Position numbers and translations under genes: made by a program. Positions 1 to 64,000 of a stretch of 64,000 nt of DNA are shown piece after piece. A model generated the notes under the pieces. It was not told the DNA's origin and made no database searches. It saw nothing but the letters and a program-made list of their open reading frames with translations. Numbering within the stretch: position 1 is the first letter of the stretch; each line of letters opens with the position of its first letter. Origin of the DNA: Oricola indica (GTDB taxonomy: Bacteria; Pseudomonadota; Alphaproteobacteria; Rhizobiales; Rhizobiaceae); contig NZ_JAINFJ010000005.1 in assembly GCF_019966595.1 (NCBI RefSeq), forward strand, positions 153,924-217,923. The letters are read 5' to 3'.

Positions 1-1145
<1,145 letters not shown>

Positions 1146-1229
1146 CTTTATTCTCCGTTCTTCTTTGTCTCGTGGACAAGATGTTGTTCTTGGCCGGCCC
1201 CGCCTGGCGGACGCCGGCCGATCCCCGCC

Positions 1230-3320
<2,091 letters not shown>

Positions 3321-3352
3321 GGGAGGAGGCCTCTCTAGAAAGGTTCGTTCTG

Positions 3353-3832
<480 letters not shown>

Positions 3833-3872
3833 TCACTTCTGGCGGCGGCCAACCCGGCGCGCCGAAAATTCA

Positions 3873-4244
3873 TTACTTCGGACGCTTGGCGCCATATTTC
3901 GAACGGCGCTGCTTGCGGTTCTTGACGCCCTGCGTGTCGAGCACGCCGCGCAGGATGTGGTAGCGAACACCGGGAAGGTCCTTCACGCGGCCGCCGCGGA
4001 TCATGACCACGGAGTGCTCCTGAAGGTTGTGACCTTCACCCGGGATATAGCCGATTACCTCGAAGCCGTTTGTGAGGCGAACCTTGGCAACCTTACGGAG
4101 AGCCGAGTTCGGCTTCTTCGGCGTCGTGGTATAAACACGAGTGCAAACGCCGCGTTTCTGCGGGTTGGCCTGCAGGGCCGGCACCTTGTTGCGTTTGACC
4201 GGAGCCTGACGAGGCTTACGGACCAACTGGTTAACTGTAGGCAT
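3873..4244 (-). CDS. rpsL: 30S ribosomal protein S12
   Basis: S12 sits at the decoding centre and controls translational accuracy. The 123-residue protein starts [13 protein letters not shown]. An in-frame start codon three bases upstream would add one residue and is less likely. The two segments where streptomycin resistance mutations fall, [12 protein letters not shown] and [13 protein letters not shown], are wild type, so no ribosomal streptomycin resistance is predicted. It is the first gene of the str operon, about 230 bases downstream of the candidate promoter at 4475-4502. Confidence 0.99.
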
Positions 4245-4474
4245 CAAGCCATCCTTCGTTCATACGGGCGCGTGCGCGCAAAATCTGTTTCGCATCGACA
4301 TGCAACAGCGGGGCATGCGGCCGCTGCAGGCCCTGCCCCAAAAAACCAGAGGAAACGGCAAGCCGTTTCATGAATTTTGCAATGTTTCAGCTACGCTGGT
4401 CAGCCTTGTTTGAGACAAGCTTCAGGGCTCGGCGCCACCGAAAATTCAATCTCACATCGGCTTGATGGCCGGCT

Positions 4475-4502
4475 TCTATACTCAAGCCTCTGGCCCGTCA
4501 AG
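4475..4502 (-). promoter_or_regulatory. Candidate promoter of the str operon
   Basis: Read on the minus strand, CTTGAC (4497-4502) and TATAGA (4475-4480) are separated by 16 bases. This matches the alphaproteobacterial housekeeping pattern CTTGAC-N16/17-TATA. It points into rpsL and would give a leader of roughly 220 bases. The whole 4245-4695 intergenic stretch otherwise holds only short inverted repeats (4405-4419, 4521-4539, and one around 4587-4606) and no convincing gene. Confidence 0.5.
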
Positions 4503-4520
4503 ACAAATCGGGCACTTTTT

Positions 4521-4539
4521 GCGCATGCGGGTCATGCGC
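4521..4539. promoter_or_regulatory. Perfect 7-base inverted repeat beside the str promoter
   Basis: GCGCATG and CATGCGC flank a five-base centre (CGGGT). The element ends 19 bases upstream of the -35 box of the candidate str promoter and also lies upstream of the divergent gene at 4696. Placement suits an operator for one or both transcription units. No binding protein can be named. Confidence 0.35.
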
Positions 4540-4695
4540 CGAGAACCATCCGAACCGGACGAAATCTTGTTGCGTCAGCATACACCTTTTCGCAATTTTC
4601 CGCGAAATAGGGAGTGAAGCCCCCTCTCCCGTCGCATCCGACCGGGAATCATGTTCAATTGCAGTCATACCGACCGGCGAAACGGGAGCCAATTC

Positions 4696-5076
4696 ATGAC
4701 GGATATCGAATCGGATGTCGAACGCGGCGTCTTCATCATTATTGGTCGCGTCTGGCCGGTAAAAGACGGCACCGAGATTCCGATCCATATTCTGCTCGTC
4801 GCACCTGACGATGATTCGGCAGTGCGCACCGCGCTCAATGCGCTCGCCGAGCGTGGCTACGAGGAAGCGGAATTCGACCAGATCGGCAGTATCGTGGAAC
4901 CGCCGGACGAGGAGCCACATGCCTCCGCCTTCCAAGGCGCACTCGAGGGCGAGGTCGCGATCGTTACATTCGACGAAGGCCTCGAGGAAGAGACGGACAC
5001 GCGCCGGCCTTCCGCCATCGACGACGATGACTACGATCCCTTTTCCGTGCTCAAGGATTGGAAACCGGGCGACTGA
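4696..5076 (+). CDS. Conserved-looking acidic protein of unknown function
   Basis: This 126-residue protein matches no family I recognise. The start was chosen because GGGAG lies seven bases upstream of the ATG. The N-terminal half looks folded (VFIIIGRVWPVKDG, then IPIHILLVAPDDDSAVRTAL, which resembles a beta-alpha-beta unit). The C-terminal third is strongly acidic (EEETD, IDDDDYD) and ends KDWKPGD. There is no signal peptide or membrane segment. It stands alone on the plus strand between the divergent str operon and the convergent rpoC, with its own strong terminator at 5105-5139. It is likely a real gene given its ribosome site and terminator. Confidence 0.75.
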   Translation: MTDIESDVERGVFIIIGRVWPVKDGTEIPIHILLVAPDDDSAVRTALNALAERGYEEAEFDQIGSIVEPPDEEPHASAFQGALEGEVAIVTFDEGLEEETDTRRPSAIDDDDYDPFSVLKDWKPGD

Positions 5077-5104
5077 CCTTTCCGGCCTTCCTGCCCTACA
5101 AATG

Positions 5105-5139
5105 AAAACGCCGGGCGCTTGGCCCGGCGTTTTTTTTTT
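5105..5139. terminator. Intrinsic terminator between the acidic orphan gene and rpoC
   Basis: An eight-base-pair GC stem (5109-5116 with 5122-5129), a five-base loop and ten T residues follow the plus-strand gene ending at 5076. On the minus strand the stem is followed by four U residues, so it may also stop rpoBC transcripts, less efficiently. Confidence 0.9.
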
Positions 5140-5158
5140 GGTTCTGCGAATGACCGTA

Positions 5159-9364
<4,206 letters not shown>

Positions 9365-9509
9365 GCCGTTCTCCTTGGGGGTCGACCCCGGTTCCTATGC
9401 GCGGACTGGCTTGTCCGCTGTGTAATCTCAAATACCGGCCAAACGATGATCGACGCTGGCCCACGCGCTATGGCGACCGCCGGACATTTCATGCCCGGCG
9501 GCCCTGCAA

Positions 9510-13655
<4,146 letters not shown>

Positions 13656-13831
13656 TGCCGCTCCTCATTGTCTGCCCTGCCGGGCCTGCCGAATAAAGCT
13701 CCGCCGTCGCGGAGGACCTTGTAGAAAGAGCGAAGACCCATGCGCCCGGCCTTCCAGCTCTTGAAACGGTAAAAACCCGTTTCCGGAAACCGCTCGCGGC
13801 GGCCTCGGGAAAAGGGTTCACGCAACAACGA

Positions 13832-13862
13832 TGCGGCGGACGGAGCTTGTCCGCCCGCCGCA
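13832..13862 (-). other. Strong hairpin between rplL and rpoB
   Basis: Thirteen bases on each side of a five-base loop pair with one G-U pair. The stem starts nine bases after the rplL stop and has no T-run. In E. coli the rplL-rpoB gap holds an attenuator and an RNase III cleavage site that lower rpoBC output relative to ribosomal protein, and this hairpin is well placed for the same job. Further along the gap, a palindrome with arms GTTT/AAAC is followed by GGGTTTTT and could be a second partial stop signal. Confidence 0.5.
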
Positions 13863-13870
13863 GTCGATAC

Positions 13871-14248
13871 TTACTTCATCGACGCTTTCGCGCCGGCTTC
13901 CGTCAGCTTCTTGACGATCTCTTCGGCTTCGCCCTTGGAGATCGCTTCCTTCACGGCCTTCGGAGCGCCTTCGACCAGGTCCTTGGCTTCCTTGAGGCCG
14001 AGACCGGTGATGCCGCGGACTTCCTTGATCACGTTGATCTTCTGAGCGCCGGCTTCTTCGAGGATGACGTCGAATTCGGTCTTTTCCTCAGCAGCGGCAG
14101 CTTCACCGGCACCACCGGCAGCGGCAGCAACCGCGACCGGAGCAGCGGCGGAAACGCCCCACTTTTCTTCGAGCATCTTCGACAGCTCAGCAGCCTCGAG
14201 CACGGTCAGGCTCGACAGGTCTTCGACGATTTTTGCGAGATCAGCCAT
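13871..14248 (-). CDS. rplL: 50S ribosomal protein L7/L12
   Basis: L7/L12 forms the flexible stalk of the 50S subunit that recruits translation GTPases. The 125-residue protein has the expected layout: an N-terminal dimerisation helix ([19 protein letters not shown]), an Ala-rich hinge (residues about 35-55) and a compact C-terminal domain ending with [20 protein letters not shown]. It follows rplJ after 61 bases on the same strand, in the usual L10-L12 pair. Confidence 0.99.
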
Positions 14249-14309
14249 TTTACGTTTTCCTTGGTTTGATCAGGTTCGAACTAAGATTGGGTTGAGTGAT
14301 GAAGACAGC

Positions 14310-14828
14310 CTATGCCGCCTCGTCCTTCTGGGCATATGCGTTGAAAACGCGAGCAAGATTACCTGCCGGTGCGTTGACAACCTGAGCGATGCGCGTCGCC
14401 GGCGTGGAGATCATGCCGACAATCTTGGCGCGCAGTTCATCCAGCGACGGCAGGTCGGCAAGAGCCTTCACACCGTTAGCATCCAGAACAGTCGCTCCGA
14501 GCGTACCGCCGAGCAGAACGAGCTTGTCGTTCGACTTGGCGAATTCACTCGCGATTTTGGGAGCCGTGACCGGATCACTCGCATAAGCGATGACCGTCTG
14601 ACCTGTGAACAGGTCGGACATTCCTTCGGCTTCCGTGCCCTTGAGAGCGATTTTGGCAAGACGGTTCTTCGCGACTTTCACGGTTCCGCCCGCTTCACGC
14701 ATCTTGGAGCGAAGTTCGCCCATCTGCGCAACGGTAAGACCCGTGTAGTGGGCCACGACAACCGAGCCGGCTTCATTGAAGACGGTATTCAGCTGCGTGA
14801 CGAATTCGCGTTTTTCCGCTCTATCCAC
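14310..14828 (-). CDS. rplJ: 50S ribosomal protein L10
   Basis: L10 anchors the L12 dimers to the 50S subunit. I start it at the GTG giving [15 protein letters not shown] because GGAGAG lies five bases upstream and the resulting 172 residues fit the family. A longer reading frame to 14963 has no comparable support. [17 protein letters not shown] and [20 protein letters not shown] are typical L10 segments. The L10-L12 complex usually represses its own mRNA by binding the leader, which here would be 14829-15169. Confidence 0.97.
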
Positions 14829-15169
14829 TGCGTCTCTCCAATTTGCAGACGATATCCGGAGATATTGCCCGCTGTTGCCTTTGCCGCCAGGAGACCTTTT
14901 GGGACCACCCGACGACGTTCGAGGATCCTGCCCCCTTACGCCGGTCTTGCGATCACGGCACAAGGCAATACGTTCGAACCCGCGAACCGCGGCCTTTCGG
15001 CCAAAAATCCTTTGGGCCCTTCGCGTCTCATGCAGGCTCGTGGGAATTAAGGCGAGCCACCTGCAATCTCGGACAGGGACCGGGCTTGTGGCCCGGCTTT
15101 CCCGACCGGCGAACCGGGCGGGAAATCTTTGCGGGACAATCGCGTGAAGCGATGTCCCGAAACTTCAGA
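14829..15169 (-). promoter_or_regulatory. Leader/intergenic region of the rplJL-rpoBC transcript
   Basis: This 341-base gap between rplA and rplJ holds no gene that I can support. On the minus strand it contains a hairpin with GGGACA and TGTCCC arms near the rplA end, a CCGGGC-CACAA-GCCCGG stem, and a GGCCGAAAGGCC stem. A structured leader bound by L10-L12 is well known at this place in bacteria. Here it is inferred from position and folding potential, not from an aligned consensus. Confidence 0.45.
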
Positions 15170-15871
15170 TCACGCTTCGACGGACAACGTCGACGGATCG
15201 ACCTTCACACCGGGGCCCATCGTCGAGGAAACGGCGACGCGCTTCAGATAGGTGCCCTTGGCGCCCGACGGCTTGGCCTTGTTGACCGCATCGGTGAAGG
15301 CGCGGATGTTTTCCTCGAGCGCCTTGGCGTCGAAGGAAGCCTTGCCGACGCCGGCATGCACGATGCCCGCCTTCTCGACACGGAACTCGACAGCACCACC
15401 CTTGGAAGCCTGGACCGCTGACGTGACATCAGGGGTCACGGTACCGACCTTCGGGTTCGGCATCATGCCGCGCGGGCCGAGCACTTTGCCCAGACGACCG
15501 ACCAGCGGCATCATGTCCGGCGTGGCGATGCAGCGATCGAAATCGATCGTGCCGCCCTGGACGATCTCAACGAGATCCTCTGCGCCAACGATATCCGCGC
15601 CGGCAGCCTTGGCTTCTTCAGCCTTGTCGCCACGCGCGAAAACCGCGACACGGACCGAACGACCGGTGCCATTCGGCAGGTTGACCACACCGCGAACCAT
15701 CTGGTCCGCATGGCGGGGGTCAACGCCTAGATTCATGGCCACTTCGACGGTCTCGTCGAATTTCGCCTTGGCGCGATCCTTGACGAGGCCGACAGCCTCG
15801 CTCAGGTCATAAAGCTTGTTGCGATCGATACCGTCGCGAACCTGCTGGGTGCGCTTGCCAATCTTAGCCAT
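15170..15871 (-). CDS. rplA: 50S ribosomal protein L1
   Basis: L1 forms the mobile L1 stalk that guides deacylated tRNA out of the E site. The protein has 233 residues and opens [16 protein letters not shown]. Family segments include [24 protein letters not shown] and [20 protein letters not shown]. It follows rplK after four bases, so the two are translated together. L1 often represses this operon by binding its mRNA near the rplK start, but no site was identified. Confidence 0.99.
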
Positions 15872-15875
15872 CGAC

Positions 15876-16304
15876 TCAGCCCTCCACTTCCAGGCCCATC
15901 GCGCGGGCGGAGCCTTCGATCATGCGCACAGCCGCATCGACATCGGCAGCGTTCATGTCCTTCATCTTCATTTCGGCGATCTCGCGAACCTTGTCGCGGC
16001 CGATCTTGCCGCAAACCGACTTGCCGGGCTCCTTGGAGCCGGACTTCAGCTTCGCTGCCTTCTTGAGAAGGTAGGATGCCGGCGGCGTCTTGGTTTTGAA
16101 GGTGAACGACTTGTCCTGGTAATAGGTAATCGTCGTCGGGATCGGGGATCCCTTTTCCATTTCCTGCGTGGCGGCATTGAACGCCTTGCAGAATTCCATG
16201 ATGTTGATGCCGCGCTGACCGAGCGCAGGACCGATCGGCGGCGACGGCGTGGCCGACCCTGCCGGGACCTGGAGCTTCAGCTGGCCTGCAATCTTCTTAG
16301 CCAT
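15876..16304 (-). CDS. rplK: 50S ribosomal protein L11
   Basis: L11 sits at the GTPase-associated centre and is needed for RelA activation. The 142-residue protein begins [20 protein letters not shown], and [22 protein letters not shown] is the diagnostic N-terminal segment. The C-terminal RNA-binding part is seen as [26 protein letters not shown]. It precedes rplA by four bases and follows nusG after 119 bases. Confidence 0.99.
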
Positions 16305-16423
16305 TGTCTACTCTCTTGTTTCATCGTGCCGGCGAACCGGCGGTTCAAAGAGTTGGTGGTGCGATCCGGCATCCGGCTAAGATGCCCTTTCTCCCACCGC
16401 TCATGCGGCTTGCGCCGCCTCGA

Positions 16424-16954
16424 TCAGCCCTTTTCGACCTGACCGAATTCCAGCTCGACCGGGGTTGCCCGACCGAAAATCGAAACTTCGACCTTGAGGC
16501 GCGAGCGCTCCTCGTCGACTTCCTGCACAGTGCCGTTGAACGACGCGAACGGACCGTCGGAAACGCGAACCTGCTCGCCGACCTCGAAGGAGACGGAGGG
16601 CTTCGGCCGCTCGACGCCTTCCTGGATCTGGCCGAGAATCTGGTCGGCTTCGCGGTCCGTGATCGGAACCGGCTTGTTGTCAGAACCGAGGAAGCCGGTC
16701 ACTTTCGGCGTGTTCTTGATCAGGTGGAACACATCGTCGGTCAGGTTGGCCCGCACCATCACGTAGCCCGGGAAGAACTTGCGCTCGGCATCCACCTTGC
16801 GTCCGCGACGAACCTCGATCACCTTCTCGGTCGGCACGAGTATTTGCTCGAAACGATCCCAAAGCCCCTTCGCCTTGGCCGCTTCCTCAATGGATTCAGC
16901 GACCTTCTTTTCGAAGTTCGAATATGCGTGAACAATATACCAGCGAGCAGGCAT
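16424..16954 (-). CDS. nusG: Transcription termination/antitermination protein NusG
   Basis: NusG binds RNA polymerase to speed elongation and couples it to Rho or the ribosome. The 176-residue protein has an NGN domain starting [20 protein letters not shown] and including [12 protein letters not shown]. It ends with a KOW domain ([20 protein letters not shown]). It sits between secE (24 bases upstream) and rplK in the universal order. Confidence 0.99.
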
Positions 16955-16978
16955 GTAACGTTTGGTCCGTAAAACTGA

Positions 16979-17176
16979 TTAGCCCACCGACCCGAAGACG
17001 AAGTCGAAACCCCATCCATAAATCTGGTCGACGGTGAAAAAGAAAATTGAGGCAAGCATGACCATCGCCAGCACCATGATCGTCGAGATCATCGTTTCGC
17101 GGCGCGAGGGCCACGTGACTTTAGCCGTTTCTGAGCGAACTTGCTGCAGAAAGGTGAAAGGGTTGGTCATTGCCAT
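16979..17176 (-). CDS. secE: Preprotein translocase subunit SecE
   Basis: SecE is the small clamp subunit of the SecYEG membrane channel. I start it at MAMTNPFTFLQQVRSETAKV, giving 65 residues, because this aligns with the usual rhizobial N terminus. In-frame starts at 17185 and 17200 are also possible. The amphipathic cytoplasmic helix with KVTWPSRRET is followed by a single membrane segment (MVLAMVMLASIFFFTV). It is immediately upstream of nusG. The preceding 256 bases contain no gene I can support. Confidence 0.95.
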   Translation of the reverse strand: MAMTNPFTFLQQVRSETAKVTWPSRRETMISTIMVLAMVMLASIFFFTVDQIYGWGFDFVFGSVG

Positions 17177-17432
17177 GGCGTCCATTCCAGTGCGCGGCAA
17201 GAGACCGCGCGGCGTTCGTTTGTTTCACGGCGACTGACGAGAGGCAAAAAAGGGCGCTCGAAGCGAAACACGCCTCTCGCACCATCGTCAACTTTCCATG
17301 AGTGCGCACCCGTCCGCCCGGGACAATACCAGCGCACTGCGCCACCTACAGCCGATTCCCGTCAAAATCAAGGGGTCCTCCTGAGAAAATCCCCCCAGTG
17401 ACAAGAAATCACGGGACGCAATCCACGAAATA

Positions 17433-19166
17433 TCAGTCATCCGTTGCACGCATGTATTCACTGTCGCGCTCAAGCGCAAGTCGCGTGCGTACGCTGTCGC
17501 CATCGTAACCGAACTCTTCGAGGGCCCGTCCCGCAAGCTGCAAGCCGGCCTCGACAGCTTCCGGTATGACGAAATCCGCGCCCGCCTGCATGAGTTCCTG
17601 CGCATGCGCCCGGTCGCGGGCGCGCGCGAAAATCGGCGTACCCGGCGTGAGCTTGCGAAATTCCCGCACCATCGCGCTGGCGCTTGCGCGATCGTCCACG
17701 GTGACGACAAGCATCGCCGCGCCACGCGCACCGGCGCGCTCCAGGATCTCCGCCCGCGCCGCATCACCGTAATAAACCTTGCGCCCGTCACGCCTGCGCT
17801 CCGAGACAAGCGTCGCGTGACTGTCGAGCGCAACAAAATCGACATCCTCGCTGTCGAGAATGCGGGCGATCGCATGACCGACCCGGCCAAAACCCGCCAC
17901 GATGACGTGGCCTTCGAGGTCTGAATAGTCCGATACGGTCGGTGCGTCTGGCAGCGGCTTTGCCGCCCTCTGACCCAACACCTCGCCGAGACGCCCGGTC
18001 AGGGGCGTCAGCACCATCGATAGACCCGCAATCGCCGCGATCACGACACCATGCGCGGGATCGACCACGCGCGTCGCGGTTGCCACACCGAGCACGACGA
18101 ATGCGAACTCGCCGGCCGGCGCGAGCAGCCCGGCCACCTCATATGCCTTTGCGCGGTTTTTCGTGACGACCTGAATCGCAAGCGCCGCCGCCGCGCTCTT
18201 GACCGCGAGAAGAATGACGATTCCGCCGATGACGACAGGGAGGTTTGCGAGGATGATGGACGGGTTGAGCCCCATGCCAACCGTCATGAAAAAGAGGCCG
18301 AGGAAAAGCCCCTTGAATGGCTCCAGATCGACCTCGATCTGATGCTTGAACTCCGTCTCGCCGACCATCAGACCAGCAAGAAAGGCGCCGAGCGCCAGCG
18401 ACAGGCCGGCGCCAGCGGTAATCGCGGCCGCGCCAATCACGGTCAGAAGGGTCAGCGCCATCAGGAGATCGCGTCCGCCGGCCGCTGCGGCGCCATGGAA
18501 AATCCGTCGCAATAGGAAGCGACCGATCAGATAGATCGACAATATCGCGACCGTGCCCTGGATCAGTGCGGTCAGGATGACAGTGGTGACGCTGCCGCCG
18601 GAATCACCGCCCGCAAAGCCGACGAAGATCAGGATCGGCGCGACGAGAAGATCCTGGAACAGAAGAACGCCGATCGTCGCCCGGCCGACCGGCGCGGCAA
18701 TTCGATGCTGATCGATGAGAAGCTGCGATACAATCGCCGTCGAGGACAGGGCGAGCGCGAGACCCGCCGTCAGCGCTCCGGCGCCGCCAGCCCCGGCGAA
18801 GTAGGCCAGCAGCGTGAGCGGAACCGCGCTCAGCCCGACCTGCAAGCTGCCCGCGCCGAAAACGAGATGACGCAGACCCCACAATTTCTCGAAGGAAAAC
18901 TCCAGCCCGAGCATGAAGAGCAGGAACAGGACGCCGAGTTCGGCGAACTGCTCCGTCGCTTCCGGTTCGGTGATCGTGAAGTGTCCGAGCAGCGGCCAGT
19001 TGTCGGCGAACGCCCCGAAGCCGTGCGGTCCGAGCGCCGCACCGGCCAGCACGAAACCGACGATGATCGGCAGATGCAGCCTGCGGAACAGGGGAACGAT
19101 GATGCCGGCAGCAAACAGGAAGACAAGCGCGTCTTCCAGAAATACCGCCCCTTCCCCGTGATCCAT
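17433..19166 (-). CDS. CPA2-family monovalent cation:proton antiporter with TrkA-N domain (KefB/C-like)
   Basis: This family exchanges K+ or Na+ for protons across the inner membrane. The 577-residue protein starts at MDHGEGAVFLEDALVF, where GGAG lies seven bases upstream. About 390 residues of repeated hydrophobic helices form the transporter domain (LPIIVGFVLAGAALGPHGFG, LALSSTAIVSQLL, ALGAFLAGLMVGE). A Rossmann-type TrkA-N domain starts near residue 417 with HVIVAGFGRVGHAIARIL. It is inserted between tRNA-Trp and secE, which are usually neighbours. The transported ion cannot be told from sequence. Confidence 0.9.
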   Translation of the reverse strand: MDHGEGAVFLEDALVFLFAAGIIVPLFRRLHLPIIVGFVLAGAALGPHGFGAFADNWPLLGHFTITEPEATEQFAELGVLFLLFMLGLEFSFEKLWGLRHLVFGAGSLQVGLSAVPLTLLAYFAGAGGAGALTAGLALALSSTAIVSQLLIDQHRIAAPVGRATIGVLLFQDLLVAPILIFVGFAGGDSGGSVTTVILTALIQGTVAILSIYLIGRFLLRRIFHGAAAAGGRDLLMALTLLTVIGAAAITAGAGLSLALGAFLAGLMVGETEFKHQIEVDLEPFKGLFLGLFFMTVGMGLNPSIILANLPVVIGGIVILLAVKSAAAALAIQVVTKNRAKAYEVAGLLAPAGEFAFVVLGVATATRVVDPAHGVVIAAIAGLSMVLTPLTGRLGEVLGQRAAKPLPDAPTVSDYSDLEGHVIVAGFGRVGHAIARILDSEDVDFVALDSHATLVSERRRDGRKVYYGDAARAEILERAGARGAAMLVVTVDDRASASAMVREFRKLTPGTPIFARARDRAHAQELMQAGADFVIPEAVEAGLQLAGRALEEFGYDGDSVRTRLALERDSEYMRATDD

Positions 19167-19312
19167 CGCCTCGCTCCGACCAGCCTCGCCCGATCCAAAA
19201 ACGGACCGACATAGCCAAGCAAGTCGCGCGCCATATTGAAAACGCACGCGAATCCGCGAGCCTGCGGAGGCATCCGGAAAAACCTGCCGAATTTTTAGGC
19301 TTGAAGTGGGAC

Positions 19313-19388
19313 TGGCAGGGGCAGCAGGATTTGAACCCGCGACCTACGGTTTTGGAGACCGTCGCTCTACCAACTGAGCTATACCCCT
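19313..19388 (-). tRNA. tRNA-Trp (anticodon CCA)
   Basis: The minus strand folds into a full cloverleaf of 76 bases including an encoded CCA end. The acceptor AGGGGTA pairs with TGCCCCT, the loop CTCCAAA gives anticodon CCA, and GGTTCAAATCC forms the T arm. A perfect seven-base inverted repeat (CGTCCTG/CAGGACG) and a TAATAT element lie just upstream. It keeps the ancestral position between tuf and secE. Confidence 0.97.
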
Positions 19389-19516
19389 AGTCCGACGTCC
19401 TGATGTACAGGACGGCGGGTCTCATATTACGGCCCAACCGCCTTGTCCAGCCATTCGGGACAAAGGACGACTGATTTCTTCACGGGAGCTTGCCTGCCCG
19501 TGAAAGAGCAGTCGGA

Positions 19517-19930
19517 TTATTCCGTCTCCATCACCTGATGGACCTCGACCACGTTGCCTTCCGGATCGAGAAAGAAGATCTGGTGCCAGCTCGCGGTGGC
19601 GACACCGGCATAGTCGCTGTAGGGAATCCCCTGCGCTTCCAGGTGCTTCTTGAAGGCCGCGATATCGTCGGTACGAAACGCCAGATGGCCGCGCTCCACC
19701 GGGTTGACCACGTTACCGGTCCGGAACCCGAGACCGAGATCCTTCTGGGCCAGATGCATCTGCATGTCGCCGTCACCGAGAAACGCGACGTCGCCACTGT
19801 AACCGCGCTGCATTTCACGCACCGGAAGATCGTCCGCCTGCTCACCCAACCCCATGACATCCGCATAGAAGCGGCGCAGCCGGTCGACGTCGTCCGTCAC
19901 GTAATTGACGTGATGCAGCCAAACTTTCAT
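19517..19930 (-). CDS. VOC-family (glyoxalase/bleomycin resistance fold) protein
   Basis: A single-domain VOC protein of 137 residues. The start at MKVWLHHVNYVTDDVD has GGGAGGA eight bases upstream, so the longer reading frame to 20023 is not needed. It contains LHHVNYVTDDVDRLRRFYAD, GHLAFRTDDIAAFKKHLEAQ and FFLDPEGNVVEVHQV, the usual metal-site positions of the fold (His near residue 7, Glu near 131). Members include lactoylglutathione lyases, fosfomycin-resistance enzymes and dioxygenases, and none can be singled out. It is downstream of the tuf copy B terminator. Confidence 0.8.
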   Translation of the reverse strand: MKVWLHHVNYVTDDVDRLRRFYADVMGLGEQADDLPVREMQRGYSGDVAFLGDGDMQMHLAQKDLGLGFRTGNVVNPVERGHLAFRTDDIAAFKKHLEAQGIPYSDYAGVATASWHQIFFLDPEGNVVEVHQVMETE

Positions 19931-20021
19931 GGCGGCTTCCTCCCTCGCCTCAGGTTCCCGAAGTTGCCTACCACCGAACACAAGGCCTCGCCAGCGTGAG
20001 CCAGGAGTTCCCGGGCCAAAC

Positions 20022-20046
20022 AAAAAAAGGCGGGCCGAAGCCCGCC
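20022..20046 (-). terminator. Intrinsic terminator of tuf copy B
   Basis: On the minus strand GGCGGGC, a TTCG tetraloop and GCCCGCC are followed by seven U residues. It begins 28 bases beyond the tuf stop. Confidence 0.93.
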
Positions 20047-20073
20047 TTCAAATCATGCGATCAACGAGATCGA

Positions 20074-21249
<1,176 letters not shown>

Positions 21250-21278
21250 GTACCTTTTCCTGTATAACTGGGTGGCTT

Positions 21279-21296
21279 AACATGGGAGCCCATGTT
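21279..21296. other. Perfect 8-base inverted repeat in the leader of tuf copy B
   Basis: AACATGGG and CCCATGTT are separated by two bases, about 30 bases upstream of the tuf start codon. It is absent upstream of copy A. It may form an mRNA hairpin or bind a protein. On the minus strand a TTGCGA / TTATG pair further upstream could be the promoter. Confidence 0.4.
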
Positions 21297-21383
21297 TGGG
21301 CGGGGGACATAAGGCTTAAAACCGTTATTCGCAAGGCCAAATCGCCGGATGGCGTGGCGGCGACGGCAATCATCCGCAAGGAC

Positions 21384-21457
21384 TGGAGCGGGTGAAGGGA
21401 ATCGAACCCTCGTCGTAAGCTTGGGAAGCTTCTGCTCTGCCATTGAGCTACACCCGC
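21384..21457 (-). tRNA. tRNA-Gly (anticodon CCC)
   Basis: A 74-base cloverleaf on the minus strand with encoded CCA. The acceptor GCGGGTG pairs with CACCCGC, and the anticodon loop TTCCCAA gives CCC. It lies 134 bases upstream of tuf copy B, as in the ancestral tRNA-tufB arrangement. Confidence 0.96.
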
Positions 21458-21628
21458 CGCGACGATACTGATATCCGGCTTCGCGCCGATTTGACAACTG
21501 CAATTTGCGGTCAGGCGGCGCCCGCGTTCGACAGCACGGATTGAAATGGTTCAATCCTGGCAGGGAAAACACTCTTTGCGCCAACCCGACGGGTGAAACT
21601 GTCCGGATCCGCATACGGGAGGAAGGCA

Positions 21629-22723
21629 ATGATCGAGACCTGGCGGGAAGCCGTGGTGGAATCCGCGGCATTCTATGTCGGATGGGGCGGGCTGCTCATC
21701 GGCATCGTGTTCGGTTACCTCGTCTATGTGACCAATTTCTGCACGATGGGTTCCATCTCGGACATCCTGTCCTTCGGCAGTTACAACCGGTTCCGCGCCT
21801 GGCTGCTGGCTTGCGCCGTCGCAATCCTCGGGGTCGCGGGAATCGAGGCACTGGGCGTCGCCGATACTGCCGATTCGATGTATCAGACGACAAATCTCGC
21901 CTGGCTGGCGAATGTCGTCGGCGGGCTCCTGTTCGGATTCGGCATGGTGTTTGCCGGCGGCTGCATCAGCCGAAACCTCGTCCGGGCCGGCGGCGGCGAC
22001 CTGCGGTCGATCGTCGTGCTGATGATTACCGGCATCTTCGCCTTCATGACGATCGGCGGCATCATCGGTCCGCTGCGCGTCGCGCTGTTCGATCCCGCCA
22101 CCGTCGATCTCGCGCAGTCCGGCATGGAAACCCAGCGCATCGGAGAAGCGGTCTCGGTCATGTCGGGCATATCGTTGGAAACCGCGAAACTCGCAAGCGT
22201 CATCGTCATCGCGGGCGCATTCCTGATCTATTGCTTCATGGACAGGGACTTCAGGTCTTCGGGCCGCGATCTCGTCGCCGGATTCGGCATCGGCCTGTGC
22301 ATCGTCGCCGGCTGGTTTCTCACCGGTCTCGCAGCCGACGAATTCGCCGACATTCCGGTGCAGCTGATCTCGCTATCCTATGTGCGGCCCGCCGGCGACA
22401 GCATCGACTATCTCATGCGCTACACCGCGCTCGGACCGCCCGGATTCGGTATCGTGACGACCGCCGGCGCGTTGATGGGCGGGTTTCTCGGCGCGACCGT
22501 ATCGGGTCGCCTCGGCCTGACGAGTTTTGCCGACCCTGCGGATTCGGTGCGCAACATGTTGGGCGCCGCCCTGATGGGAATCGGCGGCGTTCTTGCGCTC
22601 GGCTGCACCGTCGGCCAGGCACTGACCGGTTTCTCGACGCTGGCGATCGGCTCGGCGATTACCTTCGCCGCGATCGTCATTGGCGGAATAGCCGGCGTCA
22701 AGACGATGGAACGGATCGCGTAG
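21629..22723 (+). CDS. YedE/YeeE (TsuA)-family sulfur-compound transporter
   Basis: An integral membrane protein of 364 residues with many hydrophobic helices. GGGAGGA precedes MIETWREAVVES, fixing the start. The family takes up thiosulfate or related sulfur compounds. Three Cys-containing motifs expected of TsuA are present: TNFCTMGS (Cys 38), GGCISRN (Cys 112) and ALGCTVGQALTGFS near the C terminus. It is the only plus-strand gene in the tRNA-tuf stretch and splits the two tRNA-Gly genes. The substrate is inferred from the family. Confidence 0.88.
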   Translation: MIETWREAVVESAAFYVGWGGLLIGIVFGYLVYVTNFCTMGSISDILSFGSYNRFRAWLLACAVAILGVAGIEALGVADTADSMYQTTNLAWLANVVGGLLFGFGMVFAGGCISRNLVRAGGGDLRSIVVLMITGIFAFMTIGGIIGPLRVALFDPATVDLAQSGMETQRIGEAVSVMSGISLETAKLASVIVIAGAFLIYCFMDRDFRSSGRDLVAGFGIGLCIVAGWFLTGLAADEFADIPVQLISLSYVRPAGDSIDYLMRYTALGPPGFGIVTTAGALMGGFLGATVSGRLGLTSFADPADSVRNMLGAALMGIGGVLALGCTVGQALTGFSTLAIGSAITFAAIVIGGIAGVKTMERIA

Positions 22724-22745
22724 GAGGAGTTTTCGGGGACTTGCC

Positions 22746-22819
22746 TGGAGCGGGTAGCGGGAATCGAACCCGCATATTCAGCTTGGAAGGCTGCTGCTCT
22801 ACCATTGAGCTATACCCGC
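22746..22819 (-). tRNA. tRNA-Gly (anticodon UCC)
   Basis: A 74-base cloverleaf with encoded CCA. The acceptor GCGGGTA pairs with TACCCGC, and the loop CTTCCAA gives anticodon UCC. It is 25 bases downstream of tRNA-Tyr and probably shares its promoter. Confidence 0.97.
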
Positions 22820-22844
22820 CCGCGGGTTGGTTGTGCCGGGCCAG

Positions 22845-22929
22845 TGGTGGAGGAGGTTGGATTCGAACCAACGTAGCCATAGGCAACGGATTTACAGTCC
22901 GTCCGTTTTAACCACTCACGCACTCCTCC
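22845..22929 (-). tRNA. tRNA-Tyr (anticodon GUA)
   Basis: An 85-base class II tRNA with a long variable arm and encoded CCA. The acceptor GGAGGAG pairs with CTCCTCC, and ACTGTAAAT contains anticodon GUA. It is the first gene after the promoter at 22973-23001. Confidence 0.97.
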
Positions 22930-22972
22930 AGAACTGGCGCCGGAGCACAACGGTCGCGAGACCGCGAGGCGC

Positions 22973-23001
22973 CTTATGGCGGGACCGGTTTTGACTGTCA
23001 A
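22973..23001 (-). promoter_or_regulatory. Promoter of the tRNA-Tyr/tRNA-Gly unit
   Basis: On the minus strand TTGACA (22996-23001) and CATAAG (22973-22978) are spaced by exactly 17 bases. The predicted start of transcription is about 35-40 bases before the tRNA-Tyr 5' end. The near-consensus -35 fits a strong stable-RNA promoter. Confidence 0.7.
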
Positions 23002-23087
23002 CACGCCGCGCCGGTTTTTAGTGCCCAGATGTCGCTGTTTGAGATAGGCAATCGATTTGCGACAGCAAATCCGCTAAGGCGGGTCGC

Positions 23088-23894
23088 ATGAATGACAAAA
23101 AAACCAGCGGCGGCGGCAAGGACGGGCACTATGCCCGGTTGCGCCGCGCCCACCGCGAAGCCAATCCGCTCCCCTCCTCCGACAATGTCGTACTCTACGG
23201 TCTCCACACCGTCAGAGCGGCGATTCTCAATCCAGCGCGAAAACCGTTGCAACTGCTCGCGACGCGAAACGCCCTCGCCCGCCTCGAACTCGCCGACGAC
23301 ACGCTCGCAAGATGTCCGGTCGAAATCGTGGAACCGAAGGCAATCGACCGCCTGACCGGTGACGGAGCCGTGCACCAGGGCATCGCACTCGAAACCCTGC
23401 CCCTGAAACCGAAACCGTTGACCGCTCTGGGCGACACCGACCTCGTTCTCGTGCTCGACCAGGTGACCGATCCGCACAACGTCGGCGCAATCCTGCGCTC
23501 GGCAGTGGCCTTCGGAGCCGGCGCGCTTGTCACGACCGCGCGCCATAGTCCGGTCGAATCGGGCGTACTCGCCAAGGCGGCGTCGGGCGCTTTGGAGCAC
23601 ATCGACCATATCGAGGTCCGCAACCTCGCAGAGGCGCTGGAGACCTTGTCGCGATCCGGGTTCCAGACTGTCGGACTCGATTCGGAAGGTCCGGACATTC
23701 TCGAACAGACCGTATCCGGCGCAAAGATTGCCCTCGTGCTCGGCGCAGAGGGAAAGGGGCTGCGCCAGAAGACGCGCGAAACGGTAGACGCCCTCGCCCG
23801 CCTCGACATGCCGGGAGCGATCAAATCGCTCAACGTGTCGAATGCGGCCGTCCTGTCGCTTTACGTCGCCCGGCACGCTATGGTCGAAAGCTGA
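23088..23894 (+). CDS. rlmB: 23S rRNA (guanosine-2'-O-)-methyltransferase RlmB / TrmH family
   Basis: A SPOUT methyltransferase of 268 residues that uses SAM to methylate a 23S rRNA guanosine. The N-terminal substrate-binding part includes VVLYGLHTVRAAILNP and GAVHQGIALETLPL. The knotted catalytic domain has LVLDQVTDPHNVGAILRSA (motif 1), IALVLGAEGKGLRQKT (motif 2) and the C-terminal IKSLNVSNAAVLSLY (motif 3). It stands alone, divergent from the tRNA unit. The exact target nucleotide is assigned by family. Confidence 0.92.
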   Translation: MNDKKTSGGGKDGHYARLRRAHREANPLPSSDNVVLYGLHTVRAAILNPARKPLQLLATRNALARLELADDTLARCPVEIVEPKAIDRLTGDGAVHQGIALETLPLKPKPLTALGDTDLVLVLDQVTDPHNVGAILRSAVAFGAGALVTTARHSPVESGVLAKAASGALEHIDHIEVRNLAEALETLSRSGFQTVGLDSEGPDILEQTVSGAKIALVLGAEGKGLRQKTRETVDALARLDMPGAIKSLNVSNAAVLSLYVARHAMVES

Positions 23895-23989
23895 GCAAGC
23901 CGACCCAATTTGGCCTGATTTGTGCCACAAAGGTCGCGCCGGACGCCTGAGGGGCAAAACAAACACGATTTTCCGATGGAAAGGTATTC

Positions 23990-24646
23990 ATGATGAACAA
24001 GGCGGCGATGGCGGCACTGGCGGGGATCCTCGCTTTCACCACGGCCTGTACGACAGTTGATCCGTTCACGGGTCAGCAGAAAGTTTCCAACACGGCGGGC
24101 GGAGCCGCGATCGGTGCCGGTGTCGGCGCACTCGCAGGCCTGGCCGCGGGCGGCGACGACCGCCGCAACGCGCTGATCGGCGCCGGTATCGGCGCGCTCG
24201 CGGGCGGCGCGGTCGGCAACTTCATGGACCGTCAGGAAGCCGAACTGCGCGCGCAGCTCGCCTCCACGGGCGTCTCTGTGACGCGCGTCGGCAACAACAT
24301 CATCCTGAACATGCCGTCGAACATCACGTTCGCGACCGACCAGGATCAGGTGGTTCCGGCTTTCTACGCGACGCTCGATTCGGTCGCGCTTGTCCTCAAG
24401 AAGTACAATCAGACGCTGATCAACGTGTTCGGTCACACCGATTCCACCGGATCGGACGACTACAACCAGGCACTGTCGCAGCGTCGTGCGAATTCGGTCG
24501 CCAATTACCTGGCCACACGCGGCGTCAGCCAGCAGCGCATGATCGCAACGGGTTACGGCGAAAGCCGGCCGGTCGCAGACAACTCTTCGGAAACCGGCCG
24601 CGCGCAGAACCGCCGCGTCGAAATCCAGATCGTTCCGCTCACCTGA
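23990..24646 (+). CDS. OmpA-family lipoprotein with glycine-zipper domain
   Basis: A 218-residue outer-membrane lipoprotein that probably links the envelope to peptidoglycan. The signal peptide ends LAFTTAC, with the lipidated Cys at residue 20. Residues about 35-80 are a Gly/Ala-rich glycine-zipper segment (GGAAIGAGVGALAGLAAGG, then GAGIGALAGGAVGNFMD). The OmpA-like peptidoglycan-binding domain follows, with INVFGHTDSTGSDDYNQALS, QRRANSVANYL and the C-terminal NRRVEIQI. A GGAAAGG ribosome site precedes two adjacent ATG codons, and either may be used. Confidence 0.93.
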   Translation: MMNKAAMAALAGILAFTTACTTVDPFTGQQKVSNTAGGAAIGAGVGALAGLAAGGDDRRNALIGAGIGALAGGAVGNFMDRQEAELRAQLASTGVSVTRVGNNIILNMPSNITFATDQDQVVPAFYATLDSVALVLKKYNQTLINVFGHTDSTGSDDYNQALSQRRANSVANYLATRGVSQQRMIATGYGESRPVADNSSETGRAQNRRVEIQIVPLT

Positions 24647-24668
24647 TCGGGACTTTCATCGAAGTTCG

Positions 24669-24697
24669 AAAAAGGCGGCCCTTGGGTCGCCTTTTTT
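24669..24697 (+). terminator. Intrinsic terminator after the OmpA-like gene
   Basis: A GGCGGCC / GGTCGCC stem with a short CTT loop is flanked by five A and six T residues. It sits 22 bases after the plus-strand stop and overlaps the stop codon of the convergent gene by one base, so it may serve both. Confidence 0.85.
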
Positions 24698-24984
24698 CAT
24701 TTCTCTTCGTCCAGTTCCCCGGCATCCCTCGCCCGCATCTCCTCGATATCGTCGGCGATCAATGCCAGATGCTGCTCGATCAGCGAAAGATTGGCGATCA
24801 GCCCGCAGACCAGCGCCGCGACAACGAGGCCGACAATGATACCGAGGCCCGCGCCGAAGGTCAGGTTCTCACCAACTCCATCGGCCCATCGATATCCGCC
24901 ATAGCCGCACGCCAGGACGATTATTGCGGCCAGCGCCGGATTGAGCGTTTCGAGCAGCTCTGCGAGAAAACGGGAAAACCACAT
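24697..24984 (-). CDS. Small membrane protein of unknown function
   Basis: A 95-residue protein with two predicted membrane segments (LNPALAAIIVLACGYGGYRW and LGIIVGLVVAALVCGLIAN) and an acidic C-terminal tail (DDIEEMRARDAGELDEEK). The ATG is preceded by GAGG seven bases upstream. A GTG codon directly before it is an alternative start. No family is recognised. It is convergent with the OmpA-like gene and is not obviously linked to the catabolic cluster that ends at 25077. Confidence 0.7.
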   Translation of the reverse strand: MWFSRFLAELLETLNPALAAIIVLACGYGGYRWADGVGENLTFGAGLGIIVGLVVAALVCGLIANLSLIEQHLALIADDIEEMRARDAGELDEEK

Positions 24985-25076
24985 CACACGACCTCGTATC
25001 TGTCGAACCGGAGACTATCCGGTTCGACGGTCGGGACAAGAGGCAAATATGTGTCGGATGAAGCCGGCCGCCTCGG

Positions 25077-26129
25077 CTAAAAGACGACCCCGTCCATCAA
25101 TTTGCGTGCCGTGCGCAACACGCCCGCCGAAACCAATTCGCCCTTGTCGTCCAGCGTCGCGACCACCGAGAACTCGCCGGTCGGGTGTTCCACCGAAAGC
25201 GTCTTCGGATTGCCGTCGGGAATCTTCGCGATCTTCGCCGCCGGCCCCGATTTCATCATGCAGGCCGTCCCGACGCTGACGGCGCCGAGCACGCCGATCG
25301 CCTTGTGGCAGCGATGCGGGATGAAGGTGCGCGTCGAGACGCAACCGCCATTCTTGGCCCGGCTGACCATCGTCATCTTCGGCACCGACTTTTCCTTGAC
25401 GTCGCCGAGATTCATCAGCGGGCCGCATTTCAGCCGGATCGCCTCGAGCTTGGCGCGCAATTCGTCGTTGGCCTCGAGTTCTTCCGGCGTCTCGTCGCCG
25501 GTGATGCCCATGTCTTCCGCCGACATAACCACGCAGGGCATGCCATTGTCGATCATCGTCACCTCGACACCCTCGACCGTGTCGCTCTCATTGCCCGTCG
25601 GCAGCAGCGCGCCGCAGGTCGAGCCCGCCGTATCCTCGAAGATGATCGGCTGCGGCGCGGATGTCCCGGGCACGCCGTCGATGCTGGCGTCGCCCTCGTA
25701 ATTCACCTTGCCGCCCGGCGTCGACACCGTGGCGATGGCAAGCTGGTCGGTGTTGACCATGAAGATGCGCACATCGGTCGTGCCGTCCTTGGCCTCGACC
25801 AGACCGCGCTCGATGGCGAAGGGGCCGACACCGGCGAGGATGTTGCCGCAGTTCTGCGAATCCGTGACGATCGGCTGGTCGACGAAGACCTGCAGGAACA
25901 GATAGTCGACATCTACCCCTTCCCGCTCGGACTTGTTCACCACCGCGATCTTCGATGTCAGCGGGTCGGACCCGCCCATGCCGTCGATCTGCCGCGGATC
26001 GGGCGAACCCATCACCCGCAGCAGAAAGGCGTCGCGCGCCGCCGTGTCGGCGGGCAGATTCTCGGCGAGGAAGTATCCTCCCTTCGAGGTTCCTCCCCGC
26101 ATCCACATGCAGCGCACACCGTCAGACAT
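25077..26129 (-). CDS. galD: 4-oxalomesaconate tautomerase (GalD/LigU-like, PrpF family)
   Basis: A 350-residue PrpF-family isomerase with the diaminopimelate-epimerase fold. It interconverts tautomers of 4-oxalomesaconate in the gallate/protocatechuate 4,5-cleavage lower pathway. Family segments are [13 protein letters not shown] at the N terminus, [15 protein letters not shown], and [20 protein letters not shown] with the catalytic-type Cys, mirrored by [19 protein letters not shown] in the second half. It overlaps the preceding aldolase gene by eight bases. GalD is preferred to the methylaconitate isomerase PrpF because of its neighbours. It is the last gene of this strand's catabolic block. 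Confidence 0.87.
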
Positions 26130-26814
26130 ATTTCAGGCCTTTTTCCTTGAGGCGCTCGCGCATCTTGTAGATGTCGAGCCCCAGCTCTCCGGCCTCGAAA
26201 CGCGCACGCTTCTCGGCCTCGTTCGCCTCGCGCGCCTGCGCCTTCTTCAGGACGTCGGCGGCTTCCTCTCGGCGCACCACGCAGACGCCGTCATCGTCGG
26301 CGACGATCACGTCGCCCGGATTGACCAGTTCGCCCGCGCAGACCACCGGCACGTTGACCGAGCCCAACGTCTCCTTGATCGTGCCTTGTGCGAAAACCGC
26401 CTTCGACCAGACCGGGAATTCCATCTCGGTCAGGTCGCGCGTGTCACGCACGCCGGCATCGATGATCAGGCCCTTGCAGCCACGCACTTTCGCCGAAGTC
26501 GCCAGCAGGTCGCCGAAATATCCGGCATCCGACGGCGATGTCGGCGCGAGGACGAGGATGTCGCCCGCCTTGATCTGCTCGATGGCGACATGGATCATCC
26601 AGTTGTCGCATGGCGGGGCGGAAATCGTCACCGCCGAGGCTGCGAGACGCGCGCCGGAATAGATCGGCCGCATATAGGCGGCGAGCAGGCCCTTGCGCCC
26701 CTGCGCCTCGTGGACCGTCGCCACGCCACATTCGCCGAGACCGTCGATCACCGCCTGGTCGGCGCGTTCGATGTTCTGGACGACGACGCCCTCTCCAACT
26801 GTCGAGCCCGCCAT
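26122..26814 (-). CDS. galC: 4-carboxy-4-hydroxy-2-oxoadipate aldolase (LigK/GalC-like, RraA fold)
   Basis: A 230-residue class II aldolase of the RraA-like family that splits 4-carboxy-4-hydroxy-2-oxoadipate into pyruvate and oxaloacetate, using a divalent metal. The motif [16 protein letters not shown] holds the G..RD signature where the metal and substrate bind, and [18 protein letters not shown] is the second family signature. It starts inside the galB stop (ATGA overlap) and overlaps galD, so the three are translationally coupled. RraA itself is excluded by the catalytic signature and context. Confidence 0.88.
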
Positions 26815-27545
26815 CAGAGTTCGTCCACGGTGCGCGGGAAGATCGACTGGAAGCCTTCGGCGTATTTGCAGTCGCGTCCGCCGGCCTGCCCGCCGGAATT
26901 GCGCTTGAAATGGTTGGCGCGGTTCTCGGCGACATTCTCGTAGAAATGCCACAGATGCTCCTGACCCTGCATGCACTGGATCGCGGCCCACTTCTTGTCC
27001 CAGACCTCGGTGATGTCGAGGAAGACGTCGGGCTTCCATTCCATCTGCTCGGTCTGGTGTGGCTCGAACAGATAAAGCTGCGGCGCGCCAAGCACCTTCT
27101 GGCCCGGATTGTGGCCCCAGGCCTGCGCGATCATGCGGCAGGTCAGTGCGAAGTCGGTCGTGTACATGTGGTCCGTATTGTACGGATCCCACTTGGAATG
27201 GCTCATCATGAAGGCCGGCTGCACGGCGCGGATGACATCGACCATGCGGTCCTGCGTCTCGCGGCCGAGATCCAGCGGATAATCGCCGACATCGAAGAAC
27301 TGGATGTCGTGGACGTCGAGCGCCTTGGCGGCATTCTCGGCTTCCTTGCGGCGCTCGGTCTTGACTGTCTCGAGCGTCATGCCTTCCTTTTTCCAGAGCT
27401 TGGCGCTTTCGCCGCGCTCGCCATAGGACAGGCAGACGACGGTGACGTCGTAGCCGCGTTTCTGGTGGAGTGCGATCGCGCCGCCGCAGCGCCAGACGAA
27501 GTCGGCGGAATGCGCGCTGATCACCAATGCTGTCTTGTTTGCCAT
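26814..27545 (-). CDS. galB: 4-oxalomesaconate hydratase (GalB-like, PIG-L/LmbE family)
   Basis: A 243-residue zinc-dependent enzyme of the PIG-L fold, which GalB of Pseudomonas putida uses to hydrate 4-oxalomesaconate. The metal motif appears as [15 protein letters not shown] (His 12 and Asp 15), and [15 protein letters not shown] holds the later Asp/His pair. The start has GGGAG upstream. It lies between the extradiol dioxygenase (16 bases upstream) and the aldolase (ATGA overlap), exactly the order of reactions. A deacetylase role is possible for the fold but unlikely here. Confidence 0.87.
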
Positions 27546-27561
27546 TTTGGGCTCCCGTTTC

Positions 27562-28527
27562 TTAAGTTTTGCCCGGAACGGGTGGCGTTCCGTGGGTGTG
27601 GAATGTCTCGATGGTCTTGAGGCCCCAGGCCTGACCCTTCTTTCGGTCGGTCTCTGTCCAGCAGACCGGTTCCCATTCGGGATCGAGGATAAGCCGCGCG
27701 CCGGCATTGGCCAGTTCGATGCGGTTGCCCGCCGGCTCCCAGACATAGAGGAAGAACGACCCCTGGATCGCATGTTTGTGCGGACCGGTCTCGATATGCA
27801 CGCCGTTTTCAAGGAAGATGTCGGCAGCGCGCAAAATATCCTCGCGCTGGTCGGTCGCATAGGTGACATGGTGCAGGCGCCCGGTGCCGCCGCCGCGCTC
27901 TTCAGAGCAAACGGTGTCGTAGGTCTTGTTGTTGCAGGAGAACCAGACACCGCCGAGCCGGCCATTGTCGAGCTGGATATATTCGGTCATCCGGCTGCCG
28001 AGGCAGGTCTTCATGAACTCTGCGAATGCACGTGCATCCTCGCCAAGCAGGTTCACATGGTCGATGCGGCGCGGGCTGACGCCCTGCGCATGGAAGCGGC
28101 TCGACAGGTTCTTCAAAGCCGAGGCATCCTCCGGTGGCGCGACATATTTCTTCGTGTCCCAATAGAGTTCGAACACATGGCCGAACGGGTCCTCGAACCG
28201 GTAGGCCTTGCCGCCATGGCCGAGATCGCCATCGACCCAGCCAATCGTCTTGTAGGGGCTTGCCTCTATCGCCGCGATTCGGCGTTCAAGCGCTTCCGGC
28301 GACGAGACGCGGTAAGCGACATGGCCGATACCCGTCGTGTCCGACTTGGTCAGCTTCATCGAATGGAATTCATAATCGTCCCAGGCGCGCAGATAGGCAG
28401 ACGTCCCATCGCGACCGCTTTCCTTCAAACCATAGACGCGTGTGAAGAAATCGAGGCTCTCCTCGAACTTGTCCGTGAACACTTCCACATGCCCGAGATG
28501 GGCGACGTCGTAACAAGGTTCGGTCAT
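27562..28527 (-). CDS. Type I extradiol ring-cleavage dioxygenase (catechol 2,3-dioxygenase-like)
   Basis: A two-domain VOC dioxygenase of 321 residues, the length of XylE-type enzymes. The iron ligands align with XylE as His 157 (RIDHVNLL), His 220 (RLHHVTYA) and Glu 271 (GNRIEL). The second-sphere His 252 and Tyr 261 are also kept. XylE His 199, an acid-base residue, aligns with Tyr 203 here (NKTYDTV). The gene precedes galB/C/D, so the expected substrate is protocatechuate, gallate or a related diol, although those are usually opened by the unrelated LigAB-type enzymes. Exact substrate and cleavage position are unproven. Confidence 0.83.
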   Translation of the reverse strand: MTEPCYDVAHLGHVEVFTDKFEESLDFFTRVYGLKESGRDGTSAYLRAWDDYEFHSMKLTKSDTTGIGHVAYRVSSPEALERRIAAIEASPYKTIGWVDGDLGHGGKAYRFEDPFGHVFELYWDTKKYVAPPEDASALKNLSSRFHAQGVSPRRIDHVNLLGEDARAFAEFMKTCLGSRMTEYIQLDNGRLGGVWFSCNNKTYDTVCSEERGGGTGRLHHVTYATDQREDILRAADIFLENGVHIETGPHKHAIQGSFFLYVWEPAGNRIELANAGARLILDPEWEPVCWTETDRKKGQAWGLKTIETFHTHGTPPVPGKT

Positions 28528-28713
28528 GTCCCGCCAATCATATCTGACGCTGTTTTCACTGCCACGCCGCGTCGGGACGCGCGTGCTCCTCCGCTCGCTC
28601 TGCGAACAGCCTTCAACTCTTAGCGCGATCCCGCGATCCCGGCCAATTCGACGACGGCTCGCCCGATAAGTTTTGCGTAGAGACCGCGATCCCGCGTCAC
28701 TGCGCGCCGCCCG

Positions 28714-29595
28714 TCAGGCGCCCTTCTTGCGGGCCTTGAGAACCGTGTCGGCGATATCCGCCAGCCCACCGCCCTCCGGCACTATGCATCCGAGCTCGCC
28801 GATCTCGTCATGCAGCGCCGCGATCGCATCGGCCAGCGCGCCGCCATTGGCGAAACCCAGCTCGCGCATCGAATTGGCCGACTCGCGCATCTCGGCCGCG
28901 CGCCGTACGCCGTGCCGCATGATCCGCTCGAACTCGTACTCTCCGAAATCCGGCCAGCCGAGCATGTCGTAGGAGCCCGACAGCGACTTGTAGACCTCGT
29001 CGTAACAGCCCGCCTCTCTCGCTGCAGAGATCGCCTGCACGGTGATCGCTTCCAGCCCCTTCACGAAAAGCGAGCGGATCATCTTGATCGAGGTGGCCGC
29101 CCCCTCCTCCGCGCCGACGCTGCGCCATGCGAACGCAAAATCCGTCAGCGCGTGGGTAATATCGTCTTGCTGGTCGCCGGCAATCAGAACCGGCGTCTTG
29201 TGGCCGCGCGGATGCACTGGCGCCATCACCGCCATGTCGACGTAGCGCGCGCCCTTGCCCCGCACCAGCGCCGCCGTATCCTGCTTGCGCTTCGCGGAGA
29301 CCGAGTTGATGTCGAGATAGATTTGCTCGTCCGTCAGCCCGCCCTCGACAGACTGCGCGGCCTCGAGGCTCGACGCCGCCGTCACCGCGGCGATGATCCA
29401 GTCCGCGCCGGCAATCGCCGCGACCGGTCCGTCCGCAAGCGTCACGCCAAGATCTGCCGCTGCCGTTTCCACGTCGGCACCGGCCGGCGTGCCCTGCTTG
29501 ATGTCATAGGCGGAAAAGGTCTCGACGCCGCACTCCTTCAAGCTGGCCGTGAAGGCCCGTGCCGCCTCGCCGAATCCGATGAAGGCAATATGCAT
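28714..29595 (-). CDS. NAD(P)-dependent dehydrogenase with DUF1932 domain (6PGDH/beta-hydroxyacid dehydrogenase-like)
   Basis: The 293-residue protein opens with a Rossmann fold (MHIAFIGFGEAARAFTASL) and has the beta-hydroxyacid dehydrogenase helix with Lys in SIKMIRSLFVKGLEAI. DUF1932 occupies the C-terminal third. Its reaction is unknown. It lies 30 bases after rdhA and upstream of the dioxygenase, in a cluster that lacks recognisable LigC and LigI. It could oxidise the ring-cleavage semialdehyde or a side-chain hydroxyacid. The 186-base gap to the dioxygenase gene has no feature I recognise. Confidence 0.8.
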   Translation of the reverse strand: MHIAFIGFGEAARAFTASLKECGVETFSAYDIKQGTPAGADVETAAADLGVTLADGPVAAIAGADWIIAAVTAASSLEAAQSVEGGLTDEQIYLDINSVSAKRKQDTAALVRGKGARYVDMAVMAPVHPRGHKTPVLIAGDQQDDITHALTDFAFAWRSVGAEEGAATSIKMIRSLFVKGLEAITVQAISAAREAGCYDEVYKSLSGSYDMLGWPDFGEYEFERIMRHGVRRAAEMRESANSMRELGFANGGALADAIAALHDEIGELGCIVPEGGGLADIADTVLKARKKGA

Positions 29596-29625
29596 GATGT
29601 CCCGTCTCTGGTTTGAAACTGCTAC

Positions 29626-32600
29626 TTAAAGATCGATCTCGATTGTACCGCCGTCTTCCGCCGCGCGCGACTGGCAAAGGATGATGGCGCTCTCGCGCTG
29701 TTTCTTCGACAAGACGAAGTCGCGATGCTCCACATCGCCGGCAACGAGCCCGCATTTGCAGACGCCGCAAATGCCGTCGGAGCATTTCACGTCGATGTGG
29801 ATGCCGTTCTCGGCCAGCACGTCCGTCGCGGTCTTGTCTTCCGGCACAAGAAACTGGCGGCCTGACTGCGCCAGTTTCAGAGTGAAGGGATGGTTCTCCC
29901 ATTCCGGCAGCTCCGGCACCGAGAAATACTCGAGATGCCGCGCCTCCTCCGGGAAGCCCTGTCGCTCCGCCGCCTCGACGACGCCCTGCATGTAGCGGTC
30001 CGGCCCGCATGTATAGACATGCCAGCCGTCCTCATAGCCCGCGAGCACGTGATCGAGATTGGCGCGTGTCCCCTCGGCGGTCACATGGACATAGACCTTG
30101 TCGTGCCAGGGCACGTGAGCCAGATCGTCCAGATAGCCCGCCAGCTCGCGCGATTTGATCGAGTAATGCATGGCGAAATCCGCGCCGATCGCGTGCAGCC
30201 GGTGCGCCATCGCTATCATCGGCGTAATACCGATACCGCCCCCCATTAGGAAGGTGCGCTTTGCCGTCTCGTCGAGCGGGAAATGGTTGATCGGTCGCGA
30301 GATGAAGATCTTGCGACCCTCCGAGAAGATCCGGTGCATTAGTTTCGAGCCGCCGCGCCCCTCGTCCTCGCGCAGCACGCCGATCTGGTATTTCGACCGG
30401 TCCGCCGGATCGCCCGACATCGAATATTGCCGCAGGAATTCCGGCGCGACGACGATGTCGAGATGCGCGCCCGCCTCCCATGCCGGCAAGTCTGAGCCGT
30501 CGAGCGAACGGAACTCGTACTTCGTCACGTCGCCGCTCATCTTTTCGGCCTTGGACAAGACAACCCGCAGCACCGGGCTCTCTCCGGCCGCCGTGTAGCG
30601 ATGGACATGGCTTTCGTCGCCTCTGGCCAACCGCGCGCGATATTCCTCCGCGGTGATCATCGCCTGATAGGCCTCGATGCCCTTTTCCCGATCCATCGGG
30701 AACGGATAGGGCCAGGGATGCGGCGCGAGGTCGGCGGGATAGACGGCGAGCGTCTGATCCTCGTATTTCAGGTCAAGATCGCGCTGCAAGTCTCTGCGAT
30801 TTATAGGGTGTCTCGTCGGTCGGTACGCACCGTCATCCTCCAGCTCGATGTCCCACCACCATTTCTTGACGTCGTTCAGCCCGCCATTGCCCACCGCATC
30901 GTCGAGCTTCGCCAAGTAAGGCGCGGCTGACGGAATATTCGACGCCATCCAGCGGAACGGCGCTTCGGCGAACAGGCCTTCGAGGTTCCACGGGCAGGTC
31001 TTCATGCAGCGCCCGCACATCGCGCCGCCCTCGGTCGTGATACGGTACGTCGCGCATTTCTGGCTGTCCGACTTCCAGATCTCGTAGCCGTTGAACATCA
31101 GCTTCGGCCCCGCCGTGATCGCGCCGGACGGGCATTCGCGGGCGCATTTGTTGCAGCTCTCGCAAAAAGTCTGCAGGCCGAAGTCGATCGGCTTGTCATG
31201 CGCTACCGGCATGGTCGTGGTGACGACGCCTGACTTCAGCCGCGGCCCAAGATAGGGATTGAGGATCACCTCGCCGATCCGGCTGACTTCGCCAAGGCCA
31301 GACAGCAGGAGCAGCGGCGGTTGCAGCACCTCGCCGTCCATCACGGTATGCGCCTTGGCCGAATAACCGAGATTGCGGATCTGCTTGGCGATCACCCCGC
31401 CGAGCAGCGAGAAACGCAGATAGGCGCGCATCGACTGCGCCACCGAGATCCAGTCGTCGCCCGACGCGCCCTCCATGGTCTCGTAACCCTGATCGATGAT
31501 CATCGAGACCGCCTGGTCGTGCGGCGGTGTCAGTTCCGCGCCGGTCGCGTCATGCGAATACCAGGTCCAGTCCGGGCAGCGCGAAAGGCCGACCGCATCG
31601 ACGCCGAGGAAGTAGGTCGCCGCCTTGATGTTCTCGGCATTGCGCCGTGCGTCATGCGTCGATGCGGCGATCTCCGCCGCCGGCTCGCCGTCCTGCAGCA
31701 GCACGAATGCGCCCAGCACCCGGCGCTGGCCCATCGAGGGCGCGGCCTTGCGCGCATAATGGCCGCCCTTCGCCCCGTCCTGGCAGGCCTTGCCCATGTC
31801 TCCGAACTGGGCGCGCGCGAACATGTCGGTGCGTTTCGGCACCCGCGCCACGCGGTCCTCGTCGATATAGGTCGTCGGTTCGTCGACCCGCTTCAGCTTC
31901 TCGAAGGGATGCAAACCGTCGACGAAGCGCCGGTCGGCGAATGGCTCGCGGTTCAGTGCGTTCTTGGCGAAGCCCTTGCCCGTCCACCATGCCGGCCCCT
32001 TGGTGCGAAACCAGGGCTGTTCGGCCAATGGCGCGAGTGGCAGATCAGCGGCGATTTCCATTTCCGTGGTAATGGCAGCGACGCCGAAGCGGCTGCCCAC
32101 ATAAGGATTCGCCAGTTCTCCGTGTTCGACACTTGCGAGCCCAGCCGCCACGGCCAGCTTGTTGAGATCGACATCCGAGGATGTGCCCGTATGCGCCTTT
32201 GCGTCGAAACCTAGCAGACGGATATAGTTGGCGATAACGACCGCCGTTTCCGACGCCCTCAGGCAGGCGCGCTCCGCCTGCGCATCCATGATCCAGTCCG
32301 CGCCCGGCTCGTCCGGCTTCGGATCGCGCGGATATTCATAGAGGAATACGATGGCATGGCTGTGCCCGTTGATCGTCGTGGGCGGCGCCTCCATCGATTC
32401 CTTCAGATCGGCCATGATCATGTCGATGCCGGAGGCGAGCGTCTTGGTCTGCCGCGTTCTCAGATCGTGCTTCAGCCGGTCTATGGCCGGATTGCGGATC
32501 GGTTCTTCCAGCAGGTCGGAACGCGACAGCGCGCAAGCGCCGATCATCGACGCATCCGAGAAATAGCCGAAACCTTTCAGATGATTGGCCCGCTCGACGG

Positions 32601-32853
32601 GATCCGCCGGGATCTCCGCCCGCGCCTTGTTGACCAGACCGTCGCGAATGGCGTCCATCATGGCCTGGTATTCGCCCATGGCGTTGACGAGACTTTCCGG
32701 CTTGTCCGGTCTCTCGAAGGAAAGCCGCGTCATCGCGGGGATGGAAGCAGCATCGGGCCCCCGGTCCGTCCGGGCGAGGCGCTCAAGCGGATACGGACCC
32801 ATATGGACCGGGCGATCCCGGTCGGAGAAGAAACGAATGCCCATGCCTCCCAT
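29626..32853 (-). CDS. rdhA: Self-sufficient catabolic reductive dehalogenase (RdhA core fused to an FMN/NAD(P)H/[2Fe-2S] reductase)
   Basis: A 1075-residue cobalamin- and iron-sulfur-dependent enzyme that should remove halogen from an aromatic ring, probably ortho to a phenolic OH. Residues 1 to about 750 are the RdhA core. Cluster ligands are Cys 564, 567, 570, 574 (CESCNKCARECP) and Cys 600, 613, 616, 620. Tyr 478, Lys 540 and Arg 604 have exactly the spacing of Tyr 426, Lys 488 and Arg 552 reported for NpRdhA of Nitratireductor pacificus. Residues about 751-1075 form a phthalate-dioxygenase-reductase-like module: flavin motif RQYS (808), GGGIGITPM (871), CGPDRYM (949) and a plant-type [2Fe-2S] site with Cys 1024, 1029, 1032 and 1060. 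No Tat signal and no rdhB exist, so it is cytoplasmic and not respiratory. BhbA of Comamonas sp. 7D-2 has the same architecture. Confidence 0.95.
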   Translation of the reverse strand: MGGMGIRFFSDRDRPVHMGPYPLERLARTDRGPDAASIPAMTRLSFERPDKPESLVNAMGEYQAMMDAIRDGLVNKARAEIPADPVERANHLKGFGYFSDASMIGACALSRSDLLEEPIRNPAIDRLKHDLRTRQTKTLASGIDMIMADLKESMEAPPTTINGHSHAIVFLYEYPRDPKPDEPGADWIMDAQAERACLRASETAVVIANYIRLLGFDAKAHTGTSSDVDLNKLAVAAGLASVEHGELANPYVGSRFGVAAITTEMEIAADLPLAPLAEQPWFRTKGPAWWTGKGFAKNALNREPFADRRFVDGLHPFEKLKRVDEPTTYIDEDRVARVPKRTDMFARAQFGDMGKACQDGAKGGHYARKAAPSMGQRRVLGAFVLLQDGEPAAEIAASTHDARRNAENIKAATYFLGVDAVGLSRCPDWTWYSHDATGAELTPPHDQAVSMIIDQGYETMEGASGDDWISVAQSMRAYLRFSLLGGVIAKQIRNLGYSAKAHTVMDGEVLQPPLLLLSGLGEVSRIGEVILNPYLGPRLKSGVVTTTMPVAHDKPIDFGLQTFCESCNKCARECPSGAITAGPKLMFNGYEIWKSDSQKCATYRITTEGGAMCGRCMKTCPWNLEGLFAEAPFRWMASNIPSAAPYLAKLDDAVGNGGLNDVKKWWWDIELEDDGAYRPTRHPINRRDLQRDLDLKYEDQTLAVYPADLAPHPWPYPFPMDREKGIEAYQAMITAEEYRARLARGDESHVHRYTAAGESPVLRVVLSKAEKMSGDVTKYEFRSLDGSDLPAWEAGAHLDIVVAPEFLRQYSMSGDPADRSKYQIGVLREDEGRGGSKLMHRIFSEGRKIFISRPINHFPLDETAKRTFLMGGGIGITPMIAMAHRLHAIGADFAMHYSIKSRELAGYLDDLAHVPWHDKVYVHVTAEGTRANLDHVLAGYEDGWHVYTCGPDRYMQGVVEAAERQGFPEEARHLEYFSVPELPEWENHPFTLKLAQSGRQFLVPEDKTATDVLAENGIHIDVKCSDGICGVCKCGLVAGDVEHRDFVLSKKQRESAIILCQSRAAEDGGTIEIDL

Positions 32854-32862
32854 CCATGAACC

Positions 32863-32878
32863 TGCACCGGCCGGTGCA
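32863..32878. promoter_or_regulatory. Perfect 16-base palindrome upstream of rdhA
   Basis: TGCACCGGCCGGTGCA has no mismatch and no spacer. It ends nine bases before the rdhA start codon, within the 103-base gap after the upstream SDR gene. It could be a repressor operator separating rdhA control from the CoA-ligase/SDR genes, or an mRNA hairpin that blocks the ribosome site. I saw no second full copy in the window. Confidence 0.5.
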
Positions 32879-32956
32879 TTTTCCTGAACGTGTTAAGCTA
32901 ATCGGCGATGACGCGCCACCCGCACCTGTCCCATTTCGCTGTTACCTCTGGCGCCG

Positions 32957-33718
32957 CTATTTCGGGGCCATACGGATCGCTCCGTCGAGACGAATAACCT
33001 CGCCATTCAGATAAGGGTTCTCGATTGCAAACCGGACGAGACTGGCAAATTCCTCCGGCTTTCCGAGGCGCGACGGATAGGGAATCGATGCGCCGAGGCT
33101 CTGCTGGATCTCTTCGGGCATGCCCTGCAGAAGCGGTGTCAGGAAGATACCCGGCGCGATCGTGTTGACGCGGACCCCGAAGCGGGCAAGCTCGCGCGCG
33201 ATGGGCAGCGCCATCGAAACGATACCACCCTTCGACGCCGAGTAGGCCGCCTGCCCGATCTGGCCGTCGAATGCCGCCACAGAGGCGGTGTTGACGATGA
33301 TGCCACGCTCATTGTCGTCCAGCGGCTCCTGCACGGACATGCGGGCAGCCGCGACGCGAAGCATGTTGAACGTGCCGATCAGGTTGACCCGGATGACGTT
33401 CTCGAACTCGCCGAGCGGTTGCGGCCCTTCGCGCCCGACGACACGCCCGGCGGTTCCGATCCCGGCACAGTTCACGAGAATCCGAATATCGCCGGCGGTC
33501 TCCACGGCGGCATCGACCGCCCTGTCGGCGTCCTGCTCGCTCGTAACGTCACCGGCGACGGCAATACCGCCAATTTCGGCGGCTGCTTTCGAAGCGGCGT
33601 CGGCATTGCGGTCGAACACCACCACCTTGGCGCCAGACTCGGCGAGCATTCCTGCCACGGCGCGTCCCAGACCGGACGCCCCACCCGTTACGATTGCCCC
33701 TGCACCTTCCAGCTTCAT
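32957..33718 (-). CDS. Short-chain dehydrogenase, 3-hydroxyacyl-CoA dehydrogenase type II-like
   Basis: A 253-residue SDR with TGGASGLGRA (NAD binding), NCAGIG, and the catalytic Ser/Tyr/Lys in NTASVAAFDGQIGQAAYSASK. The sequence resembles type II 3-hydroxyacyl-CoA dehydrogenases (HSD10-like), including VNTIAPGIFLTPLL. Its ATG overlaps the stop of the CoA synthetase (ATGA). With the divergent enoyl-CoA hydratase it would oxidise the 3-hydroxyacyl-CoA made from a hydroxycinnamoyl-CoA to the beta-keto thioester. Confidence 0.88.
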   Translation of the reverse strand: MKLEGAGAIVTGGASGLGRAVAGMLAESGAKVVVFDRNADAASKAAAEIGGIAVAGDVTSEQDADRAVDAAVETAGDIRILVNCAGIGTAGRVVGREGPQPLGEFENVIRVNLIGTFNMLRVAAARMSVQEPLDDNERGIIVNTASVAAFDGQIGQAAYSASKGGIVSMALPIARELARFGVRVNTIAPGIFLTPLLQGMPEEIQQSLGASIPYPSRLGKPEEFASLVRFAIENPYLNGEVIRLDGAIRMAPK

Positions 33719-35574
33719 ACCGCCTCCCTGAGTTTACGGATCAGCATGACCCGCCTGTCGTGATTGTTGTAAAGCGCTTCGGCCAGGTCGTCGCGATTGC
33801 GCAGAACCGCGCGCTGGTTGAGCGATCCCTTGTCGGTCACCTCGCCGGCGTCGAAAGACAGTTCATCTTCGAGGAATATCGCGCGCACGACACGCGTCGC
33901 CGAACCGGTGGATTTTGCCGCGTGCGCATCGAGCAGTTCCTCCATGCGCTTATGCACGTTCTCGTGCGCGAGGACCCTGGTGTCGGTCATTTCATCGCCA
34001 CCCGGCACCAAGGCCCGAAGTTTCGGCATGAAGGGAATCAGGATCGCGCCGAGTTCGTCACGGTTCTCACCAACAAGCACGACATCGCGAACAAGCCCGC
34101 CGAACTGGTCCACCAGCTTGGCGCGCAAGGCCCCAACGGCAACCCACGTGCCCGTTCGCAGTTTGAAATTCTCGGTAATCCGGCCGTCGAAGTAGAAGCC
34201 CTTCGATGCATCGCCCGGGACGGCGAAGCGCAGGGCATCTCCAAGCTGGTAGAAGCCCTCTTCGTCGAAAGCCTCGGCGGTCAGTTTCGGGTTGCGCCAG
34301 TAGCCGGGCGTCACATTCGGCCCCTTGATGCGAACCTCGAGCTTGTCGTCATGCGGAAGCAGTTTCAGGACGACACCCTGCGACGGAACGCCGACATTAC
34401 CGGCGATTTCCTGCTCTTCCATGCACATCAGCGCAAAGGGCGCCGTCTCCGTCGCGCCGAGTCCGGTGCCCAGGAATACGCGATGGCCGGTCGTCTGAGC
34501 CGCAAGATCGTTCAGGCGATCCCACGTGTGCTGTCCCATCGCGGCAGCGGCATACATCATCATGCGCAGCTTCTTGAAGAAACTCTCGCGAAGGACATCG
34601 TCCTTCTCCATCGCATTGACGAGCAGTTCGTATCCGGCCGGCACATTGAAATACCACGTCGGCGAGACTTCCCGCAGATTGCGGATCGTGATTTTCATGC
34701 CTTCGCGCGAGGGCTTGCCGTGATCGATATAGAACGTCCCGCCAGTGAAGATCATCAGGTTGAAGACCTTGTTGCCGCTGGCGACATGGCTCCACGGCGC
34801 CCAGTCGACGACCACCGGCGGCTCTTCTTGCATAAAGGCGTAGCAGTCGGTCACCATCGCAATGTTCGAGCACAGCATACGATGGGTGGTGATGACCGCC
34901 TTGGGCGAACCGGTCGTGCCTGAGGTGAAGAGAAATTTCGCGACCGTATCCGGCCCGACCGTGGCGTGGGCCTGATCCACTTCCGGTCCCGGCACTGTCT
35001 CCAGAACATCATCGAAAAGGAAGCAGTCGCGTCCGCCGATCGGCTCGGTTACGACGACCGCCTCGACTTCCGGCCCGAACACCATGTCGATGGCGCGATG
35101 ATAGGCCGATCCGTCCTGCGCGAAGACCATTCCCGGCGTCAGCTGGCCGGCGATGTCGCGCAGCTTGGCGCAGTCTTCCGAGATGAGGGAGTAGGCCGTC
35201 GAGACGGCAGCAGAGGGAATGCCCACATGCTGCGCGCCAAGCGCCATCAGCGCGTGCTCGATCGAGTTGTGAGACAGGATCAGCAACGGCTTTTCGGCGG
35301 AAAGCTTGTTTTCGAGAAGGAATGCGGAAATCGCCCGCACCTTTTTCAGCGCCTCGCCATAGGTGACCTTGCGCCAGTCCCCGGCCCCGTCGCGCTCGGC
35401 CATCCAGACGCGGTCAGGCGCGGTCTCCGCCCAGTAGACAAGACGTTCCGTTACCCGATCCGGATATTGCCCGAGCTCATCCTTTCGGCTGACGATCCAG
35501 GTACCATCGTCGCGTTTCTCGGTAACGATTTCCGGGGACCAGACAGCGATCTCTCGCAATGGAGCAGCGGACAT
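33715..35574 (-). CDS. fcs: Feruloyl/p-coumaroyl-CoA synthetase (ANL superfamily)
   Basis: A 619-residue adenylate-forming ligase that activates a hydroxycinnamate with ATP and CoA. GGGAGGA precedes MSAAPLREIAVW and fixes the start. It has the P-loop LFTSGTTGSPKAVITTH and FLGTGLGATETAPFAL. The later part FYFDGRITENFKLRTGTWV is typical of feruloyl-CoA synthases, which lack the common GRxKD form. It is the first gene of the minus-strand block, divergent from the enoyl-CoA hydratase, and overlaps the SDR. Substrate breadth, and any tolerance of ring halogens, cannot be read from sequence. Confidence 0.9.
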   Translation of the reverse strand: MSAAPLREIAVWSPEIVTEKRDDGTWIVSRKDELGQYPDRVTERLVYWAETAPDRVWMAERDGAGDWRKVTYGEALKKVRAISAFLLENKLSAEKPLLILSHNSIEHALMALGAQHVGIPSAAVSTAYSLISEDCAKLRDIAGQLTPGMVFAQDGSAYHRAIDMVFGPEVEAVVVTEPIGGRDCFLFDDVLETVPGPEVDQAHATVGPDTVAKFLFTSGTTGSPKAVITTHRMLCSNIAMVTDCYAFMQEEPPVVVDWAPWSHVASGNKVFNLMIFTGGTFYIDHGKPSREGMKITIRNLREVSPTWYFNVPAGYELLVNAMEKDDVLRESFFKKLRMMMYAAAAMGQHTWDRLNDLAAQTTGHRVFLGTGLGATETAPFALMCMEEQEIAGNVGVPSQGVVLKLLPHDDKLEVRIKGPNVTPGYWRNPKLTAEAFDEEGFYQLGDALRFAVPGDASKGFYFDGRITENFKLRTGTWVAVGALRAKLVDQFGGLVRDVVLVGENRDELGAILIPFMPKLRALVPGGDEMTDTRVLAHENVHKRMEELLDAHAAKSTGSATRVVRAIFLEDELSFDAGEVTDKGSLNQRAVLRNRDDLAEALYNNHDRRVMLIRKLREAV

Positions 35575-35726
35575 TAGTTCCTCCCAAAATGCCCATGAAT
35601 TCAGCTTGACCGCGGACGGCCATTGACGCAATGGTCGGTGTTCGTATATTTCAAAACATTATCCTAGTAAACAATTTCAAGTGCACATATAACCAATAAG
35701 GCCGAATGGCCGTGGCGGGAGGACTA
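35575..35726. promoter_or_regulatory. AT-rich divergent promoter region with candidate MarR site
   Basis: This gap separates the minus-strand CoA synthetase from the plus-strand hydratase operon. It is much richer in A and T than its surroundings. Two TTTCAA elements (35649-35654 and 35675-35680) flank ATCCTA (35661-35666), and an imperfect palindrome is centred there. The MarR gene at 36523 is the likely ligand-responsive repressor. The same TTTCAA/ATCCTA elements recur at 52816-52836. Confidence 0.45.
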
Positions 35727-36521
35727 ATGGAAAAGGCGGTTCAAGACGGTTTCGTCACCTACGAGCTCGACGGCGATGTCGCGCTTATCGGCCTGAACAG
35801 GCCCAACAAGCGCAATGCGATCAGCGACTCCTTTGTCGAAGCTATCGCCGATGTCGTCATGCGGGCAGAAGATGAAGCCAAAGCCGGCGTCATTTACGGC
35901 CATGGCGATCATTTCTGCGCCGGGCTGGACCTCGCCGAACACGTCAAGAAATCTCCGGTGGAAGGTGTGCGCGGCTCACGCCGCTGGCACGCGGTCTTCG
36001 GCATGATCGAGCATGGCGCCATTCCGTGGGTCGCGGCGCTGCATGGCGCTGTGGTCGGCGGCGGCCTGGAGCTCGCCTCATCGACCCATATCCGCGTCGC
36101 CGACGAAAGCGCATTCTTCGCCCTTCCCGAAGGCCAGCGAGGCATCTTTGTCGGTGGCGGCGGTTCGGTTCGAGCCGCGCGCCTGATGGGCGCCGCCCGC
36201 ATGACCGACATGATGCTGACCGGCCGGGTTGCAAGCGCAGAGGAGGCCGAACGCTGGAACCTTGTCCAGTATCGCGTCGGGCGCGGTGACGCCAAAGCCA
36301 AGGCGCTCGAACTGGCGCATTCGGCCGCCGGAAACGCGGAGCTGTCCAATTTCGCCGTCATTCACGCCCTGCCCCGTATCCAGGACATGGCCAAAGAGGA
36401 CGGCTTGTTCGTCGAGTCGCTAATGGCATCCTTTACGGCGACCAGTCCGGAAGCCGAGGAGCGGTTGCGTGCCTTCCTCGAGAAACGCGCCAAGCGGCTG
36501 AATATCCCGGGAAGCCAGTGA
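35727..36521 (+). CDS. Enoyl-CoA hydratase (crotonase family)
   Basis: A 264-residue crotonase expected to hydrate the side-chain double bond of a hydroxycinnamoyl-CoA. I start at MEKAVQDGFVTYEL because GGGAGGA lies just upstream. The oxyanion-hole segments GDHFCAGLDLAEH and LHGAVVGGGLELASSTHIRV are present, as is LPEGQRGIFVGGGGSV with a catalytic-type Glu. It could alternatively be a hydratase-lyase yielding an aldehyde, but no vanillin-type aldehyde dehydrogenase is nearby, while an SDR and a hydrolase are. It overlaps nothing and precedes marR by one base. Confidence 0.87.
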   Translation: MEKAVQDGFVTYELDGDVALIGLNRPNKRNAISDSFVEAIADVVMRAEDEAKAGVIYGHGDHFCAGLDLAEHVKKSPVEGVRGSRRWHAVFGMIEHGAIPWVAALHGAVVGGGLELASSTHIRVADESAFFALPEGQRGIFVGGGGSVRAARLMGAARMTDMMLTGRVASAEEAERWNLVQYRVGRGDAKAKALELAHSAAGNAELSNFAVIHALPRIQDMAKEDGLFVESLMASFTATSPEAEERLRAFLEKRAKRLNIPGSQ

Positions 36522-36522
36522 C

Positions 36523-37005
36523 ATGGCGCCCTTGGCCTTGAACCAGCAGATGAGCGAAGACGAGGTCGACATGCAGGATCTTGGTGACTCGATCGGCTTC
36601 CTCACCCGCCTCGCGCAGGTCAAGACATACGAGACCTTCTTCGAGGACCTCGGCGCACACGGATTGCGGCCCGGAGAATATTCCACAGTCCTCCTGATCG
36701 GCCGCAATCCGGGCATCCGGCAGGGCATGGTCGCCCAGAAGCTGCGGATCAAGCCGGCACACATGACCAAGCTGATCCGCGCCCTCGAGGATCGTGGGCT
36801 CGTGGACCGGACAATACCCGATCACGACCGCAGGTCGGTCGAGTTGACCCTGACGCAGACGGGCCGTCAGTTCGTCGAAGAGCATCGTTTGTCCTTCGCC
36901 CGGCACGAGACGAGACTGAACAAAGCCCTGACGCCGGACGAACTACGCTCGCTCAAACGGCTTCTACGCAAATATGTCGATTTCGACGGGGAGGAAACGG
37001 CGTGA
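36523..37005 (+). CDS. MarR-family transcriptional regulator
   Basis: A 160-residue winged-helix regulator with the recognition region GMVAQKLRIKPAHMTKLIRA and the wing LVDRTIPDHDRRSVELTLT. Such regulators of hydroxycinnamate genes (CouR, FerR) usually repress until the CoA thioester binds. It is encoded inside the operon it probably controls, with a GTGA overlap into the amidohydrolase gene. The predicted operator is in 35575-35726. Confidence 0.88.
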   Translation: MAPLALNQQMSEDEVDMQDLGDSIGFLTRLAQVKTYETFFEDLGAHGLRPGEYSTVLLIGRNPGIRQGMVAQKLRIKPAHMTKLIRALEDRGLVDRTIPDHDRRSVELTLTQTGRQFVEEHRLSFARHETRLNKALTPDELRSLKRLLRKYVDFDGEETA

Positions 37006-37877
37006 ATTTCGACGCACTCAAGGCATTCGACATCCACACACATGCCGAGGAGCCGTGCTGCGGCCCGCGTGACGATGGCTACGATGAGTTCCAGTCCGGC
37101 ATGGCCTCCTACTTCAAGAACCCGGCCGGCCGCGATGGCATGCTGCCGAGCGTGCAGGACACCGCCGCATATTATCGCGAACGCAATATTGGCTGCGTGA
37201 TCTTTCCCGTGGACGCCGAGCGCGAGACCGGGTTCCGCCGCTATTCGAACGAGGAAGTCGCGGGCATCGCCGCCGAGAATTCGGATATCATGATCCCCTT
37301 CGCATCGATCGATCCGGCCAAGGGAAAAGCCGGCGCGCGGGAAGCGCGGCGACTCGTGCGCGACTTTGGCGTGCGCGGCTTCAAATTCCATCCGACCATG
37401 CAGGGCTTCTATCCCAATGAGCGCTGGGCCTATCCGCTTTACGAGGCCATCGCCGAGGAAGGCGCGATCATGCTGTTCCACACCGGCCAGACAGGTGTCG
37501 GTTCCGGCATGCGCGGTGGCATGGGAATGCGGCTGAAATTCTCCAACCCGATGTATATCGACGACGTCGCGGTGGATTTCCCGGACACTCCGATCATTCT
37601 GGCTCACCCGTCCTTTCCATGGACAGAGGAAGGGCTCGCCGTCGCCCAGCATAAGCCGAATGTCTATTTCGACATGTCCGGCTGGTCGCCGAAATACTTT
37701 CCGCCGATTTTCGTTCACTATGCCAATACGATCCTGAAGAAGAAGATGCTCTTCGGTTCGGACTGGCCTGCTATCACGCCAGATCGCTGGCTCAGCGATT
37801 TCGAGAAGATCGGGATCAGGGATGAGGTGCGTCCCCTGATTCTGAAAGAGAACGCGAGGAGATTGCTCGCGCTCTGA
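37002..37877 (+). CDS. Amidohydrolase-2 family protein, putative 4-hydroxyphenyl-beta-ketoacyl-CoA hydrolase
   Basis: A 291-residue TIM-barrel metal hydrolase. FDIHTHAEE (His 12 and His 14) gives the first metal ligands, LAHPSFPW a later His, and LFGSDWP the terminal Asp. A related protein is proposed in the p-coumarate pathway of Aromatoleum aromaticum to split the beta-ketoacyl-CoA hydrolytically into 4-hydroxybenzoate and acetyl-CoA, in place of a thiolase. No thiolase is present in this cluster, which supports that role. It begins with GTG overlapping the marR stop. ACMSD-type decarboxylation is an alternative. Confidence 0.75.
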   Translation: MNFDALKAFDIHTHAEEPCCGPRDDGYDEFQSGMASYFKNPAGRDGMLPSVQDTAAYYRERNIGCVIFPVDAERETGFRRYSNEEVAGIAAENSDIMIPFASIDPAKGKAGAREARRLVRDFGVRGFKFHPTMQGFYPNERWAYPLYEAIAEEGAIMLFHTGQTGVGSGMRGGMGMRLKFSNPMYIDDVAVDFPDTPIILAHPSFPWTEEGLAVAQHKPNVYFDMSGWSPKYFPPIFVHYANTILKKKMLFGSDWPAITPDRWLSDFEKIGIRDEVRPLILKENARRLLAL

Positions 37878-37903
37878 GTTTCCACGCATCAAGGGAGGAA
37901 TCG

Positions 37904-39028
37904 ATGAAGAAACTGCTCGCAGCATTCCTGGCCGCTTCGGCCATCGCGCTCGGCGGCACCAGTATGGCGGACGCACGCGAACTGCGTATCGCGCCGGCCG
38001 CTCCGCCGCCGCATCCGGCGAACGGTGTCATGTACACCAATTTCGCGAAATACCTTCCGGAGGAATCCGACGGCCGCCTCACCGCGACCATGCTCGGACC
38101 GGAAGTGGTCAATCTTGGCCAGATGAAGGACGCCCTGCAGTCGCAGATCGCGGAAGTCGGCAACCTGTTGCCGCTCTACTTCCCGGCCGACCTGCCGATG
38201 ATGTCGGTCACGGGCCAATTGTCGCTGACCGGCACAAACTCGCAGGCGATGGGCGCGGCCCTCACCGAATTCGTGGTCAACTGCACCCCCTGCCAGGAAG
38301 AGATGAAGAGCCTGAACTTCGTCTTTCTCGGCTCGGGCGCTTCGGACGTCTACGAATTCCTGACCACCAAGCCTATCCACAACGCCGATGATCTCAAAGG
38401 CCTTCGCCTTCGGTCCGGCGGCGCGCCCTGGGCGCGTTTCGCGGAGCATTTCGGTGCGACGCCGGTTCAGATGTCCGTCTTTGACCAGTTCGAGGCGATG
38501 AACTCCGGCACGATCGACGGCACGATGGCATCCATCGCCGACATGCTGTCCTTCCGCCTCGTCGAAGTGGCCAAATATGTCACTTACGCGCCGCTCGGCC
38601 TCTACTTCTCGACGTCGAACTTCACCGTCTCCAAGGCAACCTGGGACGAGCTTTCGACAGAGGATCGCGCGGCCATGGTGCGGGCGGCGAACCGCGCCAA
38701 TGCGGACTTCACCAACCGCTGGGGATCCACGATGCCTGGCGAGGCCGAAGCCGCATCGCGGGAAGCCGGCGTCGAGTTCATCGAGGCCGATCCCGAGTTC
38801 GTCGAAGAGATCGAGCAGTTCATCCAGGATGACATCGAGACTGCCGGAACCTACTCGCAGGAGCAGTTCGGCATCGAGGATGCGCCGGATCAGATCCAGC
38901 AGTTCCTCGCGCTCGTCGAGAAGTGGACGGCCATCGCGGAAGAGGAAAACAACGACCCGGTCGCCATGTCCAAGCGCGTCTATGACGAGGTCTGGTCCAA
39001 GGTCGATTACGCCACTTACGGCCAGTAA
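37904..39028 (+). CDS. dctP: TRAP transporter substrate-binding protein (DctP family)
   Basis: A 374-residue periplasmic solute receptor. A Sec signal peptide (MKKLLAAFLAASAIALGGTS, cleavage near ADA-RE) is followed by the mature domain. GLRLRSGGAPWARFAEHFGA carries the Arg that typically clamps a carboxylate, followed by FDQFEAMNSGTIDG. GGGAGGAA precedes the ATG. Together with the membrane genes downstream it would import an aromatic carboxylate, by analogy with the hydroxycinnamate TRAP system TarPQM of Rhodopseudomonas palustris. Confidence 0.92.
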   Translation: MKKLLAAFLAASAIALGGTSMADARELRIAPAAPPPHPANGVMYTNFAKYLPEESDGRLTATMLGPEVVNLGQMKDALQSQIAEVGNLLPLYFPADLPMMSVTGQLSLTGTNSQAMGAALTEFVVNCTPCQEEMKSLNFVFLGSGASDVYEFLTTKPIHNADDLKGLRLRSGGAPWARFAEHFGATPVQMSVFDQFEAMNSGTIDGTMASIADMLSFRLVEVAKYVTYAPLGLYFSTSNFTVSKATWDELSTEDRAAMVRAANRANADFTNRWGSTMPGEAEAASREAGVEFIEADPEFVEEIEQFIQDDIETAGTYSQEQFGIEDAPDQIQQFLALVEKWTAIAEEENNDPVAMSKRVYDEVWSKVDYATYGQ

Positions 39029-39102
39029 GGCACGACAGATCGCCGGGAGCTCAGGCTCCCGGCGGCACAGTTGCACTGAAACCGGTTCTTTCGAGGAAAC
39101 CC

Positions 39103-39597
39103 ATGCGCCTGCTTTCCCGCGTGCAGGACGGTCTCTTGGCGCTGCTTGCGCTGATCGGCGCGCTCGCCGTCATCGCGCTGATGTTGCATGTCGTCACGGA
39201 TGTCGCGATGCGCAACCTGACCAACACGCCTATTCCTGCAACATATGAGATCGTGACCCATTACTACATGATCTCCCTCGCCTTCATCCCGCTCGCCTGG
39301 GTGGAACGCGGCGGCGGCATGGTGCAGGTCGAGGTGATCGAACCTTTTCTGGGACCTCGTGCGCTTTCCTGGTCCGACCGGCTCGTGGCGCTGATTTCCA
39401 CAGTGATCTACGGGGCGCTGGCGTGGTTTACCTGGCTCACCGCACTCAAGAATTTCGATACCGGCGTCTTCGTGATGGCCCAGAACATTCCGGTCGCCAC
39501 CTGGCCGGCCTATTTCCTTCTGCCGCTCGGCTTCTTCCTCGCCGCCCTGACAACGGCGATCCGCATGTTCCAGCCAACACGTGAGGTCGAGCAATGA
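39103..39597 (+). CDS. dctQ: TRAP transporter small membrane subunit (DctQ family)
   Basis: A 164-residue inner-membrane protein with about four hydrophobic helices (LLALLALIGALAVIALMLHV, THYYMISLAFIPLAWV, IYGALAWFTWLTAL, PAYFLLPLGFFLAALTTAI). The ERGG segment after helix two is common in DctQ. It lies 74 bases after dctP and overlaps dctM by four bases (ATGA). Confidence 0.92.
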   Translation: MRLLSRVQDGLLALLALIGALAVIALMLHVVTDVAMRNLTNTPIPATYEIVTHYYMISLAFIPLAWVERGGGMVQVEVIEPFLGPRALSWSDRLVALISTVIYGALAWFTWLTALKNFDTGVFVMAQNIPVATWPAYFLLPLGFFLAALTTAIRMFQPTREVEQ

Positions 39598-40898
39598 GCG
39601 TCGCCACCGGCTTTGCGGGTGTATTCCTGCTTTTCGTTCTGTTGGCGCTGCGTGTCCCGGTCGCGCTGGCGCTCATCGCCGTCCCCGTCGCCGGCATCGC
39701 CTGGTTGATTGGCTGGGCGCCGGCGATCGGCATCCTGTCGTCGACGCCGTTTTCCTTCGTGGCCAACTGGACGTTGTCGGCCGTGCCGATGTTCCTGCTG
39801 ATGGGCTTCATCGCGTTCCACACCGGCCTGACCGGCGGCCTGTTCGACGCGGCGAAAGCCGTTCTGCGCCGCATACCGGGCGCCCTCGCCATATCATCGA
39901 TTTTCGCCTGCTCCGGCTTTGCGGCCGTCTGCGGCTCGTCGCTGGCGACAGCTGCCGCGATGGGGCGGATCGCGATCCCCGAAATGGTGAAATCGGGCTA
40001 TGCGCCGAGCTTCGCCGCAGGCTCGATCGCGGCGGGCGGAACGATCGGGGCGCTGATCCCGCCTTCGATCCTGATGATCGTCTACGGCGTCTTCGCCGAA
40101 ACGTCGGTGACACAGGTTTTCCTCGGCGGCATCACTATCGGACTCCTGACCGCGATCGCCTATTCGATCGTCGTTCTGCTGACATGCTGGTTGCGGCCGG
40201 ACATTGCCCCGCCGAAACCGCTTGATGCCGAGGGGATCGACACCAAGAGCGCGATCCTGAACATCTGGCCCGTGCTGCTCCTCATGGTAATCGTCTTCGG
40301 CGGCCTGTTCTCCGGCGTCTTCACCGCGACCGAAGCAGGCGCGGTCGGCGCCATCGGCTCGATCCTCATCTCGGTGGCAACCCGCCGGCTGACCTGGGAC
40401 GTCTTCAAGACCTCGATGATCGAAACGCTGATGACCTCGTCGTCGCTGTTCATCATCGGCGTGGGCGCGTCCATGTTCACGCGCTTCCTCGGGCTGACCG
40501 GACTGACCGGATTCATCTCGGCGACGGTGAACGGCGCCGACCTCGGTTATGTCGAGCTGATGTTCATCGTGGTCATGCTTTATCTCGTGCTCGGCATGTT
40601 CATGGAGCCGTTCGGCGCGATGCTCGTGACGCTTCCGGTCCTGCTGCCGATCTTCAAGACACAGGGCATAGACCTGGTCTGGTTCGGCGTCCTGTGTGTG
40701 AAACTGCTTGAGATCGGCATGATCACGCCGCCGGTCGGGCTCAACGTCTTCGTCATACGAAACGTGGCGAGCCAATACGCCACGGTCGTGCAGATATTCA
40801 AAGGCGTGATTCCGTTCCTGCTGGTCGATCTGCTGGTCGTCGCGATCGTGATCGCGCTGCCGCAGATCGTGCTCTACCTGCCATCCCTGATGAAGTGA
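39594..40898 (+). CDS. dctM: TRAP transporter large membrane subunit (DctM family)
   Basis: A 434-residue sodium-coupled membrane carrier of the TRAP system. Family segments include SAVPMFLLMGFIAFHTG, CSGFAAVCGSSLATAAAMG, IAAGGTIGALIPPSILMIVYG and EPFGAMLVTLPVLLPIF. The last gene of the plus-strand block, it ends 20 bases before the terminator at 40911-40952. Confidence 0.94.
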   Translation: MSVATGFAGVFLLFVLLALRVPVALALIAVPVAGIAWLIGWAPAIGILSSTPFSFVANWTLSAVPMFLLMGFIAFHTGLTGGLFDAAKAVLRRIPGALAISSIFACSGFAAVCGSSLATAAAMGRIAIPEMVKSGYAPSFAAGSIAAGGTIGALIPPSILMIVYGVFAETSVTQVFLGGITIGLLTAIAYSIVVLLTCWLRPDIAPPKPLDAEGIDTKSAILNIWPVLLLMVIVFGGLFSGVFTATEAGAVGAIGSILISVATRRLTWDVFKTSMIETLMTSSSLFIIGVGASMFTRFLGLTGLTGFISATVNGADLGYVELMFIVVMLYLVLGMFMEPFGAMLVTLPVLLPIFKTQGIDLVWFGVLCVKLLEIGMITPPVGLNVFVIRNVASQYATVVQIFKGVIPFLLVDLLVVAIVIALPQIVLYLPSLMK

Positions 40899-40910
40899 GG
40901 AACCGGCGAC

Positions 40911-40952
40911 AAAAAAAAGCCCGGACAACCGTCATTGGTTGTCCGGGCTTTT
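40911..40952. terminator. Bidirectional terminator between dctM and pobA
   Basis: A 12-base-pair stem (40919-40930 with 40937-40948) and six-base loop is flanked by eight A and four T residues. On the minus strand it gives a strong U-tract after pobA, and on the plus strand a weaker one after dctM. Confidence 0.9.
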
Positions 40953-40970
40953 CCGTTGTCTCGGGGTAAC

Positions 40971-42143
40971 TTAGAAAGGCAGTCCTACGTAGTTCTCGGC
41001 GAGCGAGCCAAGCGCCGCCTCGGACGAGAACAGATACTCGAGATCCGTCTGCTGCAGCTTCTGATCGTAGGGAATACTGTCCGGGAAGGTGTGAAGAAGC
41101 GTGGTCATCCACCAGGAAAAACGCTGCGCTTTCCAGACGCGAGCCAAGGCCTTTGCGGAATAGGCATCGAGCCCGGAATCGTCGCCGTTCTTATAGTGAT
41201 CGACCATCGCGTGATAGAGATAGTAGATATCCGAAGCCGCGCTGTTCAGCCCGCGCGCGCCGGTCGGCGGCACGATATGCGCCGCATCGCCCGCGAGGAA
41301 CAGGTTTCCATATCGCATCGGCTCGGCAACGAACGACCGTAGCGGCGCGATGGACTTTTCGATCGAAGGTCCGGTCTCCATGCGACCGGCGACATCCTCG
41401 GGCAGCCGCCGCTTCAACTCGGCCCAGAAATCGTCGTCTGACCAATCCTCCACGCTGTCAGACAGCGGCACCTGGATATAGTAGCGGCTCAGTACCCGCG
41501 ACCGAAGGGAACACAGCGCAAAACCACGCTCGTGCCGGGCATAGATCAGTTCCGGGGAGACGGGCGTCGTGCGCGAAAGCACGCCGAGCCAGCCAAACGG
41601 ATAAACCTTCTCATACTCGGTCAGAACGTCGCTCGGGATCGATTTGCGGCTGACGCCGTGGAAGCCATCCGCGCCAATGACGAAATCGCAGTCGATGCGA
41701 ACGATCTCGTCTCCCTTGCGGTAGGTGACATAGGGAGTGTCGGACTTCAGGTCGTGCGGCTTCACGTCCTCCGCATTGTGGATGACGATTCCGTCCATCT
41801 TGTCGCGCGCATCGTAAAGATCGCGCGTCAGTTCCGTCTGGCCATAGACGACAACCGACGAACCGCCGGAATATTTGTGCAGGTCGACGCGGTCCAGCTT
41901 GCCATCATGCGAGATGTAGAAGCCTTCATGCGTTTCGCCTTCGTTGTCCATGCGCTCGCCACATTGCGCTTCACGCATCAACTCGGCAAAGCCATGTTCC
42001 AGAACACCGGCACGGATACGGCTCAGCACATATTCACGGCTGTGCTTTTCCAGCACGACCGTATCGATTCCCCGAAGATGAAGAAGCTGCGAGAGCATCA
42101 ACCCCGACGGGCCACCACCGATAATACAAACCTGTGTTTTCAT
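40971..42143 (-). CDS. pobA: 4-hydroxybenzoate 3-monooxygenase (p-hydroxybenzoate hydroxylase)
   Basis: A 390-residue FAD enzyme that converts 4-hydroxybenzoate to protocatechuate with NAD(P)H and O2. It has the FAD motif VCIIGGGPSGLML, the SRIRAGVLEHG segment, and the DG motif DCDFVIGADGFHGVSR. NLFLAGDAAHIVPPTGARGLN is the GD motif, and RHERGFALCSLRSRVLSRYY belongs to the substrate pocket region. GGAGG precedes the start. It supplies the step between side-chain removal or dehalogenation and ring cleavage. The divergent AraC gene is its likely regulator. Confidence 0.97.
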   Translation of the reverse strand: MKTQVCIIGGGPSGLMLSQLLHLRGIDTVVLEKHSREYVLSRIRAGVLEHGFAELMREAQCGERMDNEGETHEGFYISHDGKLDRVDLHKYSGGSSVVVYGQTELTRDLYDARDKMDGIVIHNAEDVKPHDLKSDTPYVTYRKGDEIVRIDCDFVIGADGFHGVSRKSIPSDVLTEYEKVYPFGWLGVLSRTTPVSPELIYARHERGFALCSLRSRVLSRYYIQVPLSDSVEDWSDDDFWAELKRRLPEDVAGRMETGPSIEKSIAPLRSFVAEPMRYGNLFLAGDAAHIVPPTGARGLNSAASDIYYLYHAMVDHYKNGDDSGLDAYSAKALARVWKAQRFSWWMTTLLHTFPDSIPYDQKLQQTDLEYLFSSEAALGSLAENYVGLPF

Positions 42144-42192
42144 GAAAAATCCTCCACATGGACGAAAATATCACCGAACACATTGACCGGAA

Positions 42193-42206
42193 TGGACGGC
42201 AGTCCA
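42193..42206. promoter_or_regulatory. Inverted repeat in the pobA / araC divergent promoter
   Basis: TGGAC and GTCCA flank four bases, within the 84-base gap between the divergent start codons. A third TGGAC lies near 42157, so spaced half-sites for the AraC regulator are plausible. Confidence 0.4.
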
Positions 42207-42227
42207 GAATACTTGTACAAATCGAAC

Positions 42228-43109
42228 ATGGATACCGCACAGACTGCCCTGCCCGTCCTGAGCTGCAACCTGTTCGGCGAAGCCGGCGACCTGCCCGACG
42301 TCGTTCATTGCGAGACGATTGAAGTGCGCTCCAAGCTGCATGGCTGGGAGCTTACACCGCACCGGCACGCAAGATTGCACCAAGTCCTGTTGATCGAGAG
42401 CGGTGGTGGGCGCGCCACGATGGAAGGTCACGGATTGGCGCTCGCACCGCAAACGCTGATCAATGTGCCGATGGGATCGGTGCATGCCTTCACCTTCGTT
42501 CCGGACACACAAGGCTGGGTGGTCACGCTCGCTGCCGAAGTCATCGACGAAGTTCTCGATCCATCGGAGGGACTGCGCCCCGTTCTCGCGCGTCCGGCCG
42601 TATTGTCGGCGGGACCCATGGCATCCGTGATCATGCGGCAGATATTCGACGAGCATGCCGGGCGGCGCTTTGCCCGTGCGCAAATTCTGCGCTCGTTGTC
42701 CGGCGTTCTGCTCGGCGAGGTCGCCCGCAGACTTTCCACCGACGAACCCGCCAGACCGAAAACGACGGACAACACGATCTTCCGGCGCTTCGAGGCACTT
42801 CTCGAAGAGCACCTGATAGACCATTGGTCGGTGACCGACTATGCGAAGGCTCTCTCGATCACGCCGACACATCTGAGCCGCATGACGCGCGCCGCGATTG
42901 GCCAGCCAGCCACGAGATTGATCGAAGAACGCATGATCCGCGAAGCGCGGCGCAACCTGGTCTACACCAACCTGCCCGTCTCGAAGATCGCCTATGCGCT
43001 CGGATACAACGATCCGGCCTATTTCAGCCGGGTCTTCAGCCAGGCCACCGGCATGTCGCCGCGCGAATTCCGCATGCGCGTCGAAGCGCAGGGCGCGTTC
43101 CATGCGTGA
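42228..43109 (+). CDS. AraC-family transcriptional regulator (PobR/PobC-like)
   Basis: A 293-residue regulator. The N-terminal cupin-like part includes HGWELTPHRHARLHQVLLIE and GSVHAFTFVPDTQGWVVTLA. The C-terminal pair of helix-turn-helix units includes WSVTDYAKALSITPTHLSRM and ISKIAYALGYNDPAYFSRVF-like VSKIAYALGYNDPAYFSRVF. The reading frame is open back to 41532, but the extra part overlaps pobA and is rejected. It is divergent from pobA and convergent with kynA, whose stop is six bases away. Activation of pobA by 4-hydroxybenzoate is the expected role. Confidence 0.88.
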   Translation: MDTAQTALPVLSCNLFGEAGDLPDVVHCETIEVRSKLHGWELTPHRHARLHQVLLIESGGGRATMEGHGLALAPQTLINVPMGSVHAFTFVPDTQGWVVTLAAEVIDEVLDPSEGLRPVLARPAVLSAGPMASVIMRQIFDEHAGRRFARAQILRSLSGVLLGEVARRLSTDEPARPKTTDNTIFRRFEALLEEHLIDHWSVTDYAKALSITPTHLSRMTRAAIGQPATRLIEERMIREARRNLVYTNLPVSKIAYALGYNDPAYFSRVFSQATGMSPREFRMRVEAQGAFHA

Positions 43110-43115
43110 ATGTCG

Positions 43116-43958
43116 TCAGAGCACCGTGCGCACATGCCAGAGCTCGGGGAACAGCTCGACCTCCAGCATCCGCTTGAGATAGCTCACGCCTCCGGTTCCG
43201 CCGGTACCGCGCTTGAAGCCGATCACCCGTTCGACCGTGGTCACGTGATTGAAACGCCAGCGTCGGAAATAGTCCTCGAAATCCACCAGCTTCTCGGCGA
43301 GCTCATAGAGCTCCCAATGCGTCTCTGGCGCTTCGTAGACGACCCGCCATGCATCCATGACGCCATCGTCGGCCGCGTGAGTCCGCGAGACATCTCGGTC
43401 CAATACACCGGTCGGTATCTCGACGCCCTTGCGGGCGGCAAGCCGCAGGACCTCGTCATAGAGGCTCGGCCGCGTCAGTTCTTCCTCGAGCAGCGACACG
43501 ATATCCGCGCGATGCGCATGCGGGCGCAGCATGGCGTGATTGCGATTGCCCAGGACATATTCGATCAGCCGGTACTGCCACGACTGGAAGCCCGAGGACT
43601 TATCCAGCGCATCGCGAAAGCGCGTATAGTCGCTAGGCGTCATCGTGCGCAGCACGTCCCAGGCGGAGTTCAACTGCTCGAAGATCCGGGAAACGCGCGC
43701 CAGCATCTTCATCGCCGGCTGCAACCGGTCCTCGGATATCGCTTTGCGAGCAGCAATGAGTTCATGGATCGCCAGCCGCATCCAGAGTTCGGAGGTTTGG
43801 TGCTGGACGATGAACAGCATCTCGTCATGCGCGTCGCTCAGGGGCTCTTGCGCGCCGAGAATAGCGTCGAGATGAAGGTAATCGCCATAGGACATGCGCC
43901 CGTCGAACTGCATTGTCGCGCCTTCGCGGGACGGATCGTAATCGTTGCCGGTCGTCAT
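43116..43958 (-). CDS. kynA: Tryptophan 2,3-dioxygenase
   Basis: A 280-residue haem enzyme that opens the indole ring of tryptophan to N-formylkynurenine. [16 protein letters not shown] and [14 protein letters not shown] (distal His) are diagnostic. [15 protein letters not shown] lies mid-protein, and [20 protein letters not shown] carries the proximal haem His. I start at [10 protein letters not shown], whose ATG overlaps the kynU stop. It is the last gene of the operon. No kynurenine formamidase gene is in the window. Confidence 0.97.
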
Positions 43959-45148
43959 GTGACCGCCTCCCGCTTCAGGAATTCCGGCCTGTCCCACTCG
44001 CCTCTCTCCACGATCTCGCACAACGTCGCCGCGGCGCGTCGCACCTCGTCTTCGGTGTTGTAGAGCGGACAGAAGCCGAAACGCATCCGGTCCGGCGCCC
44101 GAAAATCCCCGATCACGCCACGCGCGATCAAAGCCTGCATCGCCGCGTATCCTTCGCGAAATCGGAAAGAGACCTGGGATCCGCGCTCCGCCGGGTCGCG
44201 CGGACTGGCGAGTGAAACCTGCGTCGTCCCGGATTCAACCCGGCTTATGAAGAGTTCGCTAAGTTCGATCGACCGCGCGCGAATATCGTCCATGTCTATC
44301 TCGTCCCAGACATCGAGCGCCGCATCGAGCACCGCCATCTGGATCACGGGCGGCGTCCCGACCCGCATGCGCGCAATGCCCGGCGCCGGGCGATAATCGA
44401 GATCGAAGGCAAATGGCGCATCATGACCCAGCCAACCTGAAAGAGCCGGTCTTACAATATCTTGCAGGTCCGGATTCACGTAGATAAACGCCGGCGCGCC
44501 GGGCCCGCCATTGAGATATTTGTAGGTGCACCCGGTCGCCATATCGACGCCGCAACCGGCAAGATCGACCGGCACGGCGCCCGCCGAATGGGCCAGATCC
44601 CAGATCGAAATCGCGCCCGCCTCATGTGTCATTCGCGTGATGCCGGCCATGTCATGCATGCGGCCGGTCCCGTAATCGACATGGGTCAGCATGACCGCGG
44701 CGATCGTCTCGTCGATCGCGCCAGAAACCTCTTCCGGCGCGACGATCCGCAATTCATGCCCCTTGCCTAGAGAGCGCAGGAGGCCATCCGCCATATAGAG
44801 ATCGGTCGGGAAATTCCCGCTGTCGGAAAGGACGACCTTCCGTTCAGGCCGCAGTTCGAGCGCTGCGGCGAGCGCCTGGTAGACCTTGATGGACAGCGTA
44901 TCGCCGATAACGACGCTGCCCGGTTGCGCACCAACCAGCCGGCCGATCCGATCACCGAGCCGGATGGGCATTTCCATCCAGCGCGCCTTGTTCCAGCCGC
45001 CAATCAGCATGCCGCCCCATTCATCGGTCATCGTGCGATTTGCGCGCGAGACCGCGTTTTGGGGCAAGGGCCCCAGCGAATTGCCGTCGAGGTAGATGAC
45101 ACCGTCCGGCAGATCGAAGAAATCACGCGTCGCAGCGAAGTCCGTCAT
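43955..45148 (-). CDS. kynU: Kynureninase
   Basis: A 397-residue PLP enzyme that splits kynurenine into anthranilate and alanine. [12 protein letters not shown] is the N-terminal signature. The cofactor Lys is Lys 210 in [15 protein letters not shown], and Asp 184 in IWDLAHSAG contacts the pyridine nitrogen. It overlaps the Rid gene upstream and kynA downstream by four bases each. Its product anthranilate is the substrate of the CoA ligase in the same operon. Confidence 0.97.
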
Positions 45149-45555
45149 GACGCCGCTCCGGATTTGCCGATTTCGGCCGTTGCCTCGATTTCCACCAAAG
45201 CCTCATCCTCCAGAAGAGCGGCCACAACGATCAACGTCATGGCCGGAAAATGCCGTCCCATCACGCGCCGGTACGCCTCGCCGACTTCGCGTTGGCGCGC
45301 GACATATTCCTTCTTGTCAGTCACGTACCAGGTCAAACGGACGATGTCGGCGACCTCACCGCCTGCCCGGCGCACTACCGCCGCGATATTGGCCAGAGCC
45401 TGCTCGGTCTGCCCGACGAAATCATGCGTTTCGAAGACCTGGTCGCCATTCCAGCCGATCTGCCCACCGACATAAAGGCGCGATCCGTCCACGAGCATGC
45501 CATTGGCATAGCCCTTCGGCTGAACCCACTCGGGAGGATTGACGGTCTCGATCAT
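45145..45555 (-). CDS. Rid-family (YjgF/YER057c/UK114) protein lacking the deaminase Arg
   Basis: A 136-residue trimeric-type Rid protein with GQIGWN, VADIVRLTWYVTD and VEIEATAEIG. In E. coli RidA, Arg 105 in FPARS is needed for imine deamination. Here the same position is Met 106 (HFPAMT). It therefore probably belongs to a Rid subgroup without classical enamine/imine deaminase activity. Position between the CoA ligase and kynureninase suggests it acts on a nitrogen-containing intermediate, perhaps from aminobenzoyl-CoA turnover. Function otherwise unknown. Confidence 0.85.
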   Translation of the reverse strand: MIETVNPPEWVQPKGYANGMLVDGSRLYVGGQIGWNGDQVFETHDFVGQTEQALANIAAVVRRAGGEVADIVRLTWYVTDKKEYVARQREVGEAYRRVMGRHFPAMTLIVVAALLEDEALVEIEATAEIGKSGAAS

Positions 45556-45584
45556 GTTCGCTTTCCAATCAGATAATATAAGGG

Positions 45585-47204
45585 TCAGGCGTCAGCGCGC
45601 AGGCGGAAACGCTGGATCTTGCCAGTCTGGGTTTTCGGCAGGGCATCGGTGAACACCACCGATCGCGGATATTTATAAGGCGCGATCGTATCCTTGACGT
45701 GTTGCTGAAGCCGCAGCACCGTCGCCGCATCGCGCGCCACGCCATCGACGATCACCACATGTGCTTCGACAATCTGGCCGCGATCCTCGTCCGGCACACC
45801 GACAACCGCGCATTCGACGACGTCGGGATGGGCAAGCAAGGCGGCCTCGACTTCGGGGCCGGCAATGTTGTACCCGGCCGAGACGATCATGTCGTCATTG
45901 CGCGCGGCGAAGTGGAAATACCCTTCCTCGTCCTGCCAGAACGAGTCGCCCGTCAGGTTCCAGCCGTCGCGGACATAGTCGGATTGACGCTTATCGGCGA
46001 GATACCGGCACCCGGTCGGGCCTTTCACGGCGAGCTTTCCGACTGTGCCGCGCGGCGCTTCGTTCATGGCTTCATCAACGATCTTCGCCTCGTATCCACC
46101 CACCGGCTTTCCCGTACAGGCAGGGCGGGAATCGCCGAAACGGTTCGAGATGAAGATATGCAGCATTTCGGTCGCGCCGATGCCGTCGAGCATCGGCTTG
46201 CCGGTCTTCTCCATCCATTGCTCATAGACCGGACCCGGTAGCGTTTCGCCCGCCGAAACGGCGGCGCGCAGGGAGGAAAGATCCGCCCCCTCCTCCATCG
46301 CCGTCAGCATGGCACGGTATGCGGTGGGTGCGGTGAAGCACACGGTTGCGCCATAGGTCTGGATGATTTCGACCATGTTGGGCGGCGTGGCGCTTTCGAG
46401 GAGCGTCGCCGCAGCCCCGAAACGCAGTGGAAACACCGCGAGCCCGCCAAGGCCGAATGTGAAGGCGAGCGGCGGGGAGCCGACGAATACATCGTCCGGC
46501 GTGACGCCAAGCACCTCCCTGGCATATCCGTCGGCGATAATCAGGAGATCACGGTGGAAATGCATCGTCGCCTTGGGCTCGCCGGTCGTGCCCGAGGTAA
46601 AGCCCAGCAGGGCGACATCGTCACGTCCGGTCTTCACGCTCTCGAAGAGAACGGATTTCCGCAGCGCTAGACGGTCGAGTTCCGCGTCATGATTGGCCGT
46701 GCCGTCGAAGCCGACCACCTTGTCTAGATAGTCGCTGGTCTTCGCACAGGCGACCAGTTCGTCCATCAGCCGCGTGTCGCACAGCGCCAGCGATATTTGC
46801 GCCTTGTCGACGATTTTCGAGAGTTCGCCCGCGCGCAGCATCGGCATCGTGTTGACGACCACGGCACCGGCCTTCGTGGCGGCAAGCCACGCGGCGACCA
46901 TGGCCGGATTGTTGGCCGACCGCACCAGGATGCGGTTGCCGGGCTGGATGCCATAATCCTCGACCAGCACATGAGCGATACGGTTGGTCCAGTCGGTCAG
47001 TTCCTTGTAGGTGCGCTGACGTCCATTCCCGATCAGCGCGGTATGATCCCCGAAACCGCGCGCCACCATGCCGTCCGTGAGTTCGTAGCCGGCATTCATC
47101 CATTCCGGATAATCAAACCCGTCCAGCAGGAACTCCGGCCACTGATCCGGCGGAGGCAGGTTGTCCCGGGTAAAGCTGTCGGCATGTCCGCTGGGTCCAA
47201 GCAT
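45585..47204 (-). CDS. 2-aminobenzoate-CoA ligase
   Basis: A 539-residue ANL ligase that activates anthranilate with ATP and CoA. I start at MLGPSGHADSF, preceded by GGGAGG. Motifs are LLGFTSGTTGEPKATMHFH (P-loop), GIGATEMLHIFISN, GWNLTGDSFW, and a C-terminal PKTQTGKIQRFRL with the catalytic Lys. Benzoate-CoA-ligase-like sequence together with the kyn genes and the 2-aminobenzoyl-CoA monooxygenase identifies the substrate. The start is two bases from the upstream acyl-CoA dehydrogenase stop. Confidence 0.9.
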   Translation of the reverse strand: MLGPSGHADSFTRDNLPPPDQWPEFLLDGFDYPEWMNAGYELTDGMVARGFGDHTALIGNGRQRTYKELTDWTNRIAHVLVEDYGIQPGNRILVRSANNPAMVAAWLAATKAGAVVVNTMPMLRAGELSKIVDKAQISLALCDTRLMDELVACAKTSDYLDKVVGFDGTANHDAELDRLALRKSVLFESVKTGRDDVALLGFTSGTTGEPKATMHFHRDLLIIADGYAREVLGVTPDDVFVGSPPLAFTFGLGGLAVFPLRFGAAATLLESATPPNMVEIIQTYGATVCFTAPTAYRAMLTAMEEGADLSSLRAAVSAGETLPGPVYEQWMEKTGKPMLDGIGATEMLHIFISNRFGDSRPACTGKPVGGYEAKIVDEAMNEAPRGTVGKLAVKGPTGCRYLADKRQSDYVRDGWNLTGDSFWQDEEGYFHFAARNDDMIVSAGYNIAGPEVEAALLAHPDVVECAVVGVPDEDRGQIVEAHVVIVDGVARDAATVLRLQQHVKDTIAPYKYPRSVVFTDALPKTQTGKIQRFRLRADA

Positions 47205-47205
47205 C

Positions 47206-48375
47206 TCAACCTCCCTGCGCCGCGTTTGCGAGCGTCTGCCGCGCGATGATGACCTTCTGGACATCGGACGCGCCTTCATAGATCCGCAAAGCACGGATTT
47301 CCCTGTACAGGCTTTCCATGACATGCCCGCGCCGAACCCCATCGCCGCCATGCAATTGCACGGCCTTGTCGATGACCTGCTGCGCGCGATCGGTGGAAAA
47401 AAGCTTGGCCATTGCCGCCTCGCGGCTGATGCGCGCGGCGCCGCTGTCCTTCAGCCAAGCCGCCCGATAGACAAGAAGCGCGGCCGCATCGATATCGAGC
47501 GCCATGTCGGCGACATGGCCCTGAACCATCTGGAGGTCGAACAAGGGCGCATCGAACAATCGACGCGCCTGTACGCGCGAAACCGTCTCGTCCAATGCGC
47601 GACGCGCGAAGCCAAGCGCAGCGGCGGCGACTGTCGGGCGGAACACGTCCAGCACGGACATGGCGATCCTGAAACCTTCGCCCGGCTTGCCGATCATCGC
47701 GGAAGCGGGAACCCTGCATTCGTCGAAGGCGAGCCGCGCCAGGGGATGCGGCGCGACCGTCTCAAGCCTTTCGGCGATTTCCAGCCCCGGCGTTTCGGCC
47801 GGAACGATGAAAGCCGACAGCCCTTTTGCGCCTGGAGCTTCGCCGGTCCGCGCGAAGACTGTGTAGACATCGGCGATCCCGCCATTGGATATCCAGGTCT
47901 TCTCGCCATCCAGGACATAGAAATCGCCGTCCCGGCGCGCGGCCACTTCAATATTGGCGACATCGGAGCCGGATTTCGGTTCGGTCAGCGCAAAAGCGGC
48001 AATTGCCTTGCCTGCGCGCGTGCGCGCAAGCCATTCGTGCTTCTGGGCCTCCGTGCCGAACAGGGATATCGCACCGGTTCCGAGCCCCTGCATCGCGAAC
48101 GCGAAATCGGCCAGTCCGCTATGACGCGCCAATGTCTCTCGCATGATGCAAAGACTGCGCACATCGAGAACGGCATCATGCTCGTCCGGTGCGACAGCCG
48201 TGAGTTTGAGCCAGCCGGCTCCGCCGAGCGCGCCGACGAGCGCGCGGCAGGTACAGTCGGTGTCCTCGTCATCCGCCGCTGCGAGCATCTCGCAAGCCCA
48301 TTCGTCCACGCGCACAGCCAAGTCGCGGTGGTGCGGCTCGAAAAACGGCCAATCGAGATAGCTCCGGTCGCTCAT
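47206..48375 (-). CDS. Acyl-CoA dehydrogenase of the anthraniloyl-CoA operon
   Basis: A 389-residue FAD enzyme that introduces a double bond into a CoA thioester. [16 protein letters not shown] and [10 protein letters not shown] are flavin contacts, and [14 protein letters not shown] carries the catalytic-position Glu. The ATG overlaps the upstream hydratase stop (TGATG). It probably serves beta-oxidation of the non-aromatic product made by the monooxygenase/reductase. The exact substrate is unknown. Confidence 0.88.
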
Positions 48376-49178
48376 CAATCGCCCTCGAAAACGGGTTTCC
48401 GCTTCGCGGCGAAAGCCTCATAGGCGCGTCGGAAATCGGCGGTCTGCATGCATATCGCCTGCGCCTGCGCCTCGGCTTCGATGGCCTGGGCGATGCTCAT
48501 GTTCCATTCCTGGGCGAGCATCGTCTTGGTCATCATGTTTGCGAAATTCGGTCCGTCTGCGATGCGCGCCGCGAGCGACTTCGCCTCGTCCATCAGGGAC
48601 CCGGCCTCGACGAGCCGCGAATAGAAGCCCCAGCGCTCGCCCTCCTCTGCGCTCATGGTGCGTCCGGTGTACAGCAACTCAGCGGCGCGCCCCTGCCCGA
48701 CGATACGCGGCAGCACGGCGCAGGCGCCCATGTCGCACCCGGCTAGCCCGACCCGGTTGAACAGGAACGCCGTTTTCGCGTCCGGCGTGGCAAGGCGCAG
48801 ATCGCTCGCCATGGCGATGATCGCGCCTGCACCGACACAGATACCGTCAACCGCGGAGATAATCGGCTTTCCGCATTCGACCATCGCGCGCACGAGATCG
48901 CCGGTCATGCGGGTGAACTCGAGCAGGCCTTTCATGTCGCGATCGAGCAGCGGCCCGATGATCTCGAAAACATCGCCGCCCGAGCAGAAATTCCCGCCAT
49001 TCGGCCCGAAAATGACCGCCTTGACCGTGTCGTCGCCGCGCAGCGCCAGAAACCAGTCACGCAGTTCGGCATAGGATTCGAATGTCAGTGGATTCTTGCG
49101 CTCCGGCCGATTCAGCGAAACCGACGCGACGCCATTGTCCATGGTCAACATGAAATGCTCGGGAGTGGCAGCTTGCAT
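48375..49178 (-). CDS. Enoyl-CoA hydratase of the anthraniloyl-CoA operon
   Basis: A 267-residue crotonase starting at [11 protein letters not shown] with GGGAG upstream. [13 protein letters not shown] and [20 protein letters not shown] form the oxyanion hole, and [21 protein letters not shown] follows. It may hydrate, isomerise or open the ring of the cyclohexane-type intermediate derived from 2-aminobenzoyl-CoA. Overlap with the acyl-CoA dehydrogenase gene supports joint translation. Confidence 0.87.
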
Positions 49179-49182
49179 CGGA

Positions 49183-49686
49183 TCACTCCCCACGTCGGCG
49201 CACGGCTCTGCCCGAAGGCGCGATGCCATCGAGGGCCGCGGTCAGCATGCGCGAATCCGCGCCGCTGAGGCCGGATAGCATTCCATCGATCCAGCCTTCG
49301 TGATCGCCGGCCATGGTCTCGAAACGCGTTCGCCCGACCGGTGTCAGCCGCACCGTGATGGCGCGGCGGTCATTGTCGACAGGTACCCGCACGACCTCGC
49401 CATCGGCCACGAGGCGGTCGACGATACCCGTTACATTGCCGTTCGAAACGCGCAATTCGGTCGAAAGGTCGCTCATCTTGAGCCCCTCCTCGTTCCGGTA
49501 CAACGCCGCCAGCACGTCGAACCGCGGCAGCGTCGTATCGAACTCGGACCGCAGCTTTTCGCGCAACTCGCTCTCGATGAATTTCGACACCTTCAGGATT
49601 CTTAGCCAGAGTCTCAGGCGATCCTTCGAGGCGTCGGCTTCACTGTCCATTCCGGACTGCCCGACAAGCGGTTTTACCGTGTTCAT
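49183..49686 (-). CDS. MarR-family regulator of the anthraniloyl-CoA operon
   Basis: A 167-residue winged-helix protein. [20 protein letters not shown] is the recognition region and [22 protein letters not shown] the wing. The ATG overlaps the SDR stop. It is encoded within the operon, four bases upstream of the hydratase gene. By analogy with related aromatic-CoA regulators it is likely a repressor released by a CoA thioester. The candidate operator is at 52816-52836. Confidence 0.88.
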
Positions 49687-50444
49687 GTCTCGCCTCCTGA
49701 CAATGCGATGGCCTGCCCGGTAACGGACGCGCCGCCCGGTCCACACATCCAGAGCGTCGTCGCCGCGATTTCCGACGGCTGGATAAAACGGCGCTGCGGG
49801 TTCATTTTGAGAAGGGACTCTTCCGCCTGATCGCGGCTCCGTCCGGTCTTGTCCATGATCGTGTCGATAGTGCGCGTCAGCATCGGCGTATCGGTGTAGC
49901 CGGGACAGATCGCATTCACTGTCACGCCTGTCGTCGCGAGTTCGACGGCAAGCGATTTGACCAGCCCGATGACGCCGTGCTTCGAAGCGCAGTAGGCCGA
50001 GATATAGGGATAACCGCGCAGTCCCGCGATGGACGCGATAGCAATCAGGCGACCGTTCGGACCCTGATTCAAATACTCAAATCCGGCGCGGAAGGTATTG
50101 AAAACACCAGTCAAATTGACATCGATGATATCGCGGAACTTGTCCTCGGTCAGCGTCTTCAGCGGCGCGCTTTCGGCAACCCCGGCATTGGCCACCACGA
50201 TATCGACCGCGCCATTCTTTGCGCATGCCGCTTCGACGGACCGCATCATGCCATCGCCGTCCGTCACATCCGCCGATACGGCGACGATACGATCGCTCTT
50301 CGCGGCAACGGCCTCCAGTGGTTCGAGACGCCTACCCATGACGGTGACGCGGGCACCCTTTGCGGCCAGTTCGAGCGCGATCGCCTCGCCCACGCCGCTG
50401 CCGGCGCCGGTGACGATTGCATGCCGGCCGAACAAATCCTCCAT
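49683..50444 (-). CDS. Short-chain dehydrogenase of the anthraniloyl-CoA operon
   Basis: A 253-residue SDR: AIVTGAGSGVGEAIA binds the nucleotide, VANAGVAE follows, and IASIAGLRGYPYISAYCASK holds Ser, Tyr and Lys. It probably oxidises a 3-hydroxyacyl-CoA. An in-frame GTG at 50450 overlaps the stop of the monooxygenase gene and could be the true start, adding two residues. It resembles 3-hydroxybutyrate/acyl-CoA dehydrogenases. Confidence 0.87.
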   Translation of the reverse strand: MEDLFGRHAIVTGAGSGVGEAIALELAAKGARVTVMGRRLEPLEAVAAKSDRIVAVSADVTDGDGMMRSVEAACAKNGAVDIVVANAGVAESAPLKTLTEDKFRDIIDVNLTGVFNTFRAGFEYLNQGPNGRLIAIASIAGLRGYPYISAYCASKHGVIGLVKSLAVELATTGVTVNAICPGYTDTPMLTRTIDTIMDKTGRSRDQAEESLLKMNPQRRFIQPSEIAATTLWMCGPGGASVTGQAIALSGGET

Positions 50445-50446
50445 GC

Positions 50447-52744
50447 TCACACCTTTCCCGTCATCGTTTCGGCCCGCTCGGCCAGCCGCCACATCTGGTC
50501 GCGGCCCGGCAGATAAGGATCGGGCCAGCGTTCCTCGCGATCGCCAAGCGCGCTGGCGGCATGCAGTGTCCAGTATGGATCGGCGAGATGCGGCCGCGCG
50601 AGGCAGACGAGGTCCGCCCGGCCTGCCATCAGGATCGAATTGACATGGTCCGGCTCGTAGATGTTGCCGACCGCCATCGTTGCCATATCCGCCTCGTTGC
50701 GGATCTGGTCCGAGAACGGCGTCTGGAACATGCGGCCATAAACCGGCCTGGCACGGACGGATGTCTGCCCGGCCGACACGTCGCAAATGTCGACGCCGGC
50801 CTCCTTGAGCATGGCTGCAATGGCCACCGCTTCGGCGGGCGTGACACCCTCGTCGCCAACCCAGTCATTGGCCGAAATCCGGACCGAGACCGGTTTCTCC
50901 GACGGCCAAGCCGCCCGCACCGCATGGAAGATTTCCAGCGGAAACCGCATCCGGTTCTCCAGTGAACCTCCATATTCGTCGGTTCGCAGATTGGTCAGCG
51001 GCGTGATGAAGGACGACAGAAGATAGCCATGCGCCATATGCAGTTCGAGCATGTCGAAGCCGGCACGCTCGGCCATCTCGGCGGAAGCGACAAATTGCGT
51101 GCGCACCATGTCCATGTCAGCGCGGCTCATCGGCCGCGGCACCGCATTATGCGGCGACCACGAGACATCCGACGCGGCCATGACCGGCCAGTTCCCGGTC
51201 TCGAGGGGCGCATCGGCGTCCTGCCAGCCAAGCTGGGTCGATCCCTTCGCCCCCGAATGGCCGAGTTGCACGCAGATCTTCGCCTCGGTTTCGCGATGGA
51301 CGAAATCGACGATCCGCTTCCAGGCGTCTTCATGCTCCGGCGCGTACAGGCCCGTGCACCCCGGCGTGATGCGTCCTTCCGGTGACACGCAGGTCATTTC
51401 CGTCACCACCAGCCCGGCTCCGCCCTTCGCACGCTCGCCATAGTGTACGAGATGCCAATCCGTAGGACATCCGTCGACGGCCTTGTACTGAGCCATCGGC
51501 GAGACCACGACGCGGTTCTTCAGTTCGAGGGACCGCAGCGCGAACGGCGCGAACATCGGCCGCCGGACCGGCGCGTCCTCCGGCATGCCCGCCTGGACCT
51601 GGAACCAACGCTCCGCGCTTTCGAGCCAGTTCGCATCGCGCAGCCGCAGATTCTCGTGGCTGATCCGCTGGGAACGCGTCAAAAGGGAGTAATTGAACTG
51701 GACCGGATCGAGGTCGAGATAACGCTCAACTTCCTCGAACCATTCAAGGCTGTTCCGCGCCGCGGACTGGAGCCGGAGCACTTCCGTACGTCGCTCCTCC
51801 TGGTACCGCTCGAACGCCTTTTCCATCGTCGCCTCGGAATGAAGATATTCCGCCAGGGCGATGGCGCTATCGAAAGCGAGCCGCGAACCCGAGCCGATCG
51901 AGAAATGCCCGGTGGCCGCGGCGTCGCCCATCAGCACCACATTTTCGTGGTGCCATTTCTCGCAGATCACCCGCGGGAAATTCATCCATACCGCCGAGCC
52001 GCGCAGATGGCTGGCGTTGGACATGAGGCGGTGTCCGCCCAGATGCTTCTCGAAGATGCGCTCGCACGTGGCGACCGCCTCCTCCTTCGACATGTGCTCG
52101 AAGCCCCATTTGTCCCAGGTTTGCTGCGTGCACTCGACGATCACCGTCGCCGTGTCGGCGTCGAACTGATAGGCATGGATCCACATCCAGCCATGCTCGG
52201 TTTCCTCGAAGATGAAGGTGAATGCGTCGTCGAATTTCTGGTGCGTTCCGAGCCAGATGAACTTGCACAACCGGATATCGATGTCTGGCCGGAAGATCTC
52301 CGCATATTCGCGGCGCACGAGTGAATTGATCCCGTCCGCCGCGACCACGAGGTCATACTCGCGGCGGTAGTCTTCCGCTGTTTTGAATTCGCTCTGGAAT
52401 TGCAGATCGACGCCAAGTTCGCGCGCCCGCGCCTGCAGGATCAACAGCAGCTTCATCCGACCGATTCCGGCAAAGCCATGGCCGCCGGAAACCGTACGCG
52501 TGCCACGATGGATGACCGCTATGTCATCCCAATAGGCGAAGTTGGCGCGGATTTTCGCGGCACTGTCCGGATCGTTTTCGGCGAGGTTATCCAGAGCGTC
52601 GTCGGAAAGCACGACGCCCCAGCCAAAGGTGTCGTCCGCCTTGTTGCGCTCCACCACCGTCACTTCGTGCGACGGATCGCGCAGCTTCATAGAGATCGCG
52701 AAATACAGACCCGCAGGTCCGCCTCCAAGACAAACGATCCTCAC
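50447..52744 (-). CDS. 2-aminobenzoyl-CoA monooxygenase/reductase (two-domain flavoenzyme)
   Basis: A 765-residue fusion that hydroxylates and reduces 2-aminobenzoyl-CoA in the aerobic CoA-dependent anthranilate pathway first described in Azoarcus evansii. I start at the GTG of [17 protein letters not shown], with GGGAGG upstream. Residues 1 to about 385 form an FAD monooxygenase ([33 protein letters not shown]). Residues about 395-765 form an old-yellow-enzyme-like FMN reductase ([47 protein letters not shown]). It is the first gene of the nine-gene operon. Confidence 0.94.
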
Positions 52745-52893
52745 GTCCGCGCCTCCCTTTTTCGCGTCCGGTCCAAACCGGTTGCGCACCATCAGAATAA
52801 CCAAGGGAAGTTTAATTTCAATCCTAAAAGTTTCAAATATAAAATATTGCGCACCAAGGGTATCGCCCTTTCCGAAAATGGCGCGCCGGGGGC
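52745..52893 (-). promoter_or_regulatory. AT-rich promoter region of the anthraniloyl-CoA operon
   Basis: The stretch 52805-52855 is unusually rich in A and T. TTTCAA occurs at 52816-52821 and 52831-52836 around ATCCTA (52821-52826), giving an imperfect ATTTCAA/TTTCAAAT palindrome. The operon's MarR protein is the natural candidate to bind it. The rest of the gap shows nothing notable. Confidence 0.45.
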
Positions 52894-53715
52894 TCAGGGC
52901 ACGTAGCGCATGAAGGCGAAGCGGCGTGAATCCGGCGCCCAGGACGGGACATTGATGGTTCCCTGCCCGCCATGGAGATCGAGCAGGATTGCGGGTGTAC
53001 CACCCTCGGAAGGCATTAGCCGCAACTGGACATCGCGACCGGCGGGGTGGCCCCGTGTACCGCCCTCATAGGCGAGATAGACGATGCTTTTCCCGTCGGG
53101 TGACGGGTGCGGGAACCAGTTGACCCGCTCGTCATCCGTCATCATCTGCGGATCGCTGCCGTCGGGCCGGACCCGCCAGAGTTGAACGGAACCGTCCCTT
53201 TCGCCATTGAACCAAATCCACTCGCCATCCGGCGCATAGTCCGGTCCGTCGCAATGATCGAAACCCCGCGTCACCTGGAATTCCTCACCGCCACCGACCG
53301 GGCAGGTATAGACTTGGAACGTCTCACCGCGCCGGGCGACATAGGCGAGCCTCTCCCCGTCGGGAGACCAGCCGTGCCAGTAGGACGGTACGCGCTCGGT
53401 CACCCGCAATAGCACACCGCCGCCAGCCGGCACCGTGTAGATGCAGCTTTCACCGAATTCGGACGAATCGCTGATCGCAAGCGTGCTTCCGTCGGGCGAC
53501 AGCCCGTGATCGTTGTTGAGGCGAACGGCAAATCCCGTATCGATTTCCCGAAGAGCCGGAGCGGCGAGATCCACCTCGAAAAGCCGGCCTGAACCATTCA
53601 CGATCAATGCGCTGCCGTCCCGGCTCCAGTTCGGAGCCTCGATGTGACCATCGAATTCGAGAACGGTTTCCACGGATCCGGTCACGATTTCGAAAACAGA
53701 CAGAATGCTTTTCAT
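52894..53715 (-). CDS. TolB-like beta-propeller protein, apparently cytoplasmic
   Basis: A 273-residue protein built of WD40/TolB-type PD40 repeats, each with an SPDG or APDG turn ([57 protein letters not shown]). GGAGGAGGG precedes [13 protein letters not shown]. It has no signal peptide, unlike TolB of the Tol-Pal system, and no tol genes are near. It may be a stand-alone propeller such as a lactonase-like or sugar-binding protein. Its place upstream of the anthraniloyl-CoA operon may be coincidental. Confidence 0.75.
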
Positions 53716-53869
53716 GGGCCCTCCTCCACGCGCCAACTCTAGAGGCGAGCTTAGGAAAGGCAATCAGCGCGTTTGGCCGTCGTCGGTATTGCACGGCAAT
53801 GCGTAACGCCATGCCCGCAAAGTAGGGAACCGGGTGTGTATGTGTTGTCCGATCACGGCAGCAGGAAAA

Positions 53870-54529
53870 TCACTTCCCCGCGTCGTCCGTGCCGATCTCG
53901 CTCTCATCGACGGGCTCGAGATCGGGATCGTCGTAGCGGGCGACGTAGGACTCGATGAGCCGATCGACCGCCGCGCGGGTGACCTTGTTGTTCGACGTGG
54001 AGAAACCGAGCGTCGCAACCATCTTCCAGTGGCCGTACATCAGCGAGACGAACAGATAGCCGAGTTCCAGGCAGGCCTTCTGGTTGAGCTGCGGATAGCT
54101 GACCTGAACCTCGTGCGCGATCGTGTATTGCAGCAGATTGTACTGCGCATGCAGGTTCTCCCTGATCTTCGGGTGAGCCGCGGCAAGCGAGAACATCGCA
54201 TCGTAGACACTGTCGTCGCGCGGCTTCTCCAGATCGCGGTCCGACAGGAAGTCGAAATAGAAATCGAGGAAGGTCTTCAGCCGTTGCGGCGTCTGGGCGT
54301 TCAGGATGCCGCGCATCAGGCAATCGCGATAAGCCGCCGCAAGCCGATCGCAAACCGCGACCATGAGCTCGATCGGATCCGGGAAGTAATGCCGGATCAG
54401 CTGGCGCGACATGTCGGCTTCCTGCGCGATCAAATCGTAGGAAATATGCGGCAGGCCGTTTTTCAGGATCGCGTTGAAAGCCGCCTCGACGATCTCCGGC
54501 TTACGGACTTCCGATATGGGTTTTGGCAT
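53870..54529 (-). CDS. TetR-family transcriptional regulator
   Basis: A 219-residue regulator with an N-terminal helix-turn-helix (IVEAAFNAILKNGLPHISYD then QEADMSRQLIRHYFPDPIEL) and a divergent ligand-binding domain. It lies 183 bases downstream of the acyl-CoA dehydrogenase operon on the same strand, behind a hairpin at 54657-54683, so it has its own promoter. Control of that operon is a guess from proximity. Confidence 0.88.
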   Translation of the reverse strand: MPKPISEVRKPEIVEAAFNAILKNGLPHISYDLIAQEADMSRQLIRHYFPDPIELMVAVCDRLAAAYRDCLMRGILNAQTPQRLKTFLDFYFDFLSDRDLEKPRDDSVYDAMFSLAAAHPKIRENLHAQYNLLQYTIAHEVQVSYPQLNQKACLELGYLFVSLMYGHWKMVATLGFSTSNNKVTRAAVDRLIESYVARYDDPDLEPVDESEIGTDDAGK

Positions 54530-54656
54530 GCGGTTTTACGGTACGCAGTCTATATTGTCATATTTTTAGCGTAGCACATTCGCCGCAGGAGAGCATTATG
54601 GCAAGCTGTAGGACTTCATGACTATGGAATCGCGACAATTAGTCCGTGGAAAGACG

Positions 54657-54683
54657 ATGCCCTCCGGCCGAACCGAAGGGCAT
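54657..54683 (-). terminator. Probable terminator of the MaoC/acyl-CoA operon
   Basis: Eleven-base arms (54657-54667 and 54673-54683) with one non-canonical pair and a five-base loop lie 29 bases beyond the acyl-CoA dehydrogenase stop. The following U-tract is weak on the minus strand. Confidence 0.45.
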
Positions 54684-54712
54684 TGATTTTCCAATCAGGC
54701 AGCTTGGCGCCG

Positions 54713-55864
54713 TCAGCTGGCGTTCTTGATCATGTCGCGGGCAATGATGAGCTGCTGGATCTGCGATGTACCCTCGTAGATCCGGTACAGGCGGACATCT
54801 CGATAGAAGCGTTCGATCGGGTAGTCCACGATATAGCCGGCGCCGCCGAAAATCTGCACCGCGCGGTCGGCCACACGCCCGACCATTTCCGTGGCGAAAT
54901 ACTTCGCGCATGAGGATTCCACGGTCACGCGTTCGCCGGCATCACGCCGCTTCGCCGCGTCGAGCACCATGCACCAGGCGGCATAGGCCTCGGTGCGCGA
55001 ATCGGCGAGCATCGCCTGCACAAGCTGGAACTCTGCGATAGGCTTGCCGAACTGTTCGCGCTCCATCGCGTAGCGAAGGCATTCCTCGATCAAGCGATCT
55101 GCCGCACCGCAGGCGGCAGCCGCGATGTGAAGGCGCCCGCGGTCGAGCACCTTCATGGCCGTTTTGAACCCCATGCCCGGCACTCCACCGATAATCGCTT
55201 CGGCCGGCACCCTGACATTGTCGAAATTGACATCCGCCGTCAGCGTTCCGTGATGCCCGAGCTTGCTGTCGGGCTTGCCGACGCTCAGCCCTTCCAGATC
55301 CGCATCGACAGCGAAAGCGGTGATGCCGCCCGCGCCCTTGTTGTCCGGATCGGTACGCGCCATCACGGTAAAGACGCCGGCGCGCGGCGCATTCGTAATG
55401 AAGCGCTTGGAACCGTTGAGCACATAGTGATCGCCATCCTTGACGGCGTTGGTACGCAGGGCCGCCGCATCGGACCCGGAGCCCGGCTCGGTAAGCGCGA
55501 ACGAACCGATCATCTCACCAGTCGCCATCAGCGGCAGGTAACGATCCTTCTGCGCGTCGGTGCCGTCGATGACGATGCCCTGCGAACCGATGCCGATCGT
55601 CGTCGCGAAGGCCGAGCGATAGGACCCATGCGCGCGCCCGATCTCATAGATCACCCGCGCCTCGTCTTCCATGCCGAGCCCCATGCCGCCATAGGTCTCC
55701 GGGATCGTCAGCCCGAACAGGCCGAGTTCCTTCATCTCCGAAAGGATGTCTTCTGGAATGTCGTTGAGTTCCTCGACCTTGCGTTCGGCGGGGATCAGGC
55801 GCTCGTCCACGAACCGCCTGACGACGGCGAGCAGTTGATCGAGGGTTTCCTTATCGACGGCCAT
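54713..55864 (-). CDS. Acyl-CoA dehydrogenase of the DUF35/thiolase-like operon
   Basis: A 383-residue FAD enzyme with LFGLTIPETYGGMGLGMEDE near the N terminus, GSFALTEPGSGSDAAALRTN, and the catalytic-position Glu in LYRIYEGTSQIQQLIIARDM. It catalyses the first oxidation of an acyl-CoA, passing electrons to electron-transfer flavoprotein. It is the last gene of the operon that begins with the tripartite transporter. Short-chain or branched substrates are likely but unproven. Confidence 0.9.
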   Translation of the reverse strand: MAVDKETLDQLLAVVRRFVDERLIPAERKVEELNDIPEDILSEMKELGLFGLTIPETYGGMGLGMEDEARVIYEIGRAHGSYRSAFATTIGIGSQGIVIDGTDAQKDRYLPLMATGEMIGSFALTEPGSGSDAAALRTNAVKDGDHYVLNGSKRFITNAPRAGVFTVMARTDPDNKGAGGITAFAVDADLEGLSVGKPDSKLGHHGTLTADVNFDNVRVPAEAIIGGVPGMGFKTAMKVLDRGRLHIAAAACGAADRLIEECLRYAMEREQFGKPIAEFQLVQAMLADSRTEAYAAWCMVLDAAKRRDAGERVTVESSCAKYFATEMVGRVADRAVQIFGGAGYIVDYPIERFYRDVRLYRIYEGTSQIQQLIIARDMIKNAS

Positions 55865-55916
55865 GATGCGTTACTCCGGGCGTTGCTTGTCTATGAAGGG
55901 TATTATCGGGTTGAGG

Positions 55917-56381
55917 TCAGGACGGATCGCCGCCATTGCGGGTCCAGACCATCACGTTGGAGAAGCCTGTCTGGACCCGCTCGTCGCGCTGGTTGATCAG
56001 CGTTCTCTCGGTCTGGACGATTCCCCATTGCGGCTTGCTGGTCTGGCGCTTGCTGGCGATGCGCGTTTCAAGCTTGATCGTGTCGCCGATGAAGATCGGC
56101 TTCAGGAACTTCCAGTTGACCAGTTCCATGAAGATCGCGTTCTTCCAAGTTCCCTGCGCCGTCTGGTTTTGCATGCCGGTCGCGATCGAAAGGCCGAGTA
56201 CACCATGGACGACGCGCTGGCCGAACTGGGTTTTCTTCGCGAACTCCTCGTCCGTATGGATGCTGTGGTAATTGCCGGAGAGGCCGGTGAAAATCACATT
56301 GTCAGCTTCCGTGACCGTACGGCCTCGCGAGTAGAATACCGAGCCTTCCTCGATATCCTCGAAAAATATGGCGTCTTCCAT
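55917..56381 (-). CDS. MaoC-family (R)-hydratase, copy 1
   Basis: A 154-residue hot-dog-fold hydratase for enoyl-CoA. DNVIFTGLSGNYHSIHTDEE contains the Asp/His hydratase signature, FGQRVVHGVLGLSIATGM follows, and the strand FLKPIFIGDTIKLETRI ends the fold. GGAGGG precedes the ATG. A second MaoC gene (58573) lies three kilobases upstream in the same operon, and the two could work as a pair, as in steroid side-chain hydratases. Confidence 0.87.
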   Translation of the reverse strand: MEDAIFFEDIEEGSVFYSRGRTVTEADNVIFTGLSGNYHSIHTDEEFAKKTQFGQRVVHGVLGLSIATGMQNQTAQGTWKNAIFMELVNWKFLKPIFIGDTIKLETRIASKRQTSKPQWGIVQTERTLINQRDERVQTGFSNVMVWTRNGGDPS

Positions 56382-56404
56382 GGCGACCCTCCCTCCGGTG
56401 GTAC

Positions 56405-58537
56405 CTATTCGTCGTCCCGGCGAATGAGGCCGTCGACGGCGATGCCGCGCCCCTCGCCCGGGTAGTAGATGAACGGATTGATATCGAGTTCCGCGACGTT
56501 GTCGGCGCCGGCCATCAGCAGGGACGCACCGACAATCGCATCGGCCAGCGGCGCGAGACGCTCATTGTCCTCGCCCAGCAATCCGCGCGCCGACGGAATT
56601 TCGGCGATCATGTCCATCGCTTCGGCGCGACCGACCGGTGCCGGACGGAACGTCACCTGGCGCAGAGCCTCCGTGTAGACACCGCCAAGGCCGAACGCGA
56701 TCAAGGGCCCGGCTTGCGGATCGCGCATTCCGCCGATCAGCAATTCGACGCCGGGCGCCACCATCGGCTGGACGGAGACCCCTTCCAGTTCACCGCCTGC
56801 CTTCTTCGCAGCGGCATGGATTTCATCGAAGGCGCGCGCCGCGCCGGCCTCGTCGCAGACATTCAGCTTGACCAGACCGGCCTTCATCTTGTGGGCGATC
56901 TGCGTGGTTACGCCCTTGAGAACGACGGGAAAACCGAAAGCCCGTGCGTTGGCGCCGGCCTCTTCGGCCGTCTGTACGATCGCCTCGTCGCAAACAGGTA
57001 CGCCGGCGAGGCGCAGAATGGCCTTGGACTGGTGTTCGGTGAGAAGCGACGCGCTGCCCGTGCGAACCGCGCTGTCGATCGCTTCCCGTGTCTCGGCATC
57101 GAGTTCCGGTGCCTGTCCGGTCTCGCCGGACGCACTCGCCCTGGCGCTGCCGACACGGGAAATCGCCTGCAAGGCGCCGTGAAGCTGTTCGAAGACCGGG
57201 ATATTGCCCGCGCGGAATCGCGTGGCGGATTCCGCGACGCATTCTCCGCCGCAAACCACGGCCATGATCGGCTTGCCAATGGTTGCACTCGCCGCGACAA
57301 CCTCGTCGGCGATCCGTTCAGACCCGTAAACGACCGTGATCAGCATGACGATCACGTCGATCCCTTCATCCGCGGCGACGATTTCGAGGGCCGCCTGCAT
57401 CATTCCGGGGCTCGACGTAACAGCACCCGTCACGTCCAGCGGGTTGTTCTCGGGCGCAAAGTCGGGAAGCACGTCGCGGAGCTTGCGCCGGGTTTCGTCC
57501 GAAAACGCGCCCATCTCCAGGCCAACCGCCTCGCTGCGGTCCGCGGCAAGGCTGCCCATGCCGCCCGACACGCTGATGAAACCGACGCGCCGTCCGTCGA
57601 TATCGTACGCCGAGGCAGCGAGCGCCGCTTCGAGCGCGTCCTGAACGTCATCGACCTCGATCACGCCGTGACGCCTGAAAATGGCCTTGTAGGCGGCCGA
57701 CGATCCGGCGAGCGAACCCGTATGCGACTGGATCGCGCTGGCGCCTTGCTCCGACCAGCCGGCGCGAAGGACGATCACCGTCTTGCCGAGCCGGCGCGCC
57801 TCTGAAAGCGCATGGTCCAGCTTGTCGAGATCCCGCAGCCCCTCGATGTAGAGAAGCACCACCCGGGTGCTCGGGTCGTGAATCTGGTGAAGGAGGACGT
57901 CGGGGATTTCGAGATCCGCCGAATTGCCGATCGACAGGAAGCTGGAAAACCGCAGGCCCTGGTTCATGCCGGCATCGAGAAACGAACCTCCCAGCGCACC
58001 GCTCTGCGAGATCAGCGCGACATTCCCCGGCTCGAACTGCCGATCGAAGGCCTGGTTGCCGGTGGCGGCCAGCTTGTTGCCCGCGTGATATGCGCCGAGC
58101 GAATTCGGGCCGAGGATGCGAATGCCGAGACGCCGGGCGCAGGCAACAAGGTCCTCCTGTTCGCCGACACCTTCGCCGCCCTGTTCCGCATAGCCCGAGG
58201 TAATGACGATAGCCGCCTTGACGCCCAATCGCCCGCACCCTTCGAGGGCCTCCAGCGCAGAGGACTTCGGCACGACGATGATGGCAAGGTCAACCGGTCC
58301 AGGCACGTCGTCGAGAGAGGCATATCCCGGGATGCCGAGAATGGCATCGCCGCGCCGGTTCACCGGATAGATCGTTCCGTCATAACCGTAACGCGTGAGA
58401 TTGCGCATGACGCGGCCGCCGAACTTCGACTCGTTTTCGGAAGCGCCGATGACGACGATCGATTTCGGCGCGAAAACGGCGTCGATCGCGTTCAGAACCT
58501 CCGTATCCGGCCGGTAGTTGTCATGCATCTTGTTCAC
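56405..58537 (-). CDS. NDP-forming acyl-CoA synthetase (fused alpha-beta, acetate-CoA ligase ADP-forming type)
   Basis: A 710-residue ligase. The CoA-binding domain (SIVVIGASENESKFGGRVMR, residues about 20-115) is followed by succinyl-CoA-ligase-like domains. The phosphorylated His is His 272 in IQSHTGSLAGSS. An ATP-grasp domain occupies about 485-700 (AFGFPVVLKGVTTQIAHKMK, ELDINPFIYYPGEG). It would activate the carboxylate imported by the Tct system. The GTG at 58537 and the ATG at 58528 are both acceptable starts. Confidence 0.88.
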   Translation of the reverse strand: MNKMHDNYRPDTEVLNAIDAVFAPKSIVVIGASENESKFGGRVMRNLTRYGYDGTIYPVNRRGDAILGIPGYASLDDVPGPVDLAIIVVPKSSALEALEGCGRLGVKAAIVITSGYAEQGGEGVGEQEDLVACARRLGIRILGPNSLGAYHAGNKLAATGNQAFDRQFEPGNVALISQSGALGGSFLDAGMNQGLRFSSFLSIGNSADLEIPDVLLHQIHDPSTRVVLLYIEGLRDLDKLDHALSEARRLGKTVIVLRAGWSEQGASAIQSHTGSLAGSSAAYKAIFRRHGVIEVDDVQDALEAALAASAYDIDGRRVGFISVSGGMGSLAADRSEAVGLEMGAFSDETRRKLRDVLPDFAPENNPLDVTGAVTSSPGMMQAALEIVAADEGIDVIVMLITVVYGSERIADEVVAASATIGKPIMAVVCGGECVAESATRFRAGNIPVFEQLHGALQAISRVGSARASASGETGQAPELDAETREAIDSAVRTGSASLLTEHQSKAILRLAGVPVCDEAIVQTAEEAGANARAFGFPVVLKGVTTQIAHKMKAGLVKLNVCDEAGAARAFDEIHAAAKKAGGELEGVSVQPMVAPGVELLIGGMRDPQAGPLIAFGLGGVYTEALRQVTFRPAPVGRAEAMDMIAEIPSARGLLGEDNERLAPLADAIVGASLLMAGADNVAELDINPFIYYPGEGRGIAVDGLIRRDDE

Positions 58538-58572
58538 CTTCCCGTTCTCCTCTCCTGCGGCAATGATGCCGT

Positions 58573-59034
58573 TCAGCCCTCTGCCTGATCCGCGTTCCTG
58601 CGCTTCATCATCAGGACATGCTCACCGTCCTGGACGAGCGTTCCATCCTGGTTGAAGACCTCGACCTTCTGGTAGGTGATGCCGCGGTCCGACTTGCTGG
58701 TTTCCTTCATCTTCTCGATATGAATGCGCGCCCAGATCGTGTCGCCGAAGAAGACGGGAGCCTTGAAGTTCCAGGTCAGCCCCAGAAAGGCGATCACGGT
58801 CCCCTCGAAAATGCCAAGACGCTGCTTCAGCCCGGTCACGACCGACAGAACGAGCAGGCCGTGGGCGATCGGCTCCTTGAAGGCGGTCTCGGCCGCGAAG
58901 GTCCTGTCGGTATGCAGCCGGTTGAAATCGCCCGAGGTTCCCGCGAATGCCATCACGTCCGCCTCGGTAATCGTCCGGGGAACCGTGTCGTAGAAGGTTC
59001 CCTCCTCGAAATCCTCGAAATACAGTCCCGCCAA
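58573..59034 (-). CDS. MaoC-family (R)-hydratase, copy 2
   Basis: A 153-residue MaoC protein. I start at a TTG (L/M-AGLYFEDFEEGTFYD) because AGGAGG lies nine bases upstream and the length then matches copy 1. The upstream-extended frame to 59130 has no such support. ADVMAFAGTSGDFNRLHTDR carries the hydratase signature. The two copies share an N-terminal pattern (FEDxEEGxxF) and probably arose by duplication. Confidence 0.83.
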   Translation of the reverse strand: MAGLYFEDFEEGTFYDTVPRTITEADVMAFAGTSGDFNRLHTDRTFAAETAFKEPIAHGLLVLSVVTGLKQRLGIFEGTVIAFLGLTWNFKAPVFFGDTIWARIHIEKMKETSKSDRGITYQKVEVFNQDGTLVQDGEHVLMMKRRNADQAEG

Positions 59035-59151
59035 CGTCCGGTCCTCCTGTTTGAACAAGCGCGAGGCGCGCCGCCGGACGCTGCCGGCGGCCTGTGTGTC
59101 CGGCCGGCCTCGCAGCGGCCGGACATTCATGCTTGCGGTCGAGATCGGCGC

Positions 59152-59895
59152 CTAGTAACCGCCGACGCTCTTTCCGCCACAGACGTAGAGAACCTGGCCT
59201 GTAATGTACCAGGCGTCGTCCGACGCGAAGAACCGCGTTGCGTAGGCAACGTCATCCGGCGATCCGATGTCCCGGATCGGCTGCGTCTTGCGCAGGTTTT
59301 CCTGCACGTCCTCGCGAAGACCCTGATACATCGGCGTGTTGATGACACCCGGGGCGATGCAGTTGCTGGTGATGTTGTAGCGCCCGAGTTCTCGCGCCAT
59401 CGTCCGCGTCAGGCTGACCACGCCGCCCTTGGCGGCCGAGTAGTTCGCCTGCCCCACATTGCCCTGGTAGGCACGCGAGGAGATGTTGACGATCCGCCCG
59501 TACTTGGCCGGGATCATCGCGTCGCGCACCACCGCCTGCGAACACAGGAAGTAGGACTTCAGGTTGATGTCGAGCACAAGGTCCCAGTCCTCTTCCGGCA
59601 TCTTGACCAGGAAGTTGTCGCGAATGATACCGACATTGTTGACGAGGATGTCGATCTTGCCGTGCTCGGCGAGGATCGACTCGACCATCGCGTCCACCTG
59701 TTCCTTGCTGGTCGCGTCCGCCTTCAATGCGGCAGCCCGGCCACCTTCGGAACGGATCTGCTCCTCCATGCCGCGTGCATTATCCTCGTTGACGTCGGCG
59801 ATGACGACGAAAGCGCCGTCTTTCGCCAGTCCGCTTGCGATCGACGCGCCGATACCCTGACCGGCGCCCGTGACGATCGCCACTCTGTTTTCCAT
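59152..59895 (-). CDS. Short-chain dehydrogenase (FabG-like) of the DUF35/thiolase-like operon
   Basis: A 247-residue SDR: VAIVTGAGQGIGASIASGLA binds nucleotide, ILVNNVGIIRDN follows, and NISSRAYQGNVGQANYSAAK holds Ser, Tyr and Lys. FabG-like members with this context oxidise 3-hydroxyacyl-CoA. A GTG at 59901 overlaps the DUF35 stop and is an alternative start. It follows DUF35 directly. Confidence 0.88.
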   Translation of the reverse strand: MENRVAIVTGAGQGIGASIASGLAKDGAFVVIADVNEDNARGMEEQIRSEGGRAAALKADATSKEQVDAMVESILAEHGKIDILVNNVGIIRDNFLVKMPEEDWDLVLDINLKSYFLCSQAVVRDAMIPAKYGRIVNISSRAYQGNVGQANYSAAKGGVVSLTRTMARELGRYNITSNCIAPGVINTPMYQGLREDVQENLRKTQPIRDIGSPDDVAYATRFFASDDAWYITGQVLYVCGGKSVGGY

Positions 59896-59897
59896 CT

Positions 59898-60320
59898 TCA
59901 CGCTTGCGCTCCCTGCTGAGGCTTGAAGTTCAGTAGCGAATGGCCTTCCTCGATTTCCGAGATGACCGGATCGACCCGCATGCCGATCGTCACCGTGTCC
60001 GGATCGCAATCGACGATATTGCCCATGATGCGGACCCCGACATCGAGATCGACGAGCGCCACGACATAGGGCATCCGCGCCTTGAAGCTCGGATGCGGCG
60101 CGAAACCGGGAACCGAAAACGAGTAGACGGTTCCGGACGCCTCGACGGCGCGCCACTCGATGTCGTCGGACCAGCACCCCGCACAGATCGGACGGGGATA
60201 GAACTGATAGGTCTCGCAGGATTTGCAGTACTGCAGGCGAACCTCGCCTTCGCGAAGTCCCTGCCAATAAGGCTCGGCCTCGCCGGAATAGGTCGGCAGG
60301 ACATTGGGCGATTCACTCAT
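59898..60320 (-). CDS. DUF35 (zinc-ribbon plus OB-fold) acyl-CoA-associated protein
   Basis: A 140-residue protein. The N-terminal rubredoxin-like zinc ribbon has paired Cys (LQYCKSCETYQFYPRPICAGC), followed by an OB fold (GTVYSFSVPGFAPHPSFKAR, VGVRIMGNIVDCDPDTVTIG). DUF35 proteins bind thiolase-like partners and acyl-CoA, as ChsH2 does with the Ltp2 aldolase in steroid side-chain degradation. It is two bases downstream of the thiolase-like gene, as expected for a complex. Confidence 0.87.
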   Translation of the reverse strand: MSESPNVLPTYSGEAEPYWQGLREGEVRLQYCKSCETYQFYPRPICAGCWSDDIEWRAVEASGTVYSFSVPGFAPHPSFKARMPYVVALVDLDVGVRIMGNIVDCDPDTVTIGMRVDPVISEIEEGHSLLNFKPQQGAQA

Positions 60321-60322
60321 GA

Positions 60323-61489
60323 TTATTCTCCTCCCAGGATCAGTGTCGCGTGCGACGACAACACGCCGCCGACGCCATGGGCCAAGGCGAGATTGGCGGA
60401 CGGGATCTGCCGATCGCCGCATTCGCCGCGCAATTGCCGCACCGCCTCGATGATCAGGAAAATGCCGAACATGCCCGGATGACAGTAAGAGAGACCGCCG
60501 CCGCTCGTATTCAGCGCGAATTCTCCACCCGGCGCCGTTCGCTGTCCGGAAACGAACGCTCCCGCCTCGCCCTTGGCGCAGAAGCCGAGGTCTTCGAGGC
60601 AAAGCATGACCGTGATCGTGAACGAGTCGTAGATCTGCGTCACGTCGATGTCGGACGGCTTCACGCCGGCCATTCCGAACGCTTTCGGCCCGGTTATGCC
60701 AGCCGCTGTCCGCACGAGATCCGGCATCTGCGAAATGCCCATATGCGAATGGGTATCCGCGAAACCGAGCACGACGACCGGACGCTTTTTCAGGTCGCGC
60801 GCCCGTTCGAGGCTGGTCACGATCACCGCGCCACCGCCGTCGGTCACAAGACAGCAATCGTAACGATGCAGCGGATCGGTAACGATCGGCGAGTTCATGA
60901 CGTCGTCGATGCTCAGTGGATCACGCGTATACGCCTTCGGATTGAGCGCGGCCCACTTGCGCGTCGCTACCGCGATCTCGGCAAGCTGCTCCGATGTCGT
61001 TCCGAACTCGTACATGTGCCGGCGCGCGGCCATCGCATAAGCCGCAAGCGGCAGCGGCGGGCCATAGGGCGCCTCGAACTGCCATGGTGGCTCCGGGTTG
61101 CCATAGGTTCCCTGCGGATTGCGGCTGCGGTCGGATTTCTGCGTGCTGCCATAGGTGATCAGGCACGTCGTGCAGAGACCGGCTTGAATGGCGGCCATCG
61201 CGTGACCGACATGGGTCTCGAAGGATGATCCGCCCGTGATGGTCGAGTCCGAATAGCTTGGCTGGATGCCCAGATACTCGCTCAGCGCCATGGACGGCAT
61301 GTGCATCGAGTTGAACGGCGCCGCGGTCAGAACGCCGTCGATGTCGCTCTTCTCCAGCCCCGCGTCCTCGATGGCTGCCTTGGCGGCCTCCATCTGGAGC
61401 TGGAAGATCGTCTTGCCCGGGACCGAGCCCAGATCGGACTCCGCCACACCGGCGATCGCTATCCCTTGACTGCTATGCTGGCTTGCCAC
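60323..61489 (-). CDS. Thiolase-like (SCP2/Ltp2-type) protein without the nucleophilic Cys
   Basis: A 388-residue thiolase-fold protein. I start at a GTG (V/M-ASQHSSQGIAIAGVAE) with AGGG upstream. The position of the thiolase nucleophile is Ser (TGGSSFETHVGHAMAA, residues 86-101), so ordinary thiolysis is unlikely. QIYDSFTITVML (Tyr 287) and NTSGGGLSYCHPGM (Tyr 335) are near the places where Ltp2-type retro-aldolases have catalytic Tyr. With DUF35 next to it, a retro-aldol cleavage of a beta-hydroxyacyl-CoA is the best guess. It follows tctA after 28 bases. Confidence 0.85.
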   Translation of the reverse strand: MASQHSSQGIAIAGVAESDLGSVPGKTIFQLQMEAAKAAIEDAGLEKSDIDGVLTAAPFNSMHMPSMALSEYLGIQPSYSDSTITGGSSFETHVGHAMAAIQAGLCTTCLITYGSTQKSDRSRNPQGTYGNPEPPWQFEAPYGPPLPLAAYAMAARRHMYEFGTTSEQLAEIAVATRKWAALNPKAYTRDPLSIDDVMNSPIVTDPLHRYDCCLVTDGGGAVIVTSLERARDLKKRPVVVLGFADTHSHMGISQMPDLVRTAAGITGPKAFGMAGVKPSDIDVTQIYDSFTITVMLCLEDLGFCAKGEAGAFVSGQRTAPGGEFALNTSGGGLSYCHPGMFGIFLIIEAVRQLRGECGDRQIPSANLALAHGVGGVLSSHATLILGGE

Positions 61490-61517
61490 GTCAATATTCC
61501 CTGGTCTGTTGTTGCAT

Positions 61518-63056
61518 TCATTCGTCCACGCTTGCCTGCGCGGTTTTCCCCGCCGCACCCTCGCTGTCGATTTTGCGCGTCTTCAGGATCCGGCGATGCA
61601 GCCGGACCGTGACGAGGAGTGTCAGCGCGAAGAAACCGAGCGCGATCGGGCGCGTGAAGAAGATCGTCCAGTCTCCGCCCGAGAGCAGAAGCGACTGGCG
61701 CATCGCGTTCTCGACCATAGGTCCGACGAGAAAGGCGATGATGAGCGGAGCGAGCGGGAAGCCGGTACGCTTCATGAAGAGGCCCAGCAGCCCTGCTCCG
61801 ACCATGACGTAGATATCGAAGATGTTGTTGTTGATGCTGAAAGCGCCGACCACGCACAGTGTCAGGATGATCGGGAACAGGAACCGCGTCGGCACCAGAA
61901 CCACCATGGCGAACAGGCGGATCAGGTAGTGCCCGAGCAGGAACATGATCCCGTTTGCCACGAGCATGCCGATCAGGATCGCGTAGACCGTCGGTCCGCT
62001 GTGCTGGAACAGGGTCGGGCCCGGCACCATGCCGTGCAACAGGAAGGCGCCCGCGATGATGCTGGAGATCACGTCGCCGGGAATGCCGAGCGTCAGGAGC
62101 GGCACGAAGCTGGCGCCGTTGACGGCGTTGTTCGCGGCTTCGGGCGCAACGATACCTTCCTCGCAGCCCGTACCGAATATCTCGGGCGTGTCGGATTTGT
62201 GCTTCGCCTCCGAATAGGCGAGGAACGCCGCCAGCGACTGACCGACGCCGGGCACGATCCCGACGATCGTTCCGATGATGCTGGAGCGCAGCAATGTCCG
62301 GAAATGCTTCTTGAACATCGCCATCGTCGGGTAGCTGATGTGATAATTGGACCCGGCAGCCGTCTTCGCGATCTTCGGCCCGATCGTTCGCACGCCCTGA
62401 TCCAGCACTTCCGAGATACCGAACAGGCCGATCAGCATCGGGATAAAGGATATACCGCCCTGAAGCTGGAATGTGTCGAACCAGAAGCGCGGCGTTCCAA
62501 GAATGACGTCCGGACCGATCACTGCGAGCAGCATGCCCAGCGCACCCGACATCAGGCCCTTGACCATGTTGCCGGTGGAAACCGTCGCGATCACGGTCAG
62601 CGCGAAGAGCGTAACGGCGAACATTTCGGGTGGGCCGAACTTCACCGCGACAGCGGCGAGCGGGGCCATGACGACGATCATCACGATATCGCTGAACGTA
62701 TCGCCGAACACCGAGGCCGTATGCGCCAACGACAGCGCGCGGTTCGCCTCGCCGCGCTTCGTCATCGGATAACCGTCAAGCAGCGTCGCAGTGGAGGACG
62801 CTGTCCCCGGCACGTTGATCAGGATCGCCGAGATCGACGCGCCGAACACGGCGCCCTTGTAGATGCCGACCAGAAAGACGATGGCCGCAACCGGTGAGAG
62901 ATAGAATGTAAAGGGAATGAGGATGGCGACAGTCAGTGCGCCGCTCAATCCGGGTATCGCGCCGACAAGCGTTCCGACGAACACACCCGCCAGAATGTAG
63001 AGCAGGTTCTGCCACTGCGCGAAAAGAGCCAGACCTTCAAGGAATTGCGCGTACAT
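61518..63056 (-). CDS. tctA: Tripartite tricarboxylate transporter large membrane subunit TctA
   Basis: A 512-residue inner-membrane carrier. Family segments are VGTLVGAIPGLSGALTVAIL near the N terminus, FGASISAILINVPGTASSTA, and IVGIVPGVGQSLAAFLAYSE with EGIVAPEAANNAVNGASFVP. It works with TctB and the periplasmic receptor TctC to import carboxylates. It is ten bases downstream of tctB. Confidence 0.96.
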   Translation of the reverse strand: MYAQFLEGLALFAQWQNLLYILAGVFVGTLVGAIPGLSGALTVAILIPFTFYLSPVAAIVFLVGIYKGAVFGASISAILINVPGTASSTATLLDGYPMTKRGEANRALSLAHTASVFGDTFSDIVMIVVMAPLAAVAVKFGPPEMFAVTLFALTVIATVSTGNMVKGLMSGALGMLLAVIGPDVILGTPRFWFDTFQLQGGISFIPMLIGLFGISEVLDQGVRTIGPKIAKTAAGSNYHISYPTMAMFKKHFRTLLRSSIIGTIVGIVPGVGQSLAAFLAYSEAKHKSDTPEIFGTGCEEGIVAPEAANNAVNGASFVPLLTLGIPGDVISSIIAGAFLLHGMVPGPTLFQHSGPTVYAILIGMLVANGIMFLLGHYLIRLFAMVVLVPTRFLFPIILTLCVVGAFSINNNIFDIYVMVGAGLLGLFMKRTGFPLAPLIIAFLVGPMVENAMRQSLLLSGGDWTIFFTRPIALGFFALTLLVTVRLHRRILKTRKIDSEGAAGKTAQASVDE

Positions 63057-63066
63057 CTCGAGAGCC

Positions 63067-63573
63067 CTACTGGAACAGCCGACCGAGCGGCAAAGGGATG
63101 TTCAGCAAGTCGCCAAACACGAAATAGAGAACCGCCATCAGCCCAGCCGTGACCAGAAAGGTCATCCACACGGACGCGCCGAGATAAAGCATGTACAGGA
63201 CGGCCACGATCGCCGTGGCGTAGATGTAGCCGATCCAGATCGTTCCGATCACGTAAAGCAGGATCAGCGCGATCGGGACGATTGCATTCAGCAGCGCATC
63301 CCTCGGCGTCGGTGCTTCATCGTCAGACGCGACCGGAAGCTCGTGGATCTCGTCCCCGCTGATGCGCCGCTTGAGCCAGAAGGCCGCAAGGAGCACGCAA
63401 AGGATCATCGAGAACAGGAGGACGACACGCGGGAAAAGCCAAGGCTGAATCCCGTCATCGTAAAGGCCGGGCGCTTCCTGCGGAGCGATGATGAAGAGCC
63501 AGAGCGCCAACGGGATCGCGACGATCGCAATGATCAGATCGAGATAGCCTTTGAGGGGGTTCTTGGAAAACAT
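63067..63573 (-). CDS. tctB: Tripartite tricarboxylate transporter small membrane subunit TctB
   Basis: A 168-residue membrane protein with four hydrophobic segments (LIIAIVAIPLALWLFIIAPQ, FPRVVLLFSMILCVLLAAFW, AIVPIALILLYVIGTIW, TFLVTAGLMAVLYFVF). I start at MFSKNPLKGYLDL, since upstream residues are not TctB-like. The ribosome site is weak. It sits between tctC and tctA. Confidence 0.92.
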   Translation of the reverse strand: MFSKNPLKGYLDLIIAIVAIPLALWLFIIAPQEAPGLYDDGIQPWLFPRVVLLFSMILCVLLAAFWLKRRISGDEIHELPVASDDEAPTPRDALLNAIVPIALILLYVIGTIWIGYIYATAIVAVLYMLYLGASVWMTFLVTAGLMAVLYFVFGDLLNIPLPLGRLFQ

Positions 63574-63701
63574 GAAAAACCTGTTTTTCGCGAAACACGA
63601 GACAAGCTGACGATACCCAAAAAGGGTACGCTTCCCTCGCAGACTTTGATTGGCTTCAACGCGCCCGCCGAGCGGCCATGCCGCCATCACGGGGTCCTTG
63701 G

Positions 63702-63731
63702 ATCGCGTCCGCCCCGAAGAGCGGACGCGAT
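63702..63731 (-). other. Perfect 11-base-pair hairpin between tctC and tctB
   Basis: ATCGCGTCCGC and GCGGACGCGAT flank an eight-base loop, eight bases after the tctC stop. There is no T-run. Hairpins here commonly stabilise the binding-protein message or partly stop transcription, giving more TctC than TctAB. Confidence 0.55.
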
Positions 63732-63738
63732 GTCTTGC

Positions 63739-64000
63739 TTATTCCGAAGCGCCGAGCAGCTTGGAATACATCTCGAATTCGCGATCGACGCGCGCCTGGG
63801 TGTCTTCACGGGACATCCACTGCACAGAGACGCCAATTGCGCCCATGCGTTCCTGGAATTCCGGGTTTTTCACAACCTTCTCAAGCGCGTTTTCGAGCGT
63901 TTCCATGCGTTCTTCCGGCACGCCGACGGGAGCGTAAACCGCATACCAGGGGCTCAGTCCCGAAAATCCGACTTCGCTGAAGGTCGGCACGTCCGGAAAC
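63739..64000 (-). CDS. tctC: Tripartite tricarboxylate transporter receptor TctC (Bug family), 3' part only
   Basis: Only about 86 C-terminal residues are in the window, and the gene continues past the right edge. VPTFSEVGFSGLSPWYAVYA and the closing MSREDTQARVDREFEMYSKL are typical of Bug-type periplasmic receptors. The ligand cannot be inferred from this part. TTT-type receptors have been linked to brominated hydroxybenzoate uptake in Comamonas sp. 7D-2, which is worth remembering, although this operon is 20 kb from rdhA. Confidence 0.92.
   Translation of the reverse strand, partial: FPDVPTFSEVGFSGLSPWYAVYAPVGVPEERMETLENALEKVVKNPEFQERMGAIGVSVQWMSREDTQARVDREFEMYSKLLGASE

Follow-up and report, generated by a model that had tools for sequence, protein, structure and literature searches.

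A single gene of Oricola indica, rdhA, probably encodes a cytoplasmic, cobalamin-dependent, self-sufficient catabolic reductive dehalogenase that works by the mechanism proposed below, and it lies in an island of phenolic-acid genes. Judging from its domains and residues, it is very likely that the protein dehalogenates ortho-halophenols and is driven by its own reductase. An earlier note on the same 64,000-nucleotide stretch of DNA (the window) had read the gene as a self-sufficient, non-Tat RdhA like BhbA, and domain models, motifs, catalytic residues, and tree agree on an RdhA of the BhbA/JtRdhA type. The note had also located it in an aromatic-degradation cluster; aromatic-acid genes do surround rdhA (Table 1), and we could refine the cluster to a p-hydroxycinnamate/4-hydroxybenzoate route. 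The enzyme type has already been described and is common in related marine bacteria, so that it is mainly the company of its gene that is new.

Table 1. Features of the window around rdhA
Feature	Positions	Strand	Remarks
LigU, 4-oxalomesaconate tautomerase	25077..26129	-	over cut-off
LigK, 4-carboxy-4-hydroxy-2-oxoadipate aldolase	26122..26814	-	over cut-off; start by eye
GalB-like PIG-L protein, 4-oxalomesaconate hydratase candidate	26814..27545	-	sole genome match at E<=1e-40
VOC-type extradiol dioxygenase	27562..28527	-	catechol 2,3-dioxygenase model 300 bits, below cut-off 320
DUF1932 NAD(P)-binding dehydrogenase-like protein	28714..29595	-	30 bp downstream of rdhA
rdhA, predicted self-sufficient catabolic reductive dehalogenase	29626..32844	-	first ATG 32853, conserved start 32844
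SDR dehydrogenase, 3-hydroxyacyl-CoA dehydrogenase candidate of hydroxycinnamate cassette	32957..33718	-	
Feruloyl/coumaroyl-CoA synthetase-like CoA ligase	33715..35631	-	start uncertain
Enoyl-CoA hydratase, hydroxycinnamate cassette	35706..36521	+	
MarR regulator	36523..37005	+	best PDB match CouR (6c28)
Amidohydrolase	37002..37877	+	83% identity to annotated 4-hydroxyphenyl-beta-ketoacyl-CoA hydrolase
TRAP transporter DctP-DctQ-DctM	37904..40898	+	
PobA, 4-hydroxybenzoate 3-monooxygenase	40971..42143	-	TIGR02360 686.5 bits, cut-off 538.7
AraC-family regulator, divergent from pobA	42171..43109	+	5' boundary approximate

The open reading frame (29626-32853, minus strand) is a single frame of 1,075 amino acids when counted from the first ATG, and the plus strand of the same interval is interrupted by stops. 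Because conservation with four congeners sets in at codon 4, where their starts are TTG (L006 and L153), GTG (L007), and ATG (L008), the protein is probably 1,072 amino acids long. It passed the family model TIGR02486 with 199 bits (cut-off, 160.35). The RDH model matched both halves, more weakly in the N-terminal half (40.6 bits) than in the other (160.5 bits), and this second match points to an internal duplication of the RdhA core. The best PDB match, NpRdhA (4ras, 542 bits), also aligned across both halves. Residues 758 to 1065 matched the phthalate dioxygenase reductase 2pia (192 bits), and a Fer2 domain was matched as well. The [4Fe-4S] motifs are CESCNKCAREC (564) and CGRCMKTC (613), and those of the reductase module are CSDGICGVC (1024), GGGIGITP (871), and RQYS (808); C564, C567, C570, C574, C600, C613, C616, and C620 are invariant in 28 aligned sequences. 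An AlphaFold model lends loose support, with a mean pLDDT of 64 and a poorly predicted Fe-S region; Foldseek placed NpRdhA chains in rows 1 to 14 for this model, followed by two self-sufficient P450s and 2pia. At the level of sequence, the protein was confirmed as a duplicated RdhA core fused to a phthalate dioxygenase reductase (PDOR)-like flavin/NAD(P)H/[2Fe-2S] module. It is the one RdhA of the genome, in which CobN was also found.

Neither mark of a respiratory RdhA, a Tat signal or an RdhB membrane anchor, was found, as the earlier reading had held. There is no RR pair within residues 1 to 60, and the gaps to the neighboring genes (30 bp downstream and 103 bp upstream) are too small for an adjacent rdhB. 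A contrasting case is the 492-amino-acid protein of locus L121, which bears RRNFMK. A search with Pfam PF13486 gave no match in the Oricola genome or in any of 14 control genomes; because all of the controls were silent too, that result is uninformative, and TIGR02486 is the informative model.

Next to these features, the catalytic residues and the phylogeny speak to whether this is a dehalogenase. NpRdhA residues Y426, K488, R552, S422, M423, and F291 correspond to Y478, K540, R604, S474, M475, and F345 of Oricola RdhA, each of which is invariant in all 121 fused rows (114 distinct sequences, one row being the Oricola gene itself). The earlier note had named a phylogeny of the core against BhbA and NpRdhA as a check, and the core was placed with the fused catabolic RdhAs and not with QueG. 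The tree that was built first, with 57 rows (55 hand-picked from 133 extracted cores, plus Oricola RdhA and NpRdhA), had very long branches, with the QueG-like rows drawn inside an open fork of fused rows. The rebuilt tree of 46 rows omits 11, namely L115 (the same sequence as L092), L120, L121, L133, and the seven QueG-like rows. In it, a 100/100 branch sets 44 fused rows apart, and NpRdhA and L134 form an unfused branch (100/100); Oricola RdhA groups with L007 (98/80), and BhbA is on a separate branch from it. It is extremely improbable that the protein is QueG-like or another non-dehalogenating class III cobalamin protein. The B12/[4Fe-4S] core is common to QueG and Oricola RdhA, but QueG identity was rejected at 22.8 bits against TIGR00276 (cut-off, 200), and the genome encodes a separate true QueG (442.5 bits) that has no counterparts of K540 and R604. 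Furthermore, the seven QueG-like rows, of which the host's own was checked with the QueG model, formed their own clade in the 57-row tree (100/100).

Oricola RdhA resembles several enzymes that have been described. JtRdhA of Jhaorihella thermophila is reported to have no Tat signal, a duplicated core, two [4Fe-4S] clusters, and a fused PDOR with a [2Fe-2S] cluster (PMC10463259), and by this published description it is like Oricola RdhA in architecture and catalytic residues. The main text of that paper held no description that we could find of JtRdhA's own gene neighborhood. The sole fused enzyme that it calls studied in detail takes bromine and iodine and not chlorine (PMC10463259). BhbA of Comamonas sp. 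7D-2 (plasmid pBHB) has the same architecture as Oricola RdhA, with 51% identity over the full length, and its gene likewise lies near protocatechuate 4,5-dioxygenase and PobA-like genes; its setting is a herbicide-degradation plasmid, however, whereas that of Oricola rdhA is a hydroxycinnamate island. NpRdhA of Nitratireductor pacificus (4ras, 6zxu, 6zxx, and 6zy1) has the RdhA core, a vestigial duplication, and the catalytic residues in common with Oricola RdhA but lacks the reductase module. The short marine Roseobacter protein Ros_A3X954 has no Tat signal and is reported to debrominate a phenol; its length and its motif, CDICTKCADACP, fit the 416-amino-acid proteins without a reductase of the L133 type and not Oricola RdhA (PMC13101508). 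In the pocket, 6 of the 12 positions examined in Oricola RdhA are unlike both NpRdhA and BhbA, BhbA having F/S/S/V/S/A in place of M344/A361/Y366/A367/V471/V504. It would therefore be unsafe to take 3,5-dibromo-4-hydroxybenzoate for the natural substrate.

The earlier statement that very few enzymes are known to have this architecture has to be corrected: few have been assayed (BhbA and JtRdhA), but the gene type is common. The best 80 GTDB loci were all full-length matches at 74 to 90% identity, and a fused-length frame was present in 23 of the 199 family genomes sampled and in 12 of the 299 from the phylum. Ruegeria TM1040 has a protein 74% identical over the full length, and Oricola nitratireducens NBU1457 has an orthologue with 88% identity. 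By sequence similarity, the fused type turns up often in Alphaproteobacteria, many of which have a marine name or source, and putative bhbA homologues are reported to be widely distributed across the Roseobacter clade (PMC13101508).

We examined the genes next to rdhA for the route that they might serve. Homologues of all parts of a CouR-type cassette (CoA ligase, hydratase, dehydrogenase, beta-ketoacyl-CoA hydrolase, and CouR-like MarR regulator) were found, at 52 to 83% identity to a Rhizobium Q54 set that includes an annotated feruloyl-CoA synthase and 4-hydroxyphenyl-beta-ketoacyl-CoA hydrolase. In Rhodococcus jostii RHA1, CouLMNOR is described as a CoA-dependent beta-oxidative p-hydroxycinnamate route whose last step is carried out by the amidohydrolase CouO, and CouR as a MarR regulator responding to p-coumaroyl-CoA (PMC4737184). 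The same kinds of genes lie beside Oricola rdhA, the direct sequence comparison being with CouR-family structures alone; the parts of PMC4737184 consulted do not mention an RdhA alongside CouLMNOR. LigA and LigB, over their cut-offs, and LigC- and LigI-like genes are on another Oricola contig. A LigI reading of the amidohydrolase is disfavored because of its identity to the annotated hydrolase and because, among the window and five loci searched, Nitratireductor OM-1 LigI matched L150 on the other contig (66%) and not the window. The VOC dioxygenase possibly cleaves gallate or, as a protocatechuate 4,5-dioxygenase, protocatechuate; a cassette similar to its own, beside a tannase in Agrobacterium, suggests gallate.

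This island is conserved within the genus. In five Oricola-group genomes (O. indica included), rdhA, the CouR-type cassette, PobA, and GalB/LigK/LigU make up one island, the CoA ligase, GalB, and PobA orthologues lying together with rdhA within about 15 to 23 kb in all five of these rdhA-bearing genomes. The co-oriented block RdhA-DUF1932-(VOC)-GalB-LigK-LigU is likewise kept in 5/5, the VOC gene being missing from G004, and the single rdhA-less congener examined has no orthologue of the CoA ligase, GalB, or PobA of the island. Only in O. indica does rdhA directly adjoin the SDR gene. Because about 2 to 8 kb of other genes (dihydroxy-acid dehydratase, SpoIIE/cNMP protein, GntR/FCD regulator, or aldehyde dehydrogenase) separate the two in the congeners, we hold only weakly that rdhA shares an operon with the hydroxycinnamate genes. 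We considered as an operator the 16-base palindrome at 32863-32878, immediately 5' of rdhA, but dropped it because it is not conserved in four congeners; terminator-like sites in the same scan numbered near the shuffled mean. Elsewhere, in four other alphaproteobacterial loci (L059, L074, L078, and L079), pobA comes after rdhA in the same orientation at a distance of <100 bp, both of the two PobA proteins scanned among them exceeding the PobA equivalog cut-off, and it is within about 4 kb of rdhA in pBHB and Nitratireductor OM-1. Matches to PobA, GalB, LigK, or LigU were absent from 74 of the 85 loci L001 to L085 (6 to 27 kb per locus), and the eleventh positive, L047, is a 30% LigK-like match only; Oricola-type company is thus not general. 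In open-licence literature, we found no report of Oricola with a dehalogenase and, by titles and the starts of abstracts, none of RdhA linked with hydroxycinnamate or coumarate genes. The phenolic-acid setting of rdhA looks new.

From these data, we propose how the enzyme would work. NAD(P)H, the donor suggested by the fused reductase and by JtRdhA, would reduce the flavin of the C-terminal PDOR-like module, and electrons would pass from the flavin through the module's [2Fe-2S] cluster and the two [4Fe-4S] clusters to cobalt. The halogen ortho to the phenol hydroxyl would coordinate cobalt, and Tyr478, with Lys540 and Arg604, would act as the proton donor as the halide departs. By analogy with NpRdhA and JtRdhA, we expect the same chemistry, preference for bromine and iodine, and oxygen tolerance. 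The most likely substrates are 3-halo-4-hydroxybenzoate-type acids, debrominated or deiodinated for PobA and ring cleavage. Given the context of the gene, dehalogenation would yield an acid of the 4-hydroxybenzoate type; PobA would hydroxylate this acid to protocatechuate, and LigAB and the LigC/LigI-like proteins of the other contig, with LigU/GalB/LigK from beside rdhA, would complete the breakdown. Drainage through PobA is likely, and this reading is strengthened by the four loci in which pobA directly follows rdhA. Halogenated hydroxycinnamates may enter through the island's CoA ligase/hydratase/dehydrogenase/ketoacyl-CoA hydrolase cassette, although we are doubtful that they are a real source of substrate.

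The fullest version of this proposal is that Oricola has an aerobic pathway dedicated to halogenated hydroxycinnamates and 4-hydroxybenzoates that occur naturally in the sea. In this version, a rhizobial p-hydroxycinnamate/ring-cleavage island would have gained RdhA, dehalogenation driven by NADPH would be a step in growth, and a CouR-like hydroxycinnamoyl-CoA-sensing repressor would control that step; as a whole, we regard it as a tentative idea that is rather unlikely to hold in every part. Alternatively, RdhA could be a general detoxifier of environmental bromo- and iodophenols, such as 2,4,6-trihalophenols, with phenolic-acid neighbors by coincidence. The very different neighborhoods of fused rdhA in many genomes, with the 74 loci that have no Oricola-type match, and the reported activity of JtRdhA on 2-iodophenol, 2,4,6-triiodophenol, and TBBPA (PMC10463259) are consistent with that view. 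However, the block kept in all five Oricola genomes, the missing orthologues in the rdhA-less congener, and the recurrent proximity of pobA to rdhA argue against coincidence, and we consider general detoxification unlikely. That halogen is instead lost mainly by an oxygenase route, through PobA and then ring cleavage with halide loss, while RdhA serves another substrate, seems improbable. The island does hold PobA and extradiol genes, and Pigmentiphaga kullae H8 is reported to degrade 3-bromo-4-hydroxybenzoate with phbh/pcaAB clusters (PMC12016517), but such a route leaves the conserved co-location of rdhA unexplained, and BhbA, in a comparable cluster (L001), is reported to carry out the reductive step to 4-hydroxybenzoate (PMC13101508).

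As dehalogenases, the self-sufficient RdhAs are practical to work with and tolerate oxygen, but few of their natural substrates have been established. A genus with a conserved island whose phenolic-acid route looks complete leads to a concrete substrate prediction, and since the fused RdhA is found repeatedly in alphaproteobacterial genomes, many from marine bacteria, it may matter for marine bromine cycling.

The candidate dehalogenase gene rdhA is a single open frame, and its product counts 1075 aa from the first ATG. Because conservation with four congeners of the Oricola group begins at codon 4, where the start is TTG in two, GTG in one, and ATG in one, the real protein probably has 1072 aa (gene 29626-32844). 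The earlier note had described one protein joining an RdhA core to a reductase, and this description held: the protein scored 199 bits against the reductive dehalogenase model TIGR02486 (cut-off, 160.35) and, by phmmer against the PDB, 542 bits with NpRdhA of Nitratireductor pacificus (4ras) and 192 bits with phthalate dioxygenase reductase 2pia over residues 758 to 1065. Fe-S, flavin, and NAD(P)H motifs are present. Two RDH-model matches occupy successive halves of the frame, the N-terminal one at 40.6 bits and the other at 160.5; judged from sequence, they are the vestigial duplication typical of catabolic RdhAs, a feature described in part of PMC10463259. The claimed lack of a Tat signal and of an RdhB anchor was also borne out, in that residues 1 to 60 contain no RR pair and no rdhB adjoins either flank, since the flanking genes are only 30 and 103 bp away.

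Assignment of the core to the queuosine reductases (QueG) was rejected. The rdhA protein reached 22.8 bits against the QueG model (cut-off, 200), and the genome's own QueG (L147) reached 442.5; RdhA and QueG each occur once in the genome. A tree built from 46 cores split 44 fused rows from the two unfused ones, NpRdhA and L134 (100/100). BhbA of Comamonas sp. 7D-2 and Nitratireductor OM-1 formed one branch (97/84), and the window core paired with that of Oricola sp. HH_bin22 (98/80) within a six-row set (95/98). When added, seven QueG-like rows, with the QueG-model score taken for the host's own only, formed their own clade (100/100), with a branch length of 10 and an unreliable attachment point. 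Thus, the core is not placed among QueG but groups with fused cores.

By alignment, NpRdhA Y426, K488, R552, S422, M423, and F291, whose roles are given in parts of PMC7565698 and PMC10463259, correspond to window Y478, K540, R604, S474, M475, and F345. None of the six varies among the 121 fused rows (114 distinct sequences, one row being the window's own rdhA). At the Lys and Arg positions, the genome's QueG has F and L, and loci L120, L121, and L133 have R and W, M or W. Six of the 12 pocket positions examined are unlike both NpRdhA and BhbA: M344, A361, Y366, A367, V471, and V504 (F, K, F, P, A, and N in NpRdhA; F, S, S, V, S, and A in BhbA). Because these window residues are the commonest ones in the fused rows (110, 110, 119, 65, 116, and 119 of 121, respectively), the pocket places the window RdhA in the common fused type, not the BhbA type, and the preferred substrate may differ.

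Eight records in the plasmid collection covered at least 80% of the query (tblastn), including BhbA of pBHB (51% identical) and Ruegeria TM1040 (74%), and the best 80 of 495 relatives in a GTDB scan all matched over about the full length at 74 to 90% identity. The three highest-ranked loci, L006, L007, and L008, coincide in their coordinates with congeneric genomes G003, G005, and G001, respectively, which puts the host in Oricola or in what GTDB groups with that genus. Residues 1 to 718 were matched at E<=1e-20 in 28 of 199 family genomes, 23 of the 28 in open frames of at least 1029 aa (in one, with an in-frame TGA, fusion is taken from frame length); in the phylum sample, 13 of 299 genomes exceeded the TIGR02486 cut-off, 12 of them with frames of at least 1061 aa. 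The window's own genome is counted in both samples. According to PMC13101508, putative homologues of bhbA are widespread in the Roseobacter clade. Because of these counts and this statement, the fused architecture is not rare; assayed examples are, and only in that sense does the earlier note's "very few enzymes" stand. The rdhA copy of L100 (G216) carries one in-frame TGA and is a pseudogene or an assembly error. Short RdhA-like proteins (~400 aa) without duplication or reductase are encoded by L133:934-2184 (+) and similar frames of Rhodobacteraceae-like and Rhizobiaceae genomes; the L133 motif CDICTKCADACP is identical to the one in the debrominase Ros_A3X954, reported in 2026 (PMC13101508).

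Features of the window with coordinates
Feature	Position	Strand	Remark
Sulphur transport gene (PF04143)	21593-22723	+	
VOC-type extradiol dioxygenase	27562-28527	-	In cassette with GalB, LigK, LigU
DUF1932 dehydrogenase-like protein	28714-29595	-	Adjoins rdhA in Oricola, also in Nitratireductor OM-1 (37%)
rdhA	29626-32853	-	Candidate self-sufficient reductive dehalogenase
Kynureninase gene set	43955-52804	-	Kynureninase (TIGR01814, over cut-off), CoA ligase, acyl-CoA dehydrogenase, enoyl-CoA hydratase, SDR, monooxygenase/old-yellow-enzyme fusion (NF006101, 1290 bits)

Co-oriented and 3' of rdhA, in a block whose gaps do not exceed 186 bp, lie the DUF1932 gene, the VOC dioxygenase, a GalB-like PIG-L gene, LigK, and LigU; upstream are an SDR and then a feruloyl-CoA-synthetase-like ligase. 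Divergent from these run an enoyl-CoA hydratase, a MarR gene (best PDB match, CouR 6c28), an amidohydrolase, and a TRAP transporter; PobA (686.5 bits to TIGR02360; cut-off, 538.7) follows, with an AraC-family regulator. The two closest plasmid relatives of the DUF1932 protein lie within tricarballylate gene sets. A VOC/GalB/LigK/LigU-type cassette adjoins tannase on Agrobacterium pAt, and LigAB is not annotated near the VOC cassette in the stretches inspected on other plasmids; the window dioxygenase is possibly a VOC-type gallate dioxygenase, unlike LigB-type ones. Host LigA and LigB (over cut-offs), LigI-like (66%), and LigC-like (42%) genes lie together on another contig, which holds a second LigAB pair. 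With these and the window island, and with homology taken at face value, one can draw a path leading hydroxycinnamate or 4-hydroxybenzoate into central metabolism. Because CobN, the sole cobalamin-route gene searched for, is present, the host is probably capable of cobalamin synthesis by the aerobic route. The kynureninase set resembles an aerobic pathway of the aminobenzoyl-CoA or salicylyl-CoA type into which kynurenine would feed.

A Rhizobium sp. Q54 plasmid shares with the window TRAP genes, MarR, hydratase, feruloyl-CoA synthase, SDR, LigU, LigK, VOC, PIG-L, and a DUF1932-like gene (38%), and its annotated 4-hydroxyphenyl-beta-ketoacyl-CoA hydrolase is 83% identical to the window amidohydrolase. 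An acyl-CoA dehydrogenase and ~5 kb of further genes separate the two halves there. No rdhA is annotated in the matching stretch, and the plasmid is absent from the eight full-length RdhA records. In the beta-oxidative hydroxycinnamate route, as outlined in part of PMC4737184, the amidohydrolase CouO yields the aromatic acid and CouR responds to p-coumaroyl-CoA.

Orthologues of the CoA ligase, GalB, and PobA share a span of ~15 to 23 kb with rdhA in each of the five genomes of the genus that have it (81 to 85, 91 to 99, and 91 to 93% identity, respectively, in the other four). The rdhA-less comparison is one genome, G002, where neither a CoA ligase at E<=1e-60 nor a GalB at E<=1e-40 was found and PobA reached only 58%. 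Shared descent explains part of this co-occurrence. Independent support for the association comes from L059, L074, L078, and L079, where pobA (PobA, 55 to 59%) begins less than 100 bp past rdhA and runs in its direction; L074 and L078 were scanned, and both exceeded the PobA cut-off. These alphaproteobacterial loci have a simpler arrangement than the Oricola island. Among 85 named or plasmid loci (L001 to L085), searched in the DNA around each, CoA ligase, SDR, and DUF1932 genes at 60% or more occurred only in L006 (Ahrensia sp. SAT55), L007 (Oricola sp. HH_bin22), and L008 (Oricola nitratireducens). PobA or GalB/LigK/LigU matches occurred in 11 (L001, L005 to L008, L018, L059, L074, L078, L079, and L047, the last through a 30% LigK-like match only), versus none around rdhA in the other 74. 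A Ruegeria-rich group of 22 to 25 loci with common flanks has a LysR gene, molybdopterin-dehydrogenase-type genes, and an FAD oxidoreductase among its neighbors. Phenolic-acid genes beside rdhA thus recur but are not general. The block downstream of rdhA is steadier than the SDR side, where the SDR-rdhA spacing is 103 bp in the window versus ~2 to 8 kb in congeners.

The enzyme most likely works like JtRdhA of Jhaorihella thermophila: electrons would pass from NADPH through flavin, [2Fe-2S], and [4Fe-4S] to Co, the halogen of an ortho-halophenol would coordinate Co, and Tyr, with Lys/Arg partners, would donate the proton; the basis of this mechanism is found in parts of PMC10463259 and PMC7565698. 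JtRdhA accepts Br and I substrates, and Cl analogues inhibit it (PMC10463259); for NpRdhA, work on Cl substrates is reported as well. Natural substrates exist, since 3-bromo- and 3,5-dibromo-4-hydroxybenzoic acids occur in the alga Leathesia nana and p-coumaric acid comes from seawater and seagrass (PMC7601137); a limited literature search turned up no mention of hydroxycinnamates that are themselves halogenated. We did not find the co-location of rdhA with a hydroxycinnamate island in Oricola in the open-licence literature. By its sequence, the window enzyme is a new member of the already known group of self-sufficient catabolic RdhAs. The co-location in Oricola sharpens the substrate hypothesis and does not thereby make the system new in kind.
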